Source: a virus. From it: DNA of 46,825 nt. Location: IMG/VR virus record IMGVR_UViG_3300049002_000004, positions 1 to 46,825 of that record. One strand, written 5' to 3'. Each line of letters begins with the position of its first letter. Position 1 is the stretch's first letter. Positions 1-46,825 of this stretch are shown here, piece by piece. The position numbers and the translations under genes were made by a program. The notes below the pieces were generated by a model. That model searched no databases, was not told the origin of the DNA, and was given only the letters and a program-made list of their open reading frames with translations.

Positions 1-1
1 C

Positions 2-829
2 GGCAGCACACCGCTCGAGGGCGGCGGCGGATCCGGCACGCCTGGCCCGCCTGGTGCCACGGGCGCAGCTGGCGCCGCGGGCCCGGCGGGCGTCGCCGGC
101 ACACCAGGCGGCCCGATGGGCCCGGTCGGCTACCCTGGCCGCGACGGTGAAGACGGCGCCGATGGCATCGACGGCCAGCCTGGCGCAAAGGGCCCGGCCG
201 GTGCGCCTGGCGCGCTGGGGCTGCCTGGCGCTCGAGGATTCGACGGCATCGACGGTGAAGACGCGATCGATGCGGTCTGGCCGTTCGCCCCGACGCCACC
301 GACACAGCGCGGCGGCCTGGTGCTGCTCGAGCAACACGTCGCCGCAGCATCAGCCGTGCTCGATTTCACCACCTGCATCAGCGCACTCTACGACGAGTAT
401 CTGATCGAGCTGATTCATGTGCTGCCGGCGACGGCCGCGGCAAACCTGCTGCTGCGCGTGTCGACGGATGGCGGCGCGACCTACGACGCGACGGCCAACT
501 ACTACACCGCGCTGGCGGTCTGCTCGAATACGGCCGGCGTCGCCGTCGTGCAGGTGAACGCGGGCACGTCGTCGCAGATATTCGCAGCCGTCGACAACAC
601 GGCCTTTGCCGGCGGCGTCGCGGGGTTTCTGCGGCTGTTCGATCCGCTGTCGGCGATCGTGCGCTGCATGTTCAAGGTCGCCGTGCTCTGCGCGCGGGCC
701 GGCGACGCGGCGACCGGCGAGGGCATGACGCTCTGGAACGTGGCCACGGCCGTGAACGCTTTTCGGTTTCTGTTTTCAGCGGGCAACATCGCGAGCGGCA
801 CGATCCGCGTTTACGGGATCGCGAAGTAG
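2..829 (+). CDS. Collagen-like tail fibre protein, 5' end missing
   Basis: The reading frame is open from the first full codon, so the N-terminus lies outside the window and 275 residues are visible. The first ~85 residues are Gly-X-Y collagen triplets (GTPGPPG, GPVGYPGRDG, GARGFDGIDG), a trimeric fibre shaft common in phage tails. The C-terminal ~180 residues begin GGLVLLEQH and end GTIRVYGIAK, a beta-rich head that I recognise as a widespread phage fibre tip domain. It contains DEYLIEL and LLLRVSTDGG strands and is presumably the receptor-contacting or trimerising part. The position right after the portal (joining the window ends) and before scaffold and capsid genes fits a structural role. 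The receptor is unknown. Confidence 0.85.
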   Translation, partial: GSTPLEGGGGSGTPGPPGATGAAGAAGPAGVAGTPGGPMGPVGYPGRDGEDGADGIDGQPGAKGPAGAPGALGLPGARGFDGIDGEDAIDAVWPFAPTPPTQRGGLVLLEQHVAAASAVLDFTTCISALYDEYLIELIHVLPATAAANLLLRVSTDGGATYDATANYYTALAVCSNTAGVAVVQVNAGTSSQIFAAVDNTAFAGGVAGFLRLFDPLSAIVRCMFKVAVLCARAGDAATGEGMTLWNVATAVNAFRFLFSAGNIASGTIRVYGIAK

Positions 830-838
830 GAGACTCGA

Positions 839-1183
839 ATGCCACGAACCCCAAAGCGCCTGGTCGGCCCGGCCCTGGTCGCCACCGGCCCGGCGACCGT
901 CTACACCGTGCCGGCGGCCACGAAGACGCTGCTGCGTCACATGCACATCCAGAACCCGAGCGGCGCGGCCGTGACGTTCTCGCTGTCGATCGGCGCCGAT
1001 GCGGCGGGCACCAGGCTCTGGGACGCCTACAGCATTCCCGCGGCAGCCGCCGGCGTGAGCGACAACGTGCGCGACATCCCGCTCTACGTCGTGCTCGAGA
1101 CGACCGAGATCGTGCAGGTGAAAGCCGGCACCAACAACATTCTCACGCTGACGATCAGCGGCGACGAAATGACGCTGGGCTAG
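839..1183 (+). CDS. Small beta-rich virion-associated protein
   Basis: A 114-aa protein with an SD-like GGAG just upstream (829-832). It begins MPRTPKRLVGPA and is made of alternating hydrophobic strands (VYTVPAATKTLLRHMHIQNPSG, then LSIGADAAGTRLWDAYSI). It ends with the LTLTISGDEM motif typical of small phage beta-sandwich proteins found next to fibre genes. No signal peptide or membrane segment is visible. It sits between the collagen-like fibre and the Bbp19-like gene, and its stop codon touches the next start. I infer a fibre or head accessory role, and no enzymatic residue pattern is visible. Confidence 0.7.
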   Translation: MPRTPKRLVGPALVATGPATVYTVPAATKTLLRHMHIQNPSGAAVTFSLSIGADAAGTRLWDAYSIPAAAAGVSDNVRDIPLYVVLETTEIVQVKAGTNNILTLTISGDEMTLG

Positions 1184-1588
1184 ATGGCTGAACCGCTGAC
1201 GAAGAACGCGGCCGATCGCGAGGCGCAGCGCTGGGCGCGCCGCAAGGAGAAGCAGCGCGCGATGCAGAGCCAGGCGGCCCTGCACGCCATGCTCGAGGAT
1301 CCGACCGGCCGGCGCGTGCTGTGGGATTTATTGGAGCTGGCTGGAGTCTACAAGTCGGTATTCGCCGCCGGCGCGCCCGACCTGACGGCCTGGCAGGCGG
1401 GCCGACAAGACTACGGCCACGAGCTGATCGTGCTCATGTTCAACGCGAACGATCGCGGCTACGCCACCATGCAAGCGGAGGCAGTCGAGCGACGCCGGCG
1501 CGAAGACGCAGAGATCGCGGCGCAGCATACCGCTGGCGCCGACACCAACCAGGAGAGCCCCGATGGCAACCGCAGCAGCGACGAGTAA
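1184..1588 (+). CDS. Bbp19-like phage protein
   Basis: 134 aa starting directly after the previous stop. The middle part is the recognisable Bbp19-type phage domain: PTGRRVLWDLLELAGVY, then AWQAGRQDYGHELIVLM, then a charged helix. These small helical proteins are encoded beside the scaffold of BPP-1-like phages, but their precise role is not established to my knowledge. The N-terminus is highly charged (RRKEKQRAMQ). The C-terminal 26 bases overlap the start of the scaffold gene in another frame, which suggests coupled translation. Confidence is good for the gene and moderate for the family. Confidence 0.75.
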   Translation: MAEPLTKNAADREAQRWARRKEKQRAMQSQAALHAMLEDPTGRRVLWDLLELAGVYKSVFAAGAPDLTAWQAGRQDYGHELIVLMFNANDRGYATMQAEAVERRRREDAEIAAQHTAGADTNQESPDGNRSSDE

Positions 1589-2267
1589 AACGGCCGACCC
1601 GAAACCAGGCGAGACGACACCGGCAGCCGGCGATCCGAAGCCAGGCGAGAAGCCGGCGGCCAGGACGCCCGAGCAGCAGGCGGCCGACGACGACGCTGCA
1701 GCAGCGGCCAAGAAGGTCGACGACGACAAGACAGCCGCGCAGAAGGTGATCGACGACGCGGCAGCAGCGGCAGCCGCGGAAGCGGCGAAGGGCAAGAAGA
1801 CGGACGACACCGGAGCGCCGGAGAAATACACGCTCAAGGTGCCGGAGGGCGGGCGGATCAGCGATGCCGATCTGAAATCGGTTGAAACGCTGGCACGCGC
1901 CGAGGGCTGGACGAACGATGAGGCGCAAGCCCGTCTCGAGCAGCACGCGCAGCAGATCGACGCGATGAGCACACGGTTCATGGAGCAGACGGCCGCCGAC
2001 CCGACGTATGGCGGTGACAAGCTCGAGGCCACAACCAAGAACGCAACGGCGGCGCTGAATCGCTTCAGGCCGGCCGGCACGCCCCGCGGAGATGCACTCC
2101 GCGAGATGCTGAATCGCACCGGCTACGGCAATAACCTCGAATGGGTGAGCCTCATGGCCGACATCGGTGCAGCAATGGGCGAGGACATCCCGCAGCCCGG
2201 TAGTCGCGCGGCCGTGCCCAGCACGACCGAAACGATCGCCGACAAGCTGTATCCCGACAAGAAGTAG
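1563..2267 (+). CDS. Scaffolding protein (capsid assembly)
   Basis: 234 aa preceded by AGGAGA (1551-1556). Residues 1-80 are low-complexity Ala/Lys/Asp/Pro sequence with the repeat DPKPGE. Residues ~85-190 resemble phage scaffold proteins: KYTLKVPEGGRISDADLKSV, then a helical segment with ADPTYGGDKLEAT and the LREMLNRTGYGNNLEWVSLM signature. The protein ends in a basic LYPDKK tail, as expected for a scaffold that docks on capsid subunits. Its place immediately upstream of the major capsid gene supports this. Similar proteins are sometimes annotated as capsid proteases, but I see no catalytic motif. It should be absent from mature virions. Confidence 0.8.
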   Translation: MATAAATSKTADPKPGETTPAAGDPKPGEKPAARTPEQQAADDDAAAAAKKVDDDKTAAQKVIDDAAAAAAAEAAKGKKTDDTGAPEKYTLKVPEGGRISDADLKSVETLARAEGWTNDEAQARLEQHAQQIDAMSTRFMEQTAADPTYGGDKLEATTKNATAALNRFRPAGTPRGDALREMLNRTGYGNNLEWVSLMADIGAAMGEDIPQPGSRAAVPSTTETIADKLYPDKK

Positions 2268-2277
2268 GAGCTGAGAA

Positions 2278-3279
2278 ATGGCCGCACTCGGAACCGGAAA
2301 TCTGACCCTCGCCGATTGGGCGAAGCGGTTGGATCCTGACGGCAAAGTGCCGTCGATCGTCGAGCTGTTGAATCAAACCAACGAAGTGCTCGACGACATG
2401 CAGTGGCGCGAGGGCAACCTGCCGACCGGACACCGCACGACCGTGCGCACCGGACTGCCGGCGGTCGCCTGGCGCTTGCTCAATCAGGGCGTTACCCCGT
2501 CGAAGTCGACGACTGCGCAGATCGACGAACAGGCCGGCATGCTCGAGGCCTGGTCGGAGGTCGACACCGATCTGCTGAAACTGAACGGCAACGAGAAGGC
2601 GACGCGGCTGTCGGAGGCCATGGCGTTTCTCGAGGCGATGAATCAGGAGATGGTGCAAACGCTGTTCTACGGCAACGGCGGCCTGGCGCCGGAGGAGTTC
2701 ACCGGCCTGTCGGTGCGCTACGCGACGACCGCGGGCGGCGCGGCCAACGCCGACAACATCATCAAGGCCGGCGGTGTGGGCGCCGACAACACCTCGATCT
2801 GGCTGGTGTGCTGGGGCCAGGAAACGATCACCGGGATCTTTCCCAAGGGATCGAAGGCTGGGCTGCTGCATGAAGACTTCGGCGAGGTGACCGTCGAAAT
2901 GGTCGCCGGGCTGCCGGGTTCGCGCATGCGCGCGATGCAGGAGCGCTGGCAGTGGAAGGCCGGCATTGCGCTGAAAGATTGGCGCTATGTCGTCCGCATC
3001 GCGAACGTCGACGTGTCCGACGCCGGCGTGCTGAACGCCAAAACCATCATCAACGCGATGGAGACGGCGACGGAGACGGTGCCGAACCGCCTGGGCTCGC
3101 CGGTGTTCTACATGAACCGGACGATGCGCCGGCTGCTGCGCAAGCAGGTGCGTGAGGGAGTCGGCGGCGGCGGCGGTCTGACGTTCGAGAATTTCGCCGG
3201 CAAGCGGATCTTGACGTTCGACGGTGTGCCGATCCGTGTCGTCGACCAGCTGCTCAACACCGAGGCCCTGGTCCCCTAG
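2278..3279 (+). CDS. Major capsid protein, BPP-1 type
   Basis: 333 aa with a good ribosome site (GGAG at 2267-2270). The sequence follows the BPP-1/P22-like coat family: MAALGTGNLTLADWAKRLDP at the N-terminus, then PSIVELLNQTNEVLDDMQW and LPTGHRTTVRTGLP. A helix-rich spine follows (EAMAFLEAMNQEMVQTLFYG), with a C-terminal strand ending GVPIRVVDQLLNTEALV. It forms the icosahedral shell by the HK97-type fold, which is known for the family and inferred here. It lies between scaffold and cement genes, the order expected in BPP-1-like phages. A weak 6-bp inverted repeat overlaps its stop (3279-3295). Confidence 0.9.
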   Translation: MAALGTGNLTLADWAKRLDPDGKVPSIVELLNQTNEVLDDMQWREGNLPTGHRTTVRTGLPAVAWRLLNQGVTPSKSTTAQIDEQAGMLEAWSEVDTDLLKLNGNEKATRLSEAMAFLEAMNQEMVQTLFYGNGGLAPEEFTGLSVRYATTAGGAANADNIIKAGGVGADNTSIWLVCWGQETITGIFPKGSKAGLLHEDFGEVTVEMVAGLPGSRMRAMQERWQWKAGIALKDWRYVVRIANVDVSDAGVLNAKTIINAMETATETVPNRLGSPVFYMNRTMRRLLRKQVREGVGGGGGLTFENFAGKRILTFDGVPIRVVDQLLNTEALVP

Positions 3280-3345
3280 CTCGACTCGCTCGAGCAGCCG
3301 GATCGTTCATCGATTTGCAGTTCACGCACACAGGGAGTTAGCACC

Positions 3346-3774
3346 ATGTTTCTAGACGCTCTTGGCCTGGTGTCCGACGCGCAGGCGTTCGGCGCCGCGG
3401 CTGTTTCCACCAACTCGATCGACCTGGGCAACGTCACGCCCAAGCGTCAGATCGGCACAGGCGAGCCCATCGGGTTCGGCTTCCAGATCGACGTGTCTGG
3501 CACCGTCGCCGCCAGCCTCGTCGAAGTCATCAGCACGACCGACGCCGCGCTGACTGCCGGCATCGTGGTCGAGGGATCGCTGCTGATCCCCCTGGCCGCG
3601 GCGCTCGCCGGATCGCTGTGGTTTGTCCCGATGCCGCAAGGCCGACCGACCCAGCGCTTTCTGGGGATCCGCGTCACGACCGCCGGCGGCACGATCACCG
3701 CAACGTCGTGGCTCACCACGCACGCGCTGTTCTCCGTGCTCGCGCAGCCCTACGCCAAAAACTATCAGGTGTAG
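3346..3774 (+). CDS. Bbp16-type capsid cement (decoration) protein
   Basis: 142 aa with AGGGAG upstream (3331-3336). The N-terminus MFLDALGLVSDAQAF followed by STNSIDLGN matches the BPP-1 Bbp16 cement protein family, which binds at capsid interfaces as a jelly-roll. The rest is strand-rich (IGFGFQIDVSG, SLWFVPMPQG, RFLGIRVTTAGG), consistent with a jelly-roll of usual length. Placement right after the major capsid gene fits. High translation is likely, and a 13-bp hairpin lies just after the gene at 3806-3836. Confidence 0.88.
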   Translation: MFLDALGLVSDAQAFGAAAVSTNSIDLGNVTPKRQIGTGEPIGFGFQIDVSGTVAASLVEVISTTDAALTAGIVVEGSLLIPLAAALAGSLWFVPMPQGRPTQRFLGIRVTTAGGTITATSWLTTHALFSVLAQPYAKNYQV

Positions 3775-3805
3775 GTTCTCGATCGTTCGATCGTTCGGGC
3801 ATTTG

Positions 3806-3836
3806 GCGCCGGTGGCTCATTCCGAGCTGCCGGCGC
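3806..3836 (+). terminator. Intercistronic hairpin after the cement gene
   Basis: A 13-bp stem with a 5-nt ATTCC loop: GCGCCGGTGGCTC pairs with GAGCTGCCGGCGC, two of the pairs being G-T wobbles. No T-run follows, so it is not a canonical intrinsic terminator. It could attenuate transcription, or block 3' decay and keep capsid mRNA abundant. Two copies of GATCGTTC (3781-3796) lie just upstream. A sister hairpin with the same GCGCCGG outer stem lies at 4530-4562. Confidence 0.5.
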
Positions 3837-3861
3837 ATCGCCACATCAGGGAGTCAGTCAG

Positions 3862-4497
3862 ATGTCAAAAAAAGCACCGTCCCCCCGTCGACGCGCCAGC
3901 ACACAGAAGGCCGCGGAGGATATGCGCGCCGGCAGCGATCAGCCGGCCGGCACTGTTGCCGACCAGCGGCCGAATCAATCGGCCAGCACCGACCTGGTGC
4001 AGTCGCCGGCGCTGCCGGCACACCAGCAGCCGCCTGTCCCGCGACATGGCGCCACGCGACCCGTGGCCAGCACCATCCAGCCGGCGCACCCGGCGCGCGT
4101 CGACACCAAGGGCCGCAACATCGGCGACGAGGATCGGAACAACGAGGAAGGCACCAAGATCAAGCGCAGCCGCAAGGTGCGCGCGATCGCGACCGGCTAC
4201 TACGGCAACATCCGCCGGCGCGTCGGCGATGTGTTCAAGATTCGGCCGATCTACAAGATTCGGCAGAGCACCACGACGGGCGATGTGCCCCCGTCGCGCG
4301 GCAAAGACGATCCGCTGGTCGAGATCGACGAGTTCAGCGAACGCTGGATGGAAGACGTGGACGCGAGCACGCCCGAGCGCGTCACGACCGGCGCTGAGGA
4401 GCTGAAAGCGATTCACGATCGCGAGCAGGCCGAGCGGCACGCCGGCGGCGGTCGACGCGGCGACAACGTGATCGGCGACACCGACGACGACGAGTAA
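3862..4497 (+). CDS. Conserved phage protein after cement gene
   Basis: 211 aa, ribosome site AGGGAG (3848-3853). Residues 1-95 are basic, Pro/Ser/Gln-rich and probably disordered. Residues ~105-160 form a small recognisable phage module (VRAIATGYYGNIRRRVGDVFKI, then DEFSERWMEDV) that occurs alone in many phages beside capsid genes, where it has no assigned function. The C-terminus is acidic (DDDE). The gene is isolated by strong hairpins on both sides (3806-3836 and 4530-4562), so its expression may be set separately from cement and tail genes. A head completion role is possible but unproven. Confidence 0.7.
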   Translation: MSKKAPSPRRRASTQKAAEDMRAGSDQPAGTVADQRPNQSASTDLVQSPALPAHQQPPVPRHGATRPVASTIQPAHPARVDTKGRNIGDEDRNNEEGTKIKRSRKVRAIATGYYGNIRRRVGDVFKIRPIYKIRQSTTTGDVPPSRGKDDPLVEIDEFSERWMEDVDASTPERVTTGAEELKAIHDREQAERHAGGGRRGDNVIGDTDDDE

Positions 4498-4529
4498 GTC
4501 GACCCTCTACCCCACAACGGAGACAGCGG

Positions 4530-4562
4530 GCGCCGGCGGCTGATGCAGCAGCCAGCCGGCGC
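4530..4562 (+). terminator. Intercistronic hairpin before the tail adaptor gene
   Basis: GCGCCGGC-GGCTG pairs with CAGCC-a-GCCGGCGC: 13 bp with one bulged A and a 6-nt loop (ATGCAG). It has the same GCGCCGG stem as the hairpin at 3806-3836. No T-run follows, so function as terminator, attenuator or RNA stabiliser is an inference. Confidence 0.5.
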
Positions 4563-4585
4563 GCGGGCAGCCAGGTGCGAAACGA

Positions 4586-7500
4586 ATGGCCACAAAAAAC
4601 GTGTATCTGGTTTACCTGATCAACCTGACCGACAAGGCCCTGGTTGAGACGCTGCAGGGCACGCCTGGCGTCGGCGGCGCGATCGGCGCGGTGATCATGG
4701 CGCCCGACGTCGCCGCGACCACCTACAGCGCGGTGAAGCTGACGACGAACCTGTCGGCCTTCATCCCGCCCTGCCTCTCGAGCGAATGGTTCACGGCCGG
4801 CAGCGATTTTCCGACGAACGTAAAAGAGTTCACGCGCAAGTCGGGCGGCTGGTTTGGCATCAGCTGGCTGTTCGGCGACACGACGCATTACTACTGGCGC
4901 GGCAAGTTCACCTATGCGCCGCCGGAGGTGCCGACGATCGAGGGCGTCGAGGTCGACGCGCCGGAGACGCTGCAGGCGGCCCGGTGGACCGATGGCTTTG
5001 AGCTGCCGACGACGGGCGAGGGCGGCACCAGCAACAACCACCACAGCCGCGCAGCCTCGAGACACTGCGACGGCATGGGCTGGTCGATGCTGAGCCACAC
5101 CGAGCTGCGCAGCCACAACCTGAACGAGAATTTCCCGGCGCTGACCAGCAACAAAAGCTGGGAGCGCTTCTACATGCGGCCCGTGCGGTTCCCGGCCGCG
5201 GCGACCACGTTCTGGCGCTCGAGAGGATCCGTCGAAGGCGCGACCGGCATTTCGCTGCAGCTGACACCTGGCGGCTCGATCGCGGTAATGCAGGTAAGCA
5301 ACGTCGGCGCGGAGACGTTGATCGCGTCGACGGGCGGGCTGCCGCTGAACGTCTGGCAACGGATCGATCTGCTGATTCAGTTCGGCCTGGGCGCCACGCT
5401 GCGCATCGTCATCAACGGCACGCAGGTGCTGAACGTCGTGGGCTTCGCCGCGTCAGGCTTCGCGACGCTGAACCGCGTGCATATCTCGAGCGAGATCGGC
5501 ACGACGGTCGCGAACGACGCCGGCATCCACTTCGACGACTGGACGAATAAAAGTTACCCGCTCACCGTCGACGGGCTCGACTGGCTGAACGGCACGAAGC
5601 TGCAGCTGATCTCTCCCACGGGATTCGCCCCGAGCAACGTCTGGGCTGGTGACTTCCGCACGCTGCTGCAGAACCCGCGGCAAGGATCGGCCGACAGCAT
5701 TACGAGCGTCGTGCCGGGCGGGCAGCTGGCCGTGACGACCGACGCCGAGGCCTGTGTCGACGCCCTGGTCGGTGCGCGCGGCATCGGATCGCTCGTCGTG
5801 TGTATCTACAGCTCGCAAGGCGGCGCGAGCGGCAACCTGGGTTACAGCTTCAATGGTGTGCCGACGATCGCGCCGATCGTCGAGAGCGGCGGCGCCGGCG
5901 TCTGGAATCACGTTTACTACCAGGCGGGCGGCCTGGCCGAGCCCCCCGATATTACGCCGCTCGAGTTGATCTACCAGAAGGGCGCCGGCGCGAGCCCGGC
6001 ATTCGTCCAAGCGCTGTTTGCCGTCGCCGAGGTGATCGGCCTGTTCGGTCCTGAAGACGTCAGAGACGAAGGCGTCGGGCATCCCGATCCGAAGCCGGGC
6101 CCGGCCGGCATCCACAACGCGCCCTATCCGCGCACGCCATGGGCCTCGCGCACGACGAAGCCCGCGCAGCAGCCGGTGTTTAAGCGCACCGGCACCTACG
6201 TCGGCAACGGCGTCGGGATCGATATCCCGTTCCCCGTGCCCCCGCATTGGATCTGGGTGCGTCCGCTGGCCGGCAGCAGCGGCGGCTGGCTGTGGTTCAG
6301 TTCGATGATCGGCCCGCACTTCGCCGGCCAGCAATTCGTGTCGGCGAAAATGATGGTGCAGGCGTGCATCGATCCGACGTTCGTGCCCGTCGCCGGCAGC
6401 ACGGTGCCCGCGGCGCCGGCCGACGTCGACACCGCGATGCAGCTGGCCTCGAGCATGGCCTACGACCCGTTGCCCGATGGCAGCGACAAGCACACCGACG
6501 CCAGCGCCTGGGCGCTCTACCTGACGGATCCGACGTATTTCTTTCGCCGCATGCTGGGCGAGATGCTGGTCGACGGCGACCCGAACGAAGCCCAACACGG
6601 ACCCTTTGCGATCCCGCCTACCGATTTCATCAATCGGCAACAGCAGCAGGCCATTCTGCGCATCGAAGGCGCGAGCGCCGATAGCAACGCGGCCGGCGTC
6701 AGCTACGCCTACATGGCCTTTTGCGATCCGGCGATGCGGTTCTGCCTGAACGGCGCGCTCTACAACTTTGTCGGCGCGGCCGACATCGACACCCCGCTAT
6801 TCGATGCGACGTTCCTGGCGAATGCGGGTTTCCTGATGCGCGAGGAGATCGGCGCGACGGCCACGACGAACATCTTTCTGAAGGGACCGGGCCACGCCGC
6901 GTCGACCCTCTCACAGCTGCAATCGCCAGAGACACCGGCGGCGCTGCAGTTCTCAGCCGGCCACATCGCGTCGAAGGCCGCCATTCACTCGAATGCGTTT
7001 GTGAGCATGGCGTTCTCGCTGTTTCGCACCGACGACAACAGCAGCGATCCGAACAAAGCCCGCGCCGTCACGATCACCAGCTACGTCGGCGACGGATCCG
7101 CGACGCGCACGATCGGGCTGCTGCCGCCGACCGGCCGCCGACCGATGTGGGCGATCATCACGCCGCACAATGCCGCGTCGGTGTTCCGCGACCCGTCGCA
7201 CACCGGCACGACGTCGACGACGTTTCCAAACACCGCGAACGCCGCGACCGGCATCATTGCCGGCGGGCTCGACTCGATCCAAGTCGGGATCGCGCTGAAT
7301 GCCAACGGCGTCGGCTACGAGGTGCTGAGCTTCCCCGGCCTGGCCGCCCCCGGCAACGGCGGCTGGTCGCCGCCTGGTGACGACTGGCCCGTCGATCCGA
7401 ATCCGCCGACCGGGCCAGGGCCCTACGACCCAGAGCCCCCGATCGACGAGCCCCCCGTCGACGAGCCCGATCCCGGCACACCCGGGATCCCCGACCCGCT

Positions 7501-8878
7501 GCCACCAGTCGGGCCGATGCCAGGGCTCACCGACGATCTAGCGACGGCGTGCAAGCCGGATACACAGCGCATCGTGAACCTCGCGCTGTCACGCCTGGGC
7601 ATCACGCTGCAGATCGTCGACCTGGCTACCGACCTGACGATCGAGGCGATCATCATGCGCCTGGTCTACAAGGAGGCCGTCGAGGCGACGCTGCGCGATT
7701 TCCCCTGGCCGTTCACGACGCGCTACGTGCAGCTGACGCGCGTCGGCACGACGGCGCCAAACTCCGATTGGGCTTACAGCTATCGACAGCCGAATGATTG
7801 TCTGTTTGAGCGCCGGATCGTCGTCGCGCGCACGGGCTCGATCGATCCGACCGAGGTGCCATTCAAGCTCTCCAACGACGACACCGGCGGGCTGATCTTC
7901 ACCAACCAGGCCAGCGCGGTGCTCGAATACACCAGCAGGCCGAAGTGCCCGCACACCAGGAGCGAGCCGCTGTTCCGAGAAGCGGTCTGCTGGCGCCTGG
8001 CTGGCGCGGCCGGCCCTGGGCTCTCGAGGATGCCGGAGAAGGTCGCCGAGTGCCTGGCCGAATACCAGCGGCAGCTCGACCTGGCCGCGCTGATCATCCC
8101 GCCCGGCAACCCCGGCGAGGTGCCGACGCTGAGCGCCTACGACACGACGACGCCGGCGCGCATCGCGAACCTCGAGGCGGCGAATTGGGCGCTGGTCAGG
8201 ATCGGCGCGCAGACGGTGCGCAACCTTCTGACGACGGATCAGAGTCGCGAGGCGCAAGCCGTGCGGCTGATCTTCGAGAAGGAGCTGCAGGCCACACTGC
8301 GCGATTTCCCCTGGGCGTTTGCCACCGTCTACGCCAGCGCGCTGCCGCTGGTCGGCGGGACCGCGGCCGTGCGACTAAATAACGACTGGCAATACAGCTA
8401 CCGGCTGCCGGCCGATGTGATCTTTGTGCGGCGCATCGTCCCGGCAACGGGAAGGAAATGGAACCGCAACCCGCCGATGTATCGCATGGGGCAGGATGCA
8501 ACCGGCAAGCTGCTTTACACCGATCAGCCGTCGACGACGGTCGAGCCGATCACGATCGAATACACGACCCGGCCGGCCAACTGCGTGCAGATCGCGGATC
8601 CGCTGTTCACCGATGCGTTCTCGTGGCGCATGGCCTCGAGCTTGGCGCCGAGCCTGGCGCAGCGCGACCCCGAGGAGATCGAGCACCGCGGCCGAGGCCC
8701 GCGTGACAAGACCGAGCAGAAGGAGCGGCCGGCGACCGGCAACCAGCTGCGCGCACGCGCGGCCGTCTACGCGATGCAGCGCTATCAAGACGTGCTCGCA
8801 AAGGCCAAGGTGTCGAGCGCCAACGAGCAGCAGCAGGATCTCGAGCCCGGCGATGCCGACTGGATCAGCGGGCGCTGA
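4586..8878 (+). CDS. Fibre/LamG protein fused to two tandem gp11-like tail adaptor domains
   Basis: 1430 aa. Residues ~130-335 look like a concanavalin/LamG-type beta sandwich (MGWSMLS near the start, NVWQRIDLLIQFG, then RIVINGTQVLNVVG). Residues ~340-920 are further strand-rich, fibre-like sequence. A Pro/Asp linker (~925-978, repeats of EPPIDEP type) leads to two homologous ~190-residue units at ~990-1175 and ~1190-1385. Both units contain NLA/NWAL..RIG, then ATLRDFPW.FAT and DW.YSYR.P.D..F.RRIV, then IEYT(S/T)RP. These resemble the T7 gp11-like tubular adaptor that sits under the portal. Two units in one chain, joined to a fibre-like front half, is unusual. The stop overlaps the nozzle gene start (TGATG). 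Confidence 0.75.
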   Translation: MATKNVYLVYLINLTDKALVETLQGTPGVGGAIGAVIMAPDVAATTYSAVKLTTNLSAFIPPCLSSEWFTAGSDFPTNVKEFTRKSGGWFGISWLFGDTTHYYWRGKFTYAPPEVPTIEGVEVDAPETLQAARWTDGFELPTTGEGGTSNNHHSRAASRHCDGMGWSMLSHTELRSHNLNENFPALTSNKSWERFYMRPVRFPAAATTFWRSRGSVEGATGISLQLTPGGSIAVMQVSNVGAETLIASTGGLPLNVWQRIDLLIQFGLGATLRIVINGTQVLNVVGFAASGFATLNRVHISSEIGTTVANDAGIHFDDWTNKSYPLTVDGLDWLNGTKLQLISPTGFAPSNVWAGDFRTLLQNPRQGSADSITSVVPGGQLAVTTDAEACVDALVGARGIGSLVVCIYSSQGGASGNLGYSFNGVPTIAPIVESGGAGVWNHVYYQAGGLAEPPDITPLELIYQKGAGASPAFVQALFAVAEVIGLFGPEDVRDEGVGHPDPKPGPAGIHNAPYPRTPWASRTTKPAQQPVFKRTGTYVGNGVGIDIPFPVPPHWIWVRPLAGSSGGWLWFSSMIGPHFAGQQFVSAKMMVQACIDPTFVPVAGSTVPAAPADVDTAMQLASSMAYDPLPDGSDKHTDASAWALYLTDPTYFFRRMLGEMLVDGDPNEAQHGPFAIPPTDFINRQQQQAILRIEGASADSNAAGVSYAYMAFCDPAMRFCLNGALYNFVGAADIDTPLFDATFLANAGFLMREEIGATATTNIFLKGPGHAASTLSQLQSPETPAALQFSAGHIASKAAIHSNAFVSMAFSLFRTDDNSSDPNKARAVTITSYVGDGSATRTIGLLPPTGRRPMWAIITPHNAASVFRDPSHTGTTSTTFPNTANAATGIIAGGLDSIQVGIALNANGVGYEVLSFPGLAAPGNGGWSPPGDDWPVDPNPPTGPGPYDPEPPIDEPPVDEPDPGTPGIPDPLPPVGPMPGLTDDLATACKPDTQRIVNLALSRLGITLQIVDLATDLTIEAIIMRLVYKEAVEATLRDFPWPFTTRYVQLTRVGTTAPNSDWAYSYRQPNDCLFERRIVVARTGSIDPTEVPFKLSNDDTGGLIFTNQASAVLEYTSRPKCPHTRSEPLFREAVCWRLAGAAGPGLSRMPEKVAECLAEYQRQLDLAALIIPPGNPGEVPTLSAYDTTTPARIANLEAANWALVRIGAQTVRNLLTTDQSREAQAVRLIFEKELQATLRDFPWAFATVYASALPLVGGTAAVRLNNDWQYSYRLPADVIFVRRIVPATGRKWNRNPPMYRMGQDATGKLLYTDQPSTTVEPITIEYTTRPANCVQIADPLFTDAFSWRMASSLAPSLAQRDPEEIEHRGRGPRDKTEQKERPATGNQLRARAAVYAMQRYQDVLAKAKVSSANEQQQDLEPGDADWISGR

Positions 8879-11124
8879 TGGCCACCACGCAATCGATCAT
8901 CCAACGCGCGTTTGCCGGCGGCGAGCTGGCGCCGGCGCTCCACGCGCGAGCCGACACGGCGAAGTATCAGACCGGGCTGCGCCGCTGCCGCAATTTCATC
9001 GTGCAGCGACACGGCGGGGTCAGCAACCGCGGCGGCACCAGGTTCGTGAACCCGTGCAAGACGACCAGCATCAACGTCAAGCTGCTCCGCTACGTGTCGG
9101 AGATCGAAGGCGAGAGCGTGCTGATCGAGATCGGCAACGCCTACATCCGCTTTTACCTGAACGGCGCGCTGGTTGTCGTCGACCCCGGCGACGTCGACGC
9201 CTGGGACGTCGGCACCGACTACGTGATCGGCGACCTGGTGATCGACGGCGGTGTCGTCTACTACGCACTCGAGGCCAACATCGGCAGCGCGCCGCCGGCG
9301 GCTGAGTGGCACGCCTTCGACGGGGATTTCACCTACGAGCTGCCGTCTGCCTTCGCCGGCAACCTGCCGAACTGGCACCAGAGCGGACGCACGATCACGT
9401 TCACGCATCGCCTGGCGCATCCCTACGAGCTGCGCTACGAGTCGATCACCCGCTGGGTGCTGCAGCAGGTGGACACCGGCACGCAGGTGCCCGCCCCGGT
9501 CGGCGTCGGCCTGGCCGTGGGCGTCGTGGGCACCGGCCATGCGGGCTATGTCGTCACGGCCGCGGCGCTCGACACCTACGAGGAATCGGTCGCGAGCGCG
9601 CAAGTCGTGAGCGCCGGCGCCGACCCGCCGACCGCTGCGAATCCAAATGTGATCTCCTGGACCGCGCAGCCGGCTGCCGCGGAGTTCTACATCTACAGCG
9701 ATCCAGTCGGCAACGGCACGTATGGATTCATCGGGACCGCGGCCGGCGCCGGCGTCGTGCAGTTCAAGGATCCCGGCATCGTGCCCGACTACACGCTGAC
9801 GCCGCCGATCCCCCGCGTGCTGTTCAACACGGCCGGCGAATATCCGCACGTCAGCGCGACGCACCAGCAGCGCCGCATGTTCGGCCAGACGGTCAACAAC
9901 CCCGACGCGATCTATGCGTCGCGCATCGGGCTGCCGTCCAACTTCCAGATTTCGCAACCGCTGCAGGACGACGACGCGCTGACGCTGCGCCTGGCCGGCA
10001 ACAACCATCATGCCGTGCGCCACATGCTGGCGCTCAAGCAGCTGATCGTCATGAGCGGCGCCGGCGAGTGGACGGTCGGCGAGCCCAAGGTGCCCCTGAC
10101 CCCGAGCACGCTGTCGGCCGACCAGGAGGTCTACACCGGCTGCAGCGAGATCCCCCCGTGCGTGATCGGCAACAGCGTGATCTATGTGCAGGCGCGCGGC
10201 GTCGGCGTGCGCGATCTGCAATTCAATCAGCAGGTGGAAGGCTTCGGCGGGCGGGACCTGTCGATCTTCGCCGCGCACCTGTTCAATGGCTTCTCGCTGC
10301 GGGAGATCGACTACGCGGAAGAAAGCAATTCGATCCTGTGGGCGTGCCGATCGGATGGGACGCTGCTAGGGCTCACCTACATCCGCGACCAGGAGGTCTG
10401 GGGCTGGCATCGCCACGACACCGGCGCGAGCGGTCGATTCGAGCACGTCTGTGTCGTGCCGGAGCTGAACGAAGACGCGGTGTATGTGATCGTGCGTCGG
10501 ACGATCGACGGCAGCACCGTGCGCTACATCGAACGACTCGAGCCGCACCGTGAGAACGTGGCCGCGGCAGACTTCGACCTGGAATGCTTTTTCGTCGACT
10601 GCGGCCTGAGCTACGACGGCGCGCCAGCCAACAACATCACCGGCATGCTGCACCTCGAGGGCCAGGTGATCGCCGTTGTCGGCGACGGCGCGGTGATCTT
10701 CAACGGCGACCCCGCGGCCGTCAACGCCGCAGACTTCACCGTCGACAACACGGGCGCGCTGCCGACCGCGCTGCCGGCCAGCTACTCGAGGATTCACGCG
10801 GGCCTGGCGATCCGCTTCGCCGAGATCGAAACGCTGGATCTCGACGTCGCCGGCGAGGACGTGCGCGACAAGAAGAAGCGCGACGGCAGCGTGACGCTGC
10901 TGCTCGAGGACAGCGCGCGCACGTTCAAGATCGGTCCCTCGAGCGCCAACCTGATAGGCTACGCACTCAAGCCCAACGAGCAGGCCGCCGACCAATTCAC
11001 CGGCCAGGCGGAAATGAACATCGGATCGACGTTCACCGAGAACGGCCGGCTGTTCATCCGCCACAGCGACCCGTTGCCGTTGACGATCTTGGCGATCATC
11101 CCGAACGTGGAACTAGGAGGCTGA
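8878..11124 (+). CDS. Tail nozzle / stabilisation protein (tubular B type)
   Basis: 748 aa. The start MATTQSIIQRAFAGGELAP and the following RNFIVQRHGGVSNRGGTRFV are typical of podovirus nozzle (stabilisation) proteins that close the short tail tube. The beta-propeller-like C-terminal half includes IYASRIGLPSNF, GDRDL-like GGRDLSIFAAHLF, and the family hallmark QEVWGWHRHDTG followed by YVIVRRTIDG and IERLEPH. Residues ~105-145 (WDVGTDYVIGDLVIDGGVVYY) look like an inserted carbohydrate-binding (CBM5/12-like) strand motif. The gene directly follows the adaptor gene with a 1-nt overlap, the usual adaptor-nozzle order. Confidence 0.85.
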   Translation: MATTQSIIQRAFAGGELAPALHARADTAKYQTGLRRCRNFIVQRHGGVSNRGGTRFVNPCKTTSINVKLLRYVSEIEGESVLIEIGNAYIRFYLNGALVVVDPGDVDAWDVGTDYVIGDLVIDGGVVYYALEANIGSAPPAAEWHAFDGDFTYELPSAFAGNLPNWHQSGRTITFTHRLAHPYELRYESITRWVLQQVDTGTQVPAPVGVGLAVGVVGTGHAGYVVTAAALDTYEESVASAQVVSAGADPPTAANPNVISWTAQPAAAEFYIYSDPVGNGTYGFIGTAAGAGVVQFKDPGIVPDYTLTPPIPRVLFNTAGEYPHVSATHQQRRMFGQTVNNPDAIYASRIGLPSNFQISQPLQDDDALTLRLAGNNHHAVRHMLALKQLIVMSGAGEWTVGEPKVPLTPSTLSADQEVYTGCSEIPPCVIGNSVIYVQARGVGVRDLQFNQQVEGFGGRDLSIFAAHLFNGFSLREIDYAEESNSILWACRSDGTLLGLTYIRDQEVWGWHRHDTGASGRFEHVCVVPELNEDAVYVIVRRTIDGSTVRYIERLEPHRENVAAADFDLECFFVDCGLSYDGAPANNITGMLHLEGQVIAVVGDGAVIFNGDPAAVNAADFTVDNTGALPTALPASYSRIHAGLAIRFAEIETLDLDVAGEDVRDKKKRDGSVTLLLEDSARTFKIGPSSANLIGYALKPNEQAADQFTGQAEMNIGSTFTENGRLFIRHSDPLPLTILAIIPNVELGG

Positions 11125-11128
11125 CCCC

Positions 11129-11467
11129 GTGCCCGACCTGAAGCTGCACAGCATGAAGCTCACGAAGAAGGAGCGCGAACCGTCCGAGGTCAAAAGCATG
11201 GCCGTCGACGCGCCGCGGTATCCGTATGGGCTGTCGATCAACCTGGACGAAGACGCGATCGCCAAGCTGGATCTCGACGAGCTGCCGGCGACCGACGAAG
11301 TAATGATCCTGGTCGCCCGCGTCGACGTCACGGGCACCTCGAGCAACGAGACGACCGGCGGCGGCAAGCGGCGATCGATCACGCTGCAGATCACCGAGAT
11401 GGCCCTGGGTCCGAACGAGACGGGCGACAAACCCAAGGCGCAAGACGTCCTTTACGGAAAAGAGTAG
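11129..11467 (+). CDS. Conserved virion-associated phage protein (capsid-staple-like)
   Basis: 112 aa. The GTG start is chosen because a perfect AGGAGG (11115-11120) lies 8 nt upstream inside the end of the nozzle gene. The sequence LKLHSMKLTKKEREPSEVKS, then YPYGLSINLDEDAI, then LVARVDVTGTSS and ITLQITEMALGP matches a widespread small phage family found among head and tail genes. I recall it being labelled a capsid staple in some databases, but I cannot verify that here. A basic N-terminus and a beta-rich body with no catalytic motif suggest a structural role. Confidence 0.7.
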   Translation: MPDLKLHSMKLTKKEREPSEVKSMAVDAPRYPYGLSINLDEDAIAKLDLDELPATDEVMILVARVDVTGTSSNETTGGGKRRSITLQITEMALGPNETGDKPKAQDVLYGKE

Positions 11468-11469
11468 CC

Positions 11470-12036
11470 ATGGCCGGATTCACGTTGATGGCGCTGAGCC
11501 TGATCATGGCCGGCGTCGGCACGGCGACCACGGTGGCCGGCCAGATCAAGGCCGGCAACGCGGCGAAGCGCGCCGGCGCCGCGGGCAAGGAAGCGGCCGA
11601 GAGCGGCGCGGAGCTGAGCGACTACAACGCGAGTGTCGCCGAGCTGCAGGCGCAAGATGCGATCGAGCGCGGCCAGGAGGACGAGAACCGCTACCGCACC
11701 GGCGTGCGCAGCATGATCGGCAGCCAGCGCGCGGGGTTCGCCGGCGCCGGCATCGACGTCGGTTTCGGCAGCGCCGTCGACGTGCAGGCCGATGCGGCCT
11801 TTCTGGGCGAGCTGGACGCGCTGCAGATTCGCACCAACGCCGGCCGCGAAGCCTGGGGCTACAAGGTGCAGGCGGTCGACCTGAAGAAGCGCGCCGAGAT
11901 TCAGCGCAAAGAGGGCGTCATGCTCGAGACGACCGGACGCGAGCAGCAGAGCGCCAGCCGCTGGGCGGCCGGCACGTCGATCCTGACCGGCGGCGCATCG
12001 CTGCTGCAGGCCAAATACGGTTACGGGAAGCGCTGA
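11470..12036 (+). CDS. Internal virion protein, gp14-like
   Basis: 188 aa. A hydrophobic N-terminal segment (residues ~5-24, LMALSLIMAGVGTATTVAG) is followed by a long Ala-rich helix. The conserved core is RSMIGSQRAGFAGAGIDVG, FGSAVDVQAD and LGELDALQIRTNA, as in gp14-type proteins that podoviruses eject to form the outer-membrane part of the DNA channel. It is the first of three consecutive genes (188, 577 and 3115 aa) matching the gp14-gp15-gp16 order. Ejection is inferred from family and synteny. Confidence 0.78.
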   Translation: MAGFTLMALSLIMAGVGTATTVAGQIKAGNAAKRAGAAGKEAAESGAELSDYNASVAELQAQDAIERGQEDENRYRTGVRSMIGSQRAGFAGAGIDVGFGSAVDVQADAAFLGELDALQIRTNAGREAWGYKVQAVDLKKRAEIQRKEGVMLETTGREQQSASRWAAGTSILTGGASLLQAKYGYGKR

Positions 12037-12039
12037 CCT

Positions 12040-13773
12040 ATGCCTGTCGTCACCACCTACGGAGGGCGGCGCGTCGGCGCGGCCCCGATCCCCGGCGCGC
12101 GACGCACGGCCGCGGAAACGCCGACGTCCACCGGCGTCGGACTCGAGGGCGCCAAGGCCGACACCGCGCAGACGATCGCCGCGCTGGGCTCGCGCGTCGC
12201 CGGCATCGGGATCCAACAGTTCGCCGAGCTGCAGCAGAAGGAACGCGACCGCGCCGACAACGTGGCGATCCTGAACGCCAGCACCGAGCTGACCAAGTGG
12301 GAGAACGAGCGGCTGTATAACCCGAACGGCGGCGCGCTGACCGTCAAAGGGAAAGACGCATTCCCGCTGCCGGAGATGATCAACGGCGAGTTCGACACCA
12401 AGGCCGGCGAGATCGAGGCGGGCCTGGGGACCGACCGGCAGCGCCAGGAGTTCGCCCGCGTGAAGGCCTCGCGCGCCGTGAACCTGGACGCCACGATCCG
12501 CCGGCACGTCTTTGGCGAGATGCAGCACTACGAGCAGCAGGAGCTGCAGAGCAGCATCGAGACGCACACCAGCGCGGCGATCGCGAACGCCATGGACCCG
12601 CGGCGCGTCGGCGTCGAGCTGCAGGCGTCGATCGACGCGATCAAGGTTCACGGCCCGCAGATGGGCCTGGGCCCCGAGGCGGTGAAAAAGCAGATCGAAA
12701 ACGTGCAGAGCGCCACGCACGTCGGCGTCGTGAACCGGCTGCTGGCCAACGACCAGACGAAGGCGGCGAAAATCTATTTCGAGGAAGCGAAGGGGCAGAT
12801 CAGCGGCGAGGCCCTGGCCAACATCGAGAAAGCGCTCGAGGAGGGCGGCCTACGCGCCGACAGCCAGAAGAAGGCCGACGAGATCGTGAACGCCGGCGGC
12901 AGCCTGGCCGACCAGCGCGCGAAGGTGAAGGCGATCGACGATCCGAAGCTGCGCGACCTGGTGGAACAGCGCATCGAGCACGAAGCGGCGATCAAGGAGA
13001 AGCAGGACCGCGACACCGAGGAACAGACCCTCACCGGCGCCTACACCCTGGTCGACCGCACGCACGACGTCAACTCGATCCCCGTCAACGTCTGGGCCAA
13101 CCTGCCAGGACACCAGCGCGCCGGCCTTCGCAGCTACGCCGAGCACCTGGCCCGCGGCGTGCCCGTCGAGACGGACCTGGCCAGCTACTACGGCCTGATT
13201 CAGAAAGCCGGCACCGACCCCGAGGCGTTCGCCACCGAGAACCTGCTCGCCTATCGCGGCAAGCTGGGCGAGGCTGAGTTCAAGCAGCTGGCCGGCCTGC
13301 AGCTGTCGATTCGCAGCGGCGACCGCAGCAAGACCGATCACCAGCTGGCGAGCTTCCGCACGTCCGACCAGGTGCTGAGCGACAGCCTGGCCGAATACGG
13401 TATCGACGCGAAGGCGAAGCCGGGCACGCCCGACGACAAAGCGATCGCGCAGCTGCGCCGCATGCTCGATCGGCGCGTCGAAGATTTCAGCGCCGCCAAC
13501 AACGGCAAGAAGCCGACCGCGACCGACGTGCAAATGATGATGGACGGCATTCTCACGCAGCAGACGACGGTCCCCGGCAGCTGGTGGAACATCTGGCCAG
13601 GCGGCAAGTCGTTTACCGATACGACGCAGCGCACGATCCGGCTGACGATCGGCGACGTGCCGACCACCGAGCGCGCCATCATCGAGCGCCGGCTGCGCGC
13701 GAACGGCCTGGCCGTCAGTGAGCAGACCGTGCTGGACGCCTACATCGAACGCCAGTCGCGGATCGCGAAGTAG
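12040..13773 (+). CDS. Internal virion protein, gp15-like
   Basis: 577 aa, almost entirely helical and rich in Gln, Lys and Ala. It starts MPVVTTYGGRRVGAAPIPGAR and contains helices such as QQFAELQQKERDRADNV and ALTVKGKDAF, typical of second internal virion proteins of podoviruses. These line the ejected DNA conduit across the periplasm. There is no signal peptide or membrane segment. The stop overlaps the GTG start of the giant protein (TAGTG), indicating coupled synthesis in a gp14/gp15/gp16-like cassette. The assignment rests on position and architecture more than on a diagnostic motif. Confidence 0.7.
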   Translation: MPVVTTYGGRRVGAAPIPGARRTAAETPTSTGVGLEGAKADTAQTIAALGSRVAGIGIQQFAELQQKERDRADNVAILNASTELTKWENERLYNPNGGALTVKGKDAFPLPEMINGEFDTKAGEIEAGLGTDRQRQEFARVKASRAVNLDATIRRHVFGEMQHYEQQELQSSIETHTSAAIANAMDPRRVGVELQASIDAIKVHGPQMGLGPEAVKKQIENVQSATHVGVVNRLLANDQTKAAKIYFEEAKGQISGEALANIEKALEEGGLRADSQKKADEIVNAGGSLADQRAKVKAIDDPKLRDLVEQRIEHEAAIKEKQDRDTEEQTLTGAYTLVDRTHDVNSIPVNVWANLPGHQRAGLRSYAEHLARGVPVETDLASYYGLIQKAGTDPEAFATENLLAYRGKLGEAEFKQLAGLQLSIRSGDRSKTDHQLASFRTSDQVLSDSLAEYGIDAKAKPGTPDDKAIAQLRRMLDRRVEDFSAANNGKKPTATDVQMMMDGILTQQTTVPGSWWNIWPGGKSFTDTTQRTIRLTIGDVPTTERAIIERRLRANGLAVSEQTVLDAYIERQSRIAK

Positions 13774-16700
13774 TGGCCGGCAACCTTCTCGACGACGAGA
13801 TCGAGCAGCTGCCGCCGGCGCCGGCGAAACTGCCCGCGACCACGCCGGAACCGGCCGATGCGCTCGAGCGGTCCTACGACGACATTTTCAGGTCGCAGCA
13901 GACCGCGCGCACGATCCCGCTGCGCCAGGCGATCACCAAGGCGACCGAGACGTCGCCCGATCGCGCGGCTGAGGCCTCACGCATTGGGCAGCAGCTGGGC
14001 ATTCCGCCGGCGCTGGTGCTGCGTAACTTCGACGGCTACAAGAAACGCGCGGCCCTGTCGTCGACGCCGTTCTCGGAGATGGCCAGCGAGACGCCGGCCC
14101 TGGCGAAGTGGGCCGAGGATCCGGCCAACGCGGCGATCGCGCACGACGATCTCGAGCAGCTGGGATCGCTCGAGTGGTTGGTGACCGCGCCCCAACGCGC
14201 GTTTGCGCAGGGCATCAACCAAGTGCAGTTTGCGATGCTGCGCAGCCGATCGATCTTCAACGAGCTGACACAGGAGGAGCACGATCAGCTCGAAAGCTAC
14301 CGGCACGGCATGGAGGTCGGCGGCGAGCTGGGCGCGCGCAATTCCTACTTCCGCAAGGCGGTGACCGGCGCGGCGCAGCAGATCCCCAACATCATCGGCA
14401 GTGTGGCCGCCGGCGTGCGGCCCGCCATCCTGGCCGGCACAACGGCCGGCACGGCGGGCTTTCTGGCAGGGCCCGGCGCGATCGCCACGGTGCCGGCCCT
14501 GACGGCCGCCGGCGCGACGGCCGGCATGCTCACCGGCGGCGCTATGTTCGGCTTCCACCTGGAGGCCGGCAACGCCTACGACGAGTATCTGCAATTCCGT
14601 GACGAGTTCGGCCAGCCGCTCGACCCGCGGATCGCGAAGGCGGCAGCCGTGGCCACGGGCGCCATGAATGCGGGCCTCGAGGCGTTCGGCCTGGCTGCCC
14701 TGGCCAAGACGATCCCCGGCGTCGGTGCCGGCGTGAAGGCGCTCGAGGGCGCCCTGACGCGCGACGCGGTGAAGGCGGCGCTGCGCAACCCGACGATCCG
14801 CGGCGCGCTGCTCGAGGCAGTCGGCAGCTACGCGGAGGGCCTGACGTCCGAGACGGCCGTCGAAGTCGCCCAGCGCGCGGTGACCATCCTGTCGGGCGAG
14901 CTGGCCAAGCACGCCGGCGCCGCGGCAGTGACAACCGGCAAGGTCAAGGGCCAGCTCGAGGCGGGCAACGTCAACCTCTACGCGCAGCCGGCCGTGCAAA
15001 ACGAGGACGGCACGATCTCAACCGTCGACAGCATGAGCGTGAACCTGGACGGGCGCGAGGTGCTGATCCCGACCGTGACGCCAGATGGCCGTCATTTGGC
15101 GCCAGACGCGGCCGTCGCCGAGTATACGAAGACCGGCCGCCACCTGGGCGTATTCGAGTCGCCGGAGGCTGCCACGGCCTACGCGCAGCAGCTGCACGCC
15201 GATTACGCGGCCGGCAAGTTCAACAGCGCGTCCCAATTTCGGACATCTGGCGACATCGCGACCGATCTGCTGCAGGAGGGCACCGGCGCACTCTCGAGCT
15301 TCGCGCTGACCATTGCCCCCGGCCCGGTGCTGCACGTCGCCCAGCAGGCACGCCTGGCGCGCCAGGCTTCGGCTAACGTGGCGTTCTTCCAAGCCCTGGG
15401 CGAAGGGGTCACCAACAGCAAGACCGCCCAGCGGGCCCCAGAGGCCGCGCAGGCGTTCCTGGCCGACGCGACCAAGAACGGCCCGCTCAGCCACGTCTAC
15501 GCCCCCGTCGACAGCTGGGCCGAATACTGGCAGGGCCAGGGCCTGGATCCCGCGGAGATGGCCAGCCAGGTCACCGGCAGCCAGACCGCCTGGGAGAACG
15601 CCATCAGGACCGGCGAGGATCTGGCCATCCCGACCAGCGCCTACGCGGTCAAGCTGGCCGGCACCGACCACAACTCATTTTTCGCCAACGAGCTGCGCCT
15701 GGCCCCCGACGCCATGAACGTGCGCGAAGCCGAGGCGTTCCAAGCAGAACAGGCGACCGCTACCGAGCAGCAGGAACAGGAGAGCCCGGCCGCGCAGGTA
15801 AGGGTCGCGGTGCAGCAGCAGCTCGAGACTGCTGGCGTGCCGGCGGCGACGGCGCAGCAATACGCCACGCTCTACGAGTCGGCCTTTGGCAGCCTGGCCG
15901 AGCGCGCCGGCCTCGATCCCCTTGAGCTGTTCCGGCAGTATGGCCTGCAGGTGGAACGGCCGGCGCTCGAGCAGCCGGCGATCGGAGACACGGCAGCCGC
16001 CGGAACGAAAGCCGAGCAGCCGACTGCGGAGTTTTTGGCGCATGGACCGGACGGGCCACTCTACAACATCGTCGGCGGCGACCAGGACCGATCGACGGTC
16101 AGCAAGGCGAAGCTCGAGGAGCTGGGGATCGCCATCCCCGCGACGCCGGAATTGCCGGCCGGCGGCGAGCGGCGAGGGCTGAGCGGCGACGAGCTGCGCC
16201 GGCGTGCCCTGCACGCGCGAGCGATGGCCAGCGGCCCTGCGGCCGAAGCGGCGATCGTGGCCGTCAATGATCCGCGCGAGCAACCAGTCGGCGAGGCCCC
16301 GACGTCGACGGCGCCGGCGATCGACCCCGACGCCGAGATCCCCGTCATGGAGGGCGCCTTTGCTGCCGCGCAAGCGATGCGCGCCGAGGATCCGCAGATC
16401 GAGGCAAAGGCGAAGGCCCTGGCCGACCGTGCGCGTATGTCCCGTCGACCGGCGCCCCCGCGGGCCCGCGATGTCATTGTTGACAGAAACTCACCCGAAG
16501 CGCAGACTGAGGTTCCTGATGGCTCCGAGCTTGAGGCGAGTCGACGAGCTGATCGCGCACGGCGCGCCGCCGAGGGTGGCGTTTCAGCAAGCTATCCGCG
16601 AGACAGAGAGCAGCGCGCCGCCACGCCAGGCGCCAAGTCCAAACTCCGACGCGAGAGCCCCAAAGAAGCCCTAGCCCGTCGCGACCAGCATTACGTCGAC

Positions 16701-19700
16701 GTCTTTGCTGATCTCCTGACGGCCGCACGCGAGATCGATCCCAACATCGATCCCGAGGTGCTGCGCGCCGAGTTCCAGTTCCGCGTGAATGCGCTCGAGG
16801 AGCGGCAGCAGGCGTATGCCGAGAGCGGACACGACCCGCTCGATCTGCTGCGCACGATCGCAAAACTCGGAGGCATCGGCGAGACGGCCGAGGACCGCGG
16901 CGAGCTGCAGACACTCACGCAGGGGCTGAAGTTCGGGCGCGTCCACGGGCTGCAGGTGTTTGCGAAGGCCGGCAAGGGCCCGCAGGCATTCGTGCGCGCC
17001 GGCCGATCGATCAACAGCATGCTCGAGGTGCTGCAGGAAGATGCGCGATTCGCCTGGATCGAGAACGTGAACATGCTGGTGGACGCGATCGACGACGCGA
17101 TCCGCCATCCGGTGCCGACACAGAACGTCTACCCCGGCACCGACGAACTGCGCACCGACGTCGGCATCAACCGCGGCGACGCCTGGTGGCAGGATCCCTG
17201 GAGGCCGGCCAATCTGCTCGAGGACAACGACGCGATCAGCGACCAGGCGCTCGAGGAAGCCGGCGGCGATACGTCGTTCAACGTCGACGAGTTCAACCAA
17301 TCGCTGTTTGACAGCTTGGGCGATGAAGCGAAGCCGGCCGCTGCGCAGCAAGCCGACACCGTGCGCGACATCGTGACGGCGCATATGCGATCGGTCGGCA
17401 AGGTCGACCCTGACGTGCTCGCGATGGTGCTGCAGGGCATCACGCGCGAAGCACACCAACGGAGCGGCACACGCCCGAGCGTCGCACCCCCGCGCGAAGT
17501 GGCGCACGCGATTGCCCGCGAGTGGGTGGCCAAGCAGACCGGCGTCGACGTGCTCGACACCGGCGAGGCGCAGCCGCGGCTTCCCGGTGCCGGGACCGTG
17601 CGCGATCAGAACGTCGAGACGCCCGAATTTGAGGCGCCGTTCAGTCTCACCGCGGAAACCGCGAAGCCGGCGAAGGGCAAACAGACCACGCTGTTCCAAG
17701 GGCTGACCGACGCGCAGCTCGACACCTGGACGGCCGCGACGCTGGCGAAGTTCCCCGGCCTCGATCGACTCGAGATCGAGCGTGACAGCTTCGGCCGGCT
17801 GCGTCTGGGCTGGATCATTGTCGACCGCGACGCGCAGAACCAAGGGATCGGCACCAAGGTGATCCGCGAGCTGACGCGCCTGGCCGATGAGAACGGCGAG
17901 CGCCTGGTGCTGACGCCGGCGGAAGGCGAGCGCGACCGCCTGGTCGCGTATTACCGGCGCTTCGGCTTTGTCGAAAACGCCCGCGGCGACATGGTGCGCG
18001 AGCCGACGATCGGCATTACCGATCTGGGGCAACCGTTTTTCCACGGCAGCCCCCACAACGTCGACAAGTTCTCGAGCGCGAAGGTCGGCACCGGCCAGGG
18101 CGCGGCGACCTATGGCCACGGTCTGTATTTCGCGGAAAACCGCGACGTCGCGACGCAGTATCACAAGGAGCTGGCCGAGCCCGCGGAAGTGCTGACGATT
18201 CACCTGGGCAGCATGCGCTGGGATCCGACCGGCCCGACGTCGCGCTACAGCCGCAACGCCCACAAGAGCGACGTCGAGAACGTGCGCGCCGCGCTATTCG
18301 AGGATCTGCTGTCGGACACCGCGGCGCTGCGCGACGTCGGCGTCGCCGGCTTTCGCAAGCATGTGCTCGCGCTGCTCGACGAGAAGATCGCCGACTACAC
18401 GAGCGAAGGATCCGCGGAGATGGCGACGGCCGCGGCCACGCTGCGCAAGGAACTGGCGCAGACCGGAGCGCTCGAGCTGAAGCTCGCCGATCAGCCCGGC
18501 GGCGTCTACCAGGTGGAGATCCCCGACGAGCACATCGATCGCATGCTCGATTGGGACGCGCCGATCAATAAGCAGCCGGCGGCCGTGCAGCAGCTGGTGC
18601 GCGAGGAGATGCAGACGCTGGGCTATCTGCGTCCTGGCGAGAACGGCCCGCGGCAACTGACGGCAGCGTTCAAAGCCTACGCGATGGAACACGGCGGCAT
18701 GCTGGACGGGCCAACCGGCAGCCTGGCGCATTCGATCATCGTCGCCGGCGAGGAAAAGCGACTCAGCGCGGATCTGGTCGCGCAGCGCAAGGCGATCGAC
18801 GATCGCTATCCGGCCATCCGTGATTACGGCACGCGCACCGGGCCCGGCAGCCTGGCAGCGGCGCGATTCAGCGGGCCCGAGTCGAAGGCCGATTTTTCCG
18901 AGTGGATGCGCCTAACCAGCGCGATCGAAAAGACGAAGGACGAAGCCAACAAGGCGGCGAGCGAGAAGCTGCTGGCCCTGGGCGTGCCAGGGATCCGCTA
19001 CCTCGATCAGCTCTCGAGGAGCGGCGAGGCGAAACGCAAGACCCGCAATGTCGTCGTGTTCGACGACGCGATCATCGAGCTGACGCACAAGGATGGATCG
19101 CCGGTGTCGGCGAAGGAGCGTAAGGAGTTCCTGCAGACCGACGAGACGCCAGGCGGCGGCAGCGTCGACGCCGGCCGTCGTGGCTCGATTCGGTTCGGCG
19201 CCGATCGGCAATTTCAGATCAACCTATTCGAGCGCGCCGATCTGTCGACGTTCCTGCACGAAAGCGGGCATTTCTTTCTCGAGGTGCTGACCGACCTGGC
19301 TGCCCGCGGCGACGCCAACCCGCGCATCCTGACCGACTACGAGACGCTGCGCGCCTGGCTGTTCCCAGACGGCGACACCGGCCAGCCGATCGAGCGCGCG
19401 CAGCATGAGCAATTCGCCCGCGGCTTCGAGGCCTACCTGATGGAAGGCCAGGCGCCGAGCGTCGCGCTGCGCGAGTCGTTCGCCCACTTCCGCGCCTGGC
19501 TGATCGGCATCTACAAGACGCTGATCGGGCTAAAGGTCGATCTGACGCCAGAGGTGCGCGGTGTGTTCGACCGCCTGGTCGCCAGCGACCGCGCGATCTT
19601 CGAGGCCGAGCAGCAGGGCCAAGTCGCCCCGATGTTTTTGACGGCCGCCATGGCCGGCATGAACGAGTCGGAGTTCAGCCTCTACAAGTCGACCGTGGCC

Positions 19701-22700
19701 ACGGCCTCGAGGACGGAGCGCGAAAAGCTCGATCAGAAGCTGCTGGCCGACGTGCAGCGCGCGCAGACGGCCGCGTATCGCGAGCAGCGCGCCGACGTGC
19801 AGCAGAAAGTAACCGCGGAGTTCCACGAGCGGCGAGAGTATCGCGCGATCGCGGCGATGCAGCGCGGGACCAACCCAGACGGATCCCCGCTGATCGAGGG
19901 CCTGACCACCAAGCCGATGAAGCTGTCGCGCGAGCTGATCGTCGAGCGGTTCGGCGAGGACCGACTGCGCACGCTGCCGCGGCCGTTCGTCTACACGCGC
20001 GCCGGCGGGCTGGATCCCAACTTTGTCGCCGAGTCGTTTGGCTTCTCGAGCGGCGACGAGCTGCTGAAGTCGATCGCGGCAGTCACCCCGCTGCGCCAGG
20101 CCATCGAGCAGGAAACCGAGCGCCGCATGCTGGCCGAGCACGGCAGTCTGCTGCTGGACGGATCGCTGCCGATGCAGGCGCAAGCGGCGCTCGCGAACGA
20201 GGACCGCGACCAGGTGATCCGCGCCGAGCTGCGCGCCCTGGGCCGACTGCGTGCGCTGGCGTCGCCGTTCGTGAAGGCCGGCAACGAGCGGCTGTCAGCG
20301 GAGAAGAAAGAGCGCGCCTACGAGGTGCGCTGGCTCGAGGCCGAGACAAAGCTGCGCGTCGCGATCGCGGAGCAGGCCGGCCAGGTGGAGATCGATCGTC
20401 TGGCGCGAGAGGTGCGGAGCTTGCGCGCGAAGGCGCGAGGGGGCGCCGCGACCATCCGCGCCGCGGTGCCCCCCGATCAGCTGTTGCGCCAGATGGCCAG
20501 CGAGCGCATCGCGCGCATGACCGTGCGCGACCTGAAGCCGGCGACGTTCTGGTCGGCCTCGAGACGGGCGGCGCAGAAAGCGCTCGACTCCGCGGCGCGC
20601 CAGGAGTTCGACGAGGCGATCACCGCCAAGCAGCAGGAGCTGATGAATCTGGCGCTGTTCCGCGAAGCCAACCAGGTGCTCGAGGACGTCGCCGCGCGAG
20701 TGAAGCGCGCGACCGCGCTGGCCACCGGGCCCGCTCGAGCGCGCATCGGGCTGGCCGGCGCTACCTACCTCGAGCAAGTCGACGGCATCCTGGACCGCTA
20801 CAGCTTTGCGAAGATCCCCGCCAAGCAAGTCGAGAAAATCGCGAGTCTGCGGAAATGGGCCGAAGCGATGGAGGCACAGGGCGTGCCCGTCGATCTGCCG
20901 GAGGAGCTGCTCGACGACGCGCGACGCATCCACTACAGCGAGCTGTCGGTCGAGGAGCTGATCGGGATCACCGATGGCCTGGCGCAGATCGTCCACCTGG
21001 CCGGCCTGAAGAATCGGCTGCTGAAGGCCAAGACCGAGCGCGAGTATGCGGCCGTGCGCGACGGCCTGGTGACATCGATCACCGACAACACGAAGGCGAC
21101 GCCGATCCCGCGGGAGTTCCGCGCCGGCGAGGCGCCGCAGAAATACCGCTGGGTGTCGGGCTGGTTTGCGTCGCACACGAAGATCGCGACGTTCGTGCAT
21201 GCGTTCGACGGCTACGTCGACGGCGGCCCGATGTGGGAAGCGATCATGCGGCCGATCAACGAGGCGGCCGACGCCGAGCAGACCCAGAAGCGCCAGGCCG
21301 GCAAGACGCTGGCCGGCATCCTCGAGCAGCACTACCCTGGCCGGCAGCTGGGCACGCTGAACGAGAAGGTGTTCATTCCGGCGATCAACGACAGCCTCTC
21401 GAAAGAGGGGCGCCTGGCGATCGCGCTGAATTGGGGCAACCAGACCAGCCGCGACCGCGTGCTGGCCGACACGAATCTGCGCGTGAACGAGCAGCAGGTG
21501 CGCGCGATCCTCGAGACGCTGGACGAGCGCGACTGGCGTTTCGTGCAGGCGACCTGGGATTACATCAACACGTTCTGGCCGGCGATCGCGGAGAAGCAGC
21601 AGCGGCTGACCGGCCTGGCCCCGGTGAAGGTCGAGGCCCTGCCGGTGAGCACCAGGTTCGGCGAGTTCGCCGGCGGCTACTACCCGCTGGCGAGCGACAG
21701 CCGCAAGTCGATCCGCGCCGGCCAGCATGAGGCCGCCAACGAGGCGAAGCTGGCGACCGGCGCCGCCTACGTGCGATCGACGACGAAGCGCGGGCACACG
21801 ATCGAGCGTCAGAAGAATGTCAGCATTCCGCTGCGGCTCGATCTGGGCGTCGCCTTCCAGCACGTCGAGCAGGTGATCCACGATCTGACGCATCACGAGA
21901 TGCTGATCGACGTCACGCGCCTGATGCGCGACGGCAAGGTGTCGCAGGCGATTCTCGAGCACGGCGGCGACATCGTTTACAAACAGTTCACGACGGCGCT
22001 GCAGGACATCGCGATCGGCTCGACGCCGGCCGCACACAATATGCTCGAGAGCGCCGCCAACTACATCAGGAGCGGCACGCAGCTGTCGATGATGGGCTGG
22101 AACCTCTGGACGGCCCTACAGCAGCCGCTGGGCATGTTCAACGGCGCCGCGGAAGTCGGGCCCGTGTGGGTGGCTCGAGGCCTGAAGCGCTGGCTGCGCG
22201 ACGCGGCGAGCTTCGAGAGCACGGCCGCCTGGATCGCCAGCGTGTCGCCGATGATGCGCGAGCGCGTGACGACGGCGACGCAGGATCTAACCGATGTCCG
22301 CGCGCAGCTGGCCCGGCCCGGCGGTTGGTTCGACAACCTGGTGCGCACGGTGAGCGCCGATCACCTGACGCAGCAGACGATCCTGGACGGCTACTTGTGG
22401 CACATCGGCATCGCGCAGCGCGTCGCCGACATTCCGACCTGGCTGGGCGCCTACGAGAAATACATGGCCGCCGGCGAGGTCGAAGATCGCGCGATCGCCC
22501 TGGCCGACCAGGCCGTGATCAACTCGCAAGGATCGGGCAGTGTGAAAGACCTGGCCGCGGTGCAGCGCGGCGGCCCGATCGCGCGGCTGTTCATGACGTT
22601 CTACAGCTACGGCAATACCGTCTTCAACAGCAACCGGCGCGAGATCGGAAAGATCGCGCACGACCCGAGCACGGTGCTGACCGGCCTGGGGCACCTGGCG

Positions 22701-23120
22701 CTGATCAACGTGTTTCCCGCGATGGGCGTCGTGACGCTGGCGCGCCTGGTCGGCCGCGGCGACGGCGACGATGATGCCTGGTTTGAGGACGTCGGGCGCG
22801 AGCTGCTGGCCGGCACGTTGAACACGATGGTGCTGGTGCGCGAGCTGGCCGGCCTGGCGCAAGAGCACGGCCGCGGCTACGCGGGCCCGGCCGGCACGCG
22901 GATTTTCGAGATGGTGTCGACGGCCGTGCAGCAGGTGAAGCAAGGAGAGGCCGACGAAGCGCTGGCCAAAGCGCTGAATCAGGTGGCCGGCGTGATCTTC
23001 CGGTATCCGGCTGCACAAGTGCAGCGCACGGTCGACGGCTACGTCGCGCTGCAGGAAGGGCGCACGGCCAACCCGCTCGCGCTGCTGATGGGCGGGCCCC
23101 GAAAGAGAGCAGCACAATGA
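13773..23120 (+). CDS. Giant polyvalent ejected protein: GNAT + ADP-ribosyltransferase-like + HExxH zincin + LPD tail
   Basis: 3115 aa, GTG start overlapping the previous stop. Visible modules, in order: a hydrophobic Gly/Ala segment (~203-265); an inserted module beginning GNVNLYAQPAVQNEDG (~395-480); a helical region; a GNAT acetyltransferase core (~1325-1410, WIIVDRDAQ then QGIGTK at 1357); and an ART-PolyVal-like region (~1423-1770, FHGSPH and YGHGLYF, closing with GIRYLDQLSR and VVFDDAIIEL). A zincin-like motif HESGH follows at 1829-1833 with likely ligand E1886 in ARGFEAYLMEG. After that come long coiled coils, then a C-terminal LPD-type region (~2640-3115). By position it is the gp16-equivalent protein delivered with DNA. 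Its enzymes presumably act in the infected cell early, which is an inference. Confidence 0.8.
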   Translation: MAGNLLDDEIEQLPPAPAKLPATTPEPADALERSYDDIFRSQQTARTIPLRQAITKATETSPDRAAEASRIGQQLGIPPALVLRNFDGYKKRAALSSTPFSEMASETPALAKWAEDPANAAIAHDDLEQLGSLEWLVTAPQRAFAQGINQVQFAMLRSRSIFNELTQEEHDQLESYRHGMEVGGELGARNSYFRKAVTGAAQQIPNIIGSVAAGVRPAILAGTTAGTAGFLAGPGAIATVPALTAAGATAGMLTGGAMFGFHLEAGNAYDEYLQFRDEFGQPLDPRIAKAAAVATGAMNAGLEAFGLAALAKTIPGVGAGVKALEGALTRDAVKAALRNPTIRGALLEAVGSYAEGLTSETAVEVAQRAVTILSGELAKHAGAAAVTTGKVKGQLEAGNVNLYAQPAVQNEDGTISTVDSMSVNLDGREVLIPTVTPDGRHLAPDAAVAEYTKTGRHLGVFESPEAATAYAQQLHADYAAGKFNSASQFRTSGDIATDLLQEGTGALSSFALTIAPGPVLHVAQQARLARQASANVAFFQALGEGVTNSKTAQRAPEAAQAFLADATKNGPLSHVYAPVDSWAEYWQGQGLDPAEMASQVTGSQTAWENAIRTGEDLAIPTSAYAVKLAGTDHNSFFANELRLAPDAMNVREAEAFQAEQATATEQQEQESPAAQVRVAVQQQLETAGVPAATAQQYATLYESAFGSLAERAGLDPLELFRQYGLQVERPALEQPAIGDTAAAGTKAEQPTAEFLAHGPDGPLYNIVGGDQDRSTVSKAKLEELGIAIPATPELPAGGERRGLSGDELRRRALHARAMASGPAAEAAIVAVNDPREQPVGEAPTSTAPAIDPDAEIPVMEGAFAAAQAMRAEDPQIEAKAKALADRARMSRRPAPPRARDVIVDRNSPEAQTEVPDGSELEASRRADRARRAAEGGVSASYPRDREQRAATPGAKSKLRRESPKEALARRDQHYVDVFADLLTAAREIDPNIDPEVLRAEFQFRVNALEERQQAYAESGHDPLDLLRTIAKLGGIGETAEDRGELQTLTQGLKFGRVHGLQVFAKAGKGPQAFVRAGRSINSMLEVLQEDARFAWIENVNMLVDAIDDAIRHPVPTQNVYPGTDELRTDVGINRGDAWWQDPWRPANLLEDNDAISDQALEEAGGDTSFNVDEFNQSLFDSLGDEAKPAAAQQADTVRDIVTAHMRSVGKVDPDVLAMVLQGITREAHQRSGTRPSVAPPREVAHAIAREWVAKQTGVDVLDTGEAQPRLPGAGTVRDQNVETPEFEAPFSLTAETAKPAKGKQTTLFQGLTDAQLDTWTAATLAKFPGLDRLEIERDSFGRLRLGWIIVDRDAQNQGIGTKVIRELTRLADENGERLVLTPAEGERDRLVAYYRRFGFVENARGDMVREPTIGITDLGQPFFHGSPHNVDKFSSAKVGTGQGAATYGHGLYFAENRDVATQYHKELAEPAEVLTIHLGSMRWDPTGPTSRYSRNAHKSDVENVRAALFEDLLSDTAALRDVGVAGFRKHVLALLDEKIADYTSEGSAEMATAAATLRKELAQTGALELKLADQPGGVYQVEIPDEHIDRMLDWDAPINKQPAAVQQLVREEMQTLGYLRPGENGPRQLTAAFKAYAMEHGGMLDGPTGSLAHSIIVAGEEKRLSADLVAQRKAIDDRYPAIRDYGTRTGPGSLAAARFSGPESKADFSEWMRLTSAIEKTKDEANKAASEKLLALGVPGIRYLDQLSRSGEAKRKTRNVVVFDDAIIELTHKDGSPVSAKERKEFLQTDETPGGGSVDAGRRGSIRFGADRQFQINLFERADLSTFLHESGHFFLEVLTDLAARGDANPRILTDYETLRAWLFPDGDTGQPIERAQHEQFARGFEAYLMEGQAPSVALRESFAHFRAWLIGIYKTLIGLKVDLTPEVRGVFDRLVASDRAIFEAEQQGQVAPMFLTAAMAGMNESEFSLYKSTVATASRTEREKLDQKLLADVQRAQTAAYREQRADVQQKVTAEFHERREYRAIAAMQRGTNPDGSPLIEGLTTKPMKLSRELIVERFGEDRLRTLPRPFVYTRAGGLDPNFVAESFGFSSGDELLKSIAAVTPLRQAIEQETERRMLAEHGSLLLDGSLPMQAQAALANEDRDQVIRAELRALGRLRALASPFVKAGNERLSAEKKERAYEVRWLEAETKLRVAIAEQAGQVEIDRLAREVRSLRAKARGGAATIRAAVPPDQLLRQMASERIARMTVRDLKPATFWSASRRAAQKALDSAARQEFDEAITAKQQELMNLALFREANQVLEDVAARVKRATALATGPARARIGLAGATYLEQVDGILDRYSFAKIPAKQVEKIASLRKWAEAMEAQGVPVDLPEELLDDARRIHYSELSVEELIGITDGLAQIVHLAGLKNRLLKAKTEREYAAVRDGLVTSITDNTKATPIPREFRAGEAPQKYRWVSGWFASHTKIATFVHAFDGYVDGGPMWEAIMRPINEAADAEQTQKRQAGKTLAGILEQHYPGRQLGTLNEKVFIPAINDSLSKEGRLAIALNWGNQTSRDRVLADTNLRVNEQQVRAILETLDERDWRFVQATWDYINTFWPAIAEKQQRLTGLAPVKVEALPVSTRFGEFAGGYYPLASDSRKSIRAGQHEAANEAKLATGAAYVRSTTKRGHTIERQKNVSIPLRLDLGVAFQHVEQVIHDLTHHEMLIDVTRLMRDGKVSQAILEHGGDIVYKQFTTALQDIAIGSTPAAHNMLESAANYIRSGTQLSMMGWNLWTALQQPLGMFNGAAEVGPVWVARGLKRWLRDAASFESTAAWIASVSPMMRERVTTATQDLTDVRAQLARPGGWFDNLVRTVSADHLTQQTILDGYLWHIGIAQRVADIPTWLGAYEKYMAAGEVEDRAIALADQAVINSQGSGSVKDLAAVQRGGPIARLFMTFYSYGNTVFNSNRREIGKIAHDPSTVLTGLGHLALINVFPAMGVVTLARLVGRGDGDDDAWFEDVGRELLAGTLNTMVLVRELAGLAQEHGRGYAGPAGTRIFEMVSTAVQQVKQGEADEALAKALNQVAGVIFRYPAAQVQRTVDGYVALQEGRTANPLALLMGGPRKRAAQ
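16480..16508 (+). promoter_or_regulatory. Promoter-like TTGACA-17-CAGACT inside the giant gene
   Basis: TTGACA (16480-16485), a 17-nt spacer and CAGACT (16503-16508). The first 11 bases, TTGACAGAAAC, are identical to the intergenic promoter at 29530, which ends TAGACT with the same spacing. It lies in a low-conservation linker of the giant protein, just ahead of a possible nested ORF (16519-16674). It may be a chance match or a moved copy of the motif. Confidence 0.3.
16519..16674 (+). CDS. Possible nested ORF overprinted on the giant gene
   Basis: 51 codons in the frame one base ahead of the host gene, with ATG preceded by TGAGG at 16508-16512. The sequence MAPSLRRVDELIAHGAPPRV then AFQQAIRETES reads like a normal helical protein and uses GC-ending codons. 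The host frame over the same bases has many weaker third positions (agt, cga, gct, gat, gca). The upstream part of this open frame (before ~16471) is arginine-rich shadow sequence. It could be a small nested gene, an ancient insertion, or a local frameshift in the host gene. Confidence 0.25.
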   Translation: MAPSLRRVDELIAHGAPPRVAFQQAIRETESSAPPRQAPSPNSDARAPKKP

Positions 23121-23602
23121 CACCTTTGAGGATTCGCGTAATGGACAAAGACCAGACCGCCGCGCTGCAGCGCGATCGTTTCCACGTCGCCGGCATGGGG
23201 AACACCACGCTCTACGTGATCGGCGCCATCATCACCGGGATGGTGACGATTTTCGGCGTGATCATCGTCGCCATCGTGAAGCCGAACGACGCCGCGGCGA
23301 TCGCCACGATCGTCGGGATCACCGCCCCGATAACAATGGCATTGTTAGCCGGTATCATGCAGGGCATCCAACGCGGTGTGAACGGGCGCCTGTCGCAGCT
23401 GCTGCAGGTGACCAACGACCAGAGCGAGCGCCGCGGCCGTGCCGACGTCCTGGCCCGCATGTATGAGCGGCTGGCGCTGTGTGAGAAAGGCAGCAAGGAA
23501 TACGACGCGCTCGAGCAGCAGATCCGCCACGAAGTCATGGCGCACTTCGACCTGGTAGCGCAAGAACCCCCAGCGTCTGGCACATACACGACCAGGCGCT
23601 AA
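23117..23602 (+). CDS. Putative holin (two transmembrane helices)
   Basis: 161 aa. Two hydrophobic segments at residues ~30-55 (LYVIGAIITGMVTIFGVIIV) and ~60-82 (IATIVGITAPITMALLAGIM) are followed by a soluble charged helical tail of ~75 residues. Class II-like holins have two membrane helices, and the position after the virion genes fits a lysis role. No endolysin is recognisable next to it, so the call is tentative. The start at 23117 overlaps the giant gene stop (ATGA). An internal ATG at 23141 with GAGG upstream gives a second possible start, a dual-start pattern seen in some holins. Confidence 0.5.
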   Translation: MTPLRIRVMDKDQTAALQRDRFHVAGMGNTTLYVIGAIITGMVTIFGVIIVAIVKPNDAAAIATIVGITAPITMALLAGIMQGIQRGVNGRLSQLLQVTNDQSERRGRADVLARMYERLALCEKGSKEYDALEQQIRHEVMAHFDLVAQEPPASGTYTTRR

Positions 23603-23619
23603 CCCAGAGGAGCCCCGCG

Positions 23620-24948
23620 ATGGTTGATTTACTCAAAGCCCGCAGCCTGGTGCAGCAGCTGTCGGAGGTGCTGAACGAGAGCACGCCGCCGGCCCCGTCC
23701 GACATCACGACCGCCGAGGAGTTCAAGCGAGCGCTGAGCGCCGCGACGTCGGAGACGGTGCTGAGCCTGGCGCCGGCCTTCGTGTTCACCGAGCCCCTGG
23801 TGCTCAGTCGCCCGGTGCGCATCATCGGCCACGTCGACGCCGGCACCAGCGGCCGGCAGAACGGCACGAACCCGGCGCCGCGGTTCACCATGGGGATCAC
23901 GATCCCGCCCGACAGTCAGCGCGTGCGCCTGGCCGGCCTCGAGGTCACCAACGCCGACGCGCCGCAGAACATCATCGACGACCAGGGCATCGGCACGGAG
24001 ATCGACTACTGCCGGCTGCTGGGCAGCGTGACGAACGGCCAGCGCCGCGCGATCGCCGGCAACGGCCGACACGCGGTGTATTCGCGCAACTGGATCAGAG
24101 AGTGCTTCTCGATCAACATGGGCAAGTGGACCGACAGCCAGGCGATCTGCGTCTGGAACACACCGGGCCCGGTAACCATCGTCGACAACGACGTCGAAGG
24201 CTCGAGCGAGGGGATCATGATCGGCGGCAGCGATCCCTCGAGCAGCGCGAACGACCCGGCCGACGTCTCGATCATCAGCAACCGGATCGCGAAGGATCCG
24301 GCATGGAAGGCCCTGGGCTACAACGTCAAGAACGGCCTCGAGCTGAAGAACGTGCGACGCTGCACGATCGAAGACAACGACATCGAATACGCCTGGGCGG
24401 CGGCGCAAGCCGGCTACCTGCTGGTGTTCACCGTCCACAACCAGGAAGGCCGCGACTGGACCGCGACGATCCAAGATGTCACCTGCACCGGCAACCGGCT
24501 GAAGCACGGCGCCGGCGCGATCATCATTTCAGGGCTCGAGGAGATCAAAGAGGACAAGGCCGGCGTCGGCAAGGTGGCGATCGGCCAGGTGCGCCCGAGC
24601 GAGCGGATGCGCAAGGTCACGATCGAGCTGAATAAATTCGACGACGTGACGCCGGCGACGTGGGGCAAGGTCGGCGCGTCCAACCGTTTGATCCTGGTCA
24701 GCGCGGGCCCGGCCGACCTGACGATCAACGCCAACGATTTCGGCAACCCGGCCGGCTTTAATTCCGTGGTCTACTTCACCAACGGACCCAAGGCCGAGAA
24801 CATGAAGCTCACCGGCAACCGCTGGCCGACGACGAAATACGGGATCTTCGGCGCCGGCGTCACGGTGAACAAGGCGCGCGATGCGGCCTGGCCCGTCTAC
24901 ACGAACAACGGCACGCTGGCCGATAACACTGAGGTGACCGCAGCATGA
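23620..24948 (+). CDS. Parallel beta-helix tailspike-like protein
   Basis: 442 aa with GAGGAG upstream (23607-23612). After a helical N-terminal ~40 residues, the chain consists of short repeating strands typical of a right-handed parallel beta-helix: VTIVDNDVEGSSEGIMIGG, VSIISNRIAKD, CTIEDNDIEYAW, VTCTGNRLKHGAGAIIISG and MKLTGNRWP. This fold is shared by pectate lyases and phage tailspikes that cleave or bind surface polysaccharide. No catalytic residues can be assigned from sequence alone. The short N-terminal head, which could attach to the tail, and the late-operon position suggest a receptor-binding spike or depolymerase. Confidence 0.72.
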   Translation: MVDLLKARSLVQQLSEVLNESTPPAPSDITTAEEFKRALSAATSETVLSLAPAFVFTEPLVLSRPVRIIGHVDAGTSGRQNGTNPAPRFTMGITIPPDSQRVRLAGLEVTNADAPQNIIDDQGIGTEIDYCRLLGSVTNGQRRAIAGNGRHAVYSRNWIRECFSINMGKWTDSQAICVWNTPGPVTIVDNDVEGSSEGIMIGGSDPSSSANDPADVSIISNRIAKDPAWKALGYNVKNGLELKNVRRCTIEDNDIEYAWAAAQAGYLLVFTVHNQEGRDWTATIQDVTCTGNRLKHGAGAIIISGLEEIKEDKAGVGKVAIGQVRPSERMRKVTIELNKFDDVTPATWGKVGASNRLILVSAGPADLTINANDFGNPAGFNSVVYFTNGPKAENMKLTGNRWPTTKYGIFGAGVTVNKARDAAWPVYTNNGTLADNTEVTAA

Positions 24949-25556
24949 GGCTACGATTCAATCCGCCGATCCCGAACAACGAGCAGGAGCTGCGCAGCCG
25001 CGCATTTCTGCGGCTGCTGGTGCAGGCCGGCACGGCCGACGCCTACGATCGCGAAGCCGACGATCGAGACTTCAACTATTGGATCGACCAGGAGGGCCAG
25101 GGCCTGATCGATCGCGGCATCGAGATCCGACACAAGGGCGCCGGCGCGCTGGGCGGTCTGATGTATATCTGGGACCGCCGGATCGGTTGGCAGGCGACCG
25201 GCGCGGATGCGGCGCTTTACGGCCCGTTCGCGATCGACGGCAACCGGCCGACACCGAACAACGGCCCGGCGGCCGGCTGGCGCACGCCGTTCTACGACAT
25301 GAATGGCCCGGTGCCGGTCCCGGTGCCGGGAAACGGCGACGAGCCCCCGCCGGCGCAACCCGGCGACGTCGCCTTGATTGTCTCGAGGCTGTCGATTCTC
25401 GAGTCGACGGTCGCCGGCCTGGCCACTCAACAGCAGGCGCTGCTGCTCGAGACGGGCCGCGTGCTCGCCGAAGCACAGAGCCTGAACGCACAGCTGCAGC
25501 GCGGTTTCCGTGTGCCCCTGATCGGCGACATCAGACCGATCCCCGCTCCGAAGTAA
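24945..25556 (+). CDS. Tail-associated protein of unknown function
   Basis: 203 aa, starting by ATGA overlap with the beta-helix gene. The N-terminal ~110 residues (FNPPIPNNEQELRSRAFLRL, NYWIDQEGQGLIDRGIEIRH, MYIWDRRIGWQATG) are not a family I can name. A Pro/Gly linker (~120-140) leads to a helical, probably coiled-coil segment (~142-185, SRLSILESTVAGLATQQQAL). That architecture suits a trimeric accessory of the spike or a chaperone. It is the last gene before the strong hairpin at 25564-25603 and so closes the virion operon. Confidence 0.65.
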   Translation: MRLRFNPPIPNNEQELRSRAFLRLLVQAGTADAYDREADDRDFNYWIDQEGQGLIDRGIEIRHKGAGALGGLMYIWDRRIGWQATGADAALYGPFAIDGNRPTPNNGPAAGWRTPFYDMNGPVPVPVPGNGDEPPPAQPGDVALIVSRLSILESTVAGLATQQQALLLETGRVLAEAQSLNAQLQRGFRVPLIGDIRPIPAPK

Positions 25557-25563
25557 CACGCCG

Positions 25564-25603
25564 CAGCCGGGCCCGAGTTGTTGACAACAACAGGGCCCGG
25601 CTG
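25564..25603 (+). terminator. Strong hairpin ending the virion operon
   Basis: CAGCCGGGCCC pairs perfectly with GGGCCCGGCTG (11 bp). Inside it, GTTGTT pairs with AACAAC around a GAC loop (6 bp more). The hairpin starts 8 nt after the stop codon of the last virion gene. Only TT follows, so it departs from a classical intrinsic terminator, but it is the best candidate end for the late transcript. Its apex contains the TTGACA of the promoter-like element at 25581. Confidence 0.55.
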
Positions 25604-25610
25604 TTACCCT
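25581..25610 (+). promoter_or_regulatory. Promoter-like element at start of the early block
   Basis: TTGACA (25581-25586), an 18-nt spacer and TACCCT (25605-25610), or TTACCC with a 17-nt spacer. It belongs to the GAGTTGTTGACA family also seen at 29524 and 35608. The -10 match is weak. The expected start of transcription falls almost on the ATG at 25618, and no ribosome site is present, suggesting a leaderless message. The -35 lies in the apex of the hairpin above. Confidence 0.4.
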
Positions 25611-25617
25611 CCCCGAC

Positions 25618-25989
25618 ATGAACCGCACCCCGCCCGAACCCATCCCGCAGCTCGAGGTGTGCTCGACGAGTCTGCGATCGATCGGCTACGACACCGAGCG
25701 CGCCGTGCTGGCGATCACGTTCAAGAGCGGTGCCTGCCTGCACTACAGTCTGATCACGTTCGGCATGTGGGAGCGGTTTCACGACGCGCCGAGCCTGGGC
25801 AGCTTCTACGCGCATCACATCAAAGGGAAATTCCCGAGCGAGACGATGACCGGCAACTGCCCGAAGTGCGGCAGCAAAAACGGCTGGCTATTCACCCGGT
25901 GCAGCGATTGCGGCTGTGCCGACTACGAGAGGCAGGTTAAACGTGGCACCTATGACGAACTTGACGAAGCGCGCGCAATCGAAGGCTAA
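25618..25989 (+). CDS. KTSC-domain protein with C-terminal zinc ribbon
   Basis: 123 aa. Residues ~14-72 match the KTSC domain: STSLRSIGYDTERAVLAITF, then GACLHYSLI and YAHHIKGKF. The family is associated with nucleic-acid-handling proteins but its exact function is unsettled. A zinc ribbon follows (CPKC at 81-84, CSDC at 95-98, further Cys at 100). It is the first gene after the virion operon and has no visible Shine-Dalgarno, so translation may be leaderless from the promoter at 25581. A nucleic-acid-binding early protein is a reasonable inference. Confidence 0.75.
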   Translation: MNRTPPEPIPQLEVCSTSLRSIGYDTERAVLAITFKSGACLHYSLITFGMWERFHDAPSLGSFYAHHIKGKFPSETMTGNCPKCGSKNGWLFTRCSDCGCADYERQVKRGTYDELDEARAIEG

Positions 25990-26326
25990 AGCCGTCCATC
26001 TGCTGCAGCACTATCTGCAGACGCTGGCGAGGCATGCGGGCATGAAATGGGACAGCGACAACGACACCGAAGCCGGGGAGATCGTCGACGCCATCATCGA
26101 CGCCGCGCAGCCGGAGGAGCAGACCGACCACGAGCGCGCGGTCGAGCGCCTGGCCGCCGAGCGACGGCGCGGCGGCGACACCTGGGTCGGCGAGGACGGC
26201 CGCAAACCAACGCCAGCACCAGAGGTGAAGGTCGGCAAGAGCATGGCAATGGAGCAGAACACGATCGCGGAACCGTGGGGCGGCAAAGCGGCGCGGCAAG
26301 ACGACATCATCGATCCCCGCGACTGA
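25943..26326 (+). CDS. Hypothetical early protein
   Basis: 127 aa from the GTG at 25943, chosen because GAGAGGCAGG (25927-25936) lies 6 nt upstream. An in-frame ATG at 25952 would remove three residues, and an ATG at 25916 adds nine. It overlaps the KTSC gene in a different frame. It is basic at the N-terminus (TNLTKRAQSKAKAV) and then acidic/helical (EAGEIVDAIIDAAQPEEQTD). The C-terminal ~40 residues are disordered and end IDPRD. I do not recognise a family. Position suggests an early, possibly host-interacting protein. Confidence 0.6.
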   Translation: MAPMTNLTKRAQSKAKAVHLLQHYLQTLARHAGMKWDSDNDTEAGEIVDAIIDAAQPEEQTDHERAVERLAAERRRGGDTWVGEDGRKPTPAPEVKVGKSMAMEQNTIAEPWGGKAARQDDIIDPRD

Positions 26327-26345
26327 TCGGGTAGTATCTGACAAC

Positions 26346-26600
26346 ATGGCTACCAAACACGCAGGCGGGCGCGCCAGCATCTTCGAGGGCAAGGCCGGCG
26401 GCGACCGCGTGCAAGGCGACATCACCAAACGCGGCGCGCAGCAATTCGAGGCTGCGCGCCGACGACTGACCAAGCTGGCCGAGTGGAAGCGCCCGAACCC
26501 GGTCAGTGACGCGGATGTGATCGAGTTTCTGGCGCGCGGCGAGGCCGAGACGCTGCGCTACTTGGCGCGCGTCCACGGGCTGAAAATCTACAAAACGTAA
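26346..26600 (+). CDS. Small basic helical protein, unknown function
   Basis: 84 aa. It begins MATKHAGGRASIFEGKAGGD then RVQGDITKRGAQQF, followed by two helices (EAARRRLTKLAEW and SDADVIEFLARGEAETLRYL). The size, basic charge and helix-turn-helix-like spacing would suit a small DNA-binding or regulatory protein, but no family motif is decisive. There is no ribosome site before the ATG. TAGTAT (26332-26337) sits 8 nt upstream like a -10 box without a clear -35. The strong hairpin at 26602-26639 follows the stop directly. Confidence 0.6.
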   Translation: MATKHAGGRASIFEGKAGGDRVQGDITKRGAQQFEAARRRLTKLAEWKRPNPVSDADVIEFLARGEAETLRYLARVHGLKIYKT

Positions 26601-26601
26601 A

Positions 26602-26639
26602 CGGGCCCGCTGCAGCTCTGGAAAACTGCAGCGGGCCCG
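26602..26639 (+). terminator. 14-bp perfect hairpin between early genes
   Basis: CGGGCCCGCTGCAG pairs with CTGCAGCGGGCCCG without mismatch around a 10-nt loop (CTCTGGAAAA). It begins 1 nt after the stop of the 84-aa gene. No T-run follows on the + strand, whereas on the - strand TTTACGTTTT follows, so as an intrinsic terminator it would face backwards. It may be an RNA stability or attenuation element. The remaining sequence to 26702 shows no gene or clear promoter. Confidence 0.5.
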
Positions 26640-26702
26640 CGATGGCAAAGGGGATTTGGGAACGGCGACGAACAACCGGATCCTACCCCGAAAGGCTCAC
26701 AC

Positions 26703-27737
26703 ATGAAAAGACCGACGAAGAAGAAGGCGGCAGCGCGCCGTCAGGCCACGCCGTCGACGTCGACCGCCCTGGCGCGCCGGCAGACGCTGGCGATCGAGGT
26801 CGTGGATCCTGGTCGTCGGCTGCCGGAGATTCTGCCGGCGCCGCGGCATGAGGGCATCATCGGCAGCGAGGCGAGCACCGGCGAGCTGGGGCTGGTCGAG
26901 GTCAAGCTGACGCCGGCCGAGGAGGCCGTGCTCGCGCGCCCCGTCAACGATCTGCGCGTCCTGGTGAAGCCGACCGGCCAGCCGTATCTGTCGCACCCCG
27001 AATACACGCGATGGTTCAACGAGGCATTCGGGCGCCTGGGCTGGGCGCTGGTGCAGAAGGCGCAGCCGATCCGGCAAGTCGACGGCAACAAGGTGCAGAT
27101 CATTTGCCCCTACGTGCTCTACATCCACCGGCAGCCGGCGGCCTTCGCCTGGGGCGAGCAGGAATACTGGAGCAACAACAAGGAGCAGACTTACGGCGAT
27201 GCGCTCGAGGCGACCGTCGCCAGCGCACTGCGCCGCTGCGCGAAGCGCCTGGGCGTCGGGCTCGAGCTGTGGGACAAGCGATGGTTGCGCGCCTGGCTCG
27301 ACATCCACACCGTCAAGGTGAAGCTCGAGCCGAAGCGCGGCGATCGCGAGGAGCAGAGCGAGGCGAAATTCGCCTGGCGCCTGAAGACGGATCCGCCGTT
27401 CTGGAACGAAGCCGGCATCGTGAAGGGCAGCAGCAAGCCGCCAACGGGCTCGAGCGCGTCGACGCAGCCGACCGAGCGCCGGCAGAAGCCCCGCGCCGGC
27501 AGCAACCCCGACGACGACAAATCGATCACTGAGGAGCAGCGCGCCCGGCTGTTCAAGATCGCGGCGCGCGTCGGCCGCGGCAAGCGCGAGCTGCAGGCCT
27601 GGCTGGCGATCGCCTACGACGTCACGGAGACGACGAAGATCAAACGCAAAGACTACGACGCGATCGTGTCCGCGATCGAATCACCGAACCCGTTGCCCAA
27701 GGGCCCGGCGACGCGCGAGCCAGGCGAGGAAGGATGA
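26703..27737 (+). CDS. Single-strand annealing protein, Mgm101/Rad52-like
   Basis: 344 aa with GAAAGG upstream (26689-26694). Residues ~96-205 carry the Mgm101/Rad52-like core: LSHPEYTRWFNEAFGRLGWA, QIICPYVLYIHRQPAAFAWG, YGDALEATVASALRRCAKRL and GVGLELWDKRW. Residues ~275-330 form the small helical C-terminal module often attached to phage recombinases (ITEEQRARLFKIAARVG to YDAIVSAI). Between them is a disordered basic linker. Such proteins anneal ssDNA during recombination-dependent replication and repair. A PD-(D/E)XK exonuclease gene overlaps downstream, the usual partner. Confidence 0.75.
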   Translation: MKRPTKKKAAARRQATPSTSTALARRQTLAIEVVDPGRRLPEILPAPRHEGIIGSEASTGELGLVEVKLTPAEEAVLARPVNDLRVLVKPTGQPYLSHPEYTRWFNEAFGRLGWALVQKAQPIRQVDGNKVQIICPYVLYIHRQPAAFAWGEQEYWSNNKEQTYGDALEATVASALRRCAKRLGVGLELWDKRWLRAWLDIHTVKVKLEPKRGDREEQSEAKFAWRLKTDPPFWNEAGIVKGSSKPPTGSSASTQPTERRQKPRAGSNPDDDKSITEEQRARLFKIAARVGRGKRELQAWLAIAYDVTETTKIKRKDYDAIVSAIESPNPLPKGPATREPGEEG

Positions 27738-28324
27738 AGGCGACCCCCGGCAGCGAGGCCTTCCGATTCGACAGCCACCTGCACGAATACACCGCGTGCG
27801 ACACCGGCGAGGTGCTGCCGCACATCACCGGCATGCTCGAGGCCGCCGGCCTGATCGATGACACCTGGTATACCGAGGAGAGCTGCGAACGCGGGCAATG
27901 CGTGCATTCGCTCACGGCCGACTACGACCTGGGCGCGCTGAACCCGGCCGGCTGCGTGAGCTGCTATCGGCCCTACCTGCTGGCGCACGTCGGCGCGATG
28001 AAGGTGCTGCGCCCGAAATGGCGCGCCGTCGAGGAGCCCATGATTCACCCGGTGCTACGGTTCGGCGGCCGGCCGGATCGTGTCGGCCTGGTCACCCAGC
28101 TGCAGGCCGTGCTCGAGGTCAAGAGCGGCGCGCCTGACGATTCGCACTGCATTCAGACCGCGCTGCAGGCCATCCTGGCCAGCTACAAGCACCCGCTGCC
28201 GCCGGCGAGCTGGGCCCGGTATGCGCTCTACCTGAAGGACAGCGGCAAATACAAACTCGAGCGCCACACCCGGCGCCAGGATTTCGACAAGGCATACGAG
28301 ATCATCAGAAAGCTGGCCGCATGA
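27734..28324 (+). CDS. PD-(D/E)XK exonuclease (recombination partner)
   Basis: 196 aa with an ATGA overlap to the annealing protein. The nuclease core is readable: D115 in GRPDRVGLV, E128-V-K130 in AVLEVKSG, and a following helix IQTALQAILASY that matches the RecB/Cas4-type QxxxY-like region. His and Asp in PDDSHCIQ sit at the metal site edge. The N-terminus (FDSHLHEYTA, VLPHITGMLEAAG) is typical of phage-encoded exonucleases that resect dsDNA ends for annealing. Length is usual for the family. Activity with the upstream annealing protein is inferred from pairing. Confidence 0.72.
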   Translation: MKATPGSEAFRFDSHLHEYTACDTGEVLPHITGMLEAAGLIDDTWYTEESCERGQCVHSLTADYDLGALNPAGCVSCYRPYLLAHVGAMKVLRPKWRAVEEPMIHPVLRFGGRPDRVGLVTQLQAVLEVKSGAPDDSHCIQTALQAILASYKHPLPPASWARYALYLKDSGKYKLERHTRRQDFDKAYEIIRKLAA

Positions 28325-28413
28325 GTGAAGCGCTGCAGGGGGTGATCGTCGGCGCGGTGATCGCGACGGTCGGTATGCTGTTCGGATTTTTCAGCGGCGC
28401 GAGGAGGCACTAG
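28321..28413 (+). CDS. 30-aa single-helix membrane peptide
   Basis: 30 codons starting by ATGA overlap with the exonuclease gene. The peptide is a short acidic N-terminus, a hydrophobic helix (VIVGAVIATVGMLFGFFSGA, residues ~8-27) and a basic end ARRH, giving an N-out/C-in orientation by the positive-inside rule. Its last codons contain GAGGAGG (28401-28407), the ribosome site of the next gene. Exact fit between two genes with overlapping ends supports a real gene. Possible roles are membrane perturbation or host membrane protein modulation, with no evidence for either. Confidence 0.55.
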   Translation: MSEALQGVIVGAVIATVGMLFGFFSGARRH

Positions 28414-28929
28414 ATGGCTGATGCGACCTGGCCGCCACGCTGGACGACGAGCCACTTTAAGGCGCGCGGATCCCTCAAGGTCAAGCGCACGCTCGAGCGC
28501 GCCCCGCGGAAAGCCAAGGAGGAGAAGGCTAAGACCGACGTGCGCAAAGCGGACGGCTACTGTCGGTTCCCGCTCTGCGGCTGCAAGAAATACCAGCTGG
28601 CCAAGCACGTCGCGCACCTGGAGCACAAGGGCGCCGGCGGCAACCCGGCCGGCGAGCGCTCCGAACCAAAGAAGATGATCACGCTGTGTGCAGCCCGGCA
28701 CCGGGAAAACTCGATCAGCCTCGATCGCAAAACGGTGCGCATCGAACCGCTGACTGCGCAGGGCACCCGCGGCCCGTGCAGGTTCCTGATCGACGTGCGC
28801 GTGCTGCGCGAACCGGCCTGGACGTGCCGATGGTTTGAGGTCGCCCGCGAGACGGCGCGGCATCAGTTCGCGCCGTTGTCCCTCGAGCAACGCCGGCTGC
28901 TCGAGCAGCTGGCCGAAATGAAGCAATGA
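28414..28929 (+). CDS. HNH-nuclease-like protein
   Basis: 171 aa, ribosome site AGGAGG (28402-28407). Residues ~40-100 form an HNH-like domain: DVRKADGYCRFPLCGCKKYQ, then VAHLEHKGAGGNP and ITLCAARHREN, with Cys pairs that could hold a structural zinc and His/Asn/His in the expected order. Homing nucleases are usually inserted in or next to other genes. Here the gene is integrated by overlap into the recombination operon, so a Holliday-junction or DNA-processing role alongside exonuclease and annealing protein is more likely. The C-terminal half is unassigned. Confidence 0.65.
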   Translation: MADATWPPRWTTSHFKARGSLKVKRTLERAPRKAKEEKAKTDVRKADGYCRFPLCGCKKYQLAKHVAHLEHKGAGGNPAGERSEPKKMITLCAARHRENSISLDRKTVRIEPLTAQGTRGPCRFLIDVRVLREPAWTCRWFEVARETARHQFAPLSLEQRRLLEQLAEMKQ

Positions 28930-29525
28930 GCAGCCAGCGCGTCGACGTCGGTGTGATCTGGTGTCCGAACCAACGCCGCGGCAAGGGCAACGGCTGGGCG
29001 TATCCGCCGGCCGTGCGTCGCCACCTGCAGGCGCTGACCGCCGGCAAGAAGGTGCTGCAGCTATTCGGCGGTCGGTCGACGTGGGGCACGCGGATGGATA
29101 TCGATCCCGTCGTCGAGCCTGACGTGATCGCCGACGCCTGGCTGCCGCCATTCGTGCGCGACGCCTTCGACGTCGTGATCCTGGATCCGCCCTACCTGGG
29201 GATCAACCAGCAGATGAAGACGCAGCTGCTGCAGGCGGCGGCATTCGTGGCGCGCGAGCGGATCATCTGGTTTCATACGATGTGGATCGCGGCCGACAGC
29301 AAGCTGCGACTCGAGAACGCCTGGCTGGTGCGCGTCGGTGATAGCTGCGCCTGTCGGTGCGTGCAGGTGTTCACGGTGCCGGAGCACAAGCCGATTCGCC
29401 GGCCGCGGTTCACGCGCGGGCCCGCCATGAAATACAACCGCTGGCTGTCAGGCGAGCAGCGGCTGCCGTTCGATGTGACGATCGAACGGCGCCGCGGCTG
29501 GAAGTCAAAAATCAAGACCGCGTGA
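28926..29525 (+). CDS. DPPY-type DNA methyltransferase-like protein
   Basis: 199 aa starting by ATGA overlap. The SAM-binding motif region VLQLFGGRSTWGTRMDID (~43-60) is followed by FDVVILDPPYL with DPPY at 87-90, the catalytic motif of N6-adenine/N4-cytosine methyltransferases. The chain is shorter than most stand-alone enzymes and shows no obvious target recognition domain. It could protect phage DNA against host restriction or mark it. No restriction nuclease gene is adjacent. The C-terminus is basic (RRRGWKSKIK). Confidence 0.68.
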   Translation: MSSQRVDVGVIWCPNQRRGKGNGWAYPPAVRRHLQALTAGKKVLQLFGGRSTWGTRMDIDPVVEPDVIADAWLPPFVRDAFDVVILDPPYLGINQQMKTQLLQAAAFVARERIIWFHTMWIAADSKLRLENAWLVRVGDSCACRCVQVFTVPEHKPIRRPRFTRGPAMKYNRWLSGEQRLPFDVTIERRRGWKSKIKTA

Positions 29526-29529
29526 GTTG

Positions 29530-29558
29530 TTGACAGAAACCCCGGCCGCCTGTAGACT
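29530..29558 (+). promoter_or_regulatory. Sigma70-like promoter TTGACA-17-TAGACT
   Basis: TTGACA (29530-29535), 17-nt spacer and TAGACT (29553-29558). AGGAGG at 29567-29572 and ATG at 29579 follow, so transcript and ribosome site are well ordered. It lies in one of the few intergenic gaps of this block and is part of the repeated GAGTTGTTGACAGAAACCC motif (29524-29542). It is the most convincing promoter in the window and presumably uses host RNA polymerase. Confidence 0.65.
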
Positions 29559-29578
29559 CCCGCACCAGGAGGATACTG

Positions 29579-30628
29579 ATGGCAAAGACGACAGCCGCGC
29601 GCAAGACGCCGGCGACCGACGACTGCACCAGAGAGAAGCACGGCCAGATCGCGACGTCCACGGGTTTCAAAATGTGCCCGCATTGTGGGGTCGGCCTGGC
29701 GCAGTTCAGACCGCAAACGCCGACACCTGATCCCGCCCCCGTTCGTAAGGTCAATCTCGACATCACACCAGCACCGGAAGCCGGCCAGGCCCTGCAGCTG
29801 CGCGACCAGGCGCTGGCGCTGCGCGTCACGGACAAGGCCTCGCATGCGATCGGGCGCGAGATGGTGCGCGGCGGCAAGCAGCTGTTGCGCGCGATCGATG
29901 AGCACTGGTCGAAGATCACGCGCCAGGTCGACGAGATGAAACGCAACCTGCTGAAGCTGAAGGCCGACGATCGCGAGCCCGTGGCCGAAGCGGTCAGCAT
30001 CGCCGAGCGCGCCGTGCTCGACTACGAGGACGAGGAAAGGCGGCGCGTCGACGCGGAGAACGATCGGCTGCGGCGCGAGGATGAGGAGCGGGCCCGGCGC
30101 AAACGCGAAGACGAAGCGCGCCAGGCCGAGGAGGACGCGCAGCGCGCCGAGCGCGACAGCCCGGTGCTGTCGAAACGCGAGGAGGTATTCGCCGACTACA
30201 TGGCGATCGGCGACCCTGATCCCGTCGTCGGCGCTCGAGCAGCCGGATTCAAAAACCCCAAGGAGGACGCGGCCAGCCTGCTGCGCCGGCAGAAGATCCA
30301 AGACGCGATACAGGCGAAGCGCACGGCCCGTGCGATCCGCGAACAGTCGGCCGCGCGCCGCGACCAGCCGCTCGAGTATCGCACCCGCACCGTGGCGCCG
30401 CAGACTGCGACCGTCGCCGGCACCAGGCGCACGGCCTACTACAGCGCCGCGATCGACCGGCCCGAGCAGCTGGTCGCCGCGGTGATCGCCGGCCACACGA
30501 CGAGCGAGGCGGTGATCCCGTCGCAGACGTATCTCAACGACCAGGCGCGGCAGCTGAAGGACGCCGCGGCATTCGCGGCTGCGTTCCCTGGCTGCCGGCT
30601 GGTGAAGAAAGACGGGCTAGCAGGATGA
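29579..30628 (+). CDS. Coiled-coil protein with terminase-small-like segment
   Basis: 349 aa. N-terminal ~40 residues have a CPHCG knuckle with Cys16 and His21 nearby, a possible zinc site. Residues ~70-200 are a long charged coiled coil (DYEDEERRRVDAENDRLRRE region). Residues ~200-255 (SKREEVFADYMAIGDPDPVV, then GARAAGFKNPKEDAASLLRR and QKIQDAIQAK) follow the pattern of terminase small subunit DNA-binding helices. The C-terminus has AVIPSQTYLNDQARQLKDAA. I infer a DNA-binding recombination or replication accessory protein. It has its own promoter (29530). Confidence 0.6.
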   Translation: MAKTTAARKTPATDDCTREKHGQIATSTGFKMCPHCGVGLAQFRPQTPTPDPAPVRKVNLDITPAPEAGQALQLRDQALALRVTDKASHAIGREMVRGGKQLLRAIDEHWSKITRQVDEMKRNLLKLKADDREPVAEAVSIAERAVLDYEDEERRRVDAENDRLRREDEERARRKREDEARQAEEDAQRAERDSPVLSKREEVFADYMAIGDPDPVVGARAAGFKNPKEDAASLLRRQKIQDAIQAKRTARAIREQSAARRDQPLEYRTRTVAPQTATVAGTRRTAYYSAAIDRPEQLVAAVIAGHTTSEAVIPSQTYLNDQARQLKDAAAFAAAFPGCRLVKKDGLAG

Positions 30629-30873
30629 AGCGGCCACCCGTGCAGGGGATGCCGAGCGAGCAGCCGCATTGCCCCTGGTGCAATCGCCGGCTGAAGTTCT
30701 GGACGAAGGACGAATACAAAGACGGCAAACAATTCGGCGATGTGATCGCGCGCACGTTCCACGCCTGGACCGGATACCCGAACAGCAACACGCCGATTTT
30801 CGACCGGCTGACGTGCGCGGTGCAGTTCGCCACCGCGTGCCACAAAGCCGGCTATAGGAGGGCGAAGCAATGA
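30625..30873 (+). CDS. Small zinc-knuckle protein
   Basis: 82 aa, ATGA overlap with the coiled-coil gene. A single CPWCNRRLKFW knuckle near the N-terminus could pair with a later Cys (TCAVQF, ACHKAG) for metal binding. The body is mixed helix and strand with aromatic residues (ARTFHAWTGYPN). I do not recognise a named family. It is one of several very small Cys-pair proteins in this genome, probably nucleic-acid or protein binders. Confidence 0.6.
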   Translation: MKRPPVQGMPSEQPHCPWCNRRLKFWTKDEYKDGKQFGDVIARTFHAWTGYPNSNTPIFDRLTCAVQFATACHKAGYRRAKQ

Positions 30874-31046
30874 TCGATTGGGGACCGGACGACGACCCGC
30901 CGACCGTGACGCACTACCGCAGCCTGGCGCAGCACGGTCTGATCATCTGCACCGGCGCCGCGGTCGAATGGCCCGACGACATCACCGACGAACCGGCGAG
31001 GGTGACATGCCCCGCGTGCCAGCAGATCGTGAAAGGAGTTCACTGA
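30870..31046 (+). CDS. 58-aa putative metal-binding protein
   Basis: 58 codons fitted by ATGA overlap to the previous gene and by TGATG overlap to the next. The sequence MIDWGPDDDPPTVTHYRSLA is followed by HGLIICTGAA and ends TCPACQQIVKGVH, giving a C...CxxC pattern plus His that may form a zinc site. It contains the ribosome site of the following gene (AAAGGAG, 31032-31038). The snug fit on both sides is the main evidence that it is translated. Confidence 0.6.
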   Translation: MIDWGPDDDPPTVTHYRSLAQHGLIICTGAAVEWPDDITDEPARVTCPACQQIVKGVH

Positions 31047-31312
31047 TGCGGAACAAAGCGATGCAGCGCAAGCTCGAGACGGGCGAGGCGATCGACGTCG
31101 AGCGCGTCGGCACACCTGTGCCTGGCGTGCCCGGCGTGTGGCAGCTGCCGGAGTTCGTCGACGGCGCCGACTACTGCGTCGGCAGCTCCGAGAGCTGGAT
31201 CTGGTCGATCGGCCGGCGTAATGGGATCGACGAGGACGCCGGCCGGATCGTGGCGTCGACCGATCAGCGCTTCTACATGAACCCGTCGTATGAATGTCTG
31301 TGGTTGCGATGA
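31046..31312 (+). CDS. Hypothetical protein upstream of helicase
   Basis: 88 aa from the ATG at 31046, chosen over earlier in-frame ATGs because of the AAAGGAG ribosome site and the 1-nt overlap with the previous stop. The sequence is MRNKAMQRKLETGEAIDVER, then VGTPVPGVPGVWQLPEF and SWIWSIGRRNG. No family is recognised. A compact mixed fold is likely, with no membrane segment. Translational coupling to the helicase (ATGA) suggests co-regulation with replication genes. Confidence 0.6.
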   Translation: MRNKAMQRKLETGEAIDVERVGTPVPGVPGVWQLPEFVDGADYCVGSSESWIWSIGRRNGIDEDAGRIVASTDQRFYMNPSYECLWLR

Positions 31313-33210
31313 AGGCGCCAACACTACGCCCCTATCAGCTCGACGCCGGCAAGGCGCTCGAGGCGTGCTTTTTCGACCAGGACCGCAATCGCATTCTGAT
31401 CAAGAAGCCGACCGGCACCGGGAAAACGGTGTGGTTTGCATCGCTGCTGAAAGAGTTCGATCGACTGCGCGCCTGGCTCGAGACCCTGAAGGCCGAGAAG
31501 CGGCACAAGGGCGCGATCATGCTGGTGATCGCGCATCGCGAGGAACTGCTCGACCAGGCGGCCGAGAAGATCCAGCGGCAGAACCCCGGCCTGATGGTGT
31601 CTATCGAGCAGGGCGACCGACACGCCAACAGCTACAGCGACGTCGTGATCGCCAGCATCCAGACGCTGGCCGCGATGAAGTTTCGCCGGCTGAAGCGGCT
31701 GCTGCAGCGGCACACGTTCCGCCTGGTGATCGTCGACGAGGCACACCACGCCGCGGCAGCCAGCTATCGCACGGCGCTGGTGCATCTGGGCTTTCTGCCG
31801 GCGGCCGACGCCAGCGAGTCGAGCGAGATCGAGGCGATCACGCACGACGACATTGCCGTGATGACCGACGCGCTGCAGGGCTGGGACGCGATCGCGCCGC
31901 GCGACCGGCTGCTGGTCGGAGTCACCGCGACGCCGAACCGCAGCGACGCGATCGGCCTGGGCTGCGTGTTCCAGACCATCGGCTACAGCTACGGCCTGAA
32001 GGAAGCGATCGACGACGGGTATCTGGTGCCGATCACGCCCTGGGTGATCGAGACGTCGACGAACCTGGATAGCGTGCGCACGTCCCACGGGGATTTCAAC
32101 CAGCGCGAGCTGGCCGATGCTGTCAACAACGACCGGCGCAACAAGCTGGCCGTGAACGGCTGGCACGAACTAGCGATCGGCATGTCGACGATCGCCTTTA
32201 CCGTCGACGTCGCGCACGCGCACGCGCTGGCCGAGGAGTTCACGCGCGCCGGCGTCGTGGCTCGAGCGGTCAGCGGCGAGACGCACAAGGAGGAGCGCCG
32301 GCAGATCCTGAAGGATTACAGCCGCGGAGAGGTGCAGGTGATCACAAACTGCATGGTGCTCACGGAGGGCACCGATCTGCCGCTGACCGAGTGCATTCTC
32401 CATTGCAAGCCGACGAAAAGCGCGACGCTCTACGAGCAGATGACCGGCCGCGGGCTGCGCGTGCATCCTGACGACCCGGCGGGCCCGGCCAGGCTCGAGA
32501 TGCTGCAGCGGGCGAATCCGCGCATGGTCAAGCGGCAGTGTGTCGTGATCGACGTCGTGGACATAGCGCGCCGCCACAGCCTGCAGGCGGCCCCGACGCT
32601 CTACGGGCTGCCGCCTGGCATCAACGCGAACGGCAAGCCGCTCGACGAGGTGCTGGAATGGCTCGAGAAGATGCGCGAGGAGCTGCCGGGCTTCAACGTC
32701 GAGGAGCAGCTGCAGAATGGCATGCTGACGCTCGAGCAGCTGAACGCCAAGGCCAGCACGTTCGACATCTGGAAAGTGCAGAGCCTGGGCGCATTCGGCA
32801 ACGGGCGAGCGCTCGACTGGATGAAGACGGGCGACGACCTGTATCAGCTGCGCTACCCGTGGCAGGACGGCAACGAGATCCTGAAGGTCCAGCGTGACAT
32901 GCTGGGGCACTTCGAGGTCACCCTGACCCTTCGCCCTGCCGACAACGGCCCGACGCGCCAGCGCACGCTGGTGACCGGCCTGGAGACGTCCGACCAGGCG
33001 GCCGGCATGGCCGAGCAATTCGTGTTTCGGGAACGGCGGGCGGTGACGAAGATCGCCGACAAGGATGCCCCATGGAAGGCGCGGCCGGCGAGCCCGAAGC
33101 AGACGGCCGCCCTGCAGCGCATGCGCGTGCCGTTCAAGCCGGGGATCACCATGGGCGAGGCGTCGAAGCTGCTGGATCTGGCCATCGCGCGCCGGCCAGC
33201 GCGACGCTAG
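31309..33210 (+). CDS. SF2 DEAH-box helicase
   Basis: 633 aa from ATG 31309, which overlaps the previous stop (an in-frame ATG at 31294 would add five residues). Helicase motifs are intact: Q-like LRPYQLDAGKAL, Walker A PTGTGKT (34-40), Ia VIAHREEL, DEAH (143-146), GVTATPNR (III), TNCMVLTEGTDLPL (V) and QMTGRGLR (VI). This is the UvsW/SSL2-like superfamily 2 helicase type that phages use for replication fork or recombination intermediate processing. The C-terminal ~200 residues are a less conserved region. A 490-nt non-coding stretch follows, so it ends this operon. Confidence 0.88.
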   Translation: MKAPTLRPYQLDAGKALEACFFDQDRNRILIKKPTGTGKTVWFASLLKEFDRLRAWLETLKAEKRHKGAIMLVIAHREELLDQAAEKIQRQNPGLMVSIEQGDRHANSYSDVVIASIQTLAAMKFRRLKRLLQRHTFRLVIVDEAHHAAAASYRTALVHLGFLPAADASESSEIEAITHDDIAVMTDALQGWDAIAPRDRLLVGVTATPNRSDAIGLGCVFQTIGYSYGLKEAIDDGYLVPITPWVIETSTNLDSVRTSHGDFNQRELADAVNNDRRNKLAVNGWHELAIGMSTIAFTVDVAHAHALAEEFTRAGVVARAVSGETHKEERRQILKDYSRGEVQVITNCMVLTEGTDLPLTECILHCKPTKSATLYEQMTGRGLRVHPDDPAGPARLEMLQRANPRMVKRQCVVIDVVDIARRHSLQAAPTLYGLPPGINANGKPLDEVLEWLEKMREELPGFNVEEQLQNGMLTLEQLNAKASTFDIWKVQSLGAFGNGRALDWMKTGDDLYQLRYPWQDGNEILKVQRDMLGHFEVTLTLRPADNGPTRQRTLVTGLETSDQAAGMAEQFVFRERRAVTKIADKDAPWKARPASPKQTAALQRMRVPFKPGITMGEASKLLDLAIARRPARR

Positions 33211-33284
33211 TGTGACCACCGCAGCGAATTACTACATTTTGGGGGTATCGCTGGCGAGAGCGCAGGGAGTATAAAACGGCTGGC

Positions 33285-33658
33285 CGGCGCAAGGGAGTTG
33301 ACCCCTAGCGCCGACCGACAAATCGCGCCCGTGAGTGCAGCACGGAGGCGTTCGCGGTCGCAATTCTAACCCGCCAAACCTCTCAACTCAATCGGATCCG
33401 CGTGTAGGGCCTGTGACGGTATGCAGACAGTGGGCAGGCCCTACTCGAAAGCCGGCGACCACGGGGAGTCGCGAAGCCGGCAGCGTGGGTGCGTGAGCAT
33501 CAGAGCGCGCGAATGGGCTGGTGCAGCCAGCTAAAAGTCTGATGCAGTTCGGCGCGCTGTCACGCGACCGGACCCTAGCGCGGGCGGGCTGATCCTGGGG
33601 GTCATTCACGACTGCGAAGGCACGCACGCCAAACTAGGGCGGTGCTTTGCCTTCACAC
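33285..33658 (+). ncRNA. Candidate structured RNA in a ~490-nt gene-free region
   Basis: The whole stretch 33211-33703 lacks a convincing gene (the longest + frame is 37 codons). Folding elements seen by eye: 33285-33313 (10 bp around one A/A mismatch), 33329-33345 (5 bp), 33404-33444 (10-bp perfect stem), 33451-33481 (9 bp with bulge), 33497-33558 (two competing pairings), 33571-33603 and 33616-33654. A TATAAA box (33270-33275) lies just before the first hairpin without a clear -35. It could be a regulatory RNA, a replication origin, or an RNA with a function not yet named. Confidence 0.4.
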
Positions 33659-33686
33659 GAACGAGCCGAAACCTGAAGGTCATTCA
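33600..33686 (+). repeat. Direct repeat pair GGTCATTCA
   Basis: GGTCATTCA occurs at 33600-33608 and 33678-33686, flanking the hairpin 33616-33654, just ahead of the helicase-loader and DnaB genes. Two short copies are too few to call an iteron array. The setting (gene-free, foldable, next to replication genes) makes an origin or protein-binding site possible. Confidence 0.3.
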
Positions 33687-33703
33687 TTTGAGAGAGGGGA
33701 TTT

Positions 33704-34165
33704 ATGGCTGACGATCTGGAATCGATCACTAGAAGACTAGGGCCACACATCAAAGACCTAGAAGCCACGATCGCGCGGGCCCATGAGCAGCTGCGCACGA
33801 TCAAGGAAATGCTGGCCGGCGGCAACCCGGTCGGCGTCGCGCGGGATCTGTTCGCCGACAGCTGGCGCGCCAAATACGGCGAGCCTTACACCTGGAGCTA
33901 CGCGAAGGACAGCGCGCAGATCAAGCGGCTGCTGCGCGCGATGGGCGCCGAGGATCTGCACGCGCGGATGCTGGCCTATCTGTCGACGTCGGAACCGTTC
34001 ATCGATCGCCAGCGGCATAGCTTCGGCCTGTTTGCGTCGACGGTGAACAGCTACAGCGCTCGAGGGCGACGCGAGGATGCGCCGCCGGCCGGCTGCCAGC
34101 ACACGCCGCGCTGCAGCAGCGACGTCGAGCACACCCGCAAACGCGGGACCGAGCGCCAGGCGTGA
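33704..34165 (+). CDS. Putative helicase loader / replication initiation protein
   Basis: 153 aa with AGAGAGGGG upstream (33691-33699). The first ~40 residues are a coiled coil (DLEATIARAHEQLRTIKEML). The conserved part is DSWRAKYGEPYTWSYAKDSA then QIKRLLRAMG, LHARMLAYLSTSEPFI and RQRHSFGLFASTVNSY. This pattern is known from phage proteins encoded beside replicative helicases. The C-terminus is disordered and basic. The GTGA overlap with dnaB suggests that the two act together, with this protein loading the helicase. That role is inferred from position. Confidence 0.65.
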   Translation: MADDLESITRRLGPHIKDLEATIARAHEQLRTIKEMLAGGNPVGVARDLFADSWRAKYGEPYTWSYAKDSAQIKRLLRAMGAEDLHARMLAYLSTSEPFIDRQRHSFGLFASTVNSYSARGRREDAPPAGCQHTPRCSSDVEHTRKRGTERQA

Positions 34166-35598
34166 GCGCAGCGCGTCGACGTCAGGCGCCGCCACCCGAC
34201 GAACCGCCCGACGAGTCGATCGTTCCACCGCACAGCCTCGAGGCCGAGCGGTCGACGCTGGGCGCGGCCATCATGGATCGCAAGGCCGCCGACTACGTGG
34301 TCGACCACCTGGTCGACGCCAGCTATTACCGCAAAGCGCACGCGCAAATATTCACGGCGATCCGAGCGCTGCGTCAGCGCAGCGAAGACATCGACCTGAT
34401 CACGCTGAAGACGGAGCTGGGCGCCCGGCTGGACGAATCCGGCGGGCCCGCCTACATCAGCGCGCTGATCGACGGCGTGCCGCGATCGTCCAACGTCGGG
34501 CACTACTGCGCGATTCTCGAGGATCTGCGGATGAAGCGGGCGCTGGTCGCCTTTGGTCGCGACGTGATCGAGCACGCGACATCGAACACGACGCAGGCGC
34601 CGGCGATCGTGCAGCTCGCCGACCGCCGGCTGCTCGAGCTGCAGAGCGGACACAGCCAAGGCCGCATGCAGAGCGTGCGCGATTCGCTGCCGGCCCTGGT
34701 CGACGACATCGAGCGCCGCATGCAGCACCCCGGCGAGCTGACCGGCCCGACGACGGGGTTTACTGCAGTAAATCGCGAGACGCTGGGCTGGCAAGCCGGC
34801 GACCTGATCATCGTGGCGGCCAGGCCGTCGATCGGCAAGACGACATTCGTGCTTAACTCCGCGGTCGCCGCGGCCACGGCCGGCAGCCGCGTCGCGATCT
34901 TTTCGCTCGAGATGCGCCGGCTGCAGCTGGAATACCGCATCATGAGCCAGCTGACCAGGATCCCCCTGACGCAGATCCTGGAAGGCCGCATCATGCAGGC
35001 CGACATGCCGCGGATGACGGAGGCGATCGCCGAGATCAGCGCGCTGCCGATCGAGATCGACGACACCACCGGCCGCACGTCGTGGGATATCCGCAGCGCG
35101 TGCCGGCGGATGAAAGCCGATGGCGGGCTCGACCTGGTGATCGTCGACTACGTGCAGCTGATGGCCGGCAGCCTCGAGAACCGCAACGCATCGCGCACTG
35201 AGCAGATGACCGACATCAGCCGGCGGATGAAGACGCTGGCTGACGAGGGCGGGTTCCCGGTGATCCTGCTGTCGCAGCTGTCGCGCGCCGGCGAAGGCCG
35301 CACGGACCCGCGGCCGAAGCTGTCAGACCTGAGAGAAAGCGGATCGCTCGAGCAGGACGCCGACATCGTGGCGTTCCTGCACCGGAAGCACCACCGCGAG
35401 GGCGGGCTAACCGAGTTCATTCTCGAGAAGCAACGCAACGGCCCGACCGGCACCGTGCTGCTGCACCTGGAGCGCGACACCACCACGTTCACCGACGCCG
35501 CGGCCGACGCCGTGATCCCCGAGCCGACCGCCGTCGAGAAGCAGGAGGCCCGCAAGGTCAAGCAGGTGAATTTCTTCAAGCAGAAAGCTCGACGTTGA
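34162..35598 (+). CDS. dnaB: Replicative DNA helicase DnaB
   Basis: 478 aa, GTG start overlapping the loader stop. The N-terminal helical domain PHSLEAERSTLGAAIMDRKA is followed by a linker and the RecA-like motor. Motor motifs include GFTAVNRETLGWQAGDLIIV, Walker A RPSIGKTT (221-228), FSLEM, Walker B DLVIVDYVQLM (324-334), LLSQLSR and LRESGSLEQDADIV. This is a full-length, apparently active hexameric 5'-3' helicase. No phage primase or DNA polymerase is found, so it probably recruits host DnaG and Pol III. Its stop lies within the -35 of the promoter-like element at 35595. Confidence 0.95.
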   Translation: MSAARRRQAPPPDEPPDESIVPPHSLEAERSTLGAAIMDRKAADYVVDHLVDASYYRKAHAQIFTAIRALRQRSEDIDLITLKTELGARLDESGGPAYISALIDGVPRSSNVGHYCAILEDLRMKRALVAFGRDVIEHATSNTTQAPAIVQLADRRLLELQSGHSQGRMQSVRDSLPALVDDIERRMQHPGELTGPTTGFTAVNRETLGWQAGDLIIVAARPSIGKTTFVLNSAVAAATAGSRVAIFSLEMRRLQLEYRIMSQLTRIPLTQILEGRIMQADMPRMTEAIAEISALPIEIDDTTGRTSWDIRSACRRMKADGGLDLVIVDYVQLMAGSLENRNASRTEQMTDISRRMKTLADEGGFPVILLSQLSRAGEGRTDPRPKLSDLRESGSLEQDADIVAFLHRKHHREGGLTEFILEKQRNGPTGTVLLHLERDTTTFTDAAADAVIPEPTAVEKQEARKVKQVNFFKQKARR

Positions 35599-35623
35599 CA
35601 GATCGTAGAGTTGTTGTCAGAAT
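35595..35623 (+). promoter_or_regulatory. Promoter-like TTGACA-17-CAGAAT before ruvC
   Basis: TTGACA (35595-35600), a 17-nt spacer and CAGAAT (35618-35623, 4 of 6 to consensus). Inside and past it lies GAGTTGTTGTCAGAATCCC (35608-35626), almost the same as GAGTTGTTGACAGAAACCC at 29524. If the copy at 35608 were itself the -35, the -10 would fall in the coding sequence, so it may be an operator rather than a -35. The ATG at 35636 lacks a ribosome site. Confidence 0.4.
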
Positions 35624-35635
35624 CCCGGCACACCC

Positions 35636-36112
35636 ATGATCTACATCGGCATCGACCCCGGCGTCGGCGGCGGTCTAGCTGCGATCGATTCGACGAGCGC
35701 GGTGCATTCCGCGATCGCGATGCCAGAGACAGAGCGCGACGTGCTGGACTGGATCTCGAGATGGAACGCCACGCCGGCCCTGGCCGTGCTCGAGCGCGTG
35801 CGCAGTTCCCCGCAAATGGGCGTCGTGTCAGCTTTCACGTTCGGCCGCGGCTACGGCGCGCTGCGCATGGCCCTGACGGCTGCGCGGATCCCATTCGACG
35901 AAGTGCTGCCGCGGACCTGGCAAACGCTGCTGTTCTGCCTGACCAAAGGCGACAAGAACGTTACGAAGCTGAGAGCGCAAGCCCTATTCCCATCGCAACA
36001 AATTACGCACGCGACGGCCGACGCGCTGCTGCTGGCGGCTTACTGCCGCCGGATCGATCACCGGCCAGAGGAGAGACAGCATGGCAAAGCGCAAGGCCGC
36101 CGGAAAAAGTAA
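35636..36112 (+). CDS. RuvC-like Holliday junction resolvase
   Basis: 158 aa. The RNase H-like fold of RuvC is clear: MIYIGIDPGVGGGLAAID with D7, VLERV with E53, then the helical region FGRGYGALRMAL and the C-terminal THATADALLLAAYCRR with H125 and D129. These four residues are the expected metal-binding set. It would cut recombination junctions or branched DNA before packaging, working with the exonuclease/annealing pair. No Shine-Dalgarno precedes the ATG. The basic tail (GKAQGRRKK) overlaps the next gene. Confidence 0.85.
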   Translation: MIYIGIDPGVGGGLAAIDSTSAVHSAIAMPETERDVLDWISRWNATPALAVLERVRSSPQMGVVSAFTFGRGYGALRMALTAARIPFDEVLPRTWQTLLFCLTKGDKNVTKLRAQALFPSQQITHATADALLLAAYCRRIDHRPEERQHGKAQGRRKK

Positions 36113-36560
36113 GGCGACCAAACCGAAGGGCAAGGCCGGAAAGCCGGGCAAGCCTCGAGCGACGGCGGGATCGCGAGCGAAGGCCGCCAACGCTCGAGCC
36201 CGGCACCGAGGCCCGCGGGACGAACCGCTGCCGGGCATGGGCGAGGTGCGTATCCGATCGCTCGACGAAATTTGTGTGTCGATCGCTGAGACGCGCGCAT
36301 CGATCAACGAGCTGAAGGGCGAGGAGACGGGCCTCGAGCAGACGGCGCTGAGCCTGATGCGCAAGCACGACAAAACGGCCTGGCGTCATTCGGGCGTCGA
36401 GCTGGTGCGCGTGCCGGGCGAGGAAAAGCTGCGCGTCCGCACGTCGCAGGAGCGCACGGCCACCGCGGAGAGCGCACCCAGCGACGCGACGGCTGCCGGC
36501 GACGAGGGCGGCGACGACGGCCTGACCGACGCGGAGCGCGAGGAGGCAAGCGGAGAATGA
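36081..36560 (+). CDS. Basic-tailed hypothetical protein
   Basis: 159 aa overlapping the ruvC end by 32 bases; GAGGAGAGA (36068-36076) precedes the ATG. Residues 1-50 are Lys/Ala/Arg-rich and histone-like (AKRKAAGKSKATKPKGKAGK). Residues ~55-120 form a helical core (IRSLDEICVSIAETRASINE, then EQTALSLMRKHDKTAWRHSG). The C-terminus is acidic. The core resembles small phage helical proteins of unknown role, and the basic tail implies non-specific DNA binding. It is followed with ATGA overlap by a methyltransferase. Confidence 0.6.
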   Translation: MAKRKAAGKSKATKPKGKAGKPGKPRATAGSRAKAANARARHRGPRDEPLPGMGEVRIRSLDEICVSIAETRASINELKGEETGLEQTALSLMRKHDKTAWRHSGVELVRVPGEEKLRVRTSQERTATAESAPSDATAAGDEGGDDGLTDAEREEASGE

Positions 36561-37579
36561 ACAAGGAACGCCTGACGCGGATCCCCGACCAGCAGACCAT
36601 CGTTCTCGGCTGCTACACGCTCGACGCCACCGGGATCACAGTCAAAGGGAAACCCAATTACACCGATCACCTGGCAGTCGGGGATTTCGTCAAGCGTGCG
36701 CATCGCGCCAGCGGCTTCTGGCTCGCCGACTGGTTACGGTATGGCGAGTCGAGAGCCGACTGGCGCGAGAAGCTGTCACAGGCGGTCGACGCGACCGGCC
36801 TGTCGGAGAAGACCCTAAAGAACGTCCGCGCGATCGGCGGCATCGACAAATCCCGGCGCCGGGATGACGTCGATTTTTCGTTGCACAGCGAGGTCGCCGC
36901 GCTGGACCCCGACGAGCAGAAGGACTGGCTGCAGCAAGCGAGCGATGAAGGCTGGACCCAGCGCGAGCTGCGCACCATGATCCGCGCCGCCAGGCGCACG
37001 GCTGTGATCGACGGCCAGGCCGTGCTTGAGGGGATGTATCGCGTGATCTACGCCGATCCGCCCTGGCTCTATTCGGACAGCGGCCCGACCGTCGACGGTT
37101 CGCTGGGCAAGGCCGAGCGGCATTACCCTGGAATGACGATCGAGCAGCTGTGTGCCCTGCCTGTCGCCGCGCACGCGCTGCCGAATAGCGTGCTGCTGAT
37201 GTGGATCACCGCTCCGCTGCTGCTGCAGAACCCCGGCCCGCGTGACGTGCTCGAGGCCTGGGGATTCACCTACAAAACCGGCGCGGTCTGGGACAAGGTG
37301 CTGGGCAACTACGGCCATTACTTCCACGTCCGACACGAGCACCTGGCGATCTGCACCCGCGGCAGCTGCATGCCCGACGTGCCCACGCCGTCGCCGGATT
37401 CGATCATGGTCGAGCGACGCACGGCACACAGCCGCAAGCCGGCGATCGCGCGGAAGACGATCGAACAGCTCTGGAACCGCGGGCCCTACCTCGAGCTGTT
37501 CGGCCGCGAGCAGGTGCCAGGCTGGTCGGTATTCGGCAACGACGCCCGACTGTGGGCGCAGCAGGAGGCAGCGAGCTGA
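36557..37579 (+). CDS. MT-A70 family adenine methyltransferase
   Basis: 340 aa. The catalytic domain (~155-330) has YRVIYADPPWLYSDSG with DPPW at 167-170, the motif of MT-A70-type N6-adenine methyltransferases, plus MTIEQLCALP, VLLMWITAPLL and YHFHVRHEHLAICTRG-type strands and the C-terminal PYLELFGREQVPGWSVFGND signature. The N-terminal ~150 residues (LADWLRYGESRADWREKL, TGLSEKTLKNVRAIGG, QRELRTMIRAARR) are helical and ParB/HTH-like and probably bind DNA. It likely methylates phage DNA against host restriction. No cognate nuclease is present. Confidence 0.85.
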   Translation: MNKERLTRIPDQQTIVLGCYTLDATGITVKGKPNYTDHLAVGDFVKRAHRASGFWLADWLRYGESRADWREKLSQAVDATGLSEKTLKNVRAIGGIDKSRRRDDVDFSLHSEVAALDPDEQKDWLQQASDEGWTQRELRTMIRAARRTAVIDGQAVLEGMYRVIYADPPWLYSDSGPTVDGSLGKAERHYPGMTIEQLCALPVAAHALPNSVLLMWITAPLLLQNPGPRDVLEAWGFTYKTGAVWDKVLGNYGHYFHVRHEHLAICTRGSCMPDVPTPSPDSIMVERRTAHSRKPAIARKTIEQLWNRGPYLELFGREQVPGWSVFGNDARLWAQQEAAS

Positions 37580-37938
37580 TGGAAAACGAAATGGATCCGA
37601 AGGCCGGCCCTGAGTTCCACGCGCTGGCCGAGATGTGGGAGCTGTTCGAGAAAGCGATCCGCACGCGAGGCGTCAAGGATCAACCGACGCTGGTGCTGTG
37701 TCGGTCGGCCTTTATGGCCGGCGCCGAGTGTCTGCTGAACGGGTTCATGATGGCCGTTGGCAGCAAGGAGACGCCCGACGCCGAGCGCGACGCCGCCGGC
37801 ATGGCCTGGATCGACGGCGTGCGCAAGGAGATCACCGACTACGCACTCGAGATGCAGCGGCTGAAGGGCGAGATCGAGAAAGGCAAATCGCGCATCGTTC
37901 GACCAGGCCGCGATTGGCGCGGCTTCCGCAACAACTGA
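37579..37938 (+). CDS. Hypothetical helical protein
   Basis: 119 aa from ATG 37579, chosen because AGGAGG (37562-37567) precedes it and it overlaps the methyltransferase stop (TGATG). Sequence features are HALAEMWELFEKAIRTRG, LCRSAFMAGAECLLNGFMMA and a C-terminal charged helix ending GRDWRGFRNN. The middle helix is amphipathic rather than a membrane span. No named family is recognised. It may be a small accessory or regulatory protein of the accessory block. Confidence 0.6.
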   Translation: MENEMDPKAGPEFHALAEMWELFEKAIRTRGVKDQPTLVLCRSAFMAGAECLLNGFMMAVGSKETPDAERDAAGMAWIDGVRKEITDYALEMQRLKGEIEKGKSRIVRPGRDWRGFRNN

Positions 37939-37947
37939 GGGCACACC

Positions 37948-38208
37948 ATGAACGGCTGGGGAGTCGGTCGCGAGGTCGAGAAGGTGAAACCGTTTGGCGA
38001 TCAGGCACACGCGCAGATCGCGAAGCTCGAGGCGAGCGCTGCCGCCTGCAAGATCGTCGGGCTCGACGAGATGGCGCGCGACATGACGAAGGCCGCCGAC
38101 CTGCTGCGCGAGGCGATCGCCATCGCAGCCGCACGCGCGCCGCAGTTCGTCAAGGCCGCGCGCAAACTGCGCCGGAGAGTAGGGGCTGACGTTGACGCCG
38201 CACGATAG
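37948..38208 (+). CDS. Small helical protein, unknown function
   Basis: 86 aa, weak ribosome site GAGGG (37938-37942). It is almost wholly helical (HAQIAKLEASAAACKIVG, MARDMTKAADLLREAIAIAA) with a basic end QFVKAARKLRRRV. Similar short helical phage proteins are common and uncharacterised. Its last bases overlap the TTG start of the J-domain gene in another frame, implying co-translation. Confidence 0.55.
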   Translation: MNGWGVGREVEKVKPFGDQAHAQIAKLEASAAACKIVGLDEMARDMTKAADLLREAIAIAAARAPQFVKAARKLRRRVGADVDAAR

Positions 38209-38815
38209 CGTCAAGCGCTACCCGCTCGAGTGGCCTGTCGGCTGGAAGCGCACACCGCGCCACGAGCGCCGGCGTGCGCCGTTCGGCACGAAGAACACCG
38301 CCGACAACCGGCTGACGATCTTTCAGGCGACCGGCCGACTCGAGGCCGAAGTGCAGCGCCTGGGCGGCGACGATGCCACGCTGTCGACGAACGTGTCGCT
38401 CCGCATGGATGGCCGGCCCCGCTCCGACGAGCAGCCGGCCGACGTCGGCGCCGCGGTCTACTTCCGCTACAAGGGCAAGGCCACCGTGTTCGCGTGCGAT
38501 CGGTTTACGACGGTTGCTGACAACATCGCCGCGATCGCGGGCCACATCGAGGCGCTGCGCCGCGTCGAGCGCTACGGCGTCGGCAGCCTCGAGCAAGCGC
38601 TGGCCGGCTACAAGGCGCTGCCGGCCGACACCGCCGCGAACTGGCGCAACGTGTTCGGCTTCACGCCTGACCAGGGCGTCACGAAGCAGCAGCTGCGCGA
38701 CGCCTTCCACACAGCATCTCGTAAAGCACACCCCGACAAGGGCGGCAGCGAGGAGCAGCAATCGCACGTCAACCGCGCGCACGACTACGCGGAGAAGGAT
38801 CTCGGGTTCGTATGA
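38192..38815 (+). CDS. J-domain protein (phage family)
   Basis: 207 aa from a TTG start preceded by GTAGGGG (38179-38185). The N-terminal ~150 residues match a phage family with YPLEWPVGWKRTPRHERRRA, NVSLRMDGRPRSDEQPADVG, AAVYFRYKGKATVFACDRF and HIEALRRVERYGVGS. The C-terminal ~60 residues are a J-domain: VTKQQLRDAFHTASRKAHPD with the HPD tripeptide at 180-182, then KGG. J-domains stimulate Hsp70 (DnaK) ATPase, so this protein may recruit host DnaK to a phage or host target. The client is unknown. Confidence 0.8.
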   Translation: MTPHDSVKRYPLEWPVGWKRTPRHERRRAPFGTKNTADNRLTIFQATGRLEAEVQRLGGDDATLSTNVSLRMDGRPRSDEQPADVGAAVYFRYKGKATVFACDRFTTVADNIAAIAGHIEALRRVERYGVGSLEQALAGYKALPADTAANWRNVFGFTPDQGVTKQQLRDAFHTASRKAHPDKGGSEEQQSHVNRAHDYAEKDLGFV

Positions 38816-39444
38816 TCCGCCGACACAAGTGCAACGTCGTGATCGAGCATCCGGCCGAGCGCGGCACGGTGATCACCGAGCTGCGCCCATGGTTCATGAT
38901 CGACAACCAGCACCCCTGGGCGCCGTTCGTGGCCAGCTGGCTGCGCCTTGGCGCTGTCGCCGGCCGCATGCAGATCGACCCCTGGCAGATCGAGGCGCTG
39001 CTCGACATGCTCGAGGCGCTGCGCCCACGGCCCGCAGCTGCCGACCCGGCCGAGTATCAGACCGCCCTGGTCGACCGCCTGGCCGAAGCGCTCGAGCGCC
39101 AGGAGGCGCCGCCGGCCTTCCCGTTCGGCATCCTGGGCGAGCGCGAAACGTGGCACGCCATCCTGGGCCCGGCCGTGCGCACCGATTACGGCTGGATCCG
39201 CGATCGCTTCACGAAGGACGCGCCGACGTTCCTGGGCTGGGACCGATCGAGCGGTCGCGATTGGACCGTCGAGCACCGGCCCGTGTGGTTTACGTGTGAG
39301 CACTGCCGCCGGCGGTTCGACGGCAATCGCAGTGTGCCGCGGTTCATCCACATACCCAGCGCGCCGCTCGAGCGCAGCAGCGTCTATTTCTGCAGCGACG
39401 AGTGCCAGGCCAACTACGTCGCCGGCAAGCCACCGACGCCGTGA
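38812..39444 (+). CDS. Hypothetical protein with C-terminal zinc finger
   Basis: 210 aa, ATGA overlap. The first ~130 residues (CNVVIEHPAERGTVITELRP, FMIDNQHPWAPFVASWLRLG, then helices) are of unknown fold. The C-terminus has CEHCRRRFDGN at ~163 and YFCSDECQANYV at ~195, a CxxC...CxxxC finger that resembles MYM/TRASH-type metal fingers. A DNA or protein-binding role is likely. It is in an uninterrupted run of overlapping genes after the J-domain gene. Confidence 0.6.
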   Translation: MIRRHKCNVVIEHPAERGTVITELRPWFMIDNQHPWAPFVASWLRLGAVAGRMQIDPWQIEALLDMLEALRPRPAAADPAEYQTALVDRLAEALERQEAPPAFPFGILGERETWHAILGPAVRTDYGWIRDRFTKDAPTFLGWDRSSGRDWTVEHRPVWFTCEHCRRRFDGNRSVPRFIHIPSAPLERSSVYFCSDECQANYVAGKPPTP

Positions 39445-39833
39445 CGATCGACGAGGCGAAGCAACGGGCGGCCGATCGTGTGCGGCGCGATCTCGAGATG
39501 ACCGTCGCGTTCCGTGCGAAGTGCCAGCTGCTGAAGGAGGAGAGCCGCCGCCGGCGCACCGAGCGCAAGACGCGGCGACTCGAGTGCCTGGCCCCGCTGC
39601 CGTCGTGCCGTGTGTTCATCACGGGCCCGCGCTGGCGTCAGCGCTTCGGTGTCGAGCTGCGCGCCCTGGCCGACGTCGCCCCGCAGTCGACGCAGTTTCA
39701 TCCTGACGGCCGCAAGATTCTGATCTACGACTTCGAGGACGACGTGCGCGAGCTGGTGCTGGTGCCCATCCGCGGCGAGCTGCCCGCGATGTGGAGCGAT
39801 CCGAGAGAGCAGCTAGGACTGAGGACACCATGA
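39441..39833 (+). CDS. Hypothetical basic protein
   Basis: 130 aa from GTG 39441, chosen for the GTGA overlap with the previous stop. Residues ~1-50 are a highly charged helix (ADRVRRDLEMTVAFRAKCQL, KEESRRRRTERKTRRL). The C-terminal half is strand-rich (PSCRVFITGPRWRQRFGVEL, FHPDGRKILIYDFEDDVREL). No family is recognised. It is linked by ATGA to the next gene. Confidence 0.55.
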   Translation: MTIDEAKQRAADRVRRDLEMTVAFRAKCQLLKEESRRRRTERKTRRLECLAPLPSCRVFITGPRWRQRFGVELRALADVAPQSTQFHPDGRKILIYDFEDDVRELVLVPIRGELPAMWSDPREQLGLRTP

Positions 39834-40153
39834 CGAAACGGATCGAGGTGCGCTGCTGCTGCCAACCGACCAAACTACTCGGCTGGATCGACGTCGATGC
39901 CAGCAAGGTAATCGAAGGCCGCACGCTGGTGTTCACGCCGCCGCGCTACGCGCTGCTGCATCGTGAGAACGTCGAGGTGCTGCCGACCGCGGCCGACGAT
40001 CGCATCGCGCTGCCGATCGCCATGGTGCAGTTCCCTGACGGTCGGCAGTATCTGGCGCTCAAGAGCGAGGAGACGCCGATCGAGCGGCTGCGCACGCTGA
40101 AGGCGTTCATTGAGGCGCCGCCACCGGAGCCCGCGACCTGGCCCCCGCGATGA
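39830..40153 (+). CDS. Hypothetical protein with CCC motif
   Basis: 107 aa from ATG 39830 (ATGA overlap, TGAGGA upstream). It begins MTKRIEVRCCCQPTKLLGWI, a triple cysteine in a short beta hairpin followed by DVDASKVIEGRTLVFTPP. The remainder has strands and a helix (IERLRTLKAFIEAPP). The CCCQP region is reminiscent of small phage zinc proteins but lacks a second Cys pair. Function unknown. Confidence 0.58.
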   Translation: MTKRIEVRCCCQPTKLLGWIDVDASKVIEGRTLVFTPPRYALLHRENVEVLPTAADDRIALPIAMVQFPDGRQYLALKSEETPIERLRTLKAFIEAPPPEPATWPPR

Positions 40154-40425
40154 AGGCCTGGCCCGTCGACGCCCCGTATCGATTCGGCGGCCAGCCGCTG
40201 AAGGTGTTCATTCGCCATATGTCGCATCCGGCCGGCGTCAGCTCAGGCCGATCGCTGAAGCTGATCACCGTGGCGCTGCCGAACGGCGACACGTTCACCG
40301 GCTGGGAGCTGCACGGGCCGACCTGGCAGCTGCTGCAGGTGAACGAAGCGGCCGAGCCGTCCATGTGGCTCGAGACGTCCGACCCGGTAACCCTCTACCC
40401 GCTGCCGCCGGAGCTACGCGCATGA
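40150..40425 (+). CDS. Small beta-rich hypothetical protein
   Basis: 91 aa, ATGA overlap. It reads MKAWPVDAPYRFGGQPLKVF, then LKLITVALPNGDTFTGWELH and TWQLLQVNEAAEPSMWL. The strand pattern suggests a small OB- or SH3-like beta barrel, but no family motif is seen. It is part of a five-gene run of proteins of 58-130 aa with overlapping ends. Confidence 0.55.
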   Translation: MKAWPVDAPYRFGGQPLKVFIRHMSHPAGVSSGRSLKLITVALPNGDTFTGWELHGPTWQLLQVNEAAEPSMWLETSDPVTLYPLPPELRA

Positions 40426-40598
40426 ACGACATCGGCGTGATCGTCCGCTACGAGGGCACGATCGTCGATCGGATCTGTCGCGCGTGCCGAGCCTGCAACG
40501 TCGTGCGCCTGGTCTACATCGTCTTGACCGACACCGGCGACCGCGTGACGATGTGCAGCTTCTGCCACCAGGTGATCGATCGCGAGCGGATCTCGTGA
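40422..40598 (+). CDS. 58-aa zinc-ribbon protein
   Basis: 58 codons, ATGA overlap on the left and GTGA on the right. Cys residues form a clear ribbon: DRICRACRACNVVRL (C20, C23 and C26) and MCSFCHQVIDRE (C47, C50). The strands between are typical of zinc ribbons. Such mini-proteins in phages often bind nucleic acid or a host polymerase, but no specific target can be inferred. Confidence 0.62.
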   Translation: MNDIGVIVRYEGTIVDRICRACRACNVVRLVYIVLTDTGDRVTMCSFCHQVIDRERIS

Positions 40599-40831
40599 GC
40601 GACGACGGCCGCGCCGAGAACATCCGCGAGGTGCTGGGGCACTTCATCGGCTGCCGCCTGGTCGACATCACGCAGCAACTTGACAAGAACGACAACGCCC
40701 CCGCGACCAAGGAGGAGCGCGGGATTATCTGCCTGCACTTTGACAACGGCCATACAATCGAGGTCGACGCGAGCGACGGCTTATCGTTCGACGTCGACGA
40801 CACCCCCGACAACTCAAAGGACGGAACATGA
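40595..40831 (+). CDS. Small acidic hypothetical protein
   Basis: 78 aa from GTG 40595 (GTGA overlap). It reads MSDDGRAENIREVLGHFIGC, LVDITQQLDKNDNAPATKEE and GIICLHFDNGHTIEVDASDG. The acidic alpha/beta character and the HFDNGHTIEV hairpin suggest a small single-domain fold. The role is unknown; DNA mimicry is conceivable from charge but unsupported. The stop overlaps the secreted-protein gene (ATGA). Confidence 0.55.
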   Translation: MSDDGRAENIREVLGHFIGCRLVDITQQLDKNDNAPATKEERGIICLHFDNGHTIEVDASDGLSFDVDDTPDNSKDGT

Positions 40832-41223
40832 TTAAGAGACTCGCTCTCGCTGTGGCGCTGGCGCTGATCGCGGTCACCAGCCAGGCGCAGCCCGGCCCCC
40901 GTGCGGAATGGTCGCAGCATCTGGACACCGGCCAGACGCTGCAAGGCGCGATCTACAGCTGGCAGGTGGACAACGGGCCGTTCGCGGTCCTGGCGCACAC
41001 CTGCACCGCGCAAGTGCCCGACGTGCAATGCAGCGCGCCGTTGACGGCCGCGCAGGCGCCGGCGGGCTCGCATAAATACACGCTGCAGCTGGCCACGCCG
41101 TTCGGCCAGGCCGCGACCACACAGACCGGCGCGCCCCCGAATGCGCCCGGCGGTTTCCGCATCATCACGGTGACCGTGACGATCGCCACGCCAGGCGCTG
41201 CCGATGCTGCCGGCAAGCGCTGA
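40828..41223 (+). CDS. Exported protein of unknown function
   Basis: 131 aa, overlaps the previous stop (ATGA) and has AGGA upstream (40819-40822). A classic Sec signal peptide is visible: MIKRLALAVALALIAVTSQA, with likely cleavage after AQA (residues ~19-21). The mature ~110 residues are beta-rich with two Cys (HTCTAQ and VQCSAP), likely a periplasmic disulphide, and contain a fibronectin-like strand GSHKYTLQLATPFG. A periplasmic protein in an otherwise cytoplasmic accessory block is notable. Superinfection exclusion or envelope modulation is a possible role, but unproven. Confidence 0.65.
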   Translation: MIKRLALAVALALIAVTSQAQPGPRAEWSQHLDTGQTLQGAIYSWQVDNGPFAVLAHTCTAQVPDVQCSAPLTAAQAPAGSHKYTLQLATPFGQAATTQTGAPPNAPGGFRIITVTVTIATPGAADAAGKR

Positions 41224-41398
41224 CCCTCGCTACTGCCCGCTGTGTAATCGCAGGACACCCACGGTCATGGTGAACGAGGGACCGTTTACCGTGGCCAGCT
41301 GCGGCAACTGCGGAATGGTTCACCGGATCAGCGACGCACCCGTGAGGCCGCGAGGCGTCCCGGTGCCGGGATCCCCATGCAGATCGACCAATGGCTAA
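41204..41398 (+). CDS. Small zinc-ribbon protein upstream of terminase
   Basis: 64 aa overlapping the exported-protein gene by 20 bases. A zinc ribbon is clear: YCPLCNRRTPTVMV (C11, C14), then VASCGNCGMVHR (C33, C36), joined by a short strand loop. The C-terminus is Pro/Arg-rich. The start could also be the internal ATG at 41266, but that would lose the first Cys pair, so 41204 is preferred. The stop overlaps the terS start region (41391). Confidence 0.55.
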   Translation: MLPASADPRYCPLCNRRTPTVMVNEGPFTVASCGNCGMVHRISDAPVRPRGVPVPGSPCRSTNG

Positions 41399-41798
41399 GA
41401 AGAAGGCTCGTAAGAAAGGACCGCCAGCGCGCCCGACTGAAGATCAGAAAACTACTGAGGGTCTGCAGAAGCGGCTGGCCAATCTCACCCGCCGCGGTTT
41501 GGGTCGGCCCGCCGGAGTGCCTAACAAGGTCACCCGAGAGGCCAAGGAGGCATGTAACGCTATCGTCGACGATCCGCTTTACCGGGAATCCCTACGGATC
41601 CGCATGATTGCGGGCACCGCGGGCCCGATGGAGCTGTTGATCTGGTATTACGCCAAGGGCAAGCCCAAGGAACGGCTCGAGGTCAGCGCCGACGAGAAGC
41701 TGAGCACGCTGATCCAGCAGGCGATCGCCCGGCCACCGCTGCCGCCACCGGCCGAATATGTGCCGACGCCACAAGCGGAGCCCGGCCGGAATCCTTAA
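41391..41798 (+). CDS. Probable terminase small subunit
   Basis: 135 aa. Basic N-terminus (AKKKARKKGPPARPTEDQK) and the phage motif GLGRPAGVPNKVTREAKEAC, then NAIVDDPLYRESLRIRMIAG and MELLIWYYAKGKPKERLEVS. This GRPxGxxNK family (DUF5681-like) is regularly encoded just before large terminases and is taken to recognise DNA for packaging. It lies directly upstream of the 53-aa linker ORF and the large terminase gene, which supports that role. The Pro-rich C-terminus may contact the large subunit. The stop overlaps the next start (TAATG). Confidence 0.68.
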   Translation: MAKKKARKKGPPARPTEDQKTTEGLQKRLANLTRRGLGRPAGVPNKVTREAKEACNAIVDDPLYRESLRIRMIAGTAGPMELLIWYYAKGKPKERLEVSADEKLSTLIQQAIARPPLPPPAEYVPTPQAEPGRNP

Positions 41799-41959
41799 TG
41801 AAAATGCGAAGTGCTCACCGTAGAGTAGCGGCCTGGTGCCGTGTGCAGTTCTGGCTGCGCACGGCCTGGCTGCGACATGGCCGGCAGTGTCGAGACTGCG
41901 ATCGGCCGCTACTCTGCAAATTGATCAAGGGCGGTAGTCGACCGTGTGACCGCCCATGA
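41798..41959 (+). CDS. 53-aa basic zinc-like peptide between terminase genes
   Basis: 53 codons that fill the apparent gap between the terminase genes exactly: the start overlaps the terS stop (TAATG) and the stop overlaps the large terminase start (ATGA). The peptide MKMRSAHRRVAAWCRVQFWL continues RTAWLRHGRQCRDCDRPLLC and ends with another Cys, giving a possible CxxC...C...C metal site in a very basic chain. The same bases also carry a perfect 12-bp inverted repeat (41822-41833 with 41904-41915). Confidence 0.6.
   Translation: MKMRSAHRRVAAWCRVQFWLRTAWLRHGRQCRDCDRPLLCKLIKGGSRPCDRP
41822..41915 (+). repeat. 12-bp inverted repeat enclosing an 11-bp hairpin
   Basis: AGAGTAGCGGCC (41822-41833) and GGCCGCTACTCT (41904-41915) are perfect complements. 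Between them GCCGTGTGCAG pairs with CTGCGCACGGC around TTCTGG, and GCAGT with ACTGC. As RNA this would be a branched fold; as DNA, a candidate recognition site near the packaging genes. It is inside a likely coding gene, so its role is uncertain. Confidence 0.45.
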
Positions 41960-43401
41960 TCACCGGCCAGGTGAAGAACGCGACGGCCGACGACGCGGCC
42001 GTGCTTCACCGCTGGCGCTGGCGCCCGCTCGAGATGGTGCGCGAGCTGTTCAGAGTCGAGCCCGACGCCTGGCAGGCCGAGGCCCTGGCCAGCTTCCCCT
42101 ACGACCAGCGCATCGCCTTCAAAGCCTGCAAGGGCCCCGGCAAGACGGCCGTGCTCGCCTGGCTGATGTGGAATTTTCTACTCACGCGCCCGTATCCCAA
42201 GGTCGGCGCAACGTCGATCTCCGAGGATAATCTCGACACCAACCTCTGGCCGGAGCTGGCCAAGTGGCAGAAGGTCAGCCCGCTGCTGTCGCAGCAATTC
42301 ACCTGGACGAAGACCCGCGTATTCCTGACCGACGAACCGGAAAACTGGTTTGCCGTCGCGCGCACCTGGCCGCGCACCGCTGACCCGCAGCGCCAGGCGG
42401 AAACCCTCGCCGGCATCCACGCCGACTATGTGGCGTTCTTCCTGGACGAGAGCGGATCGATCCCGTTGTCGGTCGCGGTGACCGCCGAGGCGATTCTGGC
42501 GTCAGGCATCGAGAGCAAGCTGGTGCAGGCCGGCAATCCGACCAGCCTGGAGGGCCCGCTCTATCGGGCTTGCACGCTGGACCGCGCGCTGTGGAAGGTG
42601 ATCGAGATCACCGGCGACCCCGACAACCCGAAGCGCTCACCGCGCATCGACCTGAAATACGCGCGCCAGCAGATCGCCAGCTACGGCCGCGATAACCCCT
42701 GGGTCATGGTGAACGTGCTGGGGCAGTTCCCGCCGGCGAGCTTGAACGCGCTGCTGGGTGTCGAGGAAGTGAACGCCGCGATGCAGCGCGGGCTGCGACT
42801 CTACGAATACGAGCACGCGCAGAAGCGCCTGGGCATCGACGTCGCGCGATTCGGTGACGATCGCACCGTGATCTTTCCGCGCCAGGGCAAGCGCTGCTTT
42901 CGGCCGCGCGTCATGCGTCACGCGCGCAACACCGCGGCCAGCGTCGACATCGCCACCGCGGTAATCCGCGCGAAAACGAAGTGGGGCAGCGAGCTGGAGT
43001 TCATCGACGCCACCGGCGGCTGGGCGGCTGGTGCCTCCGACATCATGCTCGACGCGGGATACACCACCTACAACGTGCAGTTCGCGGCGCCGGCGCTCGA
43101 TCGTCGTTACGCCAACCGGCGCGCGGAATGCTGGTTTGAGATGGCGAAGGCGATCAAGAACGGTGCATCGCTGCCGAACCTACCCGAGATGATCCCCGAG
43201 CTGACGCAGCCGACCTATACGTTTCGCAAGGGGCAATTCGTGCTCGAGGAGAAGGAACAGATCAAGGCGCGCATTGGTGTGTCGCCCGATCTCGCCGATG
43301 GCCTGGCGACGACCTGGGCGCTGCCGGAGATGCCCGCCAAGGCGCTCGAGCACGTCAGAGCAGCCGCGCACGCGGAGCGCGACGCGGATCCGTTCAATTA
43401 G
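41956..43401 (+). CDS. terL: Terminase large subunit
   Basis: 481 aa. ATPase motifs: KACKGPGKT with the P-loop KGPGKT at 59-64, and YVAFFLDES with Walker B D164/E165. Then an RNase H-like nuclease: LGIDVARFGDDRT with D295, ELEFIDATGGWAAGASDIML and a C-terminal DLADGLATTWALPEM. It cuts concatemers and powers DNA entry into the prohead through the portal. Length and motif order are normal, with both domains apparently intact. The start overlaps the 53-aa ORF stop. Confidence 0.93.
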   Translation: MITGQVKNATADDAAVLHRWRWRPLEMVRELFRVEPDAWQAEALASFPYDQRIAFKACKGPGKTAVLAWLMWNFLLTRPYPKVGATSISEDNLDTNLWPELAKWQKVSPLLSQQFTWTKTRVFLTDEPENWFAVARTWPRTADPQRQAETLAGIHADYVAFFLDESGSIPLSVAVTAEAILASGIESKLVQAGNPTSLEGPLYRACTLDRALWKVIEITGDPDNPKRSPRIDLKYARQQIASYGRDNPWVMVNVLGQFPPASLNALLGVEEVNAAMQRGLRLYEYEHAQKRLGIDVARFGDDRTVIFPRQGKRCFRPRVMRHARNTAASVDIATAVIRAKTKWGSELEFIDATGGWAAGASDIMLDAGYTTYNVQFAAPALDRRYANRRAECWFEMAKAIKNGASLPNLPEMIPELTQPTYTFRKGQFVLEEKEQIKARIGVSPDLADGLATTWALPEMPAKALEHVRAAAHAERDADPFN

Positions 43402-43412
43402 GGAGGCAGAGA

Positions 43413-43622
43413 ATGGCGTATGTGGATGAGGGCGCGGCGACGGCCGAGCATGTGCGCACGTTGCCGGTGTTTGAGCTGGGCGTCGGCTACGATCGCACGG
43501 CCTGGTTTGTCTACCACCGGCTGCGCGGCAACACGGTCTGGCTGAAGCACTGCGGGCCCTACTCGACGCGCGAGCAGGCCGCCGACTGGATCAACGCGAT
43601 CCGAGTCGAGGGCGCCGAGTGA
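43413..43622 (+). CDS. Small hypothetical protein after terminase
   Basis: 69 aa with GGGAGG upstream (43402-43407). Sequence MAYVDEGAATAEHVRTLPVF, then DRTAWFVYHRLRGNTVWLKH and YSTREQAADWINAIRV forms a compact beta-beta-alpha pattern, like small phage proteins of the packaging region. No known motif. Its stop overlaps the GTG of the next gene. Confidence 0.6.
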   Translation: MAYVDEGAATAEHVRTLPVFELGVGYDRTAWFVYHRLRGNTVWLKHCGPYSTREQAADWINAIRVEGAE

Positions 43623-43807
43623 GCGACCAGGTGCCCAACTACGATCACGATCTGCCGTCCGACGTCCGCGCCGAGCTGATGTCGTGCGCCGTGAGCAACG
43701 GTCGCATCAACTACTACTGGCTGTGCGAGCTGTGGCGCAAAGGCCACCGCGCCGGCGAAGCTGACACCGTGGCGCGACTCGAGCGCGTGCGGCTGGCCGA
43801 CGAATGA
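43619..43807 (+). CDS. Small hypothetical protein
   Basis: 62 aa, GTG start (GTGA overlap) and ATGA overlap downstream. The sequence SDQVPNYDHDLPSDVRAELM, then SNGRINYYWLCELWRKGHRA and ADTVARLERVRL is mainly helical with an aromatic cluster. No family is recognised. Overlaps on both sides are the main evidence of translation. Confidence 0.55.
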   Translation: MSDQVPNYDHDLPSDVRAELMSCAVSNGRINYYWLCELWRKGHRAGEADTVARLERVRLADE

Positions 43808-44055
43808 GTTTTCTACGACACGCCGAGCGGCTGGCGCTCGAGCGCGCGCAGCTGGTCGCACCAGGGATCCGTCGTGTGTCGGATGCCTGGCGCGCGTCGA
43901 CGTTGTGGACGACGTGCAGGTTTCGCGGCACACACAGCTGCTGTCTATGCGACGGCGACGCCGGCAAAGAGGGCTGGCGACCAATCAGCAACGGGTTCGA
44001 CCGCATGCTGCGCGTCTGCCTCGAGTGCTGGCCAAGGGGGAACAATGCAGGGTAA
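43804..44055 (+). CDS. Small Cys-rich (zinc finger-like) protein
   Basis: 83 aa, ATGA overlap. A helical N-terminus (SFLRHAERLALERAQLVAPG) precedes two Cys groups, THSCCLCDGDAG and LRVCLECWPRG, with a further Cys at WTTCRF. This would bind one zinc in a treble-clef-like HNH scaffold, though no catalytic His/Asn is evident. Unknown function, located between the terminase and GNAT genes. Confidence 0.58.
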   Translation: MSFLRHAERLALERAQLVAPGIRRVSDAWRASTLWTTCRFRGTHSCCLCDGDAGKEGWRPISNGFDRMLRVCLECWPRGNNAG

Positions 44056-44359
44056 CGATCGGAAGCTGTCGCCGGAGGAGCAAGCACACGAGGATCTGAA
44101 GCGCCGGCCCGGCACCGTGCTGCGATTCAGCGATCGCGAGTATGTGGTGTCGCCGAACGGCAAGCAGGTGCGTCGCGCGATCAACGGTGAGCCCGCGATC
44201 AGAGTCAGAGGCAAGGCGGCCAGGCGACGCGAGAAGAAGCAGCGACGCGAGGCGCGCCAGCAACTCGATCGCGCCATACAGCAGCAGCTCGAGGAGGAAC
44301 GCGCCACGGCCGCGGCGCGCGAGTATTACCGACAGATCGACGGCGAGCCCCAGCTATGA
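44045..44359 (+). CDS. Basic coiled-coil hypothetical protein
   Basis: 104 aa from ATG 44045, chosen for AAGGGGG upstream (44034-44040) and overlap with the previous stop. Residues 1-55 include a strand-rich part (LRFSDREYVVSPNGKQVRRA). Residues ~60-100 are a basic coiled coil (AARRREKKQRREARQQLDRA, then QQQLEEERATAAAREY). The basic helix suggests nucleic acid or portal/terminase contacts. No family is assigned. It is followed by the GNAT gene with ATGA overlap. Confidence 0.58.
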   Translation: MQGNDRKLSPEEQAHEDLKRRPGTVLRFSDREYVVSPNGKQVRRAINGEPAIRVRGKAARRREKKQRREARQQLDRAIQQQLEEERATAAAREYYRQIDGEPQL

Positions 44360-44808
44360 ACGCCTATCTGCGATCGGCCACGGTCGACGATGCCGACCGC
44401 GTGCTCGAGATGGCGATCGCCTTCATCAGTGATCCCCGACACCCCTACGCTGGGCTGTTCGACTGGACGCCAGAGCGCATCAAACAGCTGGTCGACCTGG
44501 TGCTCGAGCGCGGTGTGATTCTGGTTGCCGTCGTCGAGGGGCGACTCGAGGGGATGATCGCGGCCGTGGCGTCGCCGGTGCTCTACAGCCACCAGATGGC
44601 GGTCGAGGAGATCGCTTTCTGGGTCGAGCCAGGCGAGCGCGGCGCCGGCATCGGGCCCGTGCTTCTGACAGCTCTAGAAGATTGGGCGTGTAGCAAAGGC
44701 ATACATATGGTAAAACTTGTCGCACCTGATGGGTCGCGGACGGGTCGGCACTACCAGCGATTGGGGTATCTGCCGATCGAAACGGCCTGGGTTAAGAGGC
44801 TCAACTGA
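44356..44808 (+). CDS. GNAT N-acetyltransferase
   Basis: 150 aa. GNAT fold landmarks: LRSATVDDADRVLEMAIAFI at the N-terminus, VILVAVVEGRLEGMIAAVAS strands, AVEEIAFWVEPGERGAGIGP with the acetyl-CoA loop near residues 90-104, and GRHYQRLGYLPIETAWVKRL at the C-terminus. Stand-alone GNAT genes commonly sit between terminase and portal in BPP-1-like podoviruses, and their substrate is unknown. The bases at ~44690-44720 are locally AT-richer than surroundings. Confidence 0.85.
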   Translation: MNAYLRSATVDDADRVLEMAIAFISDPRHPYAGLFDWTPERIKQLVDLVLERGVILVAVVEGRLEGMIAAVASPVLYSHQMAVEEIAFWVEPGERGAGIGPVLLTALEDWACSKGIHMVKLVAPDGSRTGRHYQRLGYLPIETAWVKRLN

Positions 44809-44810
44809 CG

Positions 44811-45146
44811 ATGGCAGCATTCACCACCTTGGCATTGATCGGCCTGGCGGCCGGCGGCGCGTTCGCCGCGAGCAAGGTGCTGGCGAAGGGTCCGAGCGAT
44901 GCCGATCGCGAGAAGGCGACCGGCAAGCGCACGCCCAACGACGCGCCGGCGCCGACTCTCCTGGGCGGTGAAGCCCCGGCGCCCCCGAGCGCCGCGGTGA
45001 CTGGCTCGAGCGCCGCGGCAGCTGCCAAGCAGGCCGCCGACAAGCAACGCAAAAAGGCCACGGCTGGCGCCACACTGTTGACCGGCAAACCCGTCGCACG
45101 GTCGGCCGCCAACACCGGCGCCCCGCGTTCGCTGATCGGCTACTGA
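44811..45146 (+). CDS. Small Ala-rich protein upstream of portal
   Basis: 111 aa. It starts MAAFTTLALIGLAAGGAFAA, a short hydrophobic segment, then is Ala/Pro/Lys-rich and low complexity with ATAGATLLTGKPVARSAANT and LIGY at the end. Proteins of this shape are often encoded just before podovirus portals. The glycine/alanine helix and the TGAPRSLIGY tail may contact the portal or tail. The stop overlaps the portal start (TGATG). Function not established. Confidence 0.62.
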   Translation: MAAFTTLALIGLAAGGAFAASKVLAKGPSDADREKATGKRTPNDAPAPTLLGGEAPAPPSAAVTGSSAAAAAKQAADKQRKKATAGATLLTGKPVARSAANTGAPRSLIGY

Positions 45147-46825
45147 TGGCCGGCCCTGCCCGCTTCTACGACCTGGCCGACGTCCGCGGCCGAGTGCAAC
45201 GCTACGAGAACCTGAAGGCGGCGCTGTGGCTCGATCGCAATACGTTCGATGCACACTGGCGCGAGCTGGGCGAGAACCTGAGCCCGCGACGCACGCGGTT
45301 CTTTGCCGGCGACCGCAACCGCGGCGACAAGCGCAACCAGAACATCATCGACAGCACCGGCCGATTCGCCGCGCGCACGCTGCAGAGCGGACTGCATGCG
45401 GGCCTGACCTCGCCGGCGCGCCCATGGTTCAAGCTGACGACGCCGGATCCCGACCTGGCGAAATTCGAGCCCGTGAAGGAATGGCTGCACGAAGTCACCC
45501 AGCGCATGCTGGTCGTGATGCTGCAGACCAATCTCTACAACTGCCTGCCGATCGTCTACGGCGACATGGGGATCTTCGGCACGTCGGGCATGGCCGTCGT
45601 CGACGACGAGAAGGATCTATTTCGTTGCTACCCTTATCCGATCGGCAGCTTCGCGATCGGCCTGAGCAACCGCGGTGTCGCCACGACGTTCGCCCGCGAG
45701 TATCAGCTGTCGGTGCGCCAGGTGATTCAGGAGTTCGGCCTCGAGGCCAACGGCCGCGATATCAACTGGTCGCGGATCAGCGAGCGCACGCGCCGACTCT
45801 GGGAGAACGGCCACACCGAGCAGGCGATCGATGTGTGCTGGATCGTCACGCCCAACGACGGTTACGACGCCACGAAATTCGAGAGCAAGTTCAAACGCTG
45901 GGCGAGCTGCCACTACGAGCAGGGCGTCGGCGACGATAAGAAGTTTTTGAAGGAGGCCGGTTTCGACAGCTTCCCCGTCATGGCCCCGCGCTGGGATATC
46001 ACCGGCGAGGACACCTACGGCACCGACTGCCCTGGGATGACCGCGCTGGGCGACATCAAGCAGCTGCAGATCATGCAGCGGCGCAAAGGCCAGGCGATCA
46101 GCAAGATGATCGACCCGGCGCTGGTCGGCCCGACCGAGCTGCGCACGCAGCGCGTGAGCCTGCTGCCCGGCGACGTCACCTATCAGAACGTGCGCGAGGG
46201 GATGCAGGGCCTGAAGGCGATCCACGAGGTCGGCCTGAACCTGCAGCATCTGACCGGCGACATCGGCGAGGTGCAATACCGGATTCAGCGCGCGTTCTAC
46301 GAGGATCTGTTCCTGATGTTGGCGACGTCCGACCAGCAGCGCGGCGCGCAGCCGATCACGGCGCGCGAGGTCGAGGAGCGCCACGAGGAGAAGCTGATCG
46401 CGCTGGGCCCGGTGCTCGAGCGCACGAACGACGAGCTGCTGGATCCGCTGATCGATCGCGTCTACATGCTGATGGAGCGCGGCGGCATGATCCCGCCCCC
46501 GCCGCCGCAGCTCGAGGGCGTGCGCGTGAAGGCCGAATACACGTCGATCATGGCGCAGGCGCAAAAGCTGGTCGGCGTCGTGGGCCTCGATCGGTTCGTG
46601 CAGTCGGTCGGCGCGATGGCCGAACTGTTCCCCGACGTGCGTTACAAGGTGAACGTGTTTCAGATCGTCGACAACTACGGCGACGCGCTGGGAGTCGATC
46701 CGCGGGTGATCGTGTCCAACGAAGACGCGACACAGAGCCAGCAGGCGGCAGCGAAGGCTGCACAAGCGGCTCAAGACGCGGAGACGGCGCAGCGCACCGC
46801 GGCAGCGCTCAAGTCCGCAGCAACG
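45146..46825 (+). CDS. Head-tail connector (portal) protein, 3' end missing
   Basis: 560 codons visible with no stop before the window edge. It matches the podovirus head-tail connector family (PF12236 type): YENLKAALWLDRNTFDAHWR, NIIDSTGRFAARTLQSGLHA, LTSPARPWFKL, YGDMGIFGTSGMAVVDDEKD, PIGSFAIGLSNRG and the long C-terminal domain with GDIGEVQYRIQRAFYEDLFL and ITAREVEERHEEKLIALGPV. The last residues are Ala/Gln-rich, typical of the portal tail, so little should be missing. The twelve-fold ring is the DNA entry gate and tail docking site. Confidence 0.9.
   Translation, partial: MAGPARFYDLADVRGRVQRYENLKAALWLDRNTFDAHWRELGENLSPRRTRFFAGDRNRGDKRNQNIIDSTGRFAARTLQSGLHAGLTSPARPWFKLTTPDPDLAKFEPVKEWLHEVTQRMLVVMLQTNLYNCLPIVYGDMGIFGTSGMAVVDDEKDLFRCYPYPIGSFAIGLSNRGVATTFAREYQLSVRQVIQEFGLEANGRDINWSRISERTRRLWENGHTEQAIDVCWIVTPNDGYDATKFESKFKRWASCHYEQGVGDDKKFLKEAGFDSFPVMAPRWDITGEDTYGTDCPGMTALGDIKQLQIMQRRKGQAISKMIDPALVGPTELRTQRVSLLPGDVTYQNVREGMQGLKAIHEVGLNLQHLTGDIGEVQYRIQRAFYEDLFLMLATSDQQRGAQPITAREVEERHEEKLIALGPVLERTNDELLDPLIDRVYMLMERGGMIPPPPPQLEGVRVKAEYTSIMAQAQKLVGVVGLDRFVQSVGAMAELFPDVRYKVNVFQIVDNYGDALGVDPRVIVSNEDATQSQQAAAKAAQAAQDAETAQRTAAALKSAAT

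Follow-up and report, generated by a model that had tools for sequence, protein, structure and literature searches.

A structured RNA locus with a putative convergent antisense RNA gene beside dnaB in an uncultivated phage lineage

Introduction

The start of replication in phages without a recognisable initiator is often obscure. We analysed a 46.8-kb IMG/VR virus record (46,825 nucleotides; hereafter the window) of a soil phage that encodes a major capsid protein and a terminase and whose likely genes read rightwards. The window proteins scanned, many of them of unassigned function, include no recognised replication initiator. What, then, is the role of the ~490-nt gap (33211–33703) that lies beside the replication genes, bounded by a helicase stop codon (33210) and the next ATG (33704)? 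The genes flanking it are the following.

31294–33210, plus strand: superfamily 2 helicase gene, 5′ flank of the gap
33704–34165, plus strand: gene for a small helical protein with a Cys/His motif, 3′ flank of the gap
34162–35598, plus strand: DnaB replicative helicase gene, 3′ flank, overlapped by the small gene

ORF tiling bore out the original prediction that the genome is tightly packed with genes and that this gap is its longest, the runner-up measuring ~160 bp (41799–41955). Elsewhere in the window, we observed a 3115-aa polyvalent virion-type protein (13773–23120) with LPD22 and GNAT acetyltransferase domains and a weak ADP-ribosyltransferase match, and an Mgm101/Rad52-like recombinase (26703–27737) adjoining an exonuclease-like gene. 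We read the frame 45146–46825, where the sequence had looked empty, as a putative portal-like gene that is open-ended at the window's right end.

Results

Position of the gap in related phages

Protein and pattern searches yielded 17 other IMG/VR loci, making 18 with the window; a locus was accepted if the module lay 3′ of the helicase gene, or 5′ of the small gene where the contig does not show the helicase. The helicases were ~48–66% identical where measured. The 18 phage loci share the order helicase, module and small gene, mostly followed by dnaB, and several relatives have optional small genes before or after the module. Two loci (L226 and L229) were recovered through the RNA pattern alone, and their neighbours turned out to be the same. 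Another candidate, L211, was rejected as a chance pattern match inside apparent coding sequence. In the relative L054, alternating GAGCGAGCCA/GAGAGTACCA-type repeats with a ~19-nt period (~7150–7950) were seen directly after the related helicase gene.

Nothing useful resembling the region was found in isolate phages, and isolate phage and plasmid searches gave no match. Searches of three phyla, centred on an Acidobacteriota, a Gammaproteobacteria and a Gemmatimonadales genome (396, 398 and 249 genomes, respectively), did not find the small protein, and the covariance model R1 (described below) had no match in 297 genomes of the phylum centred on the Acidobacteriota genome; prophages or hosts were rejected within the scope of these searches. 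A scan of genome contigs with DnaB returned distant DnaB genes only and was set aside. The small protein (33704–34165), for which family and fold searches gave no match, has an invariant C-x-H-x-P-x-C motif (alignment A4) and is a possible candidate for a helicase loader.

The gap as a structured RNA locus

The gap had been interpreted as a structured RNA or an origin, not as coding sequence in decay. This view holds: covariation in homologues was positive for the plus-strand RNA of the gap, as detailed below, and a conserved protein frame was absent, with the two most similar gaps (L213 and L229) matching about equally in all six frames; gap alignments of relatives contain 1–2-nt indels. Rfam gave no family match for the gap at gathering cutoffs, GC skew had no turn there, and scans of the gap for tRNAs, terminators and iterons found none. 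The folding energy of the whole gap was not unusually stable (z = −1.33 on the plus strand and −2.76 on the minus strand), so hairpins alone are no proof of function. From the comparisons that follow, we judge it near certain that the gap is a structured RNA locus, consisting of two parts, segment A (33270–33368) and segment B (33401–33603).

Segment A contains a predicted antisense RNA gene

Segment A and its immediate upstream region have the following features.

33232–33241, no strand: palindromic operator-like box CTACATTTTG (CWANATNTWG), upstream of P+
33270–33275, plus strand: −10 box TATAAA of promoter-like site P+, whose −35 box is poor in the window
33363–33391, minus strand: promoter-like site P−, TTGAGT-17-TAGAAT
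33272–33356, minus strand: predicted ~85-nt antisense small RNA, its ends placed from promoter and terminator
33282–33316, minus strand: terminator-like hairpin of the antisense RNA; GUUUUAUA begins 4 nt later
33329–33345, minus strand: hairpin of the antisense RNA with a 5-bp stem and a 7-nt loop

P+ and P− converge and lie ~90 bp apart in the window. The relatives' P+ sites have a TTGATC/TTGACA-like −35 box, 16–18-nt spacing and a TATAAA-like −10 box, and score 7–11 on a 12-point scale whose background mode is 6. Their P− −10 box, TArAAT in 13/18, lies 88–113 bp downstream of the plus site on the opposite strand. The predicted antisense RNA would thus overlap the start of the plus transcript and be complementary to its first ~85 nt.

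Because MAFFT alignments of the whole segments lost register in both A and B, the stems of segment A, like those of hairpins B1, B4 and B5 in segment B, were listed by hand. The terminator-like hairpin has an 8–14-bp stem in 18/18 relatives, with 18 different sequences that pair fully; as the segment A stems were picked for pairing, the sole guard against that bias is the strand swap between genomes, which lowered pairing of the terminator stem to 59%. The 14 nt after the stem contain on average 6.1 T against 2.3 expected, the U-run being weak in several relatives, the window included. Four G-U cells on the minus strand would be mismatches on the plus strand, which assigns this hairpin to the minus strand. 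A hairpin originally placed at 33285–33313 is present, but as the inner part of this larger one. For the loop hairpin of the antisense RNA, short stems with 6–8-nt loops were found in 13 relatives with seven different stem sequences, and segment A folded with a mean z of −3.5 (plus) and −3.93 (minus) across 18 genomes versus −0.4 in controls. Together, these results predict a minus-strand RNA gene convergent with the plus transcript.

In 210 kb from 16 loci, the box CWANATNTWG has eight exact copies, every one of them −37 to −41 from the P+ −10 box; four more loci have it with one mismatch at that position. Rodionov and Gelfand are said to have given the same sequence in 2005 as the core consensus of NrdR, and the phage site has the form of an NrdR operator, a 16-bp palindrome with this core. 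NrdR needs a pair of boxes 15–16 bp apart (PMC12051234), whereas each locus had at most one exact site. Since the box is single and no ATP-cone protein was found in 12 of these phage records, NrdR regulation of the module was rejected.

Segment B encodes a covarying plus-strand RNA

Segment B, which starts 21–56 nt after the P− box in the phages, comprises five hairpins and was assigned to the plus strand on the basis of G-U cells.

33401–33447, plus strand: hairpin B1; nine relatives, nine different stems, 67/69 paired versus 41% strand-swapped
33451–33481, plus strand: hairpin B2 (GCCGGC/GCCGGC) with loop GACCACGGGGAGUCGCGAA; covariation, R1 and R3 matches
33497–33545, plus strand: hairpin B3 with outer stem GCAUCAGA/UCUGAUGC and an inner hairpin at ~33517–33531; covariation, R1 match
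33548–33572, plus strand: hairpin B4; eight relatives, eight different stems, 48/48 paired versus 49% swapped
33591–33603, plus strand: B5 counterpart (GAUCC UGG GGGUC) with a G-run, weak in the window

The B1, B4 and B5 stems were chosen because they pair, with the swap control as their only guard. For B2–B3, which have the conserved internal strands AGCGCGC and AAAAG in B3, all 19 pairs were 100% paired in five relatives, nine of them with double changes. Across ten genomes, 98.9% of cells were paired and 15/18 pairs had double changes; double-change cells numbered 43 versus 12 ± 2.8 in shuffles, and the covariation score was 0.738 versus 0.225 ± 0.037 in shuffled alignments. Sliding the partners by one column dropped pairing to ~33%. 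R1, trained on those five relatives with the window left out, matched the window at 33447–33545 (45.7 bits, E = 1.7e-5 over 734 kb), and also matched L052 (69 bits), L226 and L229 (85–87 bits) and, weakly, L221. Since the folding energy of B was no better than that of coding controls, the case for B rests on covariation and not on energy.

At least six hairpins had originally been claimed for the gap. Covariation supports those at 33404–33444 (B1) and 33451–33481 (B2) and the core (33497–33545, B3) of the one at 33497–33558; the hairpin at 33571–33603 overlaps B4/B5-like elements, and that at 33616–33654 folds in the window but has no alignable counterpart in the relatives. Overlooked at that stage were the predicted antisense gene, the two promoter-like sites with their operator-like box, and the plasmid-replicon parallel described below.

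The B core was undetected in 8/18 relatives, indicating that B evolves fast or is replaced. The segment in its place is clearly short in L047, L051 and L218; in L047 (8190–8360) and L218 (4608–4780), segment A is kept and a different, shorter segment replaces B. B represents a new RNA family that matches nothing in Rfam at threshold; it is carried by a lineage of uncultivated phages and follows a regulatory plan already known.

Segment B shares a plan with PAGEV RNAs of plasmids

A permissive Rfam scan matched PAGEV (RF03037), whose function is not described in the copy of Rfam used, over 33405–33549 (31.1 bits, E = 7.1e-6), short of its gathering cutoff of 61.1 bits. In the full-length alignment (model positions 1–185), B1, B2 and B3 corresponded in order to P1, P2 and P4, and the P3 stem between P2 and P4 was absent, its 40 model positions being reduced to 4 nt in the window. 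Other phage relatives had no match to the model, and with the sub-cutoff score in the window membership of PAGEV was rejected. Conversely, phage-built models reached only 7.5–9.5 bits (E = 0.45–2.7) on the PAGEV P2 and P4 positions, a suggestive result at most, and model R3 had no match on PAGEV plasmids; since the phage models match these plasmids weakly or not at all, we claim a shared plan, not PAGEV membership. Screening 274 genomes from the gammaproteobacterial class for PAGEV gave no match anywhere and carries no information.

PAGEV RNAs were located in small plasmids of Vibrio and Pseudomonas that carry no annotated rep gene. All four PAGEV plasmid loci examined have an intrinsic terminator and a minus-strand promoter-like site upstream, repeating the antisense layout of the phages, with a distance from P− to the RNA of 40–58 nt versus 21–56 nt in the phages. 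A CAATATCTTTGG box similar to the phage operator is present in the two Pseudomonas plasmids, and most members have a G-run 84–96 nt past the last shared stem. In pSDH-2, PAGEV (124 bits) coincides with the published CLV (ColE1-like Vibrionaceae) origin stretch, which is ColE1-like and in which convergent RNAI and RNAII act as in ColE1 (PMC5703827). PAGEV is probably the long preprimer RNA of this CLV plasmid group (L232–L236). In L235, a weak RsmY-like match (27 bits) was seen at 2706–2830, directly upstream of PAGEV and over the antisense RNA region.

Discussion

Observed for the module are synteny, conserved promoter-like sites, an operator-like box, the arrangement of an antisense gene and compensatory changes in the structure of B. 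We give a probability of about 0.5 to the reading that it is an RNAI/RNAII-type antisense-controlled RNA for phage replication. By analogy with ColE1 and CLV, P+, under the palindromic operator, would start a long structured RNA that runs through the first hairpin and B1–B5 towards the dnaB operon, and the convergent P− would make the ~85-nt antisense RNA, which would stop at the terminator-like hairpin a short way inside P+. By pairing with the nascent 5′ end, this short RNA would reduce how frequently the long RNA reaches its correct fold. Once folded, the long RNA, acting as a primer or R-loop, would initiate or license DNA synthesis at B5 or immediately beyond it, next to the helicase genes that this synthesis needs. 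We infer the transcription, antisense action and priming of the module, as well as an origin role for the gap. The reading is favoured by the outcome of a search of 8 of these phage records for a DNA polymerase I-type gene, which found none. Against it stand the low PAGEV score in the window and the lack of PAGEV matches in the other relatives, the weak or absent matches of phage models on PAGEV plasmids, the B core undetected in 8/18 relatives, the weak U-runs of several terminator-like hairpins, and the absence of a GC-skew turn and of iterons at the gap.

The main rival, which we consider less likely, is an antisense-controlled mRNA leader that sets only dnaB operon expression by attenuation or transcription interference, as in lambda pR/pO/OOP, with no priming. 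Lambda has the same layout, pO converging on pR beside replication genes and tuning replication (PMC3985674); the module likewise lies directly 5′ of the replication operon in the relatives, and the next start codon is ~180–620 nt from the P− box. However, the first gene 3′ of the module differs between relatives, so the B structure is not tied to one gene; the plus leader of the window has no terminator, and no lineage-specific pairing of leader and downstream start region was found (permutation p = 0.27). An anti-Shine-Dalgarno closing helix was rejected by the same comparison, as pairing of the CU-rich segment after P− with the downstream start region was no stronger than in swapped pairs.

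A free-standing, trans-acting ornate RNA in the manner of GOLLD or ROOL is an improbable reading of B. B is indeed phage-encoded, large and multi-hairpin, with strongly conserved loops (alignments A9 and A10), but Rfam GOLLD, ROOL and OLE were unmatched, no tRNA is nearby, no consistent 3′ terminator was seen after B, and B invariably stands just 5′ of the small gene and dnaB, accompanied by a predicted antisense gene that converges on it. Least tenable is a promoter/operator region alone, its hairpins a by-product of 63% GC, which would fit the unexceptional whole-gap folding (plus-strand z) but is refuted for B2–B3 by compensatory changes far exceeding the shuffled and slid controls and by the independent R1 match in the window.

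Going beyond the replication-RNA reading as such, we tentatively suggest that phages of this lineage initiate replication at an origin of the ColE1/CLV type, primed by RNA and under antisense control, using an RNA family new to Rfam and distantly related to PAGEV beside their own DnaB gene. If so, RNA-primed, antisense-limited initiation would be a phage strategy beyond mycobacteriophages, a testable mini-origin would be gained, and PAGEV would be accounted for as the long RNA at the ColE1-like origins of CLV plasmids.

Among known systems, lambda pR/pO/OOP likewise has a convergent promoter and a short RNA next to replication genes, but there is no homology, and lambda has the O initiator and no B-type structured RNA here. 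For the cluster A mycobacteriophages (Alma, LadyBird, RedRock), a noncoding RNA region is required for prophage replication in a phage that lacks repA (PMC7157519). These RNA-based origins, unlike the module, lie beside parABS and not dnaB, and are a precedent in kind with no detectable shared sequence; the R1 and PAGEV models had no match in the Alma ori region. In ColE1, RNAI and RNAII converge, as the two phage RNAs are predicted to do, with RNAI complementary to the start of the longer RNAII, and the RNA loops are 7 nt, as in the phage antisense hairpin. However, the phage has one loop hairpin instead of three and Rfam RNAI had no match in the window. In ColE1/CLV-type replicons the long RNA forms an R-loop, is cut by RNase H and primes DNA synthesis, steps that the phage RNA would share only by analogy. 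The module differs from CLV origins and PAGEV in being an element of a phage and not of a small rep-less plasmid, in adjoining helicase genes and in its loop sequences, but has in common with them the layout of a predicted short convergent antisense RNA, with a stem-loop and a terminator-like hairpin, upstream of a multi-hairpin plus-strand RNA.
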